Shown in pieces: positions 1 to 44,428 of a stretch of DNA of 44,428 nt. Both the position numbers and the translations under genes were made by a program. Below the pieces are notes generated by a model that ran no database searches, had not been told where the DNA came from, and saw nothing but the letters and a program-made list of their open reading frames with translations. The DNA comes from a virus. The stretch lies in IMG/VR virus record IMGVR_UViG_3300044993_000255, positions 1 through 44,428 of that record; one strand, given 5' to 3'. Every line of letters begins with the position of its first letter. Position 1 is the first letter of the stretch.

Positions 1-158
1 GTCATCTCGCCCCATGCCCACTGCGCTGGATCGTCGATGCCGGACGCTTTCCACGCATCGTACATCTCCTTGAGTGCCGTGTTGCCAATAGCGTCATCGC
101 CTTGCTGCACGCTGAACTGACTGGGGTCGAAGGGCGCTTTTGAATTGGTGGGATTCAT
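1..158 (-). CDS. Small conserved phage protein, variant copy, 3' end cut off by the window edge
   Basis: Minus-strand reading frame that starts with ATG at 158, behind a clear AAGGAG ribosome site, and runs off the window start, so about 52 residues are visible. The visible C-terminal part carries WKASGIDDPAQWAWGE, which is nearly the same as WKASGAADPAQWAWGE in the protein at 43867-44133, while the N-terminal 35 residues differ completely. It is therefore a second allele or paralogue of that gene. No function is recognised. In both copies it follows the protein with the LFG tail (169-492 here), so the two form a fixed pair. Confidence 0.75.
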   Translation of the reverse strand, partial: MNPTNSKAPFDPSQFSVQQGDDAIGNTALKEMYDAWKASGIDDPAQWAWGEM

Positions 159-168
159 GAGGATCTCC

Positions 169-492
169 TTAGTCGGGGTATTGCTGTTGCTCGTGGCCAC
201 CGAACAAACTCGCCTGTTCAGGAGCTGGCTTCGGCGGAGATAGAGACCGCGCAACGGCGGCGCCCTTGGGCTCTTTTAAGGGCCTGCGGAATCGCTTACG
301 CCTAGGGCACGTGGCGAAGTGGAGCCGGCCGTCCGACTCGTTGTACGGCGCCCAGCGGTCGCGCTGTTGCTCAGCATCGTAGAAAACCACCCAGCCGAAG
401 CGAGCCCCGCACTCGCAGGTCTTGACGCTGCGGAACTGCCGCCGCCAATCAGGCTTGGATGTGTCGAGGGCGACAGGAACAACGAAAGGCAT
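169..492 (-). CDS. Small phage protein with CxC motif and a possible beta-clamp-binding tail
   Basis: A 107-residue protein if it starts at the ATG at 492. That ATG overlaps the stop of the exonuclease gene (TGATG), has a GGAGGGGG ribosome site upstream and gives MPFVVPVALD. An in-frame ATG at 516 would add eight residues. The N-terminal half has a CECG motif and a later Cys, a possible small metal site. The middle is basic (CPRRKRFRR). The last 15 residues hold QASLFGG. The diverged copy at 44120-44428 has QGNLFGL at the same place, although everything around it differs. QxxLF is close to the bacterial sliding-clamp binding consensus (QL[SD]LF), and the neighbours are replication and repair genes, so recruitment to the host clamp is plausible but is inference. 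Confidence 0.7.
   Translation of the reverse strand: MPFVVPVALDTSKPDWRRQFRSVKTCECGARFGWVVFYDAEQQRDRWAPYNESDGRLHFATCPRRKRFRRPLKEPKGAAVARSLSPPKPAPEQASLFGGHEQQQYPD
327..453. repeat. 127-bp exact repeat shared with the end of the window (left copy)
   Basis: Bases 327-453 are identical to 44302-44428, and the base just before differs (C326 versus T44301). The right copy ends exactly at the window end. A terminal match of exactly 127 bases is what a de Bruijn assembler with k=127 leaves when a contig end joins an internal branch point. The repeat lies inside the small gene with the CxC motif. Confidence 0.9.
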
Positions 493-1094
493 CACCACAC
501 CCCCTCCACCTGACATGGACTCACGAGCTGATGCATCACCAGCCGATGCATCACCGACGCCGCAATCCGGCAGTCCGCCAGCGCATCATGTGCTCTGTTG
601 ACAGGAATGCTCATGCGGCCGGCAACATCGGCCAACTTGTAGCTGGGCAGACTCCCCGGGCCGGGGCGGTCCACCCACATCACCAATTGCAGGATGCAGA
701 GCACGCGCGGATCGGCGGCCAAGAAATGACCAGCATCCCGGTAGGCCTTCTGTAAACGTGGCGCATCAAAATATGCGTTGTACGCCGCCAGCCGCGCTAC
801 CCGGTAAGAAGTCCCTTGTCTCGATACGCACTCGATGTGCTTGTGCGGCTCGAGGAACCGGGAGAACTCCATCAGGACAGCATCAAGCGGCTTCGCTTCC
901 CGGTCCCACACCAGCCGGTCATAGTGGTTGACCTCCAGCGCTTTCGCGTCAGCCTCTTCCTCGCGAAACTGGATCTTCCGCTGGAACTCATCCATGATCT
1001 TGCCCGAATCAATGACGGCCACGGCGGCTAGCTGGATGATCGGGTGGCGCATCTCCAGGCCGCCCGTCTCAATGTCAAATACAATCGTAGTCAT
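492..1094 (-). CDS. DnaQ-like DEDDh 3'-5' exonuclease
   Basis: 200 residues from the ATG at 1094, which has a very strong AAAGGAGGAG site two bases upstream. The frame stays open further upstream, but that part overlaps the methyltransferase. All three DEDDh exonuclease motifs are visible: FDIETGG near residues 6-12 (Asp7, Glu9), NAYFD at 106-110 (Asp110) and HDALAD at 169-174 (His169, Asp174). Proteins of this family remove nucleotides from 3' ends of DNA or RNA, as proofreading subunits or as stand-alone enzymes. No polymerase is fused or adjacent. The gene overlaps the methyltransferase end by 20 bp and is coupled to the small protein downstream. It may trim recombination or replication ends, or process host nucleic acid. 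Confidence 0.9.
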   Translation of the reverse strand: MTTIVFDIETGGLEMRHPIIQLAAVAVIDSGKIMDEFQRKIQFREEEADAKALEVNHYDRLVWDREAKPLDAVLMEFSRFLEPHKHIECVSRQGTSYRVARLAAYNAYFDAPRLQKAYRDAGHFLAADPRVLCILQLVMWVDRPGPGSLPSYKLADVAGRMSIPVNRAHDALADCRIAASVMHRLVMHQLVSPCQVEGVW

Positions 1095-2397
1095 TACTCC
1101 TCCTTTGACGCTCCTCCTCCGTCCTGCGGCAGGCATCCTCAATCCTCCGGCCGATCCACCGCACGACCGGCACAGCCATCGAATTGCCAATAGCGCGATA
1201 CCTCGGTCCATCCGCCGCATATTTGTTGCGGTACGGAATCAGTGTGTAGTCGTCCGGGAATCCCTGCAGCCGTTCACACTCACGCGGCGTCAGGCGCCGA
1301 ACCGCATGACGATCACGGACAAGGCTCCCTCCCGGCTGCGAACCGGGCGCGTCAGACCGTACCGTGCCAGCCGTTTCGTGCTCGCGAACGCCTGTCTGTC
1401 CCTCCTGCACGCACACTGCAACCTGACCGCCAGCATTCGCGTGGCTCGCATGGTGCGGACTCGCCCGGAGAGTCGGAATAATCGGCGTGCCGCGCCCCGT
1501 CCCATCCTCACCGGCGTCAAATCCGTCACCACGAAGCGTGTGCGCAACGAACGTCTCCGTATCGAAATCCTGGTGCACACCGTGACGCAGCAGTGATGCC
1601 GCAACGCCGATCGCCCCCGATGTGTTCCCTCCGCCGAACACCAGTAGGCCAATCTGATTCCGGATCGCGCCGTCCTTGCACCCCGTATCGAGCGTCGGAG
1701 CTATCTCAGTGTATCTGCTTCCTGCAGGACCGACTGCAACGCCGCACGCAGCCCCGCTGGCAACTGTTTCCCTTTCTTCTGTGCGCGGCGGAGTATCCCG
1801 GCGCATGCGGTCCCACTCAAATAGTATTTCTGCGGGATGTGCGTGGGAGCCTCTAGGACATGCGACAACGAACACACGACGGCGCCGTTGGGCCAGGCCG
1901 AAGTATTGGGCATCCAGTATGCGCCATGCCGCTGATCGCGTTGGTCCATGAACCACACCCGCGTGTGGCCATCGGCGCTTCGCCAGGATGGTTTCAGAGT
2001 GACCGACAAGGACTGCCAAGAAGCACCCAAACGCGTTGTCTCTCGTATAGAGTACTCCGGGGACGTTTTCCCAGACGATGTATGAGGGATCAATAGTGTT
2101 TGCTGCACGTAAGAACTCCATGGTGAGATTGCCGCGAGAGTCAGACAATGATTGCCGCAGGGCTGCGACGCTGAAGGCCTGGCAGGGGGTGCCTGCCACT
2201 AGGACATTCACTAGGCCCCGATAAACCGACCAGTCATACTTCGTGAAGTCCCCGTGATTGGGGATTCCTGGGTAACGGAAGGCCAATAGTTGACTGCAGA
2301 ATGGATCAATCTCACTGTAGGCCAGTGGCGTCCAGCCAAGCGGCTCCCACGCGACCGTCGCGGCCTCAATGCCGGAGCATAGGGATATGTAGGTCAC
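1075..2397 (-). CDS. DNA (cytosine-5-)methyltransferase
   Basis: 440 residues with a GTG start at 2397, chosen because AAAGGAGGTG lies five bases upstream and the family normally begins a few residues before motif I. Conserved C5-methyltransferase motifs appear in order: LCSGIEA (AdoMet site) near residue 6, GTPCQAFS with catalytic Cys72, WENVPGVL (motif VI Glu110), QRRRRVFVV (motif VIII), then a long variable target-recognition region, and GNSMAVPVV (motif X) near the C-terminus. The enzyme transfers a methyl group to carbon 5 of cytosine in a specific DNA sequence. No restriction enzyme is adjacent, so an orphan enzyme that hides phage DNA from host restriction or marks it for timing is likely. 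It sits at the end of the recombination block and runs into the DnaQ-like exonuclease. Confidence 0.93.
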   Translation of the reverse strand: MTYISLCSGIEAATVAWEPLGWTPLAYSEIDPFCSQLLAFRYPGIPNHGDFTKYDWSVYRGLVNVLVAGTPCQAFSVAALRQSLSDSRGNLTMEFLRAANTIDPSYIVWENVPGVLYTRDNAFGCFLAVLVGHSETILAKRRWPHAGVVHGPTRSAAWRILDAQYFGLAQRRRRVFVVACPRGSHAHPAEILFEWDRMRRDTPPRTEERETVASGAACGVAVGPAGSRYTEIAPTLDTGCKDGAIRNQIGLLVFGGGNTSGAIGVAASLLRHGVHQDFDTETFVAHTLRGDGFDAGEDGTGRGTPIIPTLRASPHHASHANAGGQVAVCVQEGQTGVREHETAGTVRSDAPGSQPGGSLVRDRHAVRRLTPRECERLQGFPDDYTLIPYRNKYAADGPRYRAIGNSMAVPVVRWIGRRIEDACRRTEEERQRRSNDYDCI

Positions 2398-2645
2398 GCA
2401 GACACCTCCTTTCTTAGGCCGGTCTCTCCCGGCTGTCACGCCTGCTTCCCCCGGCGTTCAAGGCCTGCCGAAGCATCCAGCAGGAGATGGCCACCTGTGT
2501 CGCGGCAGCTCCGGATGCAGGGTGATCCATCGCCAGCTATGAATGGCAGAGGAAGGGATTCTGCCACGCCCGCCCTGGTGGATCACGGTTTCCGCGCGGG
2601 AGGATGGCTGCATCGCCACCCCAGGGAGCGGCGGGCTAAGCCTGT
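2398..2645. other. Intergenic stretch upstream of the methyltransferase
   Basis: About 250 bases between the small membrane-protein gene and the methyltransferase. The only clear element is the methyltransferase ribosome site near 2403-2412. Two minus-strand mini-frames of 51 and 38 codons can be read here, but neither has a ribosome site. I see no hairpin with a T-run and no convincing promoter. Confidence 0.5.
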
Positions 2646-2768
2646 TTACCAGTCATCGTCCTTTTCCCGGATGTCATTCGAAAAGGCAGTGTACACAAGG
2701 TAAGCCAAGGTTCCCACCAGGACTACCGTCGCGCAATACGCGGCATAGATCAGCAATGCGCCGCTCAT
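2646..2768 (-). CDS. 40-residue single-span membrane protein
   Basis: A short gene starting MSGALLIYAA at 2768. Its ATG overlaps the TGA of the preceding membrane protein (ATGA), with AGGAG upstream. Residues 4-28 are hydrophobic (LLIYAAYCATVVLVGTLAYL) and form one likely membrane helix, followed by a short charged tail ending DIREKDDDW. The tail would probably face the cytoplasm. It is coupled to another small membrane protein at 2765-3028, and such pairs can be holin or spanin parts, or inner-membrane superinfection-exclusion proteins. There is no endolysin nearby, so no function is assigned. Confidence 0.75.
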   Translation of the reverse strand: MSGALLIYAAYCATVVLVGTLAYLVYTAFSNDIREKDDDW

Positions 2769-3028
2769 GTCCGGCTCCTGTCTAACAGCTCAATTTCGTC
2801 AGCAAAGCTGTCCGATGGCTTGCTGGTCACCGCCCGGTACTCCACCACGGCCACGTCCACGGCGCGAGCAACAGCCACCATCCAGCGCGCCATCCGGTAC
2901 AGCCGGTCAACTACTCGAGATCCAACAGGCGCAAGTGGGCGATGATGGAACAGGCGCAAATCCAAAAGCCAAAAACACCACCCGCACAGCGCGATTGCCA
3001 CCAGGGCAGAAAAGATCCAATCATTCAT
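2765..3028 (-). CDS. Small membrane protein, unknown function
   Basis: 87 residues. Residues 3-25 (IFSALVAIALCGWCFWLLDL and flanks) form one N-terminal membrane segment, followed by a basic, soluble region of about 60 residues with an RLYRMARWMV amphipathic stretch. The start overlaps the stop of the AT-hook protein upstream, and its own stop overlaps the start of the 40-residue membrane protein, so all three are translationally coupled. No family is recognised. Its position between the recombination cassette and the methyltransferase does not favour a lysis role, but holin-like function cannot be excluded. Confidence 0.75.
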   Translation of the reverse strand: MNDWIFSALVAIALCGWCFWLLDLRLFHHRPLAPVGSRVVDRLYRMARWMVAVARAVDVAVVEYRAVTSKPSDSFADEIELLDRSRT

Positions 3029-3576
3029 TACTTCACCACCATCTCCTTCCTAGGCCGGCCAGGCCCACGCTTGCCCCTGAGTATTGGCAATGCTGTTATC
3101 CGCAATTCGCCCTCAGGCTTGCCGTCCTCAAGCGGCAGTTCGGACTGTTGCGGCGTCAGCGTGATGACGCCCTCAGCTCCGCCCTGCGCTTCCCACCAGC
3201 TCGTCAAATCGAGGTATTGCCCAATGTGAACAACCCGGAACTTGACGATCAGCTTTGCGGGTTTCTTCTTGCCATCCCCCTTTCGCATCAGCACAAAATT
3301 CTCGGCTCTCTGCGAACGGAGATCGAGCGGGCGATCCTCCAGGCCCCTGACCGAATACGACAGATTCAGCTCCGGCATCGTGAAATCCAGCTTCATTTCC
3401 TTGTAGCTGGTACGGATCTCGGCGTCCTTGTTGAATACCGTGTACTCGGCGCCAATCGCCTTTGCCGCAGAGCGGTCGAACACGGCGACAAACTTCAGTT
3501 TCGACACGATCAGGCCATTCTGCTTCTTACTCTCAATGCCATCGAGAACGCACCTGTCGAACTTGATCGCGCTCAT
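3028..3576 (-). CDS. Recombination-cassette protein with C-terminal AT-hook-like motif
   Basis: 182 residues, not recognised as a known family. The body (residues 1-150) is predicted to be mostly strands with many Lys and Arg, ending in an acidic patch. The C-terminus contains GKRGPGRPRKE, whose GRP core with basic flanks is the AT-hook signature for binding the DNA minor groove. The gene start overlaps the stop of the annealing-type protein by four bases. Its place in a cassette with an exonuclease and an annealing-type protein fits a single-strand-binding or accessory DNA-binding role; that role is inferred from position and the AT-hook only. Confidence 0.75.
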   Translation of the reverse strand: MSAIKFDRCVLDGIESKKQNGLIVSKLKFVAVFDRSAAKAIGAEYTVFNKDAEIRTSYKEMKLDFTMPELNLSYSVRGLEDRPLDLRSQRAENFVLMRKGDGKKKPAKLIVKFRVVHIGQYLDLTSWWEAQGGAEGVITLTPQQSELPLEDGKPEGELRITALPILRGKRGPGRPRKEMVVK

Positions 3577-4361
3577 ACAACCGCATCCCCCTTCATGCTC
3601 TGCAGCGCGTCAACCATGCGCTCGTAGTCCTCAGTCCGGACCTCGCTCCCTCGCTCGTAGCCAAAGCTTTTCAGGAACTTGGCATAGGCTTCCTTGTCGC
3701 CACCCAGCACATCCATGCCGATGGCGAACAACCGCTTCCACTGCTTCTCGGTCACCAAGCCGTCTTTCTCAGCCGGCTTCTCCTGCGGCTGCTTCGGTGG
3801 CGGCGCCTGCTGGACGCTCCTCTCTGTGCCGTTCATCTCCTCCGCCGGCGTGGTCTCGAACCCTCCCATCTTGGCGATCCACTTGAAAACATTGGCGAAG
3901 ACCTTGCTCTCGGCGCGGGTCTGCGCCATGGAGCGGATCTGCTGAAGCGGCACTTTCACTAGTCCAACCTGCTTCTTCCTGCCTTCATGCCACTCATACT
4001 TGGGTCGGCTGTCCCAATTCTCCTCGTCGTCAAGGCACATCGCGGAAGCCTTTGAAACCACGACGCCTGAGGGCCCATGGTAAGCCTCATACACGGACTC
4101 ATAGCCACGCACGTCGCCGAACTGCACATAGGTGGTGCTGATCTCCCGCGCGAAGATCCGGTAGGTTGCGGCCAGGATCTGCCAGCCCTCGATCTTCAGG
4201 TGCTTTGAGGGCCCAATCTGCTGATACAGCCCCATTTGCTCGGCCTTCTTCTGGAAGACCTTCGCCACCTCTGCTGCTTCGCTCAGGACGGTCGAGATTG
4301 ACCGCCCTGGCTGAAGCTCGAAGCCGCTGTGCGGCATTTCGTATTGCACGATATCACTCAT
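3573..4361 (-). CDS. Probable phage recombination (single-strand annealing-type) protein
   Basis: 262 residues. The N-terminal two thirds show the layout of a phage family found with exonucleases: a lysine-rich start, GWQILAATYRIF near residue 60, a beta-rich core (GYESVYEAYHGPSGVVVSKA), then RSMAQTRAESKVFANVFKWI with GGFETTPAEEM near 150-180. The last 70 residues form a separate helical module after a Pro/Gln/Lys linker. I infer annealing or strand-exchange help during recombination, by position directly downstream of a nuclease and a coiled-coil protein. The family name is not certain; ERF, Rad52 or RecT assignment needs a profile search. Confidence 0.65.
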   Translation of the reverse strand: MSDIVQYEMPHSGFELQPGRSISTVLSEAAEVAKVFQKKAEQMGLYQQIGPSKHLKIEGWQILAATYRIFAREISTTYVQFGDVRGYESVYEAYHGPSGVVVSKASAMCLDDEENWDSRPKYEWHEGRKKQVGLVKVPLQQIRSMAQTRAESKVFANVFKWIAKMGGFETTPAEEMNGTERSVQQAPPPKQPQEKPAEKDGLVTEKQWKRLFAIGMDVLGGDKEAYAKFLKSFGYERGSEVRTEDYERMVDALQSMKGDAVV

Positions 4362-5102
4362 TTATCGACGCCCTCCCACACGAACGATCGGCTCTCGAAT
4401 CAGGGTCACCCCAGGCCACTGCATGGCCGTGCCTAAGGCAGCGGCCATCTTGTTGAGCCCGGACTGGTCGAACTCAACCAAGTTGATGAACTGCGGGTGG
4501 TCCGCGATGAACCGCAACAGCAACAGCGGGTTGTCCACCCGCACCACTGTCCGCATCGGGATAGAGATCCCCTTGGGTTGCTCCACCTTGCGCGGAGGCG
4601 GCGCCACGTGAACCGGAGCCACCTCAAGCGGCGCCGCAATCATCGCCTCAATCTCCTCAGGCGTAGCCCCTTCCCTCTCTGCCGCTTCAATGTCCCGCTC
4701 CAGTTGCTCTTCGGCTTGCCGGCGGGCTTCCTCCTCAGCGCGCCGGATCTGCTCATCGTGAATACGCCGCGCTTCTTCGAGTTTGCGCTGCTGCTCCATG
4801 GCGTAGGAGCCAATGGAAGCCTTCAGTATCCGTTCCGCTTCCGATAATGGGGACAGGTGCCGTTTCTGCTCGTCGCAGATGGCCTTCCAGGCCTCATGCG
4901 CCTTCTTTTTTAGCGGCTCGAAAGTGGCATTGATCTCAGCCGCCAAGTCCTTGATGCCTAGGAGCATATCGGCGGCCGCCGCGTTGGTCTCGTCATCCAC
5001 GACGAGCATCCGCTTGGCTCGGATTGGCCAGTCCTCTACCTTGCTCATCATGTTCGGCGCCAGGGGCATTGTCTCCCCCGGCGCCATCGTTACAGTACTC
5101 AT
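4362..5102 (-). CDS. Coiled-coil protein of the recombination cassette
   Basis: 246 residues. Residues about 55-150 are strongly helical and charged, with a long run rich in Glu, Arg and Ala (EEARRQAEEQLERDIEAAER) that predicts a coiled coil. A Pro-rich linker near 160-175 and a compact C-terminal domain of about 70 residues follow (from RTVVRVDNPLLLLRF). Genes like this commonly sit between a RecB-type nuclease and an annealing-type protein in phages. A role as adaptor or nuclease inhibitor is possible but not shown by any motif. The ATG overlaps the stop of the nuclease gene (ATGA) and the gene abuts the next without a gap. Confidence 0.75.
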   Translation of the reverse strand: MSTVTMAPGETMPLAPNMMSKVEDWPIRAKRMLVVDDETNAAAADMLLGIKDLAAEINATFEPLKKKAHEAWKAICDEQKRHLSPLSEAERILKASIGSYAMEQQRKLEEARRIHDEQIRRAEEEARRQAEEQLERDIEAAEREGATPEEIEAMIAAPLEVAPVHVAPPPRKVEQPKGISIPMRTVVRVDNPLLLLRFIADHPQFINLVEFDQSGLNKMAAALGTAMQWPGVTLIREPIVRVGGRR

Positions 5103-5698
5103 GCTGCGTTTCCTTTCTCTTGGTTGAATTGCTGTTGGGTTAGGCGAAGAGCGCCAAGAAATATGTTGAAGTCCATCGTGAGGTCCCGCATTGGGAACTC
5201 GTGGACGCGATAGCCGCCATCTCCGGTCAGCTGTAAGCCAAACCGCCGATACCGGCGCGGCATCGGCAAAGCCATCGTGTAAGCCGCAAGCTGCGCGCGG
5301 TGGCCGTCGAGCATGATGCCCGTCTTGATGTCCACCACTGCGAACTGCCCATTGATGCTGCCAGTTCGGTCCAGCGTGCCCGCATACTGATGTTCCGGGT
5401 GATAAATGCGCCGCTCCACGCGCGCCGGCTGGAATCCGGTGTCCCGCAAGAAGGCCTTGTAGCCCTCGAGGTAAGCGCCGATCTCAGCATCGAGCGTGCT
5501 CTCGTCCAGCGTGTCCAGGTCGAACAGTTCACACGCGCGATGGACGGCTGTGCCGCGGATTGCGGCGCGTTGCAGGATGTCCTGGGGGATCATCGAATAG
5601 TCGATGACCCCCGCAGTCTTGAGGCACTGGGTCACGGAGGGGACGATGACTCCGTTCCAGCGATAGGTGTGGGTGGCGGACTCAAAGGTGAGGCTCAT
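5099..5698 (-). CDS. PD-(D/E)XK nuclease, RecB/Cas4-like phage exonuclease
   Basis: 199 residues. The catalytic layout of the RecB-type PD-(D/E)XK fold is visible: a His in RGTAVH at about residue 53, YAGTLDRTG with Asp110, VVDIKTG with Asp123 and Lys125, and HRAQLAAYTMA with Gln136 and Tyr140. Such enzymes resect double-stranded DNA ends to make single strands for annealing. It is the first gene of a four-gene cassette read with 4-base overlaps or none, equivalent in layout to lambda red or RecE/RecT systems. Its likely role is phage recombination and concatemer formation. Confidence 0.88.
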   Translation of the reverse strand: MSLTFESATHTYRWNGVIVPSVTQCLKTAGVIDYSMIPQDILQRAAIRGTAVHRACELFDLDTLDESTLDAEIGAYLEGYKAFLRDTGFQPARVERRIYHPEHQYAGTLDRTGSINGQFAVVDIKTGIMLDGHRAQLAAYTMALPMPRRYRRFGLQLTGDGGYRVHEFPMRDLTMDFNIFLGALRLTQQQFNQEKGNAA

Positions 5699-5991
5699 CG
5701 CGCAGCCCCCCGGAATCCGTTACTGGCCTCAATGCCGTGCTCCACGTCCGGCAAATCCGGCTCAGCCGGGAGGCGCTTCAGAAGCTCCTCAATGGCGTCG
5801 TTGGCATCGGCGGCGCCGCGCTGCATGCCGCAGATGTAGGCGTAGCGGATCGTCCAGAGTATCTGGTTGAGGTGATCCAACCGATCCCCCTGGAACTGCC
5901 CCAGCGCGATCGAGCACGCGAGGGACAGCAACGTGTGGTCGCCGATGCGCAAATCACTCGGCGCGGCCTCAAAGGCGTCTTGATCGGGCAT
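5695..5991 (-). CDS. Hypothetical phage protein
   Basis: 98 residues, mostly helical, with an acidic C-terminal half (AIEELLKRLPAEPDLPDVEH). The gene overlaps both neighbours by one to four bases, so it is read in the same operon as the nuclease downstream. No motif is recognised. Confidence 0.65.
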   Translation of the reverse strand: MPDQDAFEAAPSDLRIGDHTLLSLACSIALGQFQGDRLDHLNQILWTIRYAYICGMQRGAADANDAIEELLKRLPAEPDLPDVEHGIEASNGFRGAAR

Positions 5992-6206
5992 TAGTCGGCC
6001 ACCTCAATCTCTGGTAGCGGAATCCAGCCCAGGATATTCATCTTGTGGCCGGGCTTCGACCGCTCGCAGTCCTCTATCACCCTTAGGCGGCTCGAGATCC
6101 AGCATTGCGGACCAAAGGCAATGAGGACCTCCCCGTCCTCCGGCGTCAGCTCCGAGAGCGGGCGCAGCCTGACCTTGGCGCCCTGCTCCATCGTGGCGGC
6201 GCTCAC
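5991..6206 (-). CDS. Small hypothetical protein with GWIPLPE ending (DUF551-like)
   Basis: 71 residues. The layout, with the frame ELTPEDGEVLIAF, a central strand region and a final GWIPLPEIE, resembles the short DUF551-type phage proteins whose hallmark is a tryptophan-rich GWxPLPE ending. The function of that family is unknown. The gene is tightly coupled to the zinc-ribbon gene upstream (ATGA-type overlap) and shares its last base with the next start. Confidence 0.6.
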   Translation of the reverse strand: MSAATMEQGAKVRLRPLSELTPEDGEVLIAFGPQCWISSRLRVIEDCERSKPGHKMNILGWIPLPEIEVAD

Positions 6207-6592
6207 GGCTTCACCCCTTTCCAGATGAAGGCGTTGAGGATTGAGGCCATCAGTGGCTCAACGTGGGCGTTTGGCTTCACCGCCTCATCCTCAAGATCTT
6301 CCAGATACGCCTGATGGCAGCCGGAGCAGACCAGGATCTCTTGGTTCTTGCTGTTGAATTTTACGCTGCACTGCAGGCAAACGCGATCGCCGCACTCCGA
6401 GCAGCGGTCGCAGAATTCACAGCACTTGGCTTCGCCGCAGGAGCATACGCTCGTCTCGAAGCCCTCTCCCGGGCCGTTGTAGTGCTCGGTCTCGCAGACC
6501 GGGCAAGTTCCGCTGTAGTCGTTGGGGTTGGGCTCCGGTGGGCCATTGAGCCATGGTGGCTCCAGATACTGCAGGTAGGACAACATAGACAT
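6203..6592 (-). CDS. Cysteine-rich zinc-ribbon protein
   Basis: 129 residues from the ATG at 6592 (MSMLSYLQYL), chosen for the GGGAAAGGGA site just upstream; the frame is open further up to 6757 but that part overlaps the structured leader. There are at least six Cys pairs: CPVC, CSC, CCEFCDRC with CGDRVCLQC, and CSGC. This suggests two or three zinc-binding ribbons or fingers. The C-terminal 40 residues are acidic. It heads the run of genes leading to the recombination cassette, which would suit a regulatory or nucleic-acid-binding role, but no specific family is recognised. The leader in front contains several hairpins. Confidence 0.7.
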   Translation of the reverse strand: MSMLSYLQYLEPPWLNGPPEPNPNDYSGTCPVCETEHYNGPGEGFETSVCSCGEAKCCEFCDRCSECGDRVCLQCSVKFNSKNQEILVCSGCHQAYLEDLEDEAVKPNAHVEPLMASILNAFIWKGVKP

Positions 6593-6851
6593 TCCCTTTC
6601 CCCCGTTGGTTGAGCAACGGGGTTCAGAACTTGCCGGACGGCTGGAGGCATCCACCATCCGGCAAGCTCCGGTTTCACCCTTGGAACCGGATAAAGCTGG
6701 AAACCACTGGTCTTCCAAGCTGCGGGTAGCAGGTTCCATTCCTGCAACTCCTGCCATTTTTCAGGTTCCAAGGGGCTGCCATTGACGCCCAGAGAGCTTA
6801 TGGCGCTAAACTCCTCCGGAGAACGAGGCTGCATTCTTGCCTCTGGTTGGA
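6593..6851 (-). promoter_or_regulatory. Structured leader upstream of the zinc-ribbon gene
   Basis: This 259-base gap is unusually rich in inverted repeats. CCCCGTTG and CAACGGGG flank a six-base loop at 6601-6622. A 12-bp stem with one mismatch (CTTGCCGGA...TCCGGCAAG) spans about 6630-6666. CCGGTT/AACCGG pair at 6669-6690. GGAA/TTCC with CCA/TGG pair at 6698-6715. GCAGG/CCTGC enclose TTCCATT at 6729-6745. Read in the minus direction, the first hairpin sits right before the ribosome site of the zinc-ribbon gene. The region could be a cis-acting leader, a small RNA or remains of one. A minus-strand frame of good composition (6834 down to 6361) also crosses it, so coding cannot be ruled out. 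Confidence 0.45.
6698..6755 (+). other. tRNA 3'-half-like sequence (tRNA relic or attachment-site candidate)
   Basis: On the plus strand the order matches the 3' half of a tRNA: a CTTCCAA anticodon-type loop (anticodon TCC, Gly), a five-base stem position, a five-base variable region (GGGTA), a perfect T-arm GCAGG-TTCCATT-CCTGC, seven bases, a discriminator G, CCA and then TTTTT. The anticodon stem pairs poorly and no matching 5' acceptor arm lies at the normal distance; a near-match (GGGGTT, 6619-6624) is 60 bases too far away. So it is not a working tRNA gene. It could be a degenerate tRNA or an attachment core copied from a host tRNA end, but no integrase was seen. Confidence 0.35.
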
Positions 6852-7034
6852 TTATGCCTTAAGGCTCTTGCCGGATGCAAGAGAATTTTCGGTTTTTTTC
6901 CTGCCCCATCGTGCTTGGGCAGCCTCCCTAGCCCTCTGCTTGCGTTCCGCGGGGCTGAGCATGGACACGCCCTTCGGCACCCTAGCCAGTCCGCCCCGCC
7001 GGCCACTTTCAACAAATACCTGCCGTTTTGCCAT
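6852..7034 (-). CDS. Small basic GGxAR...ARW protein, probable DNA-binding
   Basis: 60 residues from the ATG at 7034 (MAKRQVF). A GTG at 7088 overlapping the stop of the giant gene (GTGA) would add 18 residues and may be used instead, because no ribosome site precedes the ATG. The body ESGRRGGLARVPKG, LSPAERKQRARE and AAQARWGRKK matches a widespread type of short basic protein with GGxAR, SPEER and AARARW blocks. Its function is not established; the charge suggests nucleic-acid binding. From memory, such proteins are especially common in Acidobacteriota and similar soil bacteria, which is a weak host hint. Confidence 0.65.
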   Translation of the reverse strand: MAKRQVFVESGRRGGLARVPKGVSMLSPAERKQRAREAAQARWGRKKTENSLASGKSLKA

Positions 7035-7084
7035 ATAGCCAGTATGCTGCAAGGGTGTCGCTGCCTTCAAGCCGCAGTCTGGCC

Positions 7085-10000
7085 TCACCGGCTTTCCGTC
7101 CCCGTCAGGATTCTGGCCGCCTCCTCCGGGCTGTCAGCCCCTTCGATCGCTCGCTTGACGCGCACGGCCTGAGTGCCTCCGGGAGCCACGCCCCGAATGA
7201 TGCTCTCTATCCACTTGTCAAACCGGCTCGGGTCCTTGAGCGTTTTCACGGACTGATCCGCAACGTCAAAGGCCGTCCCGATGGTGGGCCCCATCAGCCA
7301 GCTCCCCATCCTGTCACGCAGTCTGCCGCTGCCAGCATCCTCCATCCCGGGGATGGTGAAGACGCCCATCTGGTACTGGAGCCTGCCCGCCTGCAACCAG
7401 GCCGCGATGTTCCATTTCTCCTGCCACTCCTCCATCCACCGCGTTACTTCCCAGTCCGGGAAGAAGGTCTGGAAGGCCTGCACCAACAGCAATGATGCCG
7501 GTCCGCCCAGCGCGACGGTCCACGCGGCAAACTGCGCTTGCTGCTTCCGGTCAAGCTGGCCAATGAACTCAAGCTGTTTGATTGTGAAGGTCTTGAACTG
7601 CATCAGGATCTTGCCGGCCGGCGTGCGCGCAAACAACGGCGCATCCAACCGGCCACTGTAGAACTGCGTCACGCGAACCACTTCGCGCGCCCGCCGCACT
7701 GCAGCCTCTCCGCTCAACCCTTCACTCTTGGCCATCTCCAGGCCGGCCAGGTAGGCAGTCGCCCGGTTCAGGGCCTCAGCCTTGTCAAAGAGGAAACTGG
7801 CCGCCTTCTGCACAGACTCAGCCACTCCATGAAGCGCAGGCCGGTCAAACTTCGATTGCCCAGGATCATCGCTGAAGATGCCTCCCCGGTGAAGCCTCGC
7901 AATGTCGCGCACAAAGGGATTCAGGCGGTTCGGCAAGGCTACGGCGGCCAGCGCCCGCGGCAAGACGGCCAGTGTCCGCCGTGTTCCGGCGTAGGGCATC
8001 GTGTTCAGCACGGTCTGCGTCAAATTGAGCATTGGCGTGAACAGGTTGAAGCCGATCTTGGCGTTGTACTGAATCGCCGTCGCCCATCCGGCCAGTTCTC
8101 CGGCGGAAGGCTGCCACCTGTTGAGAATGGGAATCTTGGACATGAGCGCACGCCAAGCCGCATCGGTCATCACCTGATTCGACTGGGGTCTGCCGGCGTA
8201 CTGCGCGATGTAGCGCCGCGCGTAGACTCGCAATGCCGGGTCCTCAATCTTCTTCGTCAGTGGATTGGCGGTTTTGAGAAAGCGCGTGATCGCCACCTTG
8301 CGGGCAAAGCCCTTCCGGTAGATCTCAGCGATCATGTCAGCGTCCCGCAGGCCGGGGATCGACCACTCCTGACGCGTGAAGTCGAAGCTGCCGAAGGTGA
8401 CCTTCTTCGGATTCGCCTTCTCGAGAATCTCTTCCGCGATGTGGATTGGCACGCCAATCTCCCGCGCTAGGTCTGCTGCAGCGTCCTTGATCTTGCTCCG
8501 GTTCAGCCTGAGCGTGGAGTCGTGATAGAAGCTCAGGTAATTGTCGAACCGCTGCTTGCCGTCGATGAGCCCCTCAGCGATGCCCATCTTGCGCGAGGGC
8601 TCGAAGAACAGCTTGGTCCATTTCTCGTTGGCTGCCTTCTCCTTGGGCGTCAGGAAGCCCTCAAGGTTATCCACGATGGCCGTGTCCTCTCCGATCGAGT
8701 CCAGCCATTCCCGCGCCTCTTCCTCGCCGCGCATCTGGATGATTTGTGACACAAACCGGTACAGCGCAATCCGGTTCTTCTCCGCCTTCGACAAGCCCTT
8801 GTTGGCCTTCTCCCAGTTCTTGGCCCAGCGCTCGTTCAGCCGCTCCTGCAGGAACCAGTTTTCCTCGGCCGCCGCATAGATCTTCTGGCCAGCCACGCTG
8901 CGGCCAAGAATCTGAGACGGGCTGCGGAGCATGGCCCCCACGGGCACAGTGGCCGTGTGCAAACGGTCAAGGATTTCCTGGGCCTGGGCCTTGGTAAGCC
9001 TCTTGGCGCCGGTCTGGCTGGAGACGGATTCGGCAATCCGGCGGTATTCAGAGTCAGGGGAGACAGTCTTCCGCTGCTTCTCGCCGGGGCGCCGGGTTGC
9101 ATCCGCATCAAGCGTTTCGCCGTTCGAGCCGAAGCGCTTTTCCCTCAACGCTTGCGTGTCAATGCTTTCACTATGGCGTCGATTTCCGCCTGGTCCGCTG
9201 ACGGCATCCCGTACTCCGGCTGTGGGTTGACCCACTCCTTGGTTTCTTGCTCCAGTTCCGCCAGTGGCCTTGCCTGGGTCCCCGGATACATTTGATCCAG
9301 CCAGTTCTGAAACGCCTGCTCGCCGCTGTCCAGGGCTTCCAGTCCTGTCAGCAGATTTTTGTCTGCGATTGCCCAATCCATTGGCCCGATCGGCTTTTCT
9401 GGCTGCCCTGATGATCTCAATGATTTCTTTCGGCTTGTGCCTGCCATGCGCTCTCCTCAACGCCAGAATATATTGCGCCGACAGGTCTCTGGCTTCCTGT
9501 GCGGTCAAATTGAGTTCAACATATCTTTTGCCGCGCATCAAACTGACGCCGATTTCACCAGCCAGAACGTCCGGCCGGTCTAGGGGTCCAATGTATCCCT
9601 TGGCCCTGAGGGCATCCGCTGCCTTTTTCGCCAAGTGGTGGGACATGAAACGGGCGGTTTGCGATGCATCGCCCAGGTGTCCCAACATGTTGCCGCCCCC
9701 CAGCGACATTTGCATCAGATGGTCCAGTTCTTCGCGGATGGCCATCTCAAATGCTGGCGGGCTGATCTCCCCGGTTTCCACGCCAACGGCAAAGCCTTGC
9801 TGTTGCGTGGTCTGAATCGCGGTCAGGATTTCGTCGAAGAACTCGTTTGCAATGCCAGTTGGTCTGAGTGTTGCCACGATTCTCGCCACGTGATCAACTT
9901 GCCCCTTTTGGAGAGCCATTCCATGCACTTTGCGGGCATTGAATGCAACCCGGCCCTGAGCGTCTGGCTTGGCGAAACCCATGAGCGCGATCAGGATGTG

Positions 10001-13000
10001 CATCCCCTGCAGGTTAGTGACCAGCAGCGGCTGTCCATCAAAGAGCACAAACCTGGCCTTCGCGTTCCGTAATAGCGTATCCACTGAGAGGTTCTGGTCA
10101 TAGAGATGGTCCACCCTCAGGCCCTGCAGGTATGGACCCTGGTAGCTGAATAACGCCCCTTGTTCCATGCCATCGGCAAGACTGAAGGCTCCTGGCAGGT
10201 CAGCCTTCGATGGCGACATCTCTACTCTTCCACTGGAGTCCGACACAACTGGAAATTCGCGCAACAGCGCTTGCAGGCCGTCCAGAGCCCGCTCATCGTT
10301 CGGGATGAAGTAACGGTACACGTACTGGATGTTTTCGCTGAAGCCGCCATGGGGCTTGATGATCTGCAAGACGCGCTGCACGTGCTGACCTGGAATCACC
10401 ACTTCGATCCGGTCCTGCCCGGCTCGAACCAGCTTCTTCAGCTTCAGTCCGCTGGTCAGCTCGTAGACTTCTCCCTCGCGCACCCCAGCAAGGACTTCCG
10501 CCGGCGTCACATTTACGCCATGCCCCAGCGCCCGCATAACTCTGTTGATGCGCGTGTGCGGAATGCGCACGCCAAGAATGCGCTGCCCGCCGGGAATCTG
10601 AGCAATCTCCACCTTTAGCGGCCTTTCGCCGTCCGACAACTTGTCATAAATCGGCAACACACTGCCGCCAATCAGGTGAACGTGCTCAGTCCGGAACTCA
10701 CCCGCGTCTTGGTACTGCTTGTCCCAGTCCTGCTGTGCTTCCCGGTTGGCTTCTGCTCTTTCATACTTATTGAGATCCGTCTCATCAATTAATCCAGCCC
10801 CGGCCGCAGAGAAGTAGCGGTACACGCCAACGATGGAGCCATCCAGGGCAGTTTTCGTGTAAAAATTCGCTCGGGTAACCGCAATCAGGCGCCCACTGTT
10901 CTTCTGCCGCAAGAGGCGGTGATCGTTGCGAACGGCTTCCTGGGCCTCTTCCCACGTCCTTCTGTCGCGCCGGTGATAGGCATGGATCTGGTAGTGTATC
11001 GTGCGGGCGCCTGTCTCTTTGTCAGTTCGGATGACCGTTGGCTCGCCCACCAGTTCCAGCCTGTCAGCCTGGATCTTCTCTGTTCCGGCGTCAAACATCC
11101 CGATCCGCTTGGCGTTCTCAATGGCCGCCTGGAACTCCTGCATGAAGCGGTCGAAGGTTCTGTTCTGGATTTCCAGAGGCAACGACATCAGCCGGTTGAG
11201 GAACTGCGTAACCGGTATGTTTTCCGTCTTCAGCTCCTTGCCCTCTTCCTTCAGCCCCATCATTTCGAGAATTTCCGCGTTATCGCGGTTCATCTTGTCC
11301 ACTAACGACCTGACTGCGGAATGGCCATAAATCGTCTCAAAGTTATATTTGGCTAACTCTCCCACCCCGGCGCCCGAACGGTCCCCCCGGCTCAATGCGC
11401 CTAGTTGCTCCAACCTGCGGGCGATTGAGGAACTGAAGCGCTTGTCCGCTCCTATATTGATGCTCAGTAACTTGTAGATTGGCTGACTGGTTTCATTTGA
11501 GCGATGGACCCGCCCCATGTCCTGAATCTGCTCATCGGCGGACCATTTCAGCTCCAGGCTGATGTGGACGCGCTGCTGCTGGTTTTTGGCGCGGCGGTCT
11601 GCGTGCAACGAGATTCCGGTCGAAGCCGAGTTAGAAAGAATCGCGATGCGCTTCTTGCCCTCCTGGAACAGGCGAGCCTCTTCGATATTGACGGATTCTG
11701 CGCTTTGGCCCTTGCGCTTTTCGAGGATCTTCTTGCCGTCCTTGTCCTCAACGATGCGCTGCTTACGCCCGGTCAACTCCGCCACATTCTCGGCGCCATA
11801 GCGGTTGATGATCTGGTCGATCGCCGACTCAGGCATCCTCAAGGATTCCAAATCCTTGAGCAGGTCCTCCTTCATCTTTTGCGCTTCTTTGTTGATCACT
11901 GGATTCCCGTTGGAATCCAGCACTAACCTTTTGATTTTTTTGCCATCTTCGTCCACCACTTCTTCGTACTGATAGATGGGAAATGCTTTTTCGACTAAGT
12001 TGCGCAAGATTTCAGCCGGACTCATGTCCAGATCGTCCAGGCTGTCCTCTTGGCCATCTGTCAATCGGCCAGCCAAGGCACGGTCCATAGCAGCCTCTCC
12101 GGTGCCAAGGACGGAAATGACGACGCTTTTGTCGTTCGCTAGGGCTTCATCAACCTCCTTGAAAAGCGTTGGCACTTTCATCGCCGTAAACAGCGTGCGG
12201 TAGAAACGCTGATTTTGGGACCAGAAAAGGCTGCGGGCCTTTGATCTGGCTAACTTGGAACGGTTTCCTGTTATGCCCATGGCCCTGTCGATGTTCTGAA
12301 ATACCTTGCGCCATGCGCGGCCAGCCGCTTCGAGAATCTGGGCTTGCTCCTCGGTTACCTTGTGCACGACTTCGGAAAATTCAACGCCTGCATAGGACAG
12401 GAAACGGCTAACGTACTTGCCCTGAGACTTCATGTCTCTCGCCACCATCTCCATCGCTCCAACTCCGCCCCTAGTGATGGCGTAATCAAAGCTGGTAAAC
12501 GTGGGAAACGCGGTTCCCTGGCCCCATAACCCCAGCCGTTTGGCGTACCCGATGTTAATTGGATCGGTGAAGCCAGTGGCTGAAGCGTAAAGCACCCGCG
12601 CTTTTTTCAGTTGGTCTTGAATCAACAAAACAGCCGTGCCGGAATGAGAAGCGCTTGCCTTGAAAATCTGGCCGGCAGTGTCCACCACTGCATTCTTGGC
12701 TTTGTGCGCTTCGTCAAACACAATCAGCGAGTCTTCGCCGGCCCACTCAGCAATCTGTTGAACCCGGTAAAAATGCGCCGCTTTCATTTTCTCCAGGTCT
12801 TTTCCGGCAACGTCCCCCTCAACCCGGTATGAGTTCTGCGCCAAGGTCGAGTAGGGGATAAATACAATGCCTTCCTTGAATTTCTGCTCAATGGCCTGTC
12901 CCTTTTTGAACTTCTTGATGCTGATGATGGGTATGTCTGCGTTGAGGTCTTTGAGATCGCGCTTGGCGTCCTCGATCAAGTCATCCTTGAAACTCAGCCA

Positions 13001-16000
13001 CACCATGCGCTTCACTCCGGAACGCCAGTGATGCAAAATCGTGCCGGCGATCTCGCGGCCTTTGCCGACGCCAGTGCCGTCGCCAATGAAGAATCCCTGC
13101 CTGCTGCCGTCGGCCAGGAAGCGCTCGTGGCTCTGCGCCGCCAGTGCGATCGCCGTCAGCTGCACATCAGTAAGAGCCCCGCTGGTGATGAGTTCATCCG
13201 GTAAATTGGGCTTCATCACAATGTCGGCGTCTTCGGTCGCGGCCATTGCCGGGGTCTCTACGATGAGGCCGGGGTGGCTCTTGGCCCCCCACTGCTTGGG
13301 CAGCTTCGATGAGACGTAGATCACATTTCCGGCGCCGTCATCTTCTCGCTCACCGGTATTGTTTTGGGTTTGTCGTTTTGGCGAGTCCTCACCTTTCGCC
13401 TTGGCGCCGCCGGAAAGAATTTTCAGGGCCTTTTCCCGCAGCTCGTCATATACTTCTTCAGCCTTGTCCCGGATAGTCTGCAGATGCTCCCGCACCCACT
13501 CCCCAATCTCCTGAACAAAAGGCTCGGACCACTTCTTGAAGGCGATGCCGTACTGCCTCATCTTCTCCGCGGCGATCGTCGCCAAGTCGAGTAGGTCTTG
13601 AGGGTCCAGCCCGCTGTTAAGCCGGGAGCCTTGCATCTTTCTGCGTAGACGCTCTCGCGCCGCCGCCGCCGCTTCAGCCAGTAGCTCGCCGTGTTTGGCG
13701 TCGATCTCGGCTTCCGTTGGCGCCGCCTTGGGCTCCGGCTTCGTTTCGGCCTTGGGCTCCGGCTGGGCTTCTGGTTTGTCAGGTGGCCGAAGATCCGGTT
13801 TTTCGTCTGTTACAGGTCGTATATCTCGTACAGCATCATCAGAAGGGGCGAGTAATTCTCCTCCGGGCTTTTGTCCCACAGGTAGTTCAGGTCGAACTCC
13901 GGCTGGCTTTTCTTGAGAGCCTTTATCGCCAACCTTGGCGGAATTTGCATCACTGCGGACAGCCACCCCTCCGGGGCGTCCCCGGCTATCCTTTCCAGGT
14001 CGGTTTTGGCCAGCCCCGGATACTCCTCCAGCATTTGAATCAGGTTGTCCAGAATCTGGTCGTAGGCCTCCTGCGCCCTCACTGGACGCCCCTTCCGGTA
14101 AAGCACGATTGGGTTGGGGTCTTTCTGCGGCGATTTGGCTGACGGCATCCCAGGCTTCCTCAATGCTTTTGAAGTCTCCCTTGGCGATTTGGGCGCGTTG
14201 CTTGAGCCAGTTGTCTCCTGGAGTTGGGCCCGTCTTGTCAATGACGATAATCCGGTTCCCGAAGGTCGTTCCATATTTCGCGTATTCCTTTCCATCCAAT
14301 CCAATGTTCGCCCGGATATTGCCCTTGCTGGCCATCTTCTTCCAGAACAGCTGCGCCGTTGCAGCGTCGAGCGCCGCGCCCTCGCCCAGGATTGCCACCA
14401 GGCGCCCGCCAGGTTCCAGGCGCTCAAACGCCTGTTCCACATGCTGATAGCCAACGCTGTTGCTGTTTGCGGTCCCCCGCGTACCCGCTGCGGAAAAAGG
14501 CGGATTCATCAGCACGACCGTGGGCTTCACGCTGTCGGGCAGGATGTTGTGAATCTGTTCAGCGTTCTCTTGGGTGACCTCGTACCCTTGCCGGCGCAAC
14601 AGGTCTGCCCGCTTCGGGTCGATCTCGTTTGTGAAAACCTTCGCTCCCGCCGCTTTCGCCCAGCTCGCCAAGCCGCCAGTGCCGGCCGAGGGCTCAAGTA
14701 CCGTATCGCTCGCTGTCATTGCAGCCAGCCGCGACGCAAAGTAGGCCAGTGTCGGCGGGGTGGAGAACTGCTGAAACCTGATCTGCGTTTCGCTGCGGCT
14801 GGTCTGCGTCGGAAGCAAAGCCATCATGCCGCGCAATCCAGACAATGCTTTCCGGAACGAAAAGCCGGGCTGAATGGCGTCCTTGCCTTGCTCCGCGACG
14901 ATCTCGTTTACCGCGCTTTCGAGGATGTCGTAGGCTTCCTTGGGTTGGATCTCTCCTCGGGCCGCGGACAGGCCGGATTCCCGCTCCACCCGCTGCATGA
15001 ACTTGGTGATGTCGCCGAGGGACTCGTTCTTGGCAATGGAGGCCTTGAACGACTGCATGAGGGCCTGTGTCTTGTCGGAGCTGGCCGGCGCAACTTCGTC
15101 GGTCTCGCGGTCGCTCACTTCAATCCCCGCGCGCGTCGGCGTCAGCTTTTTGACGTTCCACTTCACCTTCGTCCCATCGGGGAGGGTGTCGGAGTCCTCA
15201 GCCGATTGCGGCCTGGTGCTGATTGCGACAAACTGCCTGCCCTTGGGTGAAGTCTCATAGGGGGTTGGATCGTACACCAGGTCGGCCACATCCTCGGGCT
15301 GCATCAGGTGCGCCCGGTCGGTTTCGTGAAGGAACACTTGACCCGAGGTGCTGAGTTCGTTTACCGCCGCGTCGAACTCCTCTTTGCTCAGTTCAGGGAA
15401 CTGCTTCCGCAACTGCTTGAGGCTTTCGTGCGAGCCTTCGCCATACATGGTTTCGCGGAGCTTGGCGAGAATGCGTTCGCCTGGCGTAGCATCGAGGGAT
15501 GGATCACGTTCTGGACGAACTGTTTCAGCCGGAGAGACCGCTGCCGTTCTGTCTTCCACTGCTTCTTGCGGAATTCCGAGAGCGGGTGATGCGTCCACCG
15601 GCAACGCTGATTCCGATTCATAGGTCAGCTCTTGCGGCTGCCCCTGATAGACAATTGTGCGAAGTGGATCCAGTTCCTCGGACTCTTGTGCTGTCGCAGT
15701 ACTGGGTTGGGTTTCGCCTTGCAGCTCAGCCTGGGACTGTTCAGCCTGAGCCTCCGGACGTTTGACGATACGCCAGAACTTTTTGCCCTTGGGGCCCATC
15801 CGCTTCAACCAACCCTCGTCTTGCATCTGCTTCAAGATTTCAAGGGTCGTTTTGTAGTCGATCCCCAACTCCCTACGGATCTCATTGGGGCTGGCTGCCT
15901 TCTCCCGCCTCATCGTTATTTCGAGGGCCTTGGCGTACTGCTCGGGAGTGTATGACTTTTCTTTGAGCGCGTCCGGTTGTCCGACAGATGGATCGCTGGC

Positions 16001-17128
16001 GTCCTTTTTCGGCGCCGAAACTGGCGCAGCTTCGGCAGCCTGCTGCGTGTCTGGTGCGCCGACATCCGGTCCGCTTCTGCCGGATTTGCCGGACCGCCCC
16101 ATGACGGCTTCGCCGAATGCGCCGCCTGCCGCTCCCACTAGGAACTCAAAGGGGACGGGTCCGTAGATGTCCTGATCGCTCTGGGGCTTCACCAGTCCGA
16201 GGGCTTGACGCTGCGCAATCCCTTGCGATGCTTCCTGCAGGCCTTCGGACAACGTGGACAGGGCAAACTTCTTCGGCCCGCCCTTCATCATGTCGTTGAA
16301 GATGCCGAAGGCATTGAAGGCCAGAGTCGGAGGCAGTTCGCGCTTGAAGGTCTCCGCCACCACGGCCCGCGCGGTTTCCTCGCTCGCCCCCATGTCGAGC
16401 GATTCCTGGTAGCTGTTGCCCGCGTCAAACATGGTCTCGACCATGCTGGCGGCGCCGACGCCCATCGCCGTGCGCACCAGAGGCAGATACTGCTGCTTGA
16501 TCTTCAGCGCCTGCATGGCCTTGTCGGCTTGCCCGAGTACGCCTGCCGTTGGCGCCATCATGGACAGCATTGATCCACTGATCTGCCCGGCCAGGTCGAT
16601 CCAGTACTCGGGATTCTTCGCCACCTCCGGCTTCTCGAGGAAGTTCTCCCCTGCAATGCCCCGCAGGTCGGCGCGGATATCGCTGCCCCGGCCAATACCC
16701 TCGCCAAAGCCACGGATCTCCTTGCCGATCTCCTTTATCGGACCGCCAACGATCCCTGGCTTGCCATGTTTGATGGCATCCTCTTTTACGTATCCGCCTA
16801 GCGCTTCAATCGCGCCGCCCACGCCTTGAATGCTTTGGCTCATGGCGCGGCTGCCGCTGCGCAAGAACGTATCCACGGGCTTCAGCACACCATCGGTCAA
16901 CACAACGCCAGCGCGGTCCATGACTCCGGACTCTTTCATCTGCGCTTCTGGACGCGGGATGCTAGGCAGGCCGGTTTTCTCCGCCCCCGGCGGCAAGGGG
17001 TCAGTGAAGTCCTTGTAGGCTTCAAACTTGGCGCGGATCTTCGCCCCTAGGGCCTCATCGCTCAATGCATCATAAAAGCCGGGGTATTTCTCCTTCACCC
17101 GGCGACCGAGTTCAATAATGTCTGGCAT
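7085..17128 (-). CDS. Giant polyvalent phage protein: winged helix, N6-methylase, Strawberry-notch helicase
   Basis: 3347 residues, about 23% of the genome. The N-terminus (IIELGRRVKEKYPGFYDALS) is of a type common in large virion-associated proteins. A winged-helix segment like FtsK gamma lies near 392-458. An N6-adenine methylase domain has EPSAGTGG at about 812-819 and the catalytic NPPF at 875-878. After a Pro/Glu/Lys linker (about 1030-1240) comes a superfamily 2 helicase of the Strawberry-notch type with GDGTGVGKGR near 1349, DEAH at 1472 and a C-terminal GRVHR near 1872. A region with REELDHL (about 2463) resembles a degenerate metallopeptidase. The final 600 residues are helical with hydrophobic stretches near 3200. 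This layout matches 'polyvalent proteins' such as P1 DarB, thought to be injected with the DNA to block restriction. Packaging in the virion is inferred from position beside internal-protein genes. Confidence 0.9.
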   Translation of the reverse strand: MPDIIELGRRVKEKYPGFYDALSDEALGAKIRAKFEAYKDFTDPLPPGAEKTGLPSIPRPEAQMKESGVMDRAGVVLTDGVLKPVDTFLRSGSRAMSQSIQGVGGAIEALGGYVKEDAIKHGKPGIVGGPIKEIGKEIRGFGEGIGRGSDIRADLRGIAGENFLEKPEVAKNPEYWIDLAGQISGSMLSMMAPTAGVLGQADKAMQALKIKQQYLPLVRTAMGVGAASMVETMFDAGNSYQESLDMGASEETARAVVAETFKRELPPTLAFNAFGIFNDMMKGGPKKFALSTLSEGLQEASQGIAQRQALGLVKPQSDQDIYGPVPFEFLVGAAGGAFGEAVMGRSGKSGRSGPDVGAPDTQQAAEAAPVSAPKKDASDPSVGQPDALKEKSYTPEQYAKALEITMRREKAASPNEIRRELGIDYKTTLEILKQMQDEGWLKRMGPKGKKFWRIVKRPEAQAEQSQAELQGETQPSTATAQESEELDPLRTIVYQGQPQELTYESESALPVDASPALGIPQEAVEDRTAAVSPAETVRPERDPSLDATPGERILAKLRETMYGEGSHESLKQLRKQFPELSKEEFDAAVNELSTSGQVFLHETDRAHLMQPEDVADLVYDPTPYETSPKGRQFVAISTRPQSAEDSDTLPDGTKVKWNVKKLTPTRAGIEVSDRETDEVAPASSDKTQALMQSFKASIAKNESLGDITKFMQRVERESGLSAARGEIQPKEAYDILESAVNEIVAEQGKDAIQPGFSFRKALSGLRGMMALLPTQTSRSETQIRFQQFSTPPTLAYFASRLAAMTASDTVLEPSAGTGGLASWAKAAGAKVFTNEIDPKRADLLRRQGYEVTQENAEQIHNILPDSVKPTVVLMNPPFSAAGTRGTANSNSVGYQHVEQAFERLEPGGRLVAILGEGAALDAATAQLFWKKMASKGNIRANIGLDGKEYAKYGTTFGNRIIVIDKTGPTPGDNWLKQRAQIAKGDFKSIEEAWDAVSQIAAERPQPNRALPEGASSEGAGGLRPDSGQPDSNAGGVSGAGQNRPGKDSRGRPGGVAVRSDANSAKVGDKGSQEKPAGVRPELPVGQKPGGELLAPSDDAVRDIRPVTDEKPDLRPPDKPEAQPEPKAETKPEPKAAPTEAEIDAKHGELLAEAAAAARERLRRKMQGSRLNSGLDPQDLLDLATIAAEKMRQYGIAFKKWSEPFVQEIGEWVREHLQTIRDKAEEVYDELREKALKILSGGAKAKGEDSPKRQTQNNTGEREDDGAGNVIYVSSKLPKQWGAKSHPGLIVETPAMAATEDADIVMKPNLPDELITSGALTDVQLTAIALAAQSHERFLADGSRQGFFIGDGTGVGKGREIAGTILHHWRSGVKRMVWLSFKDDLIEDAKRDLKDLNADIPIISIKKFKKGQAIEQKFKEGIVFIPYSTLAQNSYRVEGDVAGKDLEKMKAAHFYRVQQIAEWAGEDSLIVFDEAHKAKNAVVDTAGQIFKASASHSGTAVLLIQDQLKKARVLYASATGFTDPINIGYAKRLGLWGQGTAFPTFTSFDYAITRGGVGAMEMVARDMKSQGKYVSRFLSYAGVEFSEVVHKVTEEQAQILEAAGRAWRKVFQNIDRAMGITGNRSKLARSKARSLFWSQNQRFYRTLFTAMKVPTLFKEVDEALANDKSVVISVLGTGEAAMDRALAGRLTDGQEDSLDDLDMSPAEILRNLVEKAFPIYQYEEVVDEDGKKIKRLVLDSNGNPVINKEAQKMKEDLLKDLESLRMPESAIDQIINRYGAENVAELTGRKQRIVEDKDGKKILEKRKGQSAESVNIEEARLFQEGKKRIAILSNSASTGISLHADRRAKNQQQRVHISLELKWSADEQIQDMGRVHRSNETSQPIYKLLSINIGADKRFSSSIARRLEQLGALSRGDRSGAGVGELAKYNFETIYGHSAVRSLVDKMNRDNAEILEMMGLKEEGKELKTENIPVTQFLNRLMSLPLEIQNRTFDRFMQEFQAAIENAKRIGMFDAGTEKIQADRLELVGEPTVIRTDKETGARTIHYQIHAYHRRDRRTWEEAQEAVRNDHRLLRQKNSGRLIAVTRANFYTKTALDGSIVGVYRYFSAAGAGLIDETDLNKYERAEANREAQQDWDKQYQDAGEFRTEHVHLIGGSVLPIYDKLSDGERPLKVEIAQIPGGQRILGVRIPHTRINRVMRALGHGVNVTPAEVLAGVREGEVYELTSGLKLKKLVRAGQDRIEVVIPGQHVQRVLQIIKPHGGFSENIQYVYRYFIPNDERALDGLQALLREFPVVSDSSGRVEMSPSKADLPGAFSLADGMEQGALFSYQGPYLQGLRVDHLYDQNLSVDTLLRNAKARFVLFDGQPLLVTNLQGMHILIALMGFAKPDAQGRVAFNARKVHGMALQKGQVDHVARIVATLRPTGIANEFFDEILTAIQTTQQQGFAVGVETGEISPPAFEMAIREELDHLMQMSLGGGNMLGHLGDASQTARFMSHHLAKKAADALRAKGYIGPLDRPDVLAGEIGVSLMRGKRYVELNLTAQEARDLSAQYILALRRAHGRHKPKEIIEIIRAARKADRANGLGNRRQKSADRTGSPGQRRAGVSELAGSNVSGDPGKATGGTGARNQGVGQPTAGVRDAVSGPGGNRRHSESIDTQALREKRFGSNGETLDADATRRPGEKQRKTVSPDSEYRRIAESVSSQTGAKRLTKAQAQEILDRLHTATVPVGAMLRSPSQILGRSVAGQKIYAAAEENWFLQERLNERWAKNWEKANKGLSKAEKNRIALYRFVSQIIQMRGEEEAREWLDSIGEDTAIVDNLEGFLTPKEKAANEKWTKLFFEPSRKMGIAEGLIDGKQRFDNYLSFYHDSTLRLNRSKIKDAAADLAREIGVPIHIAEEILEKANPKKVTFGSFDFTRQEWSIPGLRDADMIAEIYRKGFARKVAITRFLKTANPLTKKIEDPALRVYARRYIAQYAGRPQSNQVMTDAAWRALMSKIPILNRWQPSAGELAGWATAIQYNAKIGFNLFTPMLNLTQTVLNTMPYAGTRRTLAVLPRALAAVALPNRLNPFVRDIARLHRGGIFSDDPGQSKFDRPALHGVAESVQKAASFLFDKAEALNRATAYLAGLEMAKSEGLSGEAAVRRAREVVRVTQFYSGRLDAPLFARTPAGKILMQFKTFTIKQLEFIGQLDRKQQAQFAAWTVALGGPASLLLVQAFQTFFPDWEVTRWMEEWQEKWNIAAWLQAGRLQYQMGVFTIPGMEDAGSGRLRDRMGSWLMGPTIGTAFDVADQSVKTLKDPSRFDKWIESIIRGVAPGGTQAVRVKRAIEGADSPEEAARILTGTESR

Positions 17129-17131
17129 TGG

Positions 17132-18229
17132 TTAGTCCAAAATCCCCAATGGGTCCCGGTTTCCGCCCGCGCTTCTCGCTGCGCCTCTGATCCCTAATGG
17201 ATCGCTGGCCGTCCGGCCGCCGAATCGCTGGATAATCTTGTCCTTGGCTGCCTGCTTCGCCTTGATGAGAGCGTCCAGCTGCACCAGTCTGGCATGCGCG
17301 TCGCGGCGTTGATCAGCGTCCTTGTTCGGATTCTTCTTGTCCCTCGGGAAGCCTTCTCTCAGCTTGGCTCCGATGGCAAGTTTCTCGGCGTGGTAGTTGT
17401 CTTCTTCCTTTTGCAGGGCGGCCAGATCTTTCCGTGCCTGCTCCCGCGCTTTTTCTTCTGCTTTTTCTCTGGCTCCACCGCCGCCAGCATTCAATTGCCC
17501 GCCTACTGGCTGCCTTGGCCTTGGCCGCGCTGCCCCAGTCCAGCCTGGATCACGAACCGTCATGGGTTGTCCCGTCAATGGGTCCACCCCGACGAAACTG
17601 GGCGTTCCCGTAACATAATCGGTCGCCATCTTCCAGTCTGGCGTCAATGTGCGCCGCAAATTCGCCACGCTGGACAGTTGATCAATGGGCACATTGCGAA
17701 GAAACTGCGGGTCCATGACGTCAACCCGCGGCGTCTCAGCCTGCATGCGCCGCTTCTCGCTTTGCGTGTAGTCGAAATACTTCTTCTGACGCTCCAGCAT
17801 GCTTTCGTCGTCAGCCATTTGCCGCTGGCGGTACAGCTCCAGCGCACGCGCCTGCTGTTCTTCCTCAGTAGGAAGCTCGTAGGCTAGGATTCTTCCGTCG
17901 CGGGTCTTGTACTTCACCACCTGGCCGGCCTTGCCCTTGCGCAGCTTCTCTCCTATCATGGCTCCCGCAGGTATCGCTTCGGCTCCGATCATGCCCGGAA
18001 TCGCCTGACCTTCGTATCGCATCGGCTCAGACACCATGCCCATGTCGTCCACAGGCTTGGCCCCCATGCGGGCGAGTTTCGACTGCATGTCGAAGTCGCG
18101 CAACTCCTCTTCCCGCTTCAGCCGTGCCTGTTGCTGCCGGAATGCTTCCTGTTGCGCCTGTTCACGCCGCATCAACAGGCCCATATTGATGCCCTGGATA
18201 ATGCCGTCGAGCACTGGATTGTTCGCCAT
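17132..18229 (-). CDS. Probable internal virion protein, coiled-coil
   Basis: 365 residues from the ATG at 18229 (MANNPVLDGI), chosen for the GGAGGA site upstream; the frame is open to 18319 without support. Residues about 25-55 (RREQAQQEAFRQQQARLKRE) and the last third are charged helical segments rich in Gln, Lys and Arg, with no membrane helix. It ends three bases before the giant gene. Genes in this place in podovirus-like genomes commonly encode internal or ejection proteins. That role is inferred from position and composition; no family is recognised. Confidence 0.7.
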   Translation of the reverse strand: MANNPVLDGIIQGINMGLLMRREQAQQEAFRQQQARLKREEELRDFDMQSKLARMGAKPVDDMGMVSEPMRYEGQAIPGMIGAEAIPAGAMIGEKLRKGKAGQVVKYKTRDGRILAYELPTEEEQQARALELYRQRQMADDESMLERQKKYFDYTQSEKRRMQAETPRVDVMDPQFLRNVPIDQLSSVANLRRTLTPDWKMATDYVTGTPSFVGVDPLTGQPMTVRDPGWTGAARPRPRQPVGGQLNAGGGGAREKAEEKAREQARKDLAALQKEEDNYHAEKLAIGAKLREGFPRDKKNPNKDADQRRDAHARLVQLDALIKAKQAAKDKIIQRFGGRTASDPLGIRGAARSAGGNRDPLGILD

Positions 18230-18251
18230 TTGCTTATCCTCCTGCCACGCT

Positions 18252-18932
18252 TCAGTCGATGTGCACGCCGGCGGGCAGATTCTGGCCGCCCCTTCCAGGC
18301 AAATTGCCGCCGCCGCCAATCATCTTCTGCAGAGAAAGAATAGCCGCAATGGTTTCGAGCGCTGATCCGACCCCCTGTCCCCAGGGTCCGCCTGGCTGGC
18401 TCCCGGTGGCGAACCCGTTCATTGTGCCCTGGCTTTGCGCGTTCGTGCTGAAGGTTCCGTCCTGCCCCAGATTGATGTTGGCGAAGTTCAGGCCCATCTG
18501 ACCCGCTAATTGCTGCAGGTCCAGAGCCTTCTGGTCCCATCCCAGGTTTGTGTCGTTGATATGGCCCAGCCTTGCGGATTGCAGCTCGCGCATGGCCCGT
18601 CCCGCGCGGCCGCTCCTTCCGCCTGCCACGCTGGACCTGCCCCGCAGTATGTTTTCAGCGCCCAGGTAGGTATCGTTCACCCGGTTCAGGCTGGCTGTCC
18701 GCGCTGGAGCCACGGCGCCGTTGGGGTTGGTCAGGAGGGTGCGGATGTAGCCGCCTACATCGCCCATCACCTGCTGTTGCCCATCGCTCAGGTAGCGCCG
18801 GCTGCTGGTGTTGCCTTGCGTGCTGCTGGTCTGGAATGTCTGCTGATTGGTCCTTTGAGTTTGATTTCCTCCCCTGAACATGCCGCCAATCAGGGAGGCC
18901 GCTGCGGGAATCAGAAATGAAGGAAGGGGCAT
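18252..18932 (-). CDS. Probable internal virion/ejection protein with hydrophobic N-terminus
   Basis: 226 residues. Residues 4-19 (PSFLIPAAASLIGGMF) are hydrophobic, followed by a Thr/Gln/Ser-rich stretch, a helical centre with many Arg and Asn, and a Gly-rich C-terminus. Small proteins of this composition are often the first of a set of ejection proteins next to the tail genes of podovirus-like phages (compare the T7 gp14 position). The neighbour downstream is a coiled-coil protein and then the giant protein, so these three may form the injected set. No sequence family is recognised with confidence. Confidence 0.65.
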   Translation of the reverse strand: MPLPSFLIPAAASLIGGMFRGGNQTQRTNQQTFQTSSTQGNTSSRRYLSDGQQQVMGDVGGYIRTLLTNPNGAVAPARTASLNRVNDTYLGAENILRGRSSVAGGRSGRAGRAMRELQSARLGHINDTNLGWDQKALDLQQLAGQMGLNFANINLGQDGTFSTNAQSQGTMNGFATGSQPGGPWGQGVGSALETIAAILSLQKMIGGGGNLPGRGGQNLPAGVHID

Positions 18933-18940
18933 TCGTCACC

Positions 18941-19075
18941 TCAATCTTTTGGCGCCGTCTTTCCCGGTGATGTGAGCCCATACTTGAGCCTGGTTTCGCA
19001 CACATCGAAACGATAGATATCGGTTTCGGGGTTCTTGCGACGGCATTTGTCCGTGTTATTGCCGCGCGGGCGCCG
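18941..19075 (-). other. Startless 44-codon reading frame with Cys and charged residues
   Basis: The gap between 18932 and 19091 contains an open frame bounded by TAG (19076-19078) and TGA (18941-18943). It reads protein-like (NTDKCRRKNPETDIYRFDVC followed by ETRLKYGLTSPGK) with two Cys separated by 15 residues. There is no ATG or TTG start; an internal GTG would give only about 20 residues. It is in the same frame as the gene upstream, whose TGA stop at 19091 is followed three codons later by the TAG. It may be a small gene with an unusual start, a decayed domain, or chance. Confidence 0.3.
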
Positions 19076-19090
19076 CTACACCAGATGCGT

Positions 19091-19702
19091 TCAAACCAGG
19101 CGGATCAGCACGGTCAGGGTCTCTCCAGGACGCCCCGGCGCCATGCCCACGGCCACCAGATCCAGCCGGATCGGCTGATTCGCAGCGATTGGGCCCAGTC
19201 CCACCGCCGGCATGCGGGCTTGCAGCGCTCCCTGCGGGATAGTCAAAGTCGCCCAGCGCTTCTGCCCCACATGGATGTCCGCCACTACTGGCCCTTCATC
19301 GGTCGGGTTGATGAGCACGCCAACAATTTCCGCGGCTGTTCTGGGCTTGGCCAGCATAGCCAGTGGCGCGGCTCCGGCTTGGATGGCCAGAGCCCCCGCA
19401 ACGCCAAAGATCAACGTGTTTTCGCCTGCTGTTGCTTGTTGCGTCACGGCGCCGCTGCCACCGCTGCCGGGATTTGCTCCCGTGGGGGGGAAACGCAGTT
19501 CCGCCGTGCGCAGGTTCAGCGCGTCTTTGCCGTCCTTGGCGTCTCCCAGATTGCGGATCAGTCCGCCCCCCGCGTCCAGATCGCCCCGCAGCTCAACGGC
19601 GACGCCCAGGTTCTGCTGGATCTCCCGCAGTCTCTCATTCAGGATCTGCGTCTGCTCGCTCGTGAAGAGCCCTTGCGGCAATTCGAGTGAGATGTTCTTC
19701 AT
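19091..19702 (-). CDS. Probable tail fibre or virion-surface protein
   Basis: 203 residues. After an N-terminal helix (NERLREIQQNLG) there is the sequence IRNLGDAKDGKDALNLRTAE, which follows the pattern 'xNLxDPxDxxDAVNxR' that marks the junction of trimeric phage tail fibres. A Gly/Ser/Gln linker and a C-terminal domain of about 110 residues, predicted to be all strands, follow. The gene lies just downstream of the nozzle-like gene (six-base gap), the usual place for a receptor-binding or fibre protein in short-tailed phages. Target unknown. Confidence 0.65.
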   Translation of the reverse strand: MKNISLELPQGLFTSEQTQILNERLREIQQNLGVAVELRGDLDAGGGLIRNLGDAKDGKDALNLRTAELRFPPTGANPGSGGSGAVTQQATAGENTLIFGVAGALAIQAGAAPLAMLAKPRTAAEIVGVLINPTDEGPVVADIHVGQKRWATLTIPQGALQARMPAVGLGPIAANQPIRLDLVAVGMAPGRPGETLTVLIRLV

Positions 19703-19708
19703 GGCGCC

Positions 19709-22700
19709 TTACCCCACCGCATCCATGGGGAACTGAATCCACTGCCAACCCAGATCAGTTTGACCGATGGGCAGCTTGGTGGTTATCCAGTCCACGGGAG
19801 TCTCGGGGATGGGCAGCGCAATCCAGCGCCAGCTCCCCTGGCTGTTCAGTGGCCGCGCGTACACTCGCCCACCCCACATCCTGACAATGGCTCCGCCCGC
19901 CAGCCGCAGTCTCAGCAATTGCCCTTTGAGCGTCCCTGGACCGCGCATGTTCCAGGGACGCCTGCCTGGCGTCGTCACTTCAGTGTTGACCATGTAGGCT
20001 CCCCGCGCAGCCAGGTTCTGTCCTGGCAGCTCAAGGCTGACTGTGAACTGCATGGGGCCCGAGGTGTCGAGGTCCAGCTCGAACTCACGAAAGTGATGCG
20101 GCTGGCCAAGGTCGAACTCCACCTCCCAGAACTCGCCCTTTGCGCCATTGAACCAAACGCCAATCGCGCGGAAACGCAGCGTCGCCGCAAAGATCTTGAG
20201 TGGGCCTGAAGACGATCCGGACCATTCCCACAGGTCGCCCTCCATTCCGTCCAGCGTGAATATCTCCGTGCGCTGAATTGCCGACGCGGGAAGCTGCATG
20301 CTGCGCACTGCGCCAAGGTTGCTCTGGACGGTCAGGCTCCCGCCCTGCGGCGCCTCATACTCCACCAGCAGGTCCTTAAGCTGCACCATGCGGCCATCCC
20401 CCAGACGGAAGGGCAACGGGTTCCAGATCTGTCCCTTCGCTCCGTCGATGTAGGTTCCGAATCGCCGCACGCGCTGCCGAAGGCTGTGCATCTGGAAAAG
20501 CCCCGCGCTGTGAAAGAGCAACCTTCCAGTCCGCCCGGTCTGCTTGGTGAAGCGCACTGGCTCTACCCTCCGTCCGGGCGAATGCATCAGGCTGCCGGCC
20601 TGCCGCAGCGCGACCGCTCCCCCTGGCAGATCTGTGTAAAGTTGCCAATGCACCTGCTGTGCCGTGGTGATCTCTGCCTCAAATACATCCGTTTCCGCTG
20701 GGTCTCCGCCGGCCAGCTGGACCACCCCCGTATCGAAGCTCAGGCCTTTGCGGTTCTCATAGTACCAGTGGACCCAAGCGTTATAGATCCAGCACTGGCT
20801 GGTGATGCTTCCCGTCACCCGGATGGCGAAGTTCATCGCCTTCACTCCGGCGCCGTTGTTTATGCTGAAGGTCCGCCTAGTGCGGCTGGCGCTGGAGATC
20901 GTCCCCAGAGTCATCACGGTTCCGTTATCGAAGACCGCTTGGACTGTCAAGACCGAAGGCAGTTGCCCCGCGCGCGCTGTGGCGAAGTCAATCACCACGT
21001 CGGAGTAGGTCTTCTCGGTGTCCGCCGCACCCTGATCCAGGTAGCGGCTCTGCCAGATCACCTGAATCGGCTGGCCGGCGTCGTCCGAGAATCCATTCAG
21101 ATCGAAGAGCCTTGCGCCGCCCGGAACATTCGCTGCGGCGAGCATCTGGTTGCCGGTCCCCTCATAAGTCATCGCCGTGAATCCACCCGTCCCCAGCGCT
21201 GTCCGGAAATGGAACCATCGTCCTGTTTGCAGGTCGTACTCCAGGGTGACGCTGGGTTGAGTTTGCCCCGCTTCGGGGTAGCTGAAGAACAGCCGCTGAT
21301 GGTAGAGCCCCATCACGCAGGTGTGCGCATAGTCCTGATTGAGAGGCGGAATGTCGATGTTGCCGAACTGGGCGTACTCGCCCTTGAAAATCGGATCGAT
21401 CTGCTGTGAGATAAGCTCTTCAAAGTCGCCGTTGAACCGGTAGATGCCTTTTCCGCCAAAGAAGTAGTCCACGCTGCCGGCGTTCACCACTGCCCGCTCT
21501 GCCGCCAGCCCCACATTGGCGTTTGTCTGTTCGGCGCTTGATGTTTCTGGGTCTCCGCTTAGCCGCCAGATGGATTTCTGCTTGTAAAACCACACACTTC
21601 GCTTGTGCGTGGTCGCATTGACGATCTCTTCGTAGGCTTCGCCGAGATCTTCCCAGCTTCCCTCGTCTGGGTCATTTGCATCCTCCCAGTACTGGGGCTC
21701 CCCCTCTGGCGTGTACCAGTAGCGGTTTGGATGCGCCGCCGAATTGAAGGCGATCAGCCGGTTCAGGTATGGGCCCACCAGTCCCTTGGCTGGAGGGGGA
21801 AGTCCGGTGTCCTGCCGCAGCCGCTCGTTGTTGCGCTGCGCCTCTTCGTTGCTCATGGTGGTGATGCATGTGGTGGTCACGTTGTCCCAGATCACCAGTA
21901 CGCGGTAGGCTGGCGCATTCAGCCCTGCGCCAACCCGGTACAGATAGCGCCGGTCTACTTGCGGATCAGGGCTCACTGGAATCTGCACGGTCGCGCTCTG
22001 CCGCTTCAGCACAATCGGCTCGCTCGGTTCACTCGGAAGGCTTTCATGGCCCTCGTTGTTTCCGTAGGTGACAAAGAAGCTGGCTTCGCCATCCAGCGGT
22101 CCGGAAACGCCGCCAATCACCCGCATCTGGTCCAAGTGGAAGTCACAAGCTTGTGACACATTCACTTCCACCACCATGCGCGTCACCTGGCCCCAGTTGA
22201 AGGCGTCCGTGTAGCGGAAGTAAGGCGTGTTCTTCAGGATCTGGTCGAATAGTTGCTGCGCGGCCGCGCGCAGGGTTGAGGCTTGTGCGCTGTCGCCTGC
22301 CTCTTCTGCTTCCCTTGCTTGCGTCTGAAGAGCCATGTACTCTTCGTTCTGGCTCACGATAGCCCAGGTATCCAGTCCCCGGCGGATGTCTAGATGCGTC
22401 CAGGAGAAGCTGCCCTGATTGAGCAGCGATGGATCGACGATGGCGAAGGCAAGCGGACGCGTGGCTCCGGTTCCGGAGTACAGCTCAATATAGATGCTCT
22501 CAATGAACTGTGGCCGGGAGGCGTAGAACCATAACTGAAAAATGTCCGCATCGTCGGCATTGCCCAGGCGAGTGTCCACTGGCCCAAACTCTTCGCGCCG
22601 CACCTGGTATTTGCCGGGCGGATTCGCGGCCACATGCAGGCTGTGCGTTCCGCTCTGTTTGTTGCTGGAGTCCCAGTTTCGTGCGCTGGCCGTCCGCGTA

Positions 22701-23443
22701 ATCCGGTATGCCAGACCGGATTCCGAGACATCTGTGTAGTTTCCTGTGATTGTCAGAGTGGTGGGACCGCTGACGCTGGCCACAGTGGTGAAGGTGTCGA
22801 AATTGACGCCAAATATCCGGATGGGAAGGCCCACCATCGTTTCTGTCCAGTTTGTTCCCACGCCATTGACCGTTGCCGATCCATTGGTCACGGAAACCGT
22901 GCCGGCGTCAGTCACGACCACTTCGACGGTCGCGTTCTTGGTCGTTTCTTGCTCCGTCGCTCCGATGAAGTAGACATCCCAGCCCTCGGCCTCGTCGAAC
23001 TCCACCAGTGGCGCGCTTTCCACCGCCCCAGGGCTCGCCACAGGCGCCGTGGTTGGCGCAGCAATGCCCCAGTTCCGCACGCCGTGAGGACTGTTCCGCA
23101 GCCGGCGAGACTGATTCATCACAAAGATGTTGTCGTTGGCAGCCGCGATTCCCAGCGGCTTGCCATCAAAGCCTGAAGCGATCACATTCTCGATGTTGCT
23201 GCCGCGGCGCAAATTCGAACCAGCTCCAGCGTAGCGGTCATTGCCAATCCGGAAGAGCGTATGAATGGGCCCCTCGATGACGGCAGACTCTGGCTGCATG
23301 CCGCGGCGGCTCATCAATTGCCCAGCTTGATCGGACCGCCAGTTCTCGAGCTGTGGGCACATGCCGTCGTTCAGCTTCTCGCCTGGGGGCAACAGAGACA
23401 ATCCCCCGGCTAGGATGCGTTCACTCTGCTTCTGGTAAGCCAT
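19709..23443 (-). CDS. Large tail protein, nozzle-like (T7 gp12-type role)
   Basis: 1244 residues. The N-terminus (QKQSERILAGGLSLLPPGEK, then NWRSDQAGQLMSRRGM) and the repeated short strands with WY, LYHQRLFF and YDLQTGRWF resemble the tail-nozzle or tubular proteins of short-tailed phages, which form a propeller-like ring at the tail end. A small inserted beta-domain at residues about 182-248 (GSATVNGVGTNW) is shared with the adaptor-like protein at 26864-27685. A possible galactose-binding-like region lies near 300-430, and the C-terminal 350 residues are also strand-rich. It is larger than T7 gp12 (about 800), so extra domains for host contact are likely. Confidence 0.65.
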   Translation of the reverse strand: MAYQKQSERILAGGLSLLPPGEKLNDGMCPQLENWRSDQAGQLMSRRGMQPESAVIEGPIHTLFRIGNDRYAGAGSNLRRGSNIENVIASGFDGKPLGIAAANDNIFVMNQSRRLRNSPHGVRNWGIAAPTTAPVASPGAVESAPLVEFDEAEGWDVYFIGATEQETTKNATVEVVVTDAGTVSVTNGSATVNGVGTNWTETMVGLPIRIFGVNFDTFTTVASVSGPTTLTITGNYTDVSESGLAYRITRTASARNWDSSNKQSGTHSLHVAANPPGKYQVRREEFGPVDTRLGNADDADIFQLWFYASRPQFIESIYIELYSGTGATRPLAFAIVDPSLLNQGSFSWTHLDIRRGLDTWAIVSQNEEYMALQTQAREAEEAGDSAQASTLRAAAQQLFDQILKNTPYFRYTDAFNWGQVTRMVVEVNVSQACDFHLDQMRVIGGVSGPLDGEASFFVTYGNNEGHESLPSEPSEPIVLKRQSATVQIPVSPDPQVDRRYLYRVGAGLNAPAYRVLVIWDNVTTTCITTMSNEEAQRNNERLRQDTGLPPPAKGLVGPYLNRLIAFNSAAHPNRYWYTPEGEPQYWEDANDPDEGSWEDLGEAYEEIVNATTHKRSVWFYKQKSIWRLSGDPETSSAEQTNANVGLAAERAVVNAGSVDYFFGGKGIYRFNGDFEELISQQIDPIFKGEYAQFGNIDIPPLNQDYAHTCVMGLYHQRLFFSYPEAGQTQPSVTLEYDLQTGRWFHFRTALGTGGFTAMTYEGTGNQMLAAANVPGGARLFDLNGFSDDAGQPIQVIWQSRYLDQGAADTEKTYSDVVIDFATARAGQLPSVLTVQAVFDNGTVMTLGTISSASRTRRTFSINNGAGVKAMNFAIRVTGSITSQCWIYNAWVHWYYENRKGLSFDTGVVQLAGGDPAETDVFEAEITTAQQVHWQLYTDLPGGAVALRQAGSLMHSPGRRVEPVRFTKQTGRTGRLLFHSAGLFQMHSLRQRVRRFGTYIDGAKGQIWNPLPFRLGDGRMVQLKDLLVEYEAPQGGSLTVQSNLGAVRSMQLPASAIQRTEIFTLDGMEGDLWEWSGSSSGPLKIFAATLRFRAIGVWFNGAKGEFWEVEFDLGQPHHFREFELDLDTSGPMQFTVSLELPGQNLAARGAYMVNTEVTTPGRRPWNMRGPGTLKGQLLRLRLAGGAIVRMWGGRVYARPLNSQGSWRWIALPIPETPVDWITTKLPIGQTDLGWQWIQFPMDAVG

Positions 23444-23490
23444 AGGCTCTTAGCTCCATCCGGTCCAGTTCGTGTTTTTTTTCTGGTCCC

Positions 23491-24165
23491 TCATTGTGCT
23501 TGTCCGTAGTAGCCTATTGCAATCTCCTCGATCAACCCAGCCAATTTCCTGTACCATGCTCCTACTTCGTACATGGCGCCCTTGGATTCCTTGCTGCGGG
23601 CTTCACCCAGAGCGAAGAAGGTGAAGTATTCGCGCAGAGGGGCAGTCAAAGCCACCAGGCTGGACCCTGGCGCAATGGTTGTTGGGCTCCGATGCATCAC
23701 GATAGCTAGCGCTCCGCCGCCGCCGGTGTTTGGCTTGGGGTAGAGGGCAATGCTGTTGAGTCCTTCAGCATCCAGTGAGTACCGCAAAGGGAAAGGCTGT
23801 GAAAGCGGCGCTTGGGCGTTTGGCCATGCGGAATCCAGCGCTTCCAGTTCTTGCACGCTGACGCGGTCGAGCATCCGCCCCTCCAGGGATGCGTGCACGG
23901 TCGAGACGTGGCGTGCGGGCAGGCTGTAGGAGCCTGTTCCGGCAACCACCACGGTTGTATCGTCGCGCGTCAGGAAACATCCTGTGCTGCGGGACAGTCT
24001 CTTCGCTGCTTCGTCCATCCATGCGTAAAGCTCAGAGTCGGTCCACCACACCAGGTCTCCAGGACCTTGCGCGTTGAGCGTGGGATAGATCGCCTCCAGG
24101 CAATCGCGCAGGTCAATCCCGGCAGGTGGAGCAGCTCCGGCTGGCGAGAAAAAAAAGAAGATCAT
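23491..24165 (-). CDS. Head-to-tail adaptor-like protein, copy A
   Basis: 224 residues, ATG at 24165 with GGAAGGGG upstream. After a hydrophobic start (MIFFFFSPAG) there is DLVWWTDSELYAWMDEAAKR, then EALDSAWPN and IALYPKPNTGGGGALAIVMH. The same blocks occur in the protein at 25549-26295 (LEELDALSSTW, LLAVHPKPSSGGSALAITY). Helical N-terminus plus strand-rich middle plus helical C-terminus (GAWYRKLAGLIEEIAIGYYG) fits the head-closure or tail-tubular-A type adaptors. It lies just upstream of the nozzle-like gene. Which of the related copies is the true adaptor cannot be told from sequence alone. Confidence 0.6.
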   Translation of the reverse strand: MIFFFFSPAGAAPPAGIDLRDCLEAIYPTLNAQGPGDLVWWTDSELYAWMDEAAKRLSRSTGCFLTRDDTTVVVAGTGSYSLPARHVSTVHASLEGRMLDRVSVQELEALDSAWPNAQAPLSQPFPLRYSLDAEGLNSIALYPKPNTGGGGALAIVMHRSPTTIAPGSSLVALTAPLREYFTFFALGEARSKESKGAMYEVGAWYRKLAGLIEEIAIGYYGQAQ

Positions 24166-24208
24166 CGCTAGGGCCCCTTCCCGCGCAGCCAGCCGTCAGG
24201 CATAAAGG

Positions 24209-25609
24209 CTAGACCTCGTAACCGAAGACAGTGATTCGCCCTGCCGCTCCAGCGCCGCTGGTGTAGCGGAGAACGTCATTGACCGCATCGAGAGGGTGAC
24301 CGTTCGGAAACTGAATCTGAATGAGGTCGTCCACCGCAAAATTGCCGTCCACCAGCATCTTGGAGGGACTGTTGGTGTTGCCGAAGATCTGCAGGACGCC
24401 TCCCCCGCTGACCTTCAGCAGAATGCTTTCCACGACAATCCGTTTTCCGCCAGTGGGCGTTAACAGGGATACGTCTGTCTGGCTGGCGGTATAGGCCACG
24501 GCATTGCGCACCACGGTCCGGTTGAGGTTTCCGGACGAAGTGACGGGCAAGGGCGCCGTGTCGGAAAACACGGTTCCGGAGGCTCCCACGATGCCAACCC
24601 GCTGCAGTCCGTTGGCTCCAGTCACGATGGGATGGCCGGCAAGCTGAGTGATGTTCTGGGACCATGGGGCTCCGCCCTGATTCGCCGTCACTGTGCCGCT
24701 AATCGGCTGCGTCGTCGTGCCGGTGGGGTCTACCCTGATTGGGTCCGCGCTTGTTCCGCCCGCCACGGCTCCGCCGGATTTGGGCAGCGCGATTGCAAAC
24801 GCCGCCACGTTGTCTACCCCCGCCCCGGTGTCCAGATCCAAAAGTTTGGCTGCGGCTCCTGCATTGGTGGTTGCGCTCAAGGTTGCCGTCACCGTGCCGC
24901 TGACTGGCTGAGGCGTAGTGCCCGTCGGATCAATACGGATCGGAGCGCTAGCCGTGCCGATTTCCGTGCCGGCCACGTTGCGAAGGTTGACGTGTTGCGC
25001 CCGCTTGGGAGTGATCCGAAAGGCAGCGGCCTGGTCTTCAGCCGGGTCGCTGACGATTGATTCATTGAAGACTCCGCCGCTGACGCTGATGCGCCCTGAC
25101 CCTTCGATGAAGCTGCTTTTGTCAACCTGGGCGCTTGCTCCTACGTCCTGCACGACGTCCACTTTGAGCGCATAGCTGCCTGAGACATTAGTAAGCTGCG
25201 CGGCGTTCGATCCTTCGGTCAGCTTCACCGGCCAGGCGTTTGCATTGGTGTTGGGAGAGCCCTGATTCGCCGTAACGGTTCCGTCCACGGTCAGGCTGCC
25301 GCCGCCGTCATCGACTGACAGGTTTCCGCCGCCGTCATCCACGCTCAGCGTTCCGCCGTTGTCGGTGACAGGGACAGGGACGGTAGAGGCATCCACCTTC
25401 AGGTTTGTTGCAGTCGCCTGCACGACGGTCACGTTTCCTTGGACGCGCGTCACGTCCACATCGAGCCCGTTGGCTGTGTCGCCAGGGATGAAGGCAGCGC
25501 TGTCTGGCGTGCCGTCAGTCAGTTTGACGCGTTGAAAGTGGTTTCCGCCTACGTCGTCTGTTGCAATGGTGCTTCCCGTGCCGGGAGTGTATCCGAGATT
25601 ATCTGCCAA
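24209..25609 (-). CDS. Repeat-rich virion protein
   Basis: 466 residues with a TTG start at 25609 (giving MADNLGYTPG), chosen because AAGGAAGG lies five bases before it; the GTG at 25630 lacks a ribosome site. The protein is rich in Asp, Gly, Thr and Val with short repeats: SVDDGGGN, SVDDGGGS, TVDGTVTANQG (about 90-120), and the pair PIRIDPTGTTPQPVSGTV / PIRVDPTGTTTQPISGTV farther on. The last 130 residues are a distinct strand-rich domain. Such low-charge, repetitive proteins occur in phage head-decoration or tail structures. Its neighbours are adaptor-like genes, so a tail-side structural part is likely. Confidence 0.65.
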   Translation of the reverse strand: MADNLGYTPGTGSTIATDDVGGNHFQRVKLTDGTPDSAAFIPGDTANGLDVDVTRVQGNVTVVQATATNLKVDASTVPVPVTDNGGTLSVDDGGGNLSVDDGGGSLTVDGTVTANQGSPNTNANAWPVKLTEGSNAAQLTNVSGSYALKVDVVQDVGASAQVDKSSFIEGSGRISVSGGVFNESIVSDPAEDQAAAFRITPKRAQHVNLRNVAGTEIGTASAPIRIDPTGTTPQPVSGTVTATLSATTNAGAAAKLLDLDTGAGVDNVAAFAIALPKSGGAVAGGTSADPIRVDPTGTTTQPISGTVTANQGGAPWSQNITQLAGHPIVTGANGLQRVGIVGASGTVFSDTAPLPVTSSGNLNRTVVRNAVAYTASQTDVSLLTPTGGKRIVVESILLKVSGGGVLQIFGNTNSPSKMLVDGNFAVDDLIQIQFPNGHPLDAVNDVLRYTSGAGAAGRITVFGYEV

Positions 25610-26295
25610 GGGGACCTTCCTTTCGTCCACCGCGAGCGATCAAACCATGAGGCTTCTGGCGGTAGAGTGTCATATTTTGCGGATTGATTTCGTGACCTGA
25701 CAAACGTTGCCAGTTTCTTGGCTGACTGCCAGAATCGCTCAAAGTCTGGCAGATTCTTTGCCCATTCCTCAGCTCCTTCTTTGGATCTGAGCCTAGGAAG
25801 TGCGTAATGAATCAGCTCCGCATGGTATTCCTGCGGGATCTCCGGCGACTGCCCGGCTCCAGTGAGGGCGGCGGGGCTGCGGGCGTAGGTGATGGCAAGG
25901 GCAGAGCCGCCGCTTGATGGCTTCGGATGCACTGCCAGCAAATTGGGGCCCAGGTTGGCATAGCGGCGCGGCGGTCCTGTTTCATTCTGCCAGGTAGAGG
26001 AAAGAGCATCCAGTTCTTCCAGCCGTTTGGGCTCCAGTTTTGTCCCTCCCGCTCCGGAAATGCGCACCCGCAGAGGCGCAATCCAGTCCGGTATTGCCGT
26101 GAGAGGGGTGTACCAGGACTGATTCGCGGTGAGCGTCAGGTTGGCGGTTGATTCCAGGCACAGCGTCAAATAGGAAAACAGCCGTTGCCCTTCGTTGATG
26201 GCGATCCGCACCTCTTCAGCCGTGTAGTAGCTGCCTGCGGCTGCCGTCTCGCCAAGCCGCTCAAGCGTCCGGGTTTGCAGCTCTCCGAGGGTCAT
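25549..26295 (-). CDS. Head-to-tail adaptor-like protein, copy B
   Basis: 248 residues from the ATG at 26295 (MTLGELQTRT), which overlaps the stop of the signal-peptide protein (ATGA); the frame is open upstream but only inside the neighbouring gene. It has YTAEEVRIAINEGQRLFSYL, LEELDALSSTW and VHPKPSSGGSALAITYARSP, which align with the proteins at 23491-24165 and, more loosely, 26864-27685. The C-terminal part is helical and basic. It ends 61 bases inside the next gene. The likely role is a ring-forming connector subunit below the portal, or a variant of it. Confidence 0.6.
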   Translation of the reverse strand: MTLGELQTRTLERLGETAAAGSYYTAEEVRIAINEGQRLFSYLTLCLESTANLTLTANQSWYTPLTAIPDWIAPLRVRISGAGGTKLEPKRLEELDALSSTWQNETGPPRRYANLGPNLLAVHPKPSSGGSALAITYARSPAALTGAGQSPEIPQEYHAELIHYALPRLRSKEGAEEWAKNLPDFERFWQSAKKLATFVRSRNQSAKYDTLPPEASWFDRSRWTKGRSPWQIISDTLPAREAPLQQTT

Positions 26296-26867
26296 GGGAT
26301 GTAGCGGTATTCCACAAACAGTTGATCTCCTGTTGACGGGATGCCTGCCGTGAAAACGATGATGTTGTTGTTCGTCAGTTGGTAGTCCACCCCTCCCGCG
26401 CGAAGCCGCAGGCCATTCCAAAACACCTTTAGGCTGGATGCCGGATTGGGGGCGTGGGCAAGCACAAAGGTGGCGTTGGAGCCGTTGATGGAACCCGACG
26501 GAACCTCAAAATCGACAAACACCCAATTCACTCCCGGACCGCCGCCTCCGGCGCCGCAGGGTGCGCCGGCTGAGACGGCGCGGCCTTGCTCATCGAACTG
26601 CACGCAATGTCCGCTGGTGCGTGGTCCCGCGAAGAACAGCACATTGCCCGACGGCAAAGAGCATGGGGCTCCCGCATCAGCGGCTGCACCCGTTGCATCG
26701 AGCATCAGGCAATGTCCGGAGGTAAACGCCCCGCCGCCCCAGCGAAGAAAGGAGGAAACAACGCTGGGGCTCGAGGCGGGACGTGGCCGTGAAGTCTGGG
26801 CAACCGCAGCAATAATGCCCATCACGGCAAGACTGATCCAGGGAATGGCTCCACTGCGGAATCTCAT
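26292..26867 (-). CDS. Virion-region protein with signal peptide and duplicated Cys motif
   Basis: 191 residues. It starts MRFRSGAIPWISLAVMGIIA and continues AVAQTS: a basic n-region, a hydrophobic core and an AVA-Q cleavage site, as in a Sec signal peptide. Residues about 50-100 contain two similar units (SGHCLMLDATG...GAPC and SGHCVQFDEQG...GAPC) with paired Cys that could form disulfides outside the cytoplasm. The last 80 residues (DFEVPSGSINGSNATFVLAH onward) form a strand-rich domain like those on phage tail or fibre proteins. It lies between two adaptor-like genes, with 4-base overlaps on both sides. Export before or during assembly would be unusual for a tail protein. Confidence 0.7.
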   Translation of the reverse strand: MRFRSGAIPWISLAVMGIIAAVAQTSRPRPASSPSVVSSFLRWGGGAFTSGHCLMLDATGAAADAGAPCSLPSGNVLFFAGPRTSGHCVQFDEQGRAVSAGAPCGAGGGGPGVNWVFVDFEVPSGSINGSNATFVLAHAPNPASSLKVFWNGLRLRAGGVDYQLTNNNIIVFTAGIPSTGDQLFVEYRYIP

Positions 26868-27685
26868 CGCCAGCTCCTCATGCGGCGCGGCTGTGGCCGG
26901 AAGACTGGCGACATGCGCATGTGCTGAGAGGGAGTGCGCTGGTTTTCCACCCGCTCCATCAGTGAGAGGAAGCGGTCAAAGTCTGTGCGGTCCTGCGCCC
27001 CTGCCCGGTAGAGAACTCCGGCGATGATGGCGTCCGGGCTCACCCAGGGGAGCGGCGAATCGCTGGTATTCATTCCATCGAACTCATACACGGCGGTCAG
27101 ATAGCGGTAAGGGATGCCGAAGGCCGATTGCGGCGCCGGCCAAAGCTCCACTGTGTGCAGCACGGGCGGATTGCTCTCATCGGTGTCGTTGCCCGGAGCC
27201 CATAGCTGAGGCTCGCCAGTCAGGAAGTCCAGGCGCCTCAAGAACTCAAGGGTTTGTGGTCCCTGCCCGCCCATTGTCTCCACCAGCTTCACTTCCGGCG
27301 CAACGGTGTAGGTGTCCTGGTAGATTGTGTAACCCAGATTGGTCCCGGACGTTCCCTCGTAAGGACGGTCCAGCGTGCCGCTGGTGGGCGAGACGTAGGT
27401 GAAGGTGTACCATTCGCGGCCGCCGGTTGCGCGGATCTTGCGTCCGGTCATTGCGGATGTGAATGCCGTACCCACGCCAGTGACAGCCGTGGATCCGCTG
27501 GTAAGGCTGATACTGCCAGCATTGTGGGGCGCCACTGTCTGAAGGATTCGGTCGGCGTGCAAACCCATCCAGTCGCGCTGATCAAGGATTTCGCGGTAGC
27601 TGCGCCGCATCCAAGCAGACAACAGGTCATTGCCCCGGCCAGGGATGAGGGCAGCAAGCTCGGCTCGAATTTCCCCCCAAGTCAT
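26864..27685 (-). CDS. Head-to-tail adaptor-like protein, copy C, with inserted beta domain
   Basis: 273 residues. The helical start (LLSAWMRRSYREILDQRDW) is typical of tail-tubular-A/gp4-like adaptors. Residues about 57-126 hold an inserted strand domain (GSTAVTGVGTAF ... GTLDRPYEGTSG) that is also found in the nozzle-like protein. The rest (LELWPAP-like, here HTVELWPAPQSAFGIPYRY) aligns with adaptor cores. The C-terminus is basic and ends QPRRMRSWR. Its position nearest the capsid genes makes it the best candidate for the ring directly under the portal. The inserted domain may dock the nozzle. Confidence 0.65.
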   Translation of the reverse strand: MTWGEIRAELAALIPGRGNDLLSAWMRRSYREILDQRDWMGLHADRILQTVAPHNAGSISLTSGSTAVTGVGTAFTSAMTGRKIRATGGREWYTFTYVSPTSGTLDRPYEGTSGTNLGYTIYQDTYTVAPEVKLVETMGGQGPQTLEFLRRLDFLTGEPQLWAPGNDTDESNPPVLHTVELWPAPQSAFGIPYRYLTAVYEFDGMNTSDSPLPWVSPDAIIAGVLYRAGAQDRTDFDRFLSLMERVENQRTPSQHMRMSPVFRPQPRRMRSWR

Positions 27686-27690
27686 TTTGT

Positions 27691-27993
27691 TTATGCCTCA
27701 AAGGTCAGCTTGGGCTGGTCGCCTGATCCTCGCACATATGCGATTACCTGATCCTGAATGTATCCGCTGAGCGCCTTGCTGCTGATGCGGATCTGGTGTT
27801 GTGAGTTTGGCGGTATGACGACAACCGCTGCGGCGTCATTGGGATCGGTGCAGAGTTCGATATCAGCTCCCAGGTCAGGATTGAAAATTGTCACAGTTCG
27901 GGCTTCGTAAATTGGACACGTGACAGGAGTCCAGCTTCCGGCGTTCATGCCGGCAAAGCTGCAGATCTGAGCCTTCAGGTTCAGTTGCGCCAT
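27691..27993 (-). CDS. Small virion-region protein, strand-rich
   Basis: 100 residues, predicted mostly strands (VTIFNPDLGADIELCTDPND, VVVIPPNSQHQIRI). It sits between the adaptor-like protein and the preceding structural protein with gaps of five or fewer bases. Size and composition fit a head-completion or decoration protein. No family is recognised. Confidence 0.65.
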   Translation of the reverse strand: MAQLNLKAQICSFAGMNAGSWTPVTCPIYEARTVTIFNPDLGADIELCTDPNDAAAVVVIPPNSQHQIRISSKALSGYIQDQVIAYVRGSGDQPKLTFEA

Positions 27994-27997
27994 CTTC

Positions 27998-28861
27998 TCA
28001 GCTCCTCACCTGAATGGCATATGAATTTCGTGACAGCACGGCAGCTCCGCGGCTCGATATCGTCACGGTCTGATTGTCCGCTCCAGTGAAGGCCAGCGCG
28101 ATGCGCATGCCGGTGACGCCTGACTCTGAGTAGGCCTGCACGTTCGAACTGTCGTTTGTCAGTCCATTGCGGCAGGTGGCGAGCAGCAATGCGCTCTTTG
28201 CCAGAGCCAGGTTGTACTGAGTTGTTGGGACGCCGATTTGCCTTACGTTCGCCGAACGGATGATGTTCATGCCGCGATAGCGGGGCGGGCGGTAATTCAC
28301 CGCTACCGCCCGCGCCACATCTCCCACCTGCTCGGCGTTCAGAATCTCAGACAGAGCCAGCACGTCACGATAGGGGCTGTTTGTTCCTCCGCCGATCCGG
28401 GTGGACAAAATCAGACTGATCGGGTCTCCCGGAGGAATGGAATGGGCCAACAGCGCATTGATCGCGCTGTCGATAACAGCTTGCGTTGGGGCCACTCCTT
28501 GAGCGCCCAGTGGGGTGTTTTCTATGAAATTAGTAGCGAAATTCAGTACGGCGGTCTCCAGCACGTCCACCTGTAACTGAGCCAGTGTCTGGAGCGTTTC
28601 TGCGTAGAACCTGCTGTCATCGAGCAGCCGCTGGATAGGCAGCGTTGCTGAAAACGAATTGAAGTCATCGGCGTTGGCGCTCAGCGCGGACCCGTTGCGG
28701 GCAGTGTGGTTCAGGGTCAACGCGGCGGATGGCGCTACGACTTCCTGCTGGTGCTGCGCCGTGATGGCAGGCAGGACGGTGGACTGCTGAACCACCCGCG
28801 CCGCCAGGTCCGCGGCCAGTTTATTGACAAAGAGTTGCGCCGTTTCAAGCGAGAGGGCCAT
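27998..28861 (-). CDS. Probable structural protein, helical, near the capsid genes
   Basis: 287 residues, rich in Ala, Leu and Asn with helical segments (LALSEILNAEQVGDVARAVA) and a strand-rich C-terminus (MRIALAFTGADNQTVTISSR). It starts MALSLETAQL right after the decoration-like gene (four-base gap). It has about the length of a capsid protein and the phrase LILSTRIGGGTNSPYRD, but no diagnostic motif. It may be a minor head or coat-like protein; the major capsid candidate is at 29363-30271. Confidence 0.6.
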   Translation of the reverse strand: MALSLETAQLFVNKLAADLAARVVQQSTVLPAITAQHQQEVVAPSAALTLNHTARNGSALSANADDFNSFSATLPIQRLLDDSRFYAETLQTLAQLQVDVLETAVLNFATNFIENTPLGAQGVAPTQAVIDSAINALLAHSIPPGDPISLILSTRIGGGTNSPYRDVLALSEILNAEQVGDVARAVAVNYRPPRYRGMNIIRSANVRQIGVPTTQYNLALAKSALLLATCRNGLTNDSSNVQAYSESGVTGMRIALAFTGADNQTVTISSRGAAVLSRNSYAIQVRS

Positions 28862-28865
28862 GTGT

Positions 28866-29363
28866 CTACACCCCCAGCTCGTGAATGCGGTAGGAAACGT
28901 GCAGGATCAGCGGGCTGTTCCCCGTTGTGACTTCGCCATTGAGCAGATGCAGCACCAATGGCGCATTGGGCACTGGCGTAAGGTCTGTGGAGATGGCTTT
29001 GAAGGTGCGGAACTGGTCACTGGTGGCGTCGAGGAAGCCGGTTGTCTCCAGGGTATTGGAAACCACCACGCCGGCGGCGTTGGTGTACTTGATCACCAAA
29101 TCCTCATTCGCCGCAATGCCGGCATAAGCGGTTCCGGCGTAGTCAAGCATGGCAATCGCTCCGAGGAACTCGGTCAGCTTCCCGGCTCCGGGAGCAGGGA
29201 CTAGTGTGAATGGCGTTGCATTCAGGGTCAGCACTGCCGAAGCGGGCACCTCGACCCGAATCATTTTCTCTTCAGCGGAGATCTTGTTCAGCTTGGCGTC
29301 GAACAGCTTCAGCCCTCCCTCCTTCAGGGAGAGAGGGCCGTAAAACGTTGTTCCTTGTGGCAT
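28866..29363 (-). CDS. Probable capsid decoration protein
   Basis: 165 residues, strand-rich with many Ala, Thr and Val and repeated short acidic turns (NTLETTGFLDATSDQF, LLNGEVTTGNSPLILHV). It starts at the last base of the major capsid gene, so the two are read together. The place and the size fit a capsid-decorating or cement protein. Function is inferred from position only. Confidence 0.6.
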   Translation of the reverse strand: MPQGTTFYGPLSLKEGGLKLFDAKLNKISAEEKMIRVEVPASAVLTLNATPFTLVPAPGAGKLTEFLGAIAMLDYAGTAYAGIAANEDLVIKYTNAAGVVVSNTLETTGFLDATSDQFRTFKAISTDLTPVPNAPLVLHLLNGEVTTGNSPLILHVSYRIHELGV

Positions 29364-30271
29364 CAGAATCCTCCAAACACACCGGCGCCGCCGTCTGCGC
29401 CATAGCTGTAGCGCGTCCAGATCGCAGTCTTCAGGCTGCGAGTGTCGAAATCGACATCATGGATAGTGTTGGGCTCTTCCCGGCTGTAGCTCTTCAGATC
29501 CAGGTCATCCATCTCAGCCCAGACGTACCATTTGAGGGGATCAGTCAGGTAGTCCCAAACAACGTACTTGGTGAAGCTAGATTCGCCATCGCGATGCCGG
29601 AAGGCATTGATGGTGTTGTTGGCCGTGTCGGAGCGCATGGAGCCGCCTAGCAGTTCAGCCGCACGCCATTCCAGGTCTGGAGGAACAACGAGTTTTTCCG
29701 GCCGCAGGCGGACAAGATGCCCTTCCGGGCTCTTCCATTTGCGCATTTTGGTGAGGGCAAGCTGAAGACTCACCACATCGAGATCGGAAGTCACGCCAAG
29801 GCGGTTGGACTGCACTCCGCCAGCCTTGTAGATCGGATGGAGTTCGCTGAACAGAGGAACGCCGTCGGGTCCGACAGGGTTGGTGTTGATGAATTGAGCG
29901 TGATGCAGTTCCCGTGTTTCCCGTGCGCTGCGGCCTAGCGCTGCGGCCATTTTGGCGATAATGCCGTAGCGGTCATCGTCCTGAAGCACGCGGGAAGCGC
30001 GGAAGCCAAGACTGTACTGGTCATGGATGTACGTCTTGCGGAAGCCCATTACGGGTTCGTCGTACTTGGTTGGGGCGCCTTCCGCGACCTTAACGAGATT
30101 TCCCAGCCCCGAGAATCCCGTCGTCTGCTCCATCTCCCGCTTGGACGGCTTGACGCGGAAGAACTGCTTGTACTGCGGCGCACGTTGTTTGAATTTGTTG
30201 TGAACGATTTCGTCGATTGCGGGAAGCATATCGACCAGGAACAGGTCAGGTAGTTGAGTCCTGATGATCAT
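29363..30271 (-). CDS. Major capsid protein, Mu gpT-like
   Basis: 302 residues. The features recall the Mu gpT family of HK97-fold capsid proteins: an N-terminal extended region, KVAEGAPTKYDEPVMGFRKT (the beta-hairpin loop), DDDRYGIIAKMAAALGRSA (the spine helix), and the block KLVVPPDLEWRAAELL before the final strand-rich domain. No cleavage site is obvious. The order scaffold, coat-partner, capsid, decoration agrees with a head module. It is the best major capsid candidate of the window. Confidence 0.65.
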   Translation of the reverse strand: MIIRTQLPDLFLVDMLPAIDEIVHNKFKQRAPQYKQFFRVKPSKREMEQTTGFSGLGNLVKVAEGAPTKYDEPVMGFRKTYIHDQYSLGFRASRVLQDDDRYGIIAKMAAALGRSARETRELHHAQFINTNPVGPDGVPLFSELHPIYKAGGVQSNRLGVTSDLDVVSLQLALTKMRKWKSPEGHLVRLRPEKLVVPPDLEWRAAELLGGSMRSDTANNTINAFRHRDGESSFTKYVVWDYLTDPLKWYVWAEMDDLDLKSYSREEPNTIHDVDFDTRSLKTAIWTRYSYGADGGAGVFGGF

Positions 30272-30277
30272 GTGTGA

Positions 30278-30796
30278 TTAAACCCCCGTGCGTCCCAAGT
30301 TGAAGAAGTGACGGTTAAACATCACTTCAATTCGGGCATATGGCCCATGTTCGTTGTCCGGCACATCATGCAAGCCCAACAGCATCAGGTCGAGCGTATT
30401 GGCGGTGCCTACGCTTGATTCACTGATCTGATGGCCGCTGATTTGGGTTGCCGCATTGCCTGCCACCGCCGTCGAGATGTCAGCGTTTTTTCCAAGGTCT
30501 GCCGCCGCAATCCCGTCGGTTGAATTGTTGTCCTGCGCCTCAAACACGGCTCTGGGTGAGGCGATCACCCGGTGACGCGTCAGGGTGCTGGCAGCGCCGA
30601 AGTCCAGACTTACGCCCATGAAGGCAGTGGCCCGGCCTGGCTGGATCTTGTTGCCGGTAAGGACGCATACGGCGTCGTTCCGGAAAATGGCGGTCATTAC
30701 CGATGCTGGTTTTTCGAGCTCAAGCACCTGAACCGGTCCGCCGTCAAAGTTCCGCATGATTGGCCTGAGCCCATGCGGGTTGTTTACGTTAGGCAT
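30278..30796 (-). CDS. Capsid-associated structural protein
   Basis: 172 residues beginning MPNVNNPHGLRP, a start shared by a group of small virion proteins coded next to the major capsid gene in many phages. The rest is strand-rich and low in Lys. It lies six bases before the capsid gene. It is likely a capsid-stabilising or vertex protein; the exact role is not known. Confidence 0.6.
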   Translation of the reverse strand: MPNVNNPHGLRPIMRNFDGGPVQVLELEKPASVMTAIFRNDAVCVLTGNKIQPGRATAFMGVSLDFGAASTLTRHRVIASPRAVFEAQDNNSTDGIAAADLGKNADISTAVAGNAATQISGHQISESSVGTANTLDLMLLGLHDVPDNEHGPYARIEVMFNRHFFNLGRTGV

Positions 30797-30803
30797 GTCC
30801 GCT

Positions 30804-31478
30804 CTAACCTCCGTTCAAAATCTCGCCGGCTGAAACCGATCGAGTGTGTCCCATAGTCGCTGGCGCATCAATGCCGGAATATCCGACATTGCCCTCTACG
30901 CGTTCGCCTGGACGCAATGGAGTAACTCCATTGGCAGCGTAAGCCTCAAGCGTTTTGGGGCCATGCGTTTCGCTGGCCTCAATGGACAGCTGTTTGTAGT
31001 ATTCCTCGCGCTTCCTTGCCCGCTCTTCATCCATGCTGGCGAGCACCATGTTTCCGACGCGGATCAAATTGCCCTTGGCGTCGCGTTCAGGCTGAAAGCC
31101 ACGGTCGCCTTCGCGGTCAAATGTGGCGTTTCCGAACAGGTGAAAGGCTTTGCCGCGCGGATCAGGAACGCGGGCAATAGCGGCCTTGATAGGATCAGCC
31201 TGTTCCCAAGGTTCGCTGCCGGTGCTTTTGTCGTCGGCCAACTGCTGGAGCCTCTTCTCCCAAGAATCTTCGCTGACGCTGACTCCTGGCGTGACCACGC
31301 CGCGCTCCTTGCGCCTTGCGCTTTCTTCCGCGATGCCTTGGTCCGTGTGCTGGTAGGGGATGGCATGCATCAGGTGATCGGGTATAGGTTGTCCGTTAAT
31401 CGTCAAGCCTTTGGCTTTTTCTGCTTCTGCTTGCTGCTGTGCAGCTCTCTTCGCCGCGTAGTCTTTTCTGGCCGCCAT
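30804..31478 (-). CDS. Head-module protein, charged and helical
   Basis: 224 residues. The first 25 residues are basic and helical (MAARKDYAAKRAAQQQAEAE), and the rest is charged with DNA-binding-like patches (ARKREEYYKQ). It lies between scaffold-like and capsid-associated genes with gaps of three to seven bases. It may be a head assembly or packaging accessory protein. No family is recognised. Confidence 0.6.
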   Translation of the reverse strand: MAARKDYAAKRAAQQQAEAEKAKGLTINGQPIPDHLMHAIPYQHTDQGIAEESARRKERGVVTPGVSVSEDSWEKRLQQLADDKSTGSEPWEQADPIKAAIARVPDPRGKAFHLFGNATFDREGDRGFQPERDAKGNLIRVGNMVLASMDEERARKREEYYKQLSIEASETHGPKTLEAYAANGVTPLRPGERVEGNVGYSGIDAPATMGHTRSVSAGEILNGG

Positions 31479-31481
31479 GGT

Positions 31482-32267
31482 TTACCTTAACCCCCGGATT
31501 CCGCCCATTTTGACGCTTTGGGCTCGCTTGCGGTACCCCTCTTCGCTGATTTCGGCCTCACCGGATGCGTTAAAGCGCTCAATGATTGCTCTCTGGGTGG
31601 GGCTCAGCTCATTGCTATCGTCATCAAAACCGCCGTAGCGCGAAGAATAGCCACGGTCTCCGCTTTGCCGCATGATGCGGTCTTGCCGTGCGTCTTGCCG
31701 GCCTTCGGCGATCAGTTCTGCTTTGGCCAGCCGCGCGGCCATGGGAAGCGTTTGGGCGCTGTTTTTCAGGGATGGCTCCCGCTGCGTCATCTCCTGGTAG
31801 ATGGCTTGCGTGCGCTTGAACAGTTCGCTTTGCTCGTTGGCCAGCTCTGGATACTGTCTGGCCAGCTCGGCATCCCGGATGAGGCTTTCCCGGCTGCGCT
31901 CAACTTCCTCGCGCGCGATCCTGCGTGCTTCCTCGCGGACCATCTCCTGAGCCTCACGCTTGGTGAGCACGCCGCGCTTGACGAGGGCCTGAATGCCGTT
32001 CGCCGCAAAGTCGTCCGCAACGTCGGTATCGTCTTCGATCTCCTCGTTTTTGTCTGGTTCGGCGGCTGGCTGCGTTTGACGGCTCAAGAATTGCGCCAAC
32101 AGCTCCCGGTTGTGCCTGGCTTCTTCGGCCATTTCAGCCAGCCGCATATTCAGCTGCTCAAACTCTTCGCGGGTAGGCATTTGGGGAGACTGTTTGCCGC
32201 CGCCTGCCTGATCCGATCTGTCGCCAGTTCCGGATTCTTCCAGTTCTTCTTCGAATTCTGAATTCAT
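31482..32267 (-). CDS. Scaffold-like protein
   Basis: 261 residues. The start is acidic (MNSEFEEELEESGTGD), followed by a long highly charged helical region from about 35 to 180 (EFEQLNMRLAEMAEEARHNR onward, including ARRIAREEVERSRESLIRDA), and a basic, Gly-rich end (KMGGIRGLR). An acidic start, a coiled coil and a basic C-terminus are the usual plan of phage scaffolding proteins, whose basic tail binds the coat. Position just upstream of the head genes supports this. Confidence 0.7.
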   Translation of the reverse strand: MNSEFEEELEESGTGDRSDQAGGGKQSPQMPTREEFEQLNMRLAEMAEEARHNRELLAQFLSRQTQPAAEPDKNEEIEDDTDVADDFAANGIQALVKRGVLTKREAQEMVREEARRIAREEVERSRESLIRDAELARQYPELANEQSELFKRTQAIYQEMTQREPSLKNSAQTLPMAARLAKAELIAEGRQDARQDRIMRQSGDRGYSSRYGGFDDDSNELSPTQRAIIERFNASGEAEISEEGYRKRAQSVKMGGIRGLR

Positions 32268-32611
32268 GCAATTCCTTTCCTTTTTCCGTAAGCAGTTCCC
32301 CCGTAAAGATCGCGGCGCTGTTGCTCGTAACGCTCACTGCACCTGAGGCACAGCAATTGATACACCCCATCCTTCCAGTGCGCGACCATCGGCACTGTGT
32401 CTGTGCCGCGCTCGGCCGCCAGATCTGTCAGGCTCTTGAGGCACTCCTGGCATTCTGGCTCCCGTTTGCCGTACAAAGCCTCTATCGCCCGTTCATGCCT
32501 TTCCCAACAAGACACACAGATTCGAAAATCTGCCGTCAACGACAGCATCTGATGCGCGGGGAAATGCCGTGAGCAGTAGCGGCAACGAACAGTCAGATGA
32601 AACGGCTGCAT
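32264..32611 (-). CDS. Zinc-ribbon protein at the start of the head module
   Basis: 115 residues with three Cys pairs: CRYC, CVSC, CQEC and later CLRC, enough for two zinc sites. The chain is otherwise helical and basic, ending KRKG. It is the first gene after the terminator at 32645-32679, so it may be the first product of a separate transcript. It overlaps the start of the scaffold-like gene by four bases. The function is unknown; nucleic-acid binding is possible. Confidence 0.7.
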   Translation of the reverse strand: MQPFHLTVRCRYCSRHFPAHQMLSLTADFRICVSCWERHERAIEALYGKREPECQECLKSLTDLAAERGTDTVPMVAHWKDGVYQLLCLRCSERYEQQRRDLYGGTAYGKRKGIA

Positions 32612-32821
32612 CTGTCCGCGTTATTGCCGCATCAAACAAGCAACAACAAAAGGGGCGTGAAGCCGAAGCCCCACGCCCCAAAGTCCCAAAGGGATATCTC
32701 GAGGAATCCAAGTAAGAACCACAACCAGTCTTCAGAAATTCACAGGATGAAACAAGGCTACATCAGCAACCTCCTCTCCTGAAAACAGAGGGATCAACCT
32801 GCTGTTCCAATAGTTGTCACT
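32612..32821 (-). other. Intergenic stretch before the head module
   Basis: About 210 bases between the small portal-partner gene and the zinc-ribbon gene. It holds the minus-strand terminator at 32645-32679 and the start of the inverted repeat at 32814-32839. An AGGAGAGGAGG sequence near 32766-32777 resembles a ribosome site but leads only to TTGCTGATGTAG, so no gene follows it. A head-module promoter would be expected between 32645 and 32611, but I see no good match. Confidence 0.5.
32645..32679 (-). terminator. Strong intrinsic terminator (minus strand)
   Basis: Read in the minus direction, GGGGCGTG and CACGCCCC form an eight-pair stem, extended by GGGC/GCTT-type pairs around a TTCG tetraloop, about 12 pairs in all, followed by TTTTGTTGTTG. 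This is a textbook Rho-independent terminator. It separates the packaging block (terminases, portal) from the head block. Confidence 0.85.
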
Positions 32822-32839
32822 TTATCTCTCGTGTGACAA
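32814..32839. repeat. Inverted repeat TTGTCAC-N12-GTGACAA
   Basis: Two perfect seven-base arms separated by 12 bases, overlapping the 3' end of the small gene after the portal. It could be a protein-binding site or a weak hairpin that protects the message end; no T-run follows. Its centre is AT-rich (TTTATCTCTCGT), as in many operators. Confidence 0.45.
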
Positions 32840-33064
32840 TTCCGCAAGCAGGATATTGGGGATTTCCAGCGCAAGCCGCAAGCCTGCAATCAAGCCTCTC
32901 GCGCGGATTGTGCTTTCGTGCGTTTGGTCTGATTCAAGGTCTGAGCGAAACCGCTCAATTGTGTCGCGAATCCGGGCTTGGATCAATGCGTAGCCTGGGT
33001 CTTCGAGCATAGACCTGATCTGCTCCCGCTTGAGCGAACGGGGCGGTTCGACTGAATTGCTCAT
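32822..33064 (-). CDS. Small helical protein after the portal
   Basis: 80 residues, helical and charged (DTIERFRSDLESDQTHESTI, GLIAGLRLALEIPNILLAEL). The start overlaps the portal stop by four bases. Small helical proteins in this place are common downstream of podovirus-type portals; no function is known. It is the last gene of the packaging transcript before the terminator. Confidence 0.7.
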   Translation of the reverse strand: MSNSVEPPRSLKREQIRSMLEDPGYALIQARIRDTIERFRSDLESDQTHESTIRARGLIAGLRLALEIPNILLAELSHER

Positions 33065-35202
33065 GCTCCTGATCTTCCTTGGGCTGGCTGCGGCTGCTGG
33101 TTGGGCGCCGTAAGAGAAATTCCTTTTCCGCCTGCCTGATGAACCGCCAGAAGCTGTTCGATTGGCGTAACGGCCTGATTTGCGGCCTGAGTGGCGTTTT
33201 GCACAATCTGTTGCGTTAGCGCCTGCATAAGCATCTTCTGCCGCTTCTGGGCATGGTGCTTCGCGACATGGGCAATCCCTTCGCGGATCGCCGCCTCATC
33301 TGGGTGTTGCGACGCGCGTTCCATCTCGATGTGCTTCAAGTGAGTGATGATGTGGAAATCATCATTGTCTGCGGGACGCGGGTCTACCTCCTCACCCTGC
33401 AGCATCAGCGCCCATTCCTCCTTCGGGTTTATGGTTTCCCCGGTGTCGGGTGGCTCCGGCACCAGGCTCGCGAAGTTGCGGTCGCCTAGCGCTGCATGCA
33501 CTTTGTTTGTGATCTTCCACAGGGCGCGCGGATTCTGAAGGATCAGTGGGTTTTGCATGTCCAGCCCGTAAAGCTGCAGCTCTTTTTGCGCCTGAGCATC
33601 ACGCTGCCAGATTGACGTAGCGAACTGGATGTCAAAGTCATAGCTGCCATTGAATTCCTCGGGCGTCATCTCCGCTCCGCCACGCTTGGTGTCGAACAGC
33701 CCTGCGGCTTCAGCTTCGGTGACCCGGAAGAAGAGATTAGGGGGAGCGAACTGCTGATCTAGCTCCCAGATGTGCTTGAGGATTGCTTTGAGGTCCTCAC
33801 GCACAAAGCGGAGATCCATCGCCACGCGGATATTCCCGGCCTCCATCATGGCCATTTGACCTGTGGCCGTGCGCGGCTGATTGGGGCTTATGGCGCTTCT
33901 CCCCTGGCTGTACTCGCTTTCGCCCGTCACGCGTTCAGCCAGAACTGAAAGCTGTTGTTCGCGGGTGATGCAATAGCTCAAGTCTGACTGAAAGCGAACT
34001 ACATTGACTTCGTTTGGCTGATCGGTTGGGACCATCTCGAATGGCCGATAGCGGAAGGTTTCAGGCTTCATGCCAGAGCCTGGACGGTAGAAGATCAGTG
34101 GTCCCACAGTGTACATGCCGCCTTCAGACATTAGTTGACTGTTGACAGTCAGCTCTTCCTCAAGGTTCTCCAGAAGCTCCCCAAAGCCCGGACACCAGTA
34201 TGAGCCATCTTTCGTCAGGCTCATTTCCACATAAGGCCGGCGGTTGGCAGCCAGTGGGTACAGCTCGACCAGGTCCTCAACGCCAATCACCTGCTTCATG
34301 TCTACCAGCAGGTGCACCAGCAATTCGCTTTCGTCCATTTCGCGCCGGCTAAAATCGTTCTCCGCGACGTGCTCTGCATTGCCCTTTGGCAGCCGCCGCC
34401 GTCCGCACCAGCGATAAACGAGCAGCTTGCCTGTGGACGATTGCGCGTAATCCATGGTGACTCCGTCAGCTTGATCCTTTTCGCGCTTCATCTCGTCGCC
34501 GTCGTAATCCCTTTGCCGCCGCCCTGTGGCGTAGTTGAGGATCTGTTCAAAGTTTTCAGTGATGCCAAAGTACTTGCCAGCCCGCTCGCCGTCAAGCAAT
34601 TGCTGAGGCGTGAGCCACAGCTTCTGAATCGTCCACGAGAACTGCTGGACCGACTCGACGTCTTCAGCCGGAACGATAAAGTCATCCGGGAAAAGGGGCT
34701 CCAGGCCAGGGCCTTCGTAGCTGACGACGCGCTCGCGCCTGCCCGTTGCTTGGTCGATGCGGACAAAGGTTTCCTGACGCCAGGGGCTATAGGCGAAAGA
34801 TCGGCCAAAGACGACCATGCGGAATATCATCACCGCCAGTGGCGTCATTGCTCGCATGCTCGAAAAAAATCGCCAGTTGATGTAGGCTTCGGCCTTCTTC
34901 TGCGCCTTTTCGTCGCTCGGGCCAATAGCGGCCGCGCGAATCCGGGCGTCCTCACCGAACAGCCCTTCAATGATCTTGGCCACGCGTCCAAAGGCATGCC
35001 ACTGCAGAACTGGAATGCGGAGACTGGATATAGGGCTTTCGTCGTCCTTCGGCTCTTCTGTGGCCACCCGGTTGCGCCACATGCGGTAGTAGTGCACAAA
35101 CCGGTCAATCCGGTGGCGGTGATCCTGCTGGGCAGTGACGTAGCACTGTTCGATCTGTTGTGCGAGCAGAGCCAGTTCAGACTTCGGGAGTTTAATCGGC
35201 AT
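33061..35202 (-). CDS. Portal protein (podovirus type)
   Basis: 713 residues, close to the 725 of P22 gp1. The chain shows the typical portal features: an N-terminal helical region with many aromatics (HYYRMWRNR), RIPVLQWHAFGRVAKIIEGL, a strand-rich wing with GPGLEPLFPDDFIVPAEDVE, EGGMYTVGPLIFYRPGSGMK, a long helical segment near AMDLRFVREDLKAILKHIWEL, and a Gln/Ala-rich C-terminus (QIVQNATQAANQAV) that may form the barrel. Portals form a dodecamer ring at one vertex and serve as the DNA channel and motor dock. The gene follows the terminase large subunit and a zinc protein, the usual packaging order. Confidence 0.85.
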   Translation of the reverse strand: MPIKLPKSELALLAQQIEQCYVTAQQDHRHRIDRFVHYYRMWRNRVATEEPKDDESPISSLRIPVLQWHAFGRVAKIIEGLFGEDARIRAAAIGPSDEKAQKKAEAYINWRFFSSMRAMTPLAVMIFRMVVFGRSFAYSPWRQETFVRIDQATGRRERVVSYEGPGLEPLFPDDFIVPAEDVESVQQFSWTIQKLWLTPQQLLDGERAGKYFGITENFEQILNYATGRRQRDYDGDEMKREKDQADGVTMDYAQSSTGKLLVYRWCGRRRLPKGNAEHVAENDFSRREMDESELLVHLLVDMKQVIGVEDLVELYPLAANRRPYVEMSLTKDGSYWCPGFGELLENLEEELTVNSQLMSEGGMYTVGPLIFYRPGSGMKPETFRYRPFEMVPTDQPNEVNVVRFQSDLSYCITREQQLSVLAERVTGESEYSQGRSAISPNQPRTATGQMAMMEAGNIRVAMDLRFVREDLKAILKHIWELDQQFAPPNLFFRVTEAEAAGLFDTKRGGAEMTPEEFNGSYDFDIQFATSIWQRDAQAQKELQLYGLDMQNPLILQNPRALWKITNKVHAALGDRNFASLVPEPPDTGETINPKEEWALMLQGEEVDPRPADNDDFHIITHLKHIEMERASQHPDEAAIREGIAHVAKHHAQKRQKMLMQALTQQIVQNATQAANQAVTPIEQLLAVHQAGGKGISLTAPNQQPQPAQGRSGA

Positions 35203-35205
35203 GAT

Positions 35206-35898
35206 TCATTCCTTCGTTTTCGGTGTGGGTATTGCCGGGCGTGAGGCATAGGGCTCCGGCAGTTTCAGGGGCTCTGGCTTCCAAAACACAGTTGGATATG
35301 GATACTGCCTTGCCAGTTCCATCCATCGCTTTGAAACAGATGACAGGGATATCGATGGCCGGTCGGCAAAGTATTCGTCCAAAGGGTACAGCCGGTGAGG
35401 CTGATTGGTGATCAACTCCCGTCCTGCCTTCGTCATAGTCGAATACACGCAATGGAAATAGGTCCCCTTGTTTATGTGTGGGTGTTGCCTTTGCACATCG
35501 CGCAGCGAAGCAACCCAGTCCTTCCCTTCGAGAAAGTGAGAGCGGAAAACCACCTTCTCAGGCTCTGACAGTCTATGCTGCGAAACGATGACAAAATCCG
35601 CGCAATACTCTGCGTTCGGAAAGCCAAAGTGTATTCCGTTGCGCCCTGCCCAAATGTTTGTTCTTTGCGGCAATATCCGGCCTTGTATCAGATGGTATCT
35701 CTGCAGGCACTCACGGAATATCTGCCGATAGACACACTTGCATACCGAAGGCTGCCCATTGCGCTTGAAGTACCAAAACCCACGTCCATGGCAAAATGTG
35801 CATTGCTGCGACGCCAGCGCAATCGGGCTTATTCCAGCCGGCCAACCCTCCGGGATCCCCGAAGTGCGGACTGTCCCGCGCTTGCGCAAATGCTTCAT
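35206..35898 (-). CDS. Zinc-motif phage protein between terminase and portal
   Basis: 230 residues. The first 55 contain CTFCHGRGFWYFKRNGQPSV followed by CKC, a CxxCxGxG-type zinc site as in DnaJ-like or ribosome-linked ribbons. The middle (YCADFVIVSQHRLSEPEKVV, FRSHFLEGKDW) and the end (RLYPLDEYFADR) look like a family of conserved phage proteins with no firm function that I know from proteobacterial and acidobacterial phages. It overlaps the terminase start by four bases. A packaging or transcription role is possible. Confidence 0.65.
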   Translation of the reverse strand: MKHLRKRGTVRTSGIPEGWPAGISPIALASQQCTFCHGRGFWYFKRNGQPSVCKCVYRQIFRECLQRYHLIQGRILPQRTNIWAGRNGIHFGFPNAEYCADFVIVSQHRLSEPEKVVFRSHFLEGKDWVASLRDVQRQHPHINKGTYFHCVYSTMTKAGRELITNQPHRLYPLDEYFADRPSISLSSVSKRWMELARQYPYPTVFWKPEPLKLPEPYASRPAIPTPKTKE

Positions 35899-37595
35899 CG
35901 CCTGTATCTCGTTATCCGCAGCTCCGCTTTCACGGTTTCCCGATCGCGGCGGATGGTGTAGTAATTCTTTATTCCGTGCACAGCCAACGCCAGAGCCATC
36001 ACGGTGTCATCGTGCGCTCCTGGGGCAGCCGCTGTACTGCCATTGGCGCGGAACACAAACTGCCTGCACTCAGCAATCGTGATCGGGTCATGCAGGTGGA
36101 TGACATGCTGCCGAATCGCCAGCTGCAGGTCTGAGATCACTTGCGGCTTGGAAACCGCCGTGGTGACAAAACCCAGATACTGCATGGCTTGCGGGTTCTG
36201 ATCATGCGCTCCCCTTTGCCGCCGGTAGAGCAGTTCAATGGGAACCTGCTGACGTAACAGCTCCTCGATCACGGCCACGCCAAAGCTGTCCGCATCAGGC
36301 ACGCAATACGCCATGTTGTACAGGCGCATCAAGGCCCACACCTGACGCCCAAACTCCGCAGGTTCAATGCGCCCGCGCATCACCGCCACTTGCTCACCGC
36401 TGTCGGCATTCAGCACTTGCGCCACAGCGTAGTCTGGATCTGCGGCGCCATTGCCGCTGCTCACATCCAGACCCTTGCACGTGTCCAGTCCGATCACATA
36501 CTGGTGATGCGGCTGCGGCTGTTGCCAGACACGCAACAGGCCACGACCATCAACTGACGGAGTGATGTGGATCTGTATTCGCGGACCATAGCGCTCCTCA
36601 ATCAGCTCGCCCGTGATCGCAGGCGGCGTGGATGCCTGCCGCGCAAGGACGCCCATGTCAAAGACTGGCCGGCCAGAGGTGAGGAACGCCTCCTCAGGAT
36701 TCGCGGGAAACTCCTGCTGAAACCGCCTTTCATCGCCCTCGCACTTGTTCAGGATGGCCCATCGCCGCCAGGCAATCTGGTTGATGGTGAGATTGTGCCT
36801 GGTCATCAACTCGTACTCCTGGTCGGTGATCGACCGTTGAAACGCCACTGGGTCAGCGATATGCGCCGTGTATTCTGGGTGTTCCCACCAGGCGAAGAAC
36901 ACCGGCTCCCATCCATTGTCCTTGCCTGGGTCACAGGCATCCATCCAACCGCGATAGAAGGACCCGCCAATGCCGTTGGCGGTAGACTCATCCAGGATCA
37001 TCGTGTCCGCCATGTCCGGCACCGACGCCAGCAAGCCGGTCCTCAGCTCGTCAGCCCTTTGCCAGAAAGCCGTCTCGGACAAGTGAAGATACTTGAAGGA
37101 AGCCGAACGTCCGCCGCGCGACGTCTCCGCGCTGCCAAACTCGATGCGCCCCCCACCCGCATAGACCAGGCTCTGGTCCATGCGTGATCCTGTGGTCAGT
37201 GGCAGCTTGCCCAGCCCGGCAAGCGGCTGATAGGAGTCATCGAACTGCTTGTAGTAGCCGTACAGGTTTCGCGTGGCCTCGGTGAGGTGCGCATAGACCT
37301 TGGCCTGCTGCCCCGGCAGGAACGCGACGGCCTTCCAGATGTGGCTGGCGCATCCCACCGACATATGCACTTGGCGTGCCTTGAGGATGCGAACGCGCAC
37401 AGGCACTCCCTTGCGCCGCTGCCGTTCGATCGCCTCAGTCAGCTTCACCTGGGCCGGCGTCAAAACCAGCGGCACCGGCACGCCGCGCTCCTTGTCGCGG
37501 ATGGTCAAAGAGCGGCGACAAAACTCCGCATGATCTAGGTAGGCCGCTAGCACAGCGGCCTGTTCCATGGGCGAGAGATCGGTCGGTATCGGCAT
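35895..37595 (-). CDS. terL: Terminase large subunit
   Basis: 566 residues from the ATG at 37595 (MPIPTDLSPM); a GTG at 37610 would add five. The ATPase half shows LKARQVHMSVG near residues 71-81 (a divergent Walker A), and FKYLHLSETAFW near 167-178, where the usual acidic Walker B pair is SE. The nuclease half has YVIGLDTCKGLD (Asp371), DADSFG near 435-440 and GAHDDTVMALALAV (Asp529/530). The enzyme packages concatemeric DNA into the procapsid through the portal and cuts it. It is preceded by the sigma-like gene and the small terminase. Confidence 0.9.
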   Translation of the reverse strand: MPIPTDLSPMEQAAVLAAYLDHAEFCRRSLTIRDKERGVPVPLVLTPAQVKLTEAIERQRRKGVPVRVRILKARQVHMSVGCASHIWKAVAFLPGQQAKVYAHLTEATRNLYGYYKQFDDSYQPLAGLGKLPLTTGSRMDQSLVYAGGGRIEFGSAETSRGGRSASFKYLHLSETAFWQRADELRTGLLASVPDMADTMILDESTANGIGGSFYRGWMDACDPGKDNGWEPVFFAWWEHPEYTAHIADPVAFQRSITDQEYELMTRHNLTINQIAWRRWAILNKCEGDERRFQQEFPANPEEAFLTSGRPVFDMGVLARQASTPPAITGELIEERYGPRIQIHITPSVDGRGLLRVWQQPQPHHQYVIGLDTCKGLDVSSGNGAADPDYAVAQVLNADSGEQVAVMRGRIEPAEFGRQVWALMRLYNMAYCVPDADSFGVAVIEELLRQQVPIELLYRRQRGAHDQNPQAMQYLGFVTTAVSKPQVISDLQLAIRQHVIHLHDPITIAECRQFVFRANGSTAAAPGAHDDTVMALALAVHGIKNYYTIRRDRETVKAELRITRYRR

Positions 37596-37598
37596 GAT

Positions 37599-37612
37599 GA
37601 GTGCTTGCACTC
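37599..37612. repeat. Perfect palindrome at the terminase start (GAGTGC-TT-GCACTC)
   Basis: A 14-base self-complementary sequence that covers the alternative GTG start of the terminase gene and lies just before the ATG at 37595. In RNA it could hide the translation start, and in DNA it could bind a dimeric protein. No ribosome site is visible for the terminase gene, so coupling from the sigma-like gene is likely. Confidence 0.4.
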
Positions 37613-37614
37613 AT

Positions 37615-38175
37615 TTATTGCCAGCTCCCGTTTGCCACGGAAATGCCACGCATGGCGAGCCGCCGCCGCATGGACTCATACGCCTGCTGGCGAATCATGC
37701 GCACCAGTGACGCCGACACTCCCATGTGTGCGGCTATGGCCTGCACGTCCATATGCCGCCAGTGGTGCATGTACAGCACCTCGCGCTCGCGCTCGTCCTC
37801 CAGCTCGTGCATGATGGAGCCCAGCAGCTTGCGCATTTGGCGCTGCTGCATGCGCTGCTCCGTCCGATCATGACTGGCAGGCTGCGTCTGAGCATCGAGC
37901 GGCAGCGCCGTCGCGTCACGGTAGTGCCGACGCCGGGCCGCCATCAGGCAGGCGCCCCGCACAGCCCGATAGGCGTAGGTCGTCATCGACACACCCAGAC
38001 TGGGGTCATAGGACTGCAGGCGCCGCCAGGTCTCGATCCGCGCGATCTGGCGGAGGTCGTCTAGATCGTATGAAGGGGGCAGTCTGCGGGCGACCTGGGA
38101 CGCCATCGCATCAGCCCACCGTAGCAGGTCATCGGTCAGGGGTACCGGCGCGTCATCTTTGCATCGCCGCGACAT
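37615..38175 (-). CDS. Sigma-70-like factor encoded between the two terminase genes
   Basis: 186 residues. Residues about 36-80 (DLDDLRQIARIETWRRLQSY, SMTTYAYRAVRGACLMAARR) match sigma region 2, which binds core polymerase and the -10 element. Residues about 124-172 (REREVLYMHHWRHMDVQAIA, HMGVSASLVRMIRQQAYESM) match region 4 with a helix-turn-helix for the -35 element. There is no region 1 or 3. A phage factor of this type would direct the host RNA polymerase to late promoters. The gene overlaps the small terminase by 23 bases and ends five bases before the GTG of the large one. Confidence 0.85.
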   Translation of the reverse strand: MSRRCKDDAPVPLTDDLLRWADAMASQVARRLPPSYDLDDLRQIARIETWRRLQSYDPSLGVSMTTYAYRAVRGACLMAARRRHYRDATALPLDAQTQPASHDRTEQRMQQRQMRKLLGSIMHELEDEREREVLYMHHWRHMDVQAIAAHMGVSASLVRMIRQQAYESMRRRLAMRGISVANGSWQ

Positions 38176-38587
38176 AGCGCTCTAGGCTGATGGTCAACTC
38201 AGCTAGTGTGTAGCTGCCGCCCTGCGCTACTCCTTGCTCGTGTGGCTTGGCTGGGGCGATGGCCCGATCGGTGGCGCCAAGCAAATGGATCAGCCTGTCC
38301 ACCGCCTCCAGCGCCAGGCGAGCGTCATCGCCCTGCATGATCTCGGTCATCCGTTCGACCGCAGTGCGGTAGCTGCGGTCAATCAGCGCGTCGTGACGCT
38401 CCGCGTAGCGCCGCATGAGGGCGCGCACCTCAGGGTCAGCCACGTACTTTTCCACGGTCTTCTTGGAGAGCCCGACCTGTTTTCCGATCTCAGATAGCGT
38501 GGCGCCCTGCACCCGCGCCAGGGCGATCTCCTTCTTCTTGGCTGAGGTGGTGTTAGGTCGATCCTTGCGCTGACTGGTCTTGCCCAT
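38153..38587 (-). CDS. terS: Probable terminase small subunit
   Basis: 144 residues. The N-terminus is a basic helix-turn-helix (KKKEIALARVQGATLSEIGK followed by QVGLSKKTVEKYV), as in DNA-recognising small terminases, and the middle and C-terminus are helical (RMTEIMQGDDARLALEAVDR) and could form the oligomer ring. It is the first gene of the packaging operon, immediately before the sigma-like gene and the large terminase. A general regulator is the main alternative. Confidence 0.7.
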   Translation of the reverse strand: MGKTSQRKDRPNTTSAKKKEIALARVQGATLSEIGKQVGLSKKTVEKYVADPEVRALMRRYAERHDALIDRSYRTAVERMTEIMQGDDARLALEAVDRLIHLLGATDRAIAPAKPHEQGVAQGGSYTLAELTISLERYVAAMQR

Positions 38588-38640
38588 GCGTCTACGAGTA
38601 TCCTGTCACAAATTAAACCGTATTTCCTTTTTTTTGTTTG

Positions 38641-38995
38641 GGATTAAACCGCGTTGCTTCGACCCAGCGGCTGATCTGGCGAGAGACTACACCGGCCATC
38701 ACGCCCTTCGGCGGGGGGGGCTGGCCGTCTTTGTTCGCTTGCCGGCGAACCACATCAATCCGACAGCGGCCTTCACCGCGTTACTGATCGCGGCGCTGGC
38801 AGGCGCAAAGCGCTTCGCGCACGCCAAACTGATTGCCCGGCGACCTGGCCTTGCAGGCCCTCCTGGGCCTGAGCCGGTTCCCTTGCGACGGCGCAATCCG
38901 CAACCTGTTCCGGCCGCAACCTCTTCCGGCAATTCAGCATGCGCCATGCCCACGGCTCGCGCCAAGGATGTCTCCCCATACTCGACCCATGGCCG
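38641..38995 (+). pseudogene. Decayed transposase fragment, DDE type (IS1380-like N-terminus)
   Basis: When the plus strand is read across three frame changes, it gives WRETTPAITPFGG, then (after a run of eight G) GLAVFVRL..., LLIAALAGAKRFAHAKLIAR, then (frameshift near 38836-38842) LALQALLGLSRFPCDGAIRN and LFRQFSMRHAH. This order (TPAITPFGG, LxxxLAGARRFAHA, ALxxLLGxxRFPxDDTIRNLF) is the N-terminal pattern of a group of DDE transposases that I associate with the IS1380 family. The rest of the gene is absent. The breaks are at the G-run, at one small indel and at a 16-base tandem duplication. Minus-strand frames here are shadows. No IS ends were identified. Confidence 0.55.
38899..38930 (+). 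repeat. 16-bp tandem duplication inside the transposase relic
   Basis: CGCAACCTGTTCCGGC is followed at once by CGCAACCTCTTCCGGC, with one mismatch. Removing one unit restores the transposase reading RNLFRQFSMRHAH, so the duplication (16 is not a multiple of three) is one of the disabling mutations. Confidence 0.75.
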
Positions 38996-39015
38996 TCCCC
39001 GCAACGAAAAAAAAT

Positions 39016-39055
39016 TTGTACAGCCTCTTGACTTACGTACAAATATATGTACACT
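39016..39055 (+). promoter_or_regulatory. Promoter with overlapping palindromic operator, drives the plus-strand operon
   Basis: A -35 box TTGACT at 39028-39033 and a -10 box TACACT at 39050-39055 are 16 bases apart. The palindrome GTACA-N6-TGTAC (39037-39052) fills the spacer. The hexamer TGTACA occurs at 39017-39022 and again at 39048-39053, exactly 31 bases or three helical turns apart. This spacing suggests a dimeric or cooperatively bound repressor. The first gene starts 42 bases after the -10 box behind AGGGAG. The binding protein is not identifiable here. Confidence 0.6.
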
Positions 39056-39096
39056 GGTATTAGGCGGCAACTGATGGCCGCCATAAGGGAGACCCT

Positions 39097-39687
39097 ATGA
39101 ACGCTATAGAAACAGTCCTCGCAGGCAAAGCCTGCGGACCGCATATGAATGGGGCCGACTTGCGCGGCCTCGGCAAGGAATACGCTGCCCTCGACGGCGC
39201 CGATCTTCACGGCGCCTATCTCACTGGCGCTGACCTGTCAGGCGCCACCTTCACCGGCGCCGACCTGGCCGGCGCAAACCTGTCCGGCTGTGACCTGTCC
39301 GGGGCCGACCTCACCGGCGCCGACCTCACCGGCGCCAAACTGGCCGGAGCCAATCTGGTCGGCGCGGACCTCACCGGCGCCAACCTGAGCCGGGCCGACC
39401 TGACCGATGCCGACCTCACCCGGGCCGACCTGACCGGAGCCGATATGTCAGGCGCCGACCTGACCGGCGCACTGCTCGACCATGCGATCCTGAGGGAGAT
39501 CGCGGCAGACCAGGCCCAGTGCGTCGCTACAAATATCTGGTTTTGCGACCTCCGCGGAGCCAGTTTCACCGGCGCCGACTTCACGCGCGCTCAAATCACC
39601 GGTTGCGAGTTGGACCAGGCCAGCTTCTCTGGCGCCGTCTGGGACGAGCCAGCCCAGGACTTCTTGTCCACGGGGGGTGCAGAATGA
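39097..39687 (+). CDS. Pentapeptide-repeat protein
   Basis: 196 residues, with AAGGGAG before the ATG. From residue about 15 to 130 the chain is built of five-residue units A(D/N)LxG (ADLTGADLTGAKLAGANLVG and so on), about 20 in a row; then comes a short break (REIAADQAQCVATNIWFC) and four to five more units (DLRGASFTGADFTRAQITGC). Such repeats fold into a right-handed four-sided beta-helix. Members such as MfpA and Qnr mimic DNA and bind gyrase, while others have no known partner. This one lacks an enzymatic domain. It is the first gene of the plus-strand operon and overlaps the next gene by four bases. Confidence 0.9.
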   Translation: MNAIETVLAGKACGPHMNGADLRGLGKEYAALDGADLHGAYLTGADLSGATFTGADLAGANLSGCDLSGADLTGADLTGAKLAGANLVGADLTGANLSRADLTDADLTRADLTGADMSGADLTGALLDHAILREIAADQAQCVATNIWFCDLRGASFTGADFTRAQITGCELDQASFSGAVWDEPAQDFLSTGGAE

Positions 39688-39947
39688 GCGCCCCTCGTAA
39701 CTCTTACCCGTGGGCGGTGATCACCCGCCCAGGGTATACCTTGGGCGACAACCAGCTCGCCTTCATCAGCCGCCATCGCACCCTCGTCGCCGCCCGCCGC
39801 AAGGCGGCCACGTGGGCCGGCTACATGGTAGTCCCGGCATGGATGGGTGAGGAACCCATCTGGGAGGACTTCATCGTCTCCCAGCTCAGCGCCATCCATG
39901 CGGCCATCGAGCGGGAAGAAAAGCTCGCCAAAGGGGGTGCGCAATGA
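39684..39947 (+). CDS. Small hypothetical protein between the two repeat proteins
   Basis: 87 residues from the ATG at 39684 that overlaps the stop of the pentapeptide gene (ATGA), with a run of G as ribosome site. It starts MSAPRNSYPWAVITRPGYTL and has a helical end (QLSAIHAAIEREEKLAKGG). The initiation region (GGGGGTGC, two bases, AATGAGCGCCCC) is almost the same as that of the next gene, as if copied. No family is recognised; its constant position between two solenoid proteins suggests a shared task. Confidence 0.7.
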   Translation: MSAPRNSYPWAVITRPGYTLGDNQLAFISRHRTLVAARRKAATWAGYMVVPAWMGEEPIWEDFIVSQLSAIHAAIEREEKLAKGGAQ

Positions 39948-41197
39948 GCGCCCCCACAATCATCGACCTGGCCCGCTACACCCACAACGGGAGGGTGTAT
40001 CTGCTCAAGGCCGTCAAGGCCAACGGCGCCTCCCGTGGCGGTTTCGTTTGGCCATTGTCCACGGGTGAGCGCGTGGTGGCGCCCGACTGGGACCCTGAGC
40101 CCGTATGCAAGGGTGGACTGTTCGGGTGGGTCGCCGGAATCGGTGTGGGCCTGGGCAAAGACCCCGACTGGGGCGGTAAGTGGATCGTGTTTTCCGCCGG
40201 GCCCAAAGACGTAGTCATGGTAGGGGACAAAGCCAAGGCCCGCGAAGCCTGCATCGAGTATGTGGGCGACTATGCCGGGGCCCAGGCCTACCTGCAACGC
40301 ATCAGGCTGGAGGCGGCTAGGGGGAGTGGACCCAGGGCGGCCGCCGACGGGGCCCACGCATATGCCAGCACGCAACGTGGCGTAGGCAGCGCGAAAGGAA
40401 AACTCGCGGTCGCTGCGGCCAAAGGCAGGTACTCCGTCGCTGCGGCGACGGGCAGGCACGGTCAAGCTGAGGCGCTCGAAAAGTGGAGCGTCGCGGCCAA
40501 CACGGGCGACTACGGCACCGCCACCTCGCAGCACATAGGCTCCGTCTCCGCAGCTACCGGCGATCATAGCGCGGCTATCGCGCATCATGACTGGGCCGTT
40601 GCCGCGGCGACGGGACAGAAGTGCCTCTCCACTAGCAGGGGACGATTCTCGGTGGCCGCTGCCTGCGAGCACAAATCTCGTGTGTCTGCAGCCGGGGTGC
40701 GCTCGATCGCCGCATCGGCCGGCGGTCATAGCATCGTCCACGCAGGAGAACAGGGGGTAGCCGCCGTGACCAGCGAATACTCCCAAGCCTCAGTGGGGCA
40801 AGCCGGCATTGCGGCCGCAACCGGCAAAGATAGCGCAACTTCCGCGTCCGACTCCGGCATCGCGGCCGCGATCGGTGACCGTAGCACGTCTTCCGCGGCT
40901 AAATCTGGCATCGCCGCTGTAAACGGTGACCATAGCAAGGCTTCCGCAAAAAACTCCGGCATCGCTGCCGCGAAGGGATGGGAAGCCAGCGCTGAGGCAG
41001 GCGACCACGGCGTCGCCGTCGCCGTCGGACCCTTAGCTCGAGCCCGAGCCGGCAAATACGGCGTCATCGTCCTCGGGACGCGCCCACTCTATCACGAATA
41101 TGTGGTGGGCCAGGTCGGATGCGGCGATGGGTCAGACGGCAAACTCAAGGCCGATACCTGGTATCGGCTCCAGGGCTGGGAGATTGTACTCGCCTGA
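39944..41197 (+). CDS. Solenoid-type protein with 17-residue tandem repeats
   Basis: 417 residues; its ATG overlaps the preceding stop (ATGA). The first 125 residues form a globular domain with GGFVWPLSTGERVVAPDWDP, CKGGLFGWVAGIGVG and a WIVFSAGPKDVVMVGDKAKA block, which recalls N-terminal domains of phage proteins followed by A/G/S-rich repeats. Residues about 135-385 consist of repeats, most clearly 17 residues long in the last eight units: [S/A]GIAAAxGxxSxxSAxx (for example SGIAAAIGDRSTSSAAK and SGIAAVNGDHSKASAKN). A short C-terminal cap follows (TWYRLQGWEIVLA). The spacing fits one turn of a beta-solenoid per repeat. The function is unknown. Confidence 0.75.
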   Translation: MSAPTIIDLARYTHNGRVYLLKAVKANGASRGGFVWPLSTGERVVAPDWDPEPVCKGGLFGWVAGIGVGLGKDPDWGGKWIVFSAGPKDVVMVGDKAKAREACIEYVGDYAGAQAYLQRIRLEAARGSGPRAAADGAHAYASTQRGVGSAKGKLAVAAAKGRYSVAAATGRHGQAEALEKWSVAANTGDYGTATSQHIGSVSAATGDHSAAIAHHDWAVAAATGQKCLSTSRGRFSVAAACEHKSRVSAAGVRSIAASAGGHSIVHAGEQGVAAVTSEYSQASVGQAGIAAATGKDSATSASDSGIAAAIGDRSTSSAAKSGIAAVNGDHSKASAKNSGIAAAKGWEASAEAGDHGVAVAVGPLARARAGKYGVIVLGTRPLYHEYVVGQVGCGDGSDGKLKADTWYRLQGWEIVLA

Positions 41198-41208
41198 CAG
41201 CACTGCAC

Positions 41209-41242
41209 GCGGCGCACCTGCTCATCGGGTGCGCCGCATTTT
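41209..41242 (+). terminator. Intrinsic terminator/attenuator after the second solenoid gene
   Basis: GCGGCGCACC and GGTGCGCCGC form a perfect ten-pair stem with a nine-base loop, followed by ATTTT. The T-run is short, so partial read-through is likely. The next gene begins 12 bases downstream, which would make this an attenuator that sets a ratio between the repeat proteins and the last three products. Confidence 0.75.
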
Positions 41243-41254
41243 CGGACTATCACC

Positions 41255-41683
41255 ATGCGCCGCATACCCCCCTCCTCAATCTGCCCTCCCGGCCTGCGGG
41301 ATGCCGATGTCTGGCCGTGGGACTCCCCGCAGTGGCGCCGAGTCCTGCGCTACGCGTGGCTGGCAGATCCAGAGGCATATCACCACGAGGTCTGGATCGC
41401 CCTCCATTTGGCAGGTCCGCACGCCCGCATGCCCGTTGCGTGGAGCGCCGTCTACTGGCGCGTCCGCACTATGTTCGACCAGGTCTTCCGGCGCACGCCG
41501 ACGCGACCAGTAAAGAAGCCGGCCGCTCTGCGGCCGTCGAAGCAACAGTACCGCACTGGCTATCGCACAGACAGCCAGCGCAAGACAAAGGCACGCATGA
41601 CGATGCCGCGCAAGCGGCGACAGGAGATAGCTAGATATGGGAATCAGAGCAGACATGAGCGCCGAAGAGAGGCGCATGCATAA
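41255..41683 (+). CDS. Hypothetical basic protein
   Basis: 142 residues. The first 75 are rich in Trp and aromatics (DADVWPWDSPQWRRVLRYAW, VAWSAVYWRVRTMFDQVF), and the last 60 are very basic (KKPAALRPSKQQYRTGYRTD, KRRQEIARYG). No ribosome site is visible before the ATG, which lies 12 bases after the terminator stem; expression may depend on read-through. It overlaps the next gene by 47 bases. No family is recognised; nucleic-acid binding is a possibility from charge only. Confidence 0.55.
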   Translation: MRRIPPSSICPPGLRDADVWPWDSPQWRRVLRYAWLADPEAYHHEVWIALHLAGPHARMPVAWSAVYWRVRTMFDQVFRRTPTRPVKKPAALRPSKQQYRTGYRTDSQRKTKARMTMPRKRRQEIARYGNQSRHERRREAHA

Positions 41684-42149
41684 CCGGGAGAACCGGCAAC
41701 GTAAGAAGATCCTGCGCAACCTGCGCCACGCGGGCAATGTCGTAGTGCGGCGCGGCTACATCGACGTCGCGTCGGTGATGGCAACTGCACAGGACTGGCA
41801 GCAGCTACGGTCGCGGCACCGCAAGGATATCCTTGCCGCGACGATCGATGCGCGTGTGCATATCGCGGAATACACCACGCCCACATCGCCCCTGCGCGTC
41901 CTGGTGGACGCTCGCGTACCCATGGATGGCGTAGCGGGATACGAGATCGTGCTGACCGCAGAGGGTATGCCACGCCTGCACGTGTACCCTCGGCCATGGG
42001 ACGGATCGCCCGGTCATCGGCTGACCGTGCTGGCCGCTGCCCATGCAGGCGCCGTGCTGACGCCGCCGGACGCCGGGCCAGTGCTGCCGCCGCTAGATGT
42101 GCTGCTTACGACGATCGACCTGATCATGCCGATCCAGGATAGCGAATGA
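41637..42149 (+). CDS. Hypothetical protein
   Basis: 170 residues with AGGAGAT upstream of the ATG. The first 50 residues are basic and helical (NRENRQRKKILRNLRHAGNV), the rest strand-rich with several Asp (VHIAEYTTPTSPLRVLVDAR), ending in a helical acidic tail (DVLLTTIDLIMPIQDSE). Its stop overlaps the start of the zinc-finger gene (ATGA). No family is recognised. Confidence 0.6.
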   Translation: MGIRADMSAEERRMHNRENRQRKKILRNLRHAGNVVVRRGYIDVASVMATAQDWQQLRSRHRKDILAATIDARVHIAEYTTPTSPLRVLVDARVPMDGVAGYEIVLTAEGMPRLHVYPRPWDGSPGHRLTVLAAAHAGAVLTPPDAGPVLPPLDVLLTTIDLIMPIQDSE

Positions 42150-42373
42150 ACCTGTCCAGGCTCCCCATCAATGACCAGGTCGCCGTCATCCTGACGGCAA
42201 GCCGTGAGGCGATCAAACAGGCCTACGTGTCGGTCGCTCGAGTAGGCCGGCCGCGGAAGATCACGCCCTGCCCCAAGTGCGGAGTGCTCATGACCGCGCG
42301 GGAACTCCATCGGCATAGCGCCGCACAGTGCGAGGAGTACCGGCGCAACAACCGCGCAAAGCGATCCGGCTGA
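42146..42373 (+). CDS. Small C2HC-type zinc-finger protein
   Basis: 75 residues. A helical N-terminal half (DQVAVILTASREAIKQAYVS) is followed by a basic linker and CPKCGVLMTARELHRHSAAQ with a last Cys. The pattern CxxC-N11-H-N5-C is a classical small zinc finger that could bind DNA or a protein. The end is basic (RRNNRAKRSG). It is the last gene of the plus-strand operon, facing the minus-strand replication genes. Confidence 0.7.
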   Translation: MNLSRLPINDQVAVILTASREAIKQAYVSVARVGRPRKITPCPKCGVLMTARELHRHSAAQCEEYRRNNRAKRSG

Positions 42374-42388
42374 GGCAAGCCGTTACGG

Positions 42389-42427
42389 ACTGGTGTGACG
42401 GCGCCTTGCCGCGCAAGTCCCACCAGT
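42389..42427. terminator. Convergent hairpin between the two operons (weak)
   Basis: ACTGGTG and CACCAGT form a seven-pair outer stem, with CTTGC/GCAAG as a five-pair inner stem. It lies exactly between the two convergent genes ending at 42373 and 42445. There is no T-run on either side, so it may serve as a weak bidirectional block or message-end stabiliser, or be chance. Confidence 0.3.
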
Positions 42428-42444
42428 TCGGGCTTCCACGCCCG

Positions 42445-43332
42445 TCACCCAGCCCGCGCTTCGCCCTTCGCCCGCTCGCGAATGCGCCTAGGCATCACCA
42501 CGCGGAACCATCCCCAGCTGTCAGGACGCCATCGGGAATTGCTTTTGCGCTGCCGGCGCACGCACGCCACCACCAGCGCGGGTAAATCCTTGGCGGGCAT
42601 GCCTGAGGCCTGCGCTTCGGCCAGCAGGAAGCGCACCAGCTCAGCGTCCGGCAATTCCGGGTCCATGCGCCCGTCCGTGGCGTCCCTCATCGCCTTCGCA
42701 AGCTCGATGTGCTCGGGCGGTAACGCCGGCGGGATCTCTATCCGGGAAGCGCGGCACAAGCCGTTGGGCGGCCTAGCCAGCCTCAAGCCCGACAAACCAT
42801 TATTAGGTTTTTTTAACGCCGCCGGTTTTTCCACAGGATTTGCAACCACGCTGTGGGGGGTAGGGGGGTGTTGAACATCCGATAACGTCGCTGGCGACTC
42901 CGTCTCCGTCTCCGACTCCGTCTCCGACTCCGTCTCCGAGCGCACATGCCCGGCGCCTGCATGGCAAATGTCAGGCACTTGCCGGGCATTTTCTTTGTAA
43001 GTTGTTGATTCTTCTGGACCGGGGAACTTGGAGCGCTGCGAGCGCAAGCGCTGGTTGAATTTTCTGAATTCGAGGTACTTTTTCCCTTCGACTTCGTAAA
43101 TCGTTATTAATTCTTTTTCACACTCGCCCATCCACTCCCTGATGCGCTGCTCGGTCGCCCACTCATACCTGTACCCGAACGCCCGCAACCTGATCTTCTT
43201 CGGGTCCCATTCGAATCGCCCGTAGTCGTCCACGATGCTCATGAGCCGCCGATAGAATAGCTCTGCTTCCGGACTCAGGCGGTTCACCGCCTCTGACTCC
43301 AGAATTCCCTCGCGGATAATTCGCTCTGGCAT
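42445..43332 (-). CDS. Phage replication-initiator-like protein
   Basis: 295 residues. It begins MPERIIREGILESEAVNRLS followed by PEAELFYRRLMSIVDDYGRF, the winged-helix start shared by many phage replisome organisers (lambda O/DnaD-type). A spacer follows with a repeated Ser-Glu-Thr-Glu run (about residues 130-145), a Pro-rich stretch, and a helical C-terminal domain (ELPDAELVRFLLAEAQASGM) with a Trp/Arg-rich end. Such proteins bind an origin, often inside their own gene, and recruit the host helicase. The C-terminal part may be the helicase-binding domain. The gene follows the RusA-like gene with a four-base gap. Confidence 0.75.
   Translation of the reverse strand: MPERIIREGILESEAVNRLSPEAELFYRRLMSIVDDYGRFEWDPKKIRLRAFGYRYEWATEQRIREWMGECEKELITIYEVEGKKYLEFRKFNQRLRSQRSKFPGPEESTTYKENARQVPDICHAGAGHVRSETESETESETETESPATLSDVQHPPTPHSVVANPVEKPAALKKPNNGLSGLRLARPPNGLCRASRIEIPPALPPEHIELAKAMRDATDGRMDPELPDAELVRFLLAEAQASGMPAKDLPALVVACVRRQRKSNSRWRPDSWGWFRVVMPRRIRERAKGEARAG
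42896..42940 (-). repeat. Trinucleotide-like repeat coding (Ser-Glu-Thr-Glu)n linker
   Basis: About 45 bases of tandem GACTCC/GTCTCC units (plus strand), encoding SETESETESETETES in the replication-initiator-like protein. It separates the DNA-binding and C-terminal domains. Units of this kind change copy number easily, so linker length may vary among strains. Confidence 0.8.
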
Positions 43333-43336
43333 ATGC

Positions 43337-43870
43337 TTACTTCTCTGTGATCACTCGGGCGATGGCCGGCGACGGACGGCACGACTCCCGCTTCGCCCTC
43401 CTCGTTTCAGCCGTCCGGAGATACGTGATGCAAAGCTCCAGGCGCGGGCAAGCCGCATCCTTGAGCCGCTCAGTGCCGTCCCAGCTCTCGATCTGGCGGT
43501 CATTCGCTAGGATGCCGGCATGCTCGAGCCAATCCCCGATGGCCTGAGTGAAGCCATTCGCGTCGCCGACGTTGCGATCCCGGTAAATCTTGGCCTCAAC
43601 GTTGACATAGTCCGTGATTCCCATGAGCCCCTCCCGGCGCATCTCCGATGTACAGAGGATCATGCTGGCGGTCGCCGCTTTCTCCCATCGCTTGTACGCG
43701 GCACTGGGCAGCAGAATTGGGTGTCGCAGGCCGGGGATGATTCGCGGAGAGTTCTTTTTCGTTCTCGGCGGAACGATCTGGTTGTCGTTGCCTCTCGCCA
43801 CCACCGTCAGGAACAGCCGGCGCCAGTGGCCGTATCTGTGCTCCACTCGCCAGGTGCAGGTCATCTTCAC
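43337..43870 (-). CDS. RusA-like Holliday junction resolvase
   Basis: 177 residues. The layout is that of RusA: an N-terminal strand region with PPRTKKNSPRIIPGL and PSAAYKRWEKAATA, then VEAKIYRDRNVGDANGFTQA, IGDWLEHAGILANDRQIESW and a final strand. The expected catalytic Asp residues (as D70, D72 and D91 in E. coli RusA) correspond to Asp103 in VGDANG, Asp113 and Asp124 here. The enzyme cuts four-way DNA junctions. It lies beside the replication gene and serves recombination-dependent replication or packaging clean-up. Confidence 0.85.
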   Translation of the reverse strand: MKMTCTWRVEHRYGHWRRLFLTVVARGNDNQIVPPRTKKNSPRIIPGLRHPILLPSAAYKRWEKAATASMILCTSEMRREGLMGITDYVNVEAKIYRDRNVGDANGFTQAIGDWLEHAGILANDRQIESWDGTERLKDAACPRLELCITYLRTAETRRAKRESCRPSPAIARVITEK

Positions 43871-44133
43871 ATCCCTTTCAACTTGCGCGCTCTCGTCAGA
43901 ATCATATAGGTCGCGCTGAGCGGAGCCAACCCTCCCGCCGCAATAGCCTGCGCCTCAGTGGCGTCGTCAATGATCCGTAGAAGTTCAGCATTGACCTGCC
44001 TCAGCCGGCATATTTCCCCCCATGCCCACTGTGCTGGATCTGCGGCGCCCGAAGCTTTCCATTGCATAGACATCTCCTCAGGCATGCCCCACTCCGTTCC
44101 CTGATCGCCGGCCATTGACTCAGTCCACACCAT
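43867..44133 (-). CDS. Small conserved phage protein (complete copy of the gene at 1-158)
   Basis: 88 residues from the ATG at 44133; ATGs at 44115 and 44085 are also possible, and only the last has a GGAG site. It has MQWKASGAADPAQWAWGE, shared with the truncated copy at the window start, then a helical stretch (EICRLRQVNAELLRIIDDAT) and a basic end (LTRARKLKG). No function is recognised. It overlaps the RusA-like gene by four bases. Confidence 0.65.
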   Translation of the reverse strand: MVWTESMAGDQGTEWGMPEEMSMQWKASGAADPAQWAWGEICRLRQVNAELLRIIDDATEAQAIAAGGLAPLSATYMILTRARKLKGM

Positions 44134-44428
44134 AGCGAACCGGATCGATCAAGCCGAAAAGATTGCCTTGCACTGCGGATGGCTTCCGCTCGGAAGGCTG
44201 ATCCTTGACAGCTTCAGCCGACCGCGCAACGGCGGCGCCCTTGGGCTCTTTTAAGGTCCTGCGGAATCGCTTACGCCTTGGGCAAGTGACGTGATGAAGC
44301 TGGCCGTCCGACTCGTTGTACGGCGCCCAGCGGTCGCGCTGTTGCTCAGCATCGTAGAAAACCACCCAGCCGAAGCGAGCCCCGCACTCGCAGGTCTTGA
44401 CGCTGCGGAACTGCCGCCGCCAATCAGG
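44120..44428 (-). CDS. CxC-motif protein with LFG tail, diverged copy, 5' end cut by the window edge
   Basis: About 102 codons visible, from PDWRRQFRSVKTCECG at the window end to the stop at 44120. Its first 42 visible residues are the same as those of the protein at 169-492, and most of the next 40 are similar, but the last 30 are different except for QGNLFG. The identical part lies in the 127-base repeat. The change of identity at 44301/44302 marks where two alleles meet or where the assembly forks. Confidence 0.75.
   Translation of the reverse strand, partial: PDWRRQFRSVKTCECGARFGWVVFYDAEQQRDRWAPYNESDGQLHHVTCPRRKRFRRTLKEPKGAAVARSAEAVKDQPSERKPSAVQGNLFGLIDPVRYGVD
44302..44428. repeat. 127-bp exact repeat shared with 327-453 (right copy, window end)
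   Basis: Identical to 327-453 over its full length and flush with the window end. It supports joining 44428 to 454, which gives a circle of about 43,975 bp. Upstream of the match the two loci are clearly homologous but diverged. Confidence 0.9.

Follow-up and report, generated by a model that had tools for sequence, protein, structure and literature searches.

What does a phage gain from encoding two different repeat proteins side by side? This question is raised by a locus in the IMG/VR virus record IMGVR_UViG_3300044993_000255, which was analyzed over its whole length (44,428 bases; hereafter, the window). A preliminary description of this DNA had noted a pentapeptide-repeat protein and a 17-residue-repeat protein coupled through a small protein, and had proposed a unit for host takeover or anti-defence, possibly acting on gyrase by DNA mimicry.

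Genomic Setting and Architecture of the Three-Gene Unit

The minus strand of the window carries structural genes (head, portal, terminase, and tail-like) as well as replication and recombination genes, while a plus-strand cluster sits between a terminase small-subunit-like gene (38153–38587) and a replication-initiation-like gene (42445–43332). The three genes of interest are in this cluster, adjoining the terminase genes between the early and late phage modules, and are accompanied by putative control signals:

39014–39021 and 39037–39044: arms (exact, 8 bp) of an operator-like inverted repeat, ATTTGTAC ... GTACAAAT, spanning the −35 box
39028–39055, plus strand: predicted sigma-70-like promoter, TTGACT-16-TACACT (consensus scan, 9/12 matches)
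39097–39687, plus strand: pentapeptide-repeat gene (196 aa)
39684–39947, plus strand: small gene (87 aa)
39944–41197, plus strand: solenoid gene (417 aa, 17-residue repeat)
41209–41242, plus strand: terminator-like hairpin (12 bp; folding energy −26.6 kcal/mol, z = −2.45) with ATTTT after it

The small gene and the solenoid gene each start within the stop codon of the preceding gene (an ATGA overlap in both cases); together with the pentapeptide family match and the 17-residue period detailed below, these overlaps bear out the described coupling of the two repeat proteins through the small protein. A promoter of their own, also part of that description, is likewise predicted: the scan gave one match on the plus strand, and two matches over both strands together vs. 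0.5 expected in shuffles. The only exact matches to ATTTGTAC in the window are the two arms of the inverted repeat. At the other end, the hairpin separates the trio from three further plus-strand ORFs (41255–42373) that had no clear family matches, the last of them with a weak zinc-ribbon score; the earlier statement that the trio is on the strand opposite to nearly all other genes thus holds against the minus-strand structural and replication genes but overlooks these ORFs. A PADLOC search with six plus-strand proteins yielded no match.

The three genes have a GC content of 0.648–0.667 vs. 0.599 for the whole record, and the cluster is absent from the retrieved terminase-side flanks of phages related by their terminase (38–52% identity). 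Because of the hairpin, the higher GC content, and this absence near the terminase of related phages, the trio looks like a moron-like, self-contained accessory unit; the features by which morons are recognized (own promoter and terminator, absence from close relatives, and differing base composition) were all found here, the two signals as predictions.

Several other features of the window were recorded. A 209-nt direct repeat is present near the record ends (245–453 and 44220–44428; 200/209 identical, 96%), with its mismatches clustered at 282–326. A sigma-70-like protein with regions 2 and 4 (37615–38175, minus strand; Sigma70_r2, 3.7e-11) is encoded between the terminase subunit genes, and several related contigs encode similar proteins near their terminase. 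One ORF of 3347 aa occupies 7085–17128 (minus strand). In a stretch of about 1.1 kb (2443–3573), the longest ORFs kept are on the plus strand; one of these was scanned and had no family match, and the stretch is possibly non-coding.

The Pentapeptide-Repeat Protein and the Gyrase Question

The 196-aa protein matched PF00805 with 161.7 bits (2.3e-48; cut-off 20.2) and showed an autocorrelation z of 13.4 at period 5. Its AlphaFold2 model is a quadrilateral β-helix (pLDDT 84.7), and Foldseek matched this model to solved pentapeptide proteins with values down to 2.3e-14; family match, model, and solved-structure matches place the protein in the pentapeptide-repeat class (eight or more pentapeptides in tandem, folded into a quadrilateral β-helix).

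With Qnr and MfpA proteins, the 196-aa protein shares the right-handed quadrilateral β-helix and an acidic character (net charge −19); QnrB1, MfpA, AlbG, and EfsQnr are among its fold matches, and small gyrase inhibitors are known among phage-encoded proteins (PMC10886550). However, its scores are far below the curated Qnr and MfpA family cut-offs (52.8 vs. 240 and 63.8 vs. 360 bits, respectively), and its best solved fold matches are synthetic β1, HetL, and NP275-NP276, with QnrB1 and MfpA coming after these. The model also lacks a C-terminal helix (residues 190–196 are of low confidence), whereas pentapeptide proteins of the Qnr/MfpA kind typically dimerize via C-terminal helices (PMC10886550). 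A negative surface had been proposed as a sign of mimicry, but acidic surfaces are common, a general trait of phage pentapeptide proteins: in a set of 71 others, 15% match or exceed the negative charge of its core (−9.2 charges per 100 residues). The 417-aa protein, by contrast, is basic (net charge +9). Gyrase mimicry is thus possible, but not specifically supported.

The 417-aa Protein and the Bbp36/DUF7666 Family

Repeat autocorrelation of the 417-aa protein was high at 17 (z = 7.4) and 34 residues (z = 7.3), as compared to shuffles. Its AlphaFold2 model (pLDDT 85.1, pTM 0.64) predicts an N-domain and a solenoid with two strands per 17 residues; an alignment adds a C-terminal cap:

39977–40324, plus strand: N-terminal alpha/beta domain, RIIB-C-like (about residues 12–127; AlphaFold model, hhalign)
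40355–41077, plus strand: predicted β-solenoid of ~17-residue coils (residues 138–378; model and autocorrelation)
41078–41194, plus strand: C-terminal cap (KADTWYRL...) common to the family (alignment)

In a tblastn search, the protein matched Bbp36-like proteins (9e-12 to 1e-8); members of this family include Bbp36 ("VR2") of Bordetella phage BPP-1, gp052 of Burkholderia phage Mica, and a protein of Pseudomonas phage D14O. Viral contigs provided 149 candidate stretches encoding relatives, and a class-wide genome search found the domain in 4 of 298 genomes. Bbp36 itself scored 41.7 bits against DUF7666 (PF24703), over the cut-off, while the 417-aa protein had no match to this profile and is tied to it only through its relatives and its fold; the best Foldseek matches of its model among viral models are DUF7666 proteins (1.7e-11), and a comparison with the PDB gave no match at E ≤ 0.001.

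We place the 417-aa protein in the Bbp36/DUF7666 family as a distant member; it has a homologous N-terminal domain, a β-repeat middle, and the C-terminal cap. It differs in its repeats: those of relatives are near-perfect units of 8 or 9 residues whose copy number differs at the DNA level, whereas the 417-aa protein has degenerate 17-residue coils, and its gene has almost no DNA-level repeat (~70% identity across three 51-nt units). Among relatives with an identical 40-residue core, the number of octads ranges from 2 to 19 or more, some of these records being cut at contig ends. One contig (L011) encodes two Bbp36-like paralogues (1017–2321 and 5965–7038) with near-identical N-domains and different repeats. 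PMC2884959, with reference to Liu et al. 2004, describes bbp36 as non-essential and the number of its VR2 repeats as variable, apparently without reflecting tropism.

Apparent Relation of the N-Terminal Domain to RIIB and DUF5758

In the search against viral models, the matches ranking after the DUF7666 proteins (E of 5e-3 and weaker) include many from RIIB, as well as repeat proteins of giant viruses. The RIIB matches had a probability of 1.00 and, for most of them, an rmsd of ~3.2–4.3 Å over ~100–125 columns; the region aligned is taken to be the N-domain because RIIB has no solenoid, as the output does not include the aligned query residues. At the sequence level, the single T4 RIIB sequence was not significant against the Bbp36 profile and did not rise above shuffles; a profile–profile test was therefore run with a profile of 11 RIIB C-terminal domains (RIIB-C; T4 and ten other phages). 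This profile matched the Bbp36 N-domain profile with 81.3% (1.2e-5, 53 columns), as compared to at most 1.8% in 60 column-shuffled controls, and hhalign of the N-domain of the 417-aa protein's own clade against RIIB-C gave 77.9% (1.9e-5, 77 columns). With profile probabilities of about 80% and borderline fold E-values, the N-domain appears to be related to the C-terminal domain of RIIB from T4 and other phages, by profile and apparently by fold. RIIB differs from the 417-aa protein in having an N-terminal helix-turn-helix and a RIIA partner, and in having no solenoid. No Pfam match to a RIIB-type helix-turn-helix was found in the 417-aa protein (that of T4 RIIB was detected at sub-threshold scores), and T4 RIIA had no significant tblastn match within the window.

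A third domain, DUF5758 (PF19062), matched RIIB-C with 93.9%; several pentapeptide proteins of phages end in this domain (4.6e-23 in L151). Its match to the Bbp36 N-domain covers a short motif, VG-V-W-C-GIH (77.2%, 26 columns; 37.9% in the reverse run). Like the trio, these DUF5758 proteins pair a pentapeptide rod with a VG-V-W-C-GIH domain that matches RIIB-C; in the window, however, rod and domain are on separate proteins. We consider this moderate evidence, not proof, that RIIB-C, DUF7666, and DUF5758 belong to one superfamily. It would be a rather doubtful further step to regard them as a counter-exclusion or host-modulation superfamily with interchangeable β-solenoids (pentapeptide or octad), fused or adjacent, of which the unit in the window would be a split form with its rods side by side.

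Putative Linkage of the Two Solenoids, and the 87-aa Protein

Recurrence of the three-gene order, which the preliminary description had made a test of its proposal, was not observed in other records, although a pair of pentapeptide and Bbp36-like genes was found in two of them. These two are the only ones with pentapeptide matches among 48 other records with a Bbp36-like gene, a small number; in both, the pentapeptide gene is upstream, on the same strand, and within ~0.8 kb of the Bbp36-like gene, with unrelated small ORFs in between. In one contig (L132), a Bbp36-type N-domain is fused to pentapeptides (family HMM 20.9 bits vs. 10.5 for the best of 1000 shuffles; hhalign 89.7%). Two further candidate fusions were rejected: L166, as a pentapeptide–DUF7666 fusion, scored 20.4 bits vs. 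a threshold of 27 and found no support from the Bbp36 profile, and L236 yielded no supporting protein. With adjacency in two other records and one fusion, a link between the two solenoid proteins is plausible; a tendency of accessory genes to cluster in the early region could account for part of the adjacency. At 36 non-redundant family loci, the neighbours of known family are mainly repressors, ssDNA-annealing proteins, helicases, and integrases, and the top 25 neighbour families include no structural ones.

The 87-aa protein, described earlier as a conserved partner, is instead an orphan, with no credible homologue in the phages, plasmids, and viral contigs searched. A weak match (E = 0.03) in a Phycisphaerae MAG, just 5′ of a Bbp36-like gene, was attributed to chance, as it falls inside an apparently RusA-like protein. 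The 87-aa gene is flanked by two copies of a junction repeat:

39673–39694, plus strand: 22-nt gene-junction repeat, copy 1, at the stop–start overlap (20/22 identical to copy 2)
39933–39954, plus strand: 22-nt gene-junction repeat, copy 2 (20/22 identical to copy 1)

This repeat has no further match in the window (0 expected), but 26 nt that include the second copy's sequence are matched (96%) at a gene boundary in an unrelated viral contig (L257). The gene between the two copies may represent a cassette open to exchange.

Possible Functions of the Unit

The reading that we favour, with somewhat less than even confidence, is that of an intracellular, conditionally useful unit for host modulation or counter-exclusion. 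It draws on the analogy with RIIB, since rIIA and rIIB of diverse phages counter λ RexAB and are dispensable in its absence (PMC11879866; also PMC9391042), and on the repressor- and recombination-type neighbours of the relatives. An accessory unit presumably expressed from its own promoter and ended by its own terminator would encode two intracellular β-solenoid proteins, one a bare acidic pentapeptide rod and the other a rod with a DUF7666/RIIB-C-type domain. The solenoids may be exchangeable scaffolds that present or multimerize the RIIB-like domain, and the unit may modulate the host or counter exclusion encoded by a prophage or by the host, by analogy with RIIB and the dispensable Bbp36. 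Counting against counter-exclusion are the missing RIIA, the missing RIIB-type helix-turn-helix, and the linkage in only 2 of 48 records. The host-takeover or anti-defence proposal thus gains an accessory unit, a plausible linkage of its rods, and a domain resembling that of an anti-RexAB protein, but loses the recurrent trio and the conserved partner.

Among the alternatives, we consider it unlikely that a prophage would express the trio for lysogenic conversion or superinfection exclusion, shielding the host from other phages: the trio's moron-like architecture, its operator-like repeat, and the many relatives adjoining repressors and integrases would fit such a unit, but neither an integrase nor a repressor was recognized in the subset of window proteins scanned, and the relation to RIIB points to countering rather than imposing exclusion. 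Still less probable is DNA mimicry by the pentapeptide protein, with gyrase or some other DNA enzyme being inhibited or protected and the other protein assisting; the right fold, the acidity, and the Qnr-type proteins among the fold matches speak for it, against which stand the missed cut-offs, the different top fold matches, the missing helix, and the generality of the acidic charge.

β-Solenoids are frequent in tail fibres, and the trio adjoins terminase genes, as might be expected of a virion component (e.g., a decoration, ejected, or tail-associated protein). This role seems quite improbable given the separate predicted transcription unit, the relatives placed among repressor and recombination genes rather than structural ones, the lack of a PDB match for the 417-aa model at the threshold used, and the dispensability of bbp36 with variable repeats that, according to PMC2884959, apparently do not follow tropism. 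We give equally little credence to largely neutral passenger repeats that drift by expansion and contraction. The spread in octad number among near-identical relatives would be expected of such repeats, but in the 417-aa protein the 17-residue period and a confidently modelled fold are kept while the DNA repeat is nearly absent, suggesting selection on the protein.

If the counter-exclusion reading is correct, RIIB, which has lacked a clear mechanism ever since the work of Benzer, would be joined to large uncharacterized families of phage solenoid proteins, among them VR2, the still unexplained protein of Bordetella phages, and a single test would apply to RIIB and these families alike, namely a comparison of plating between hosts that have exclusion systems and hosts that lack them.
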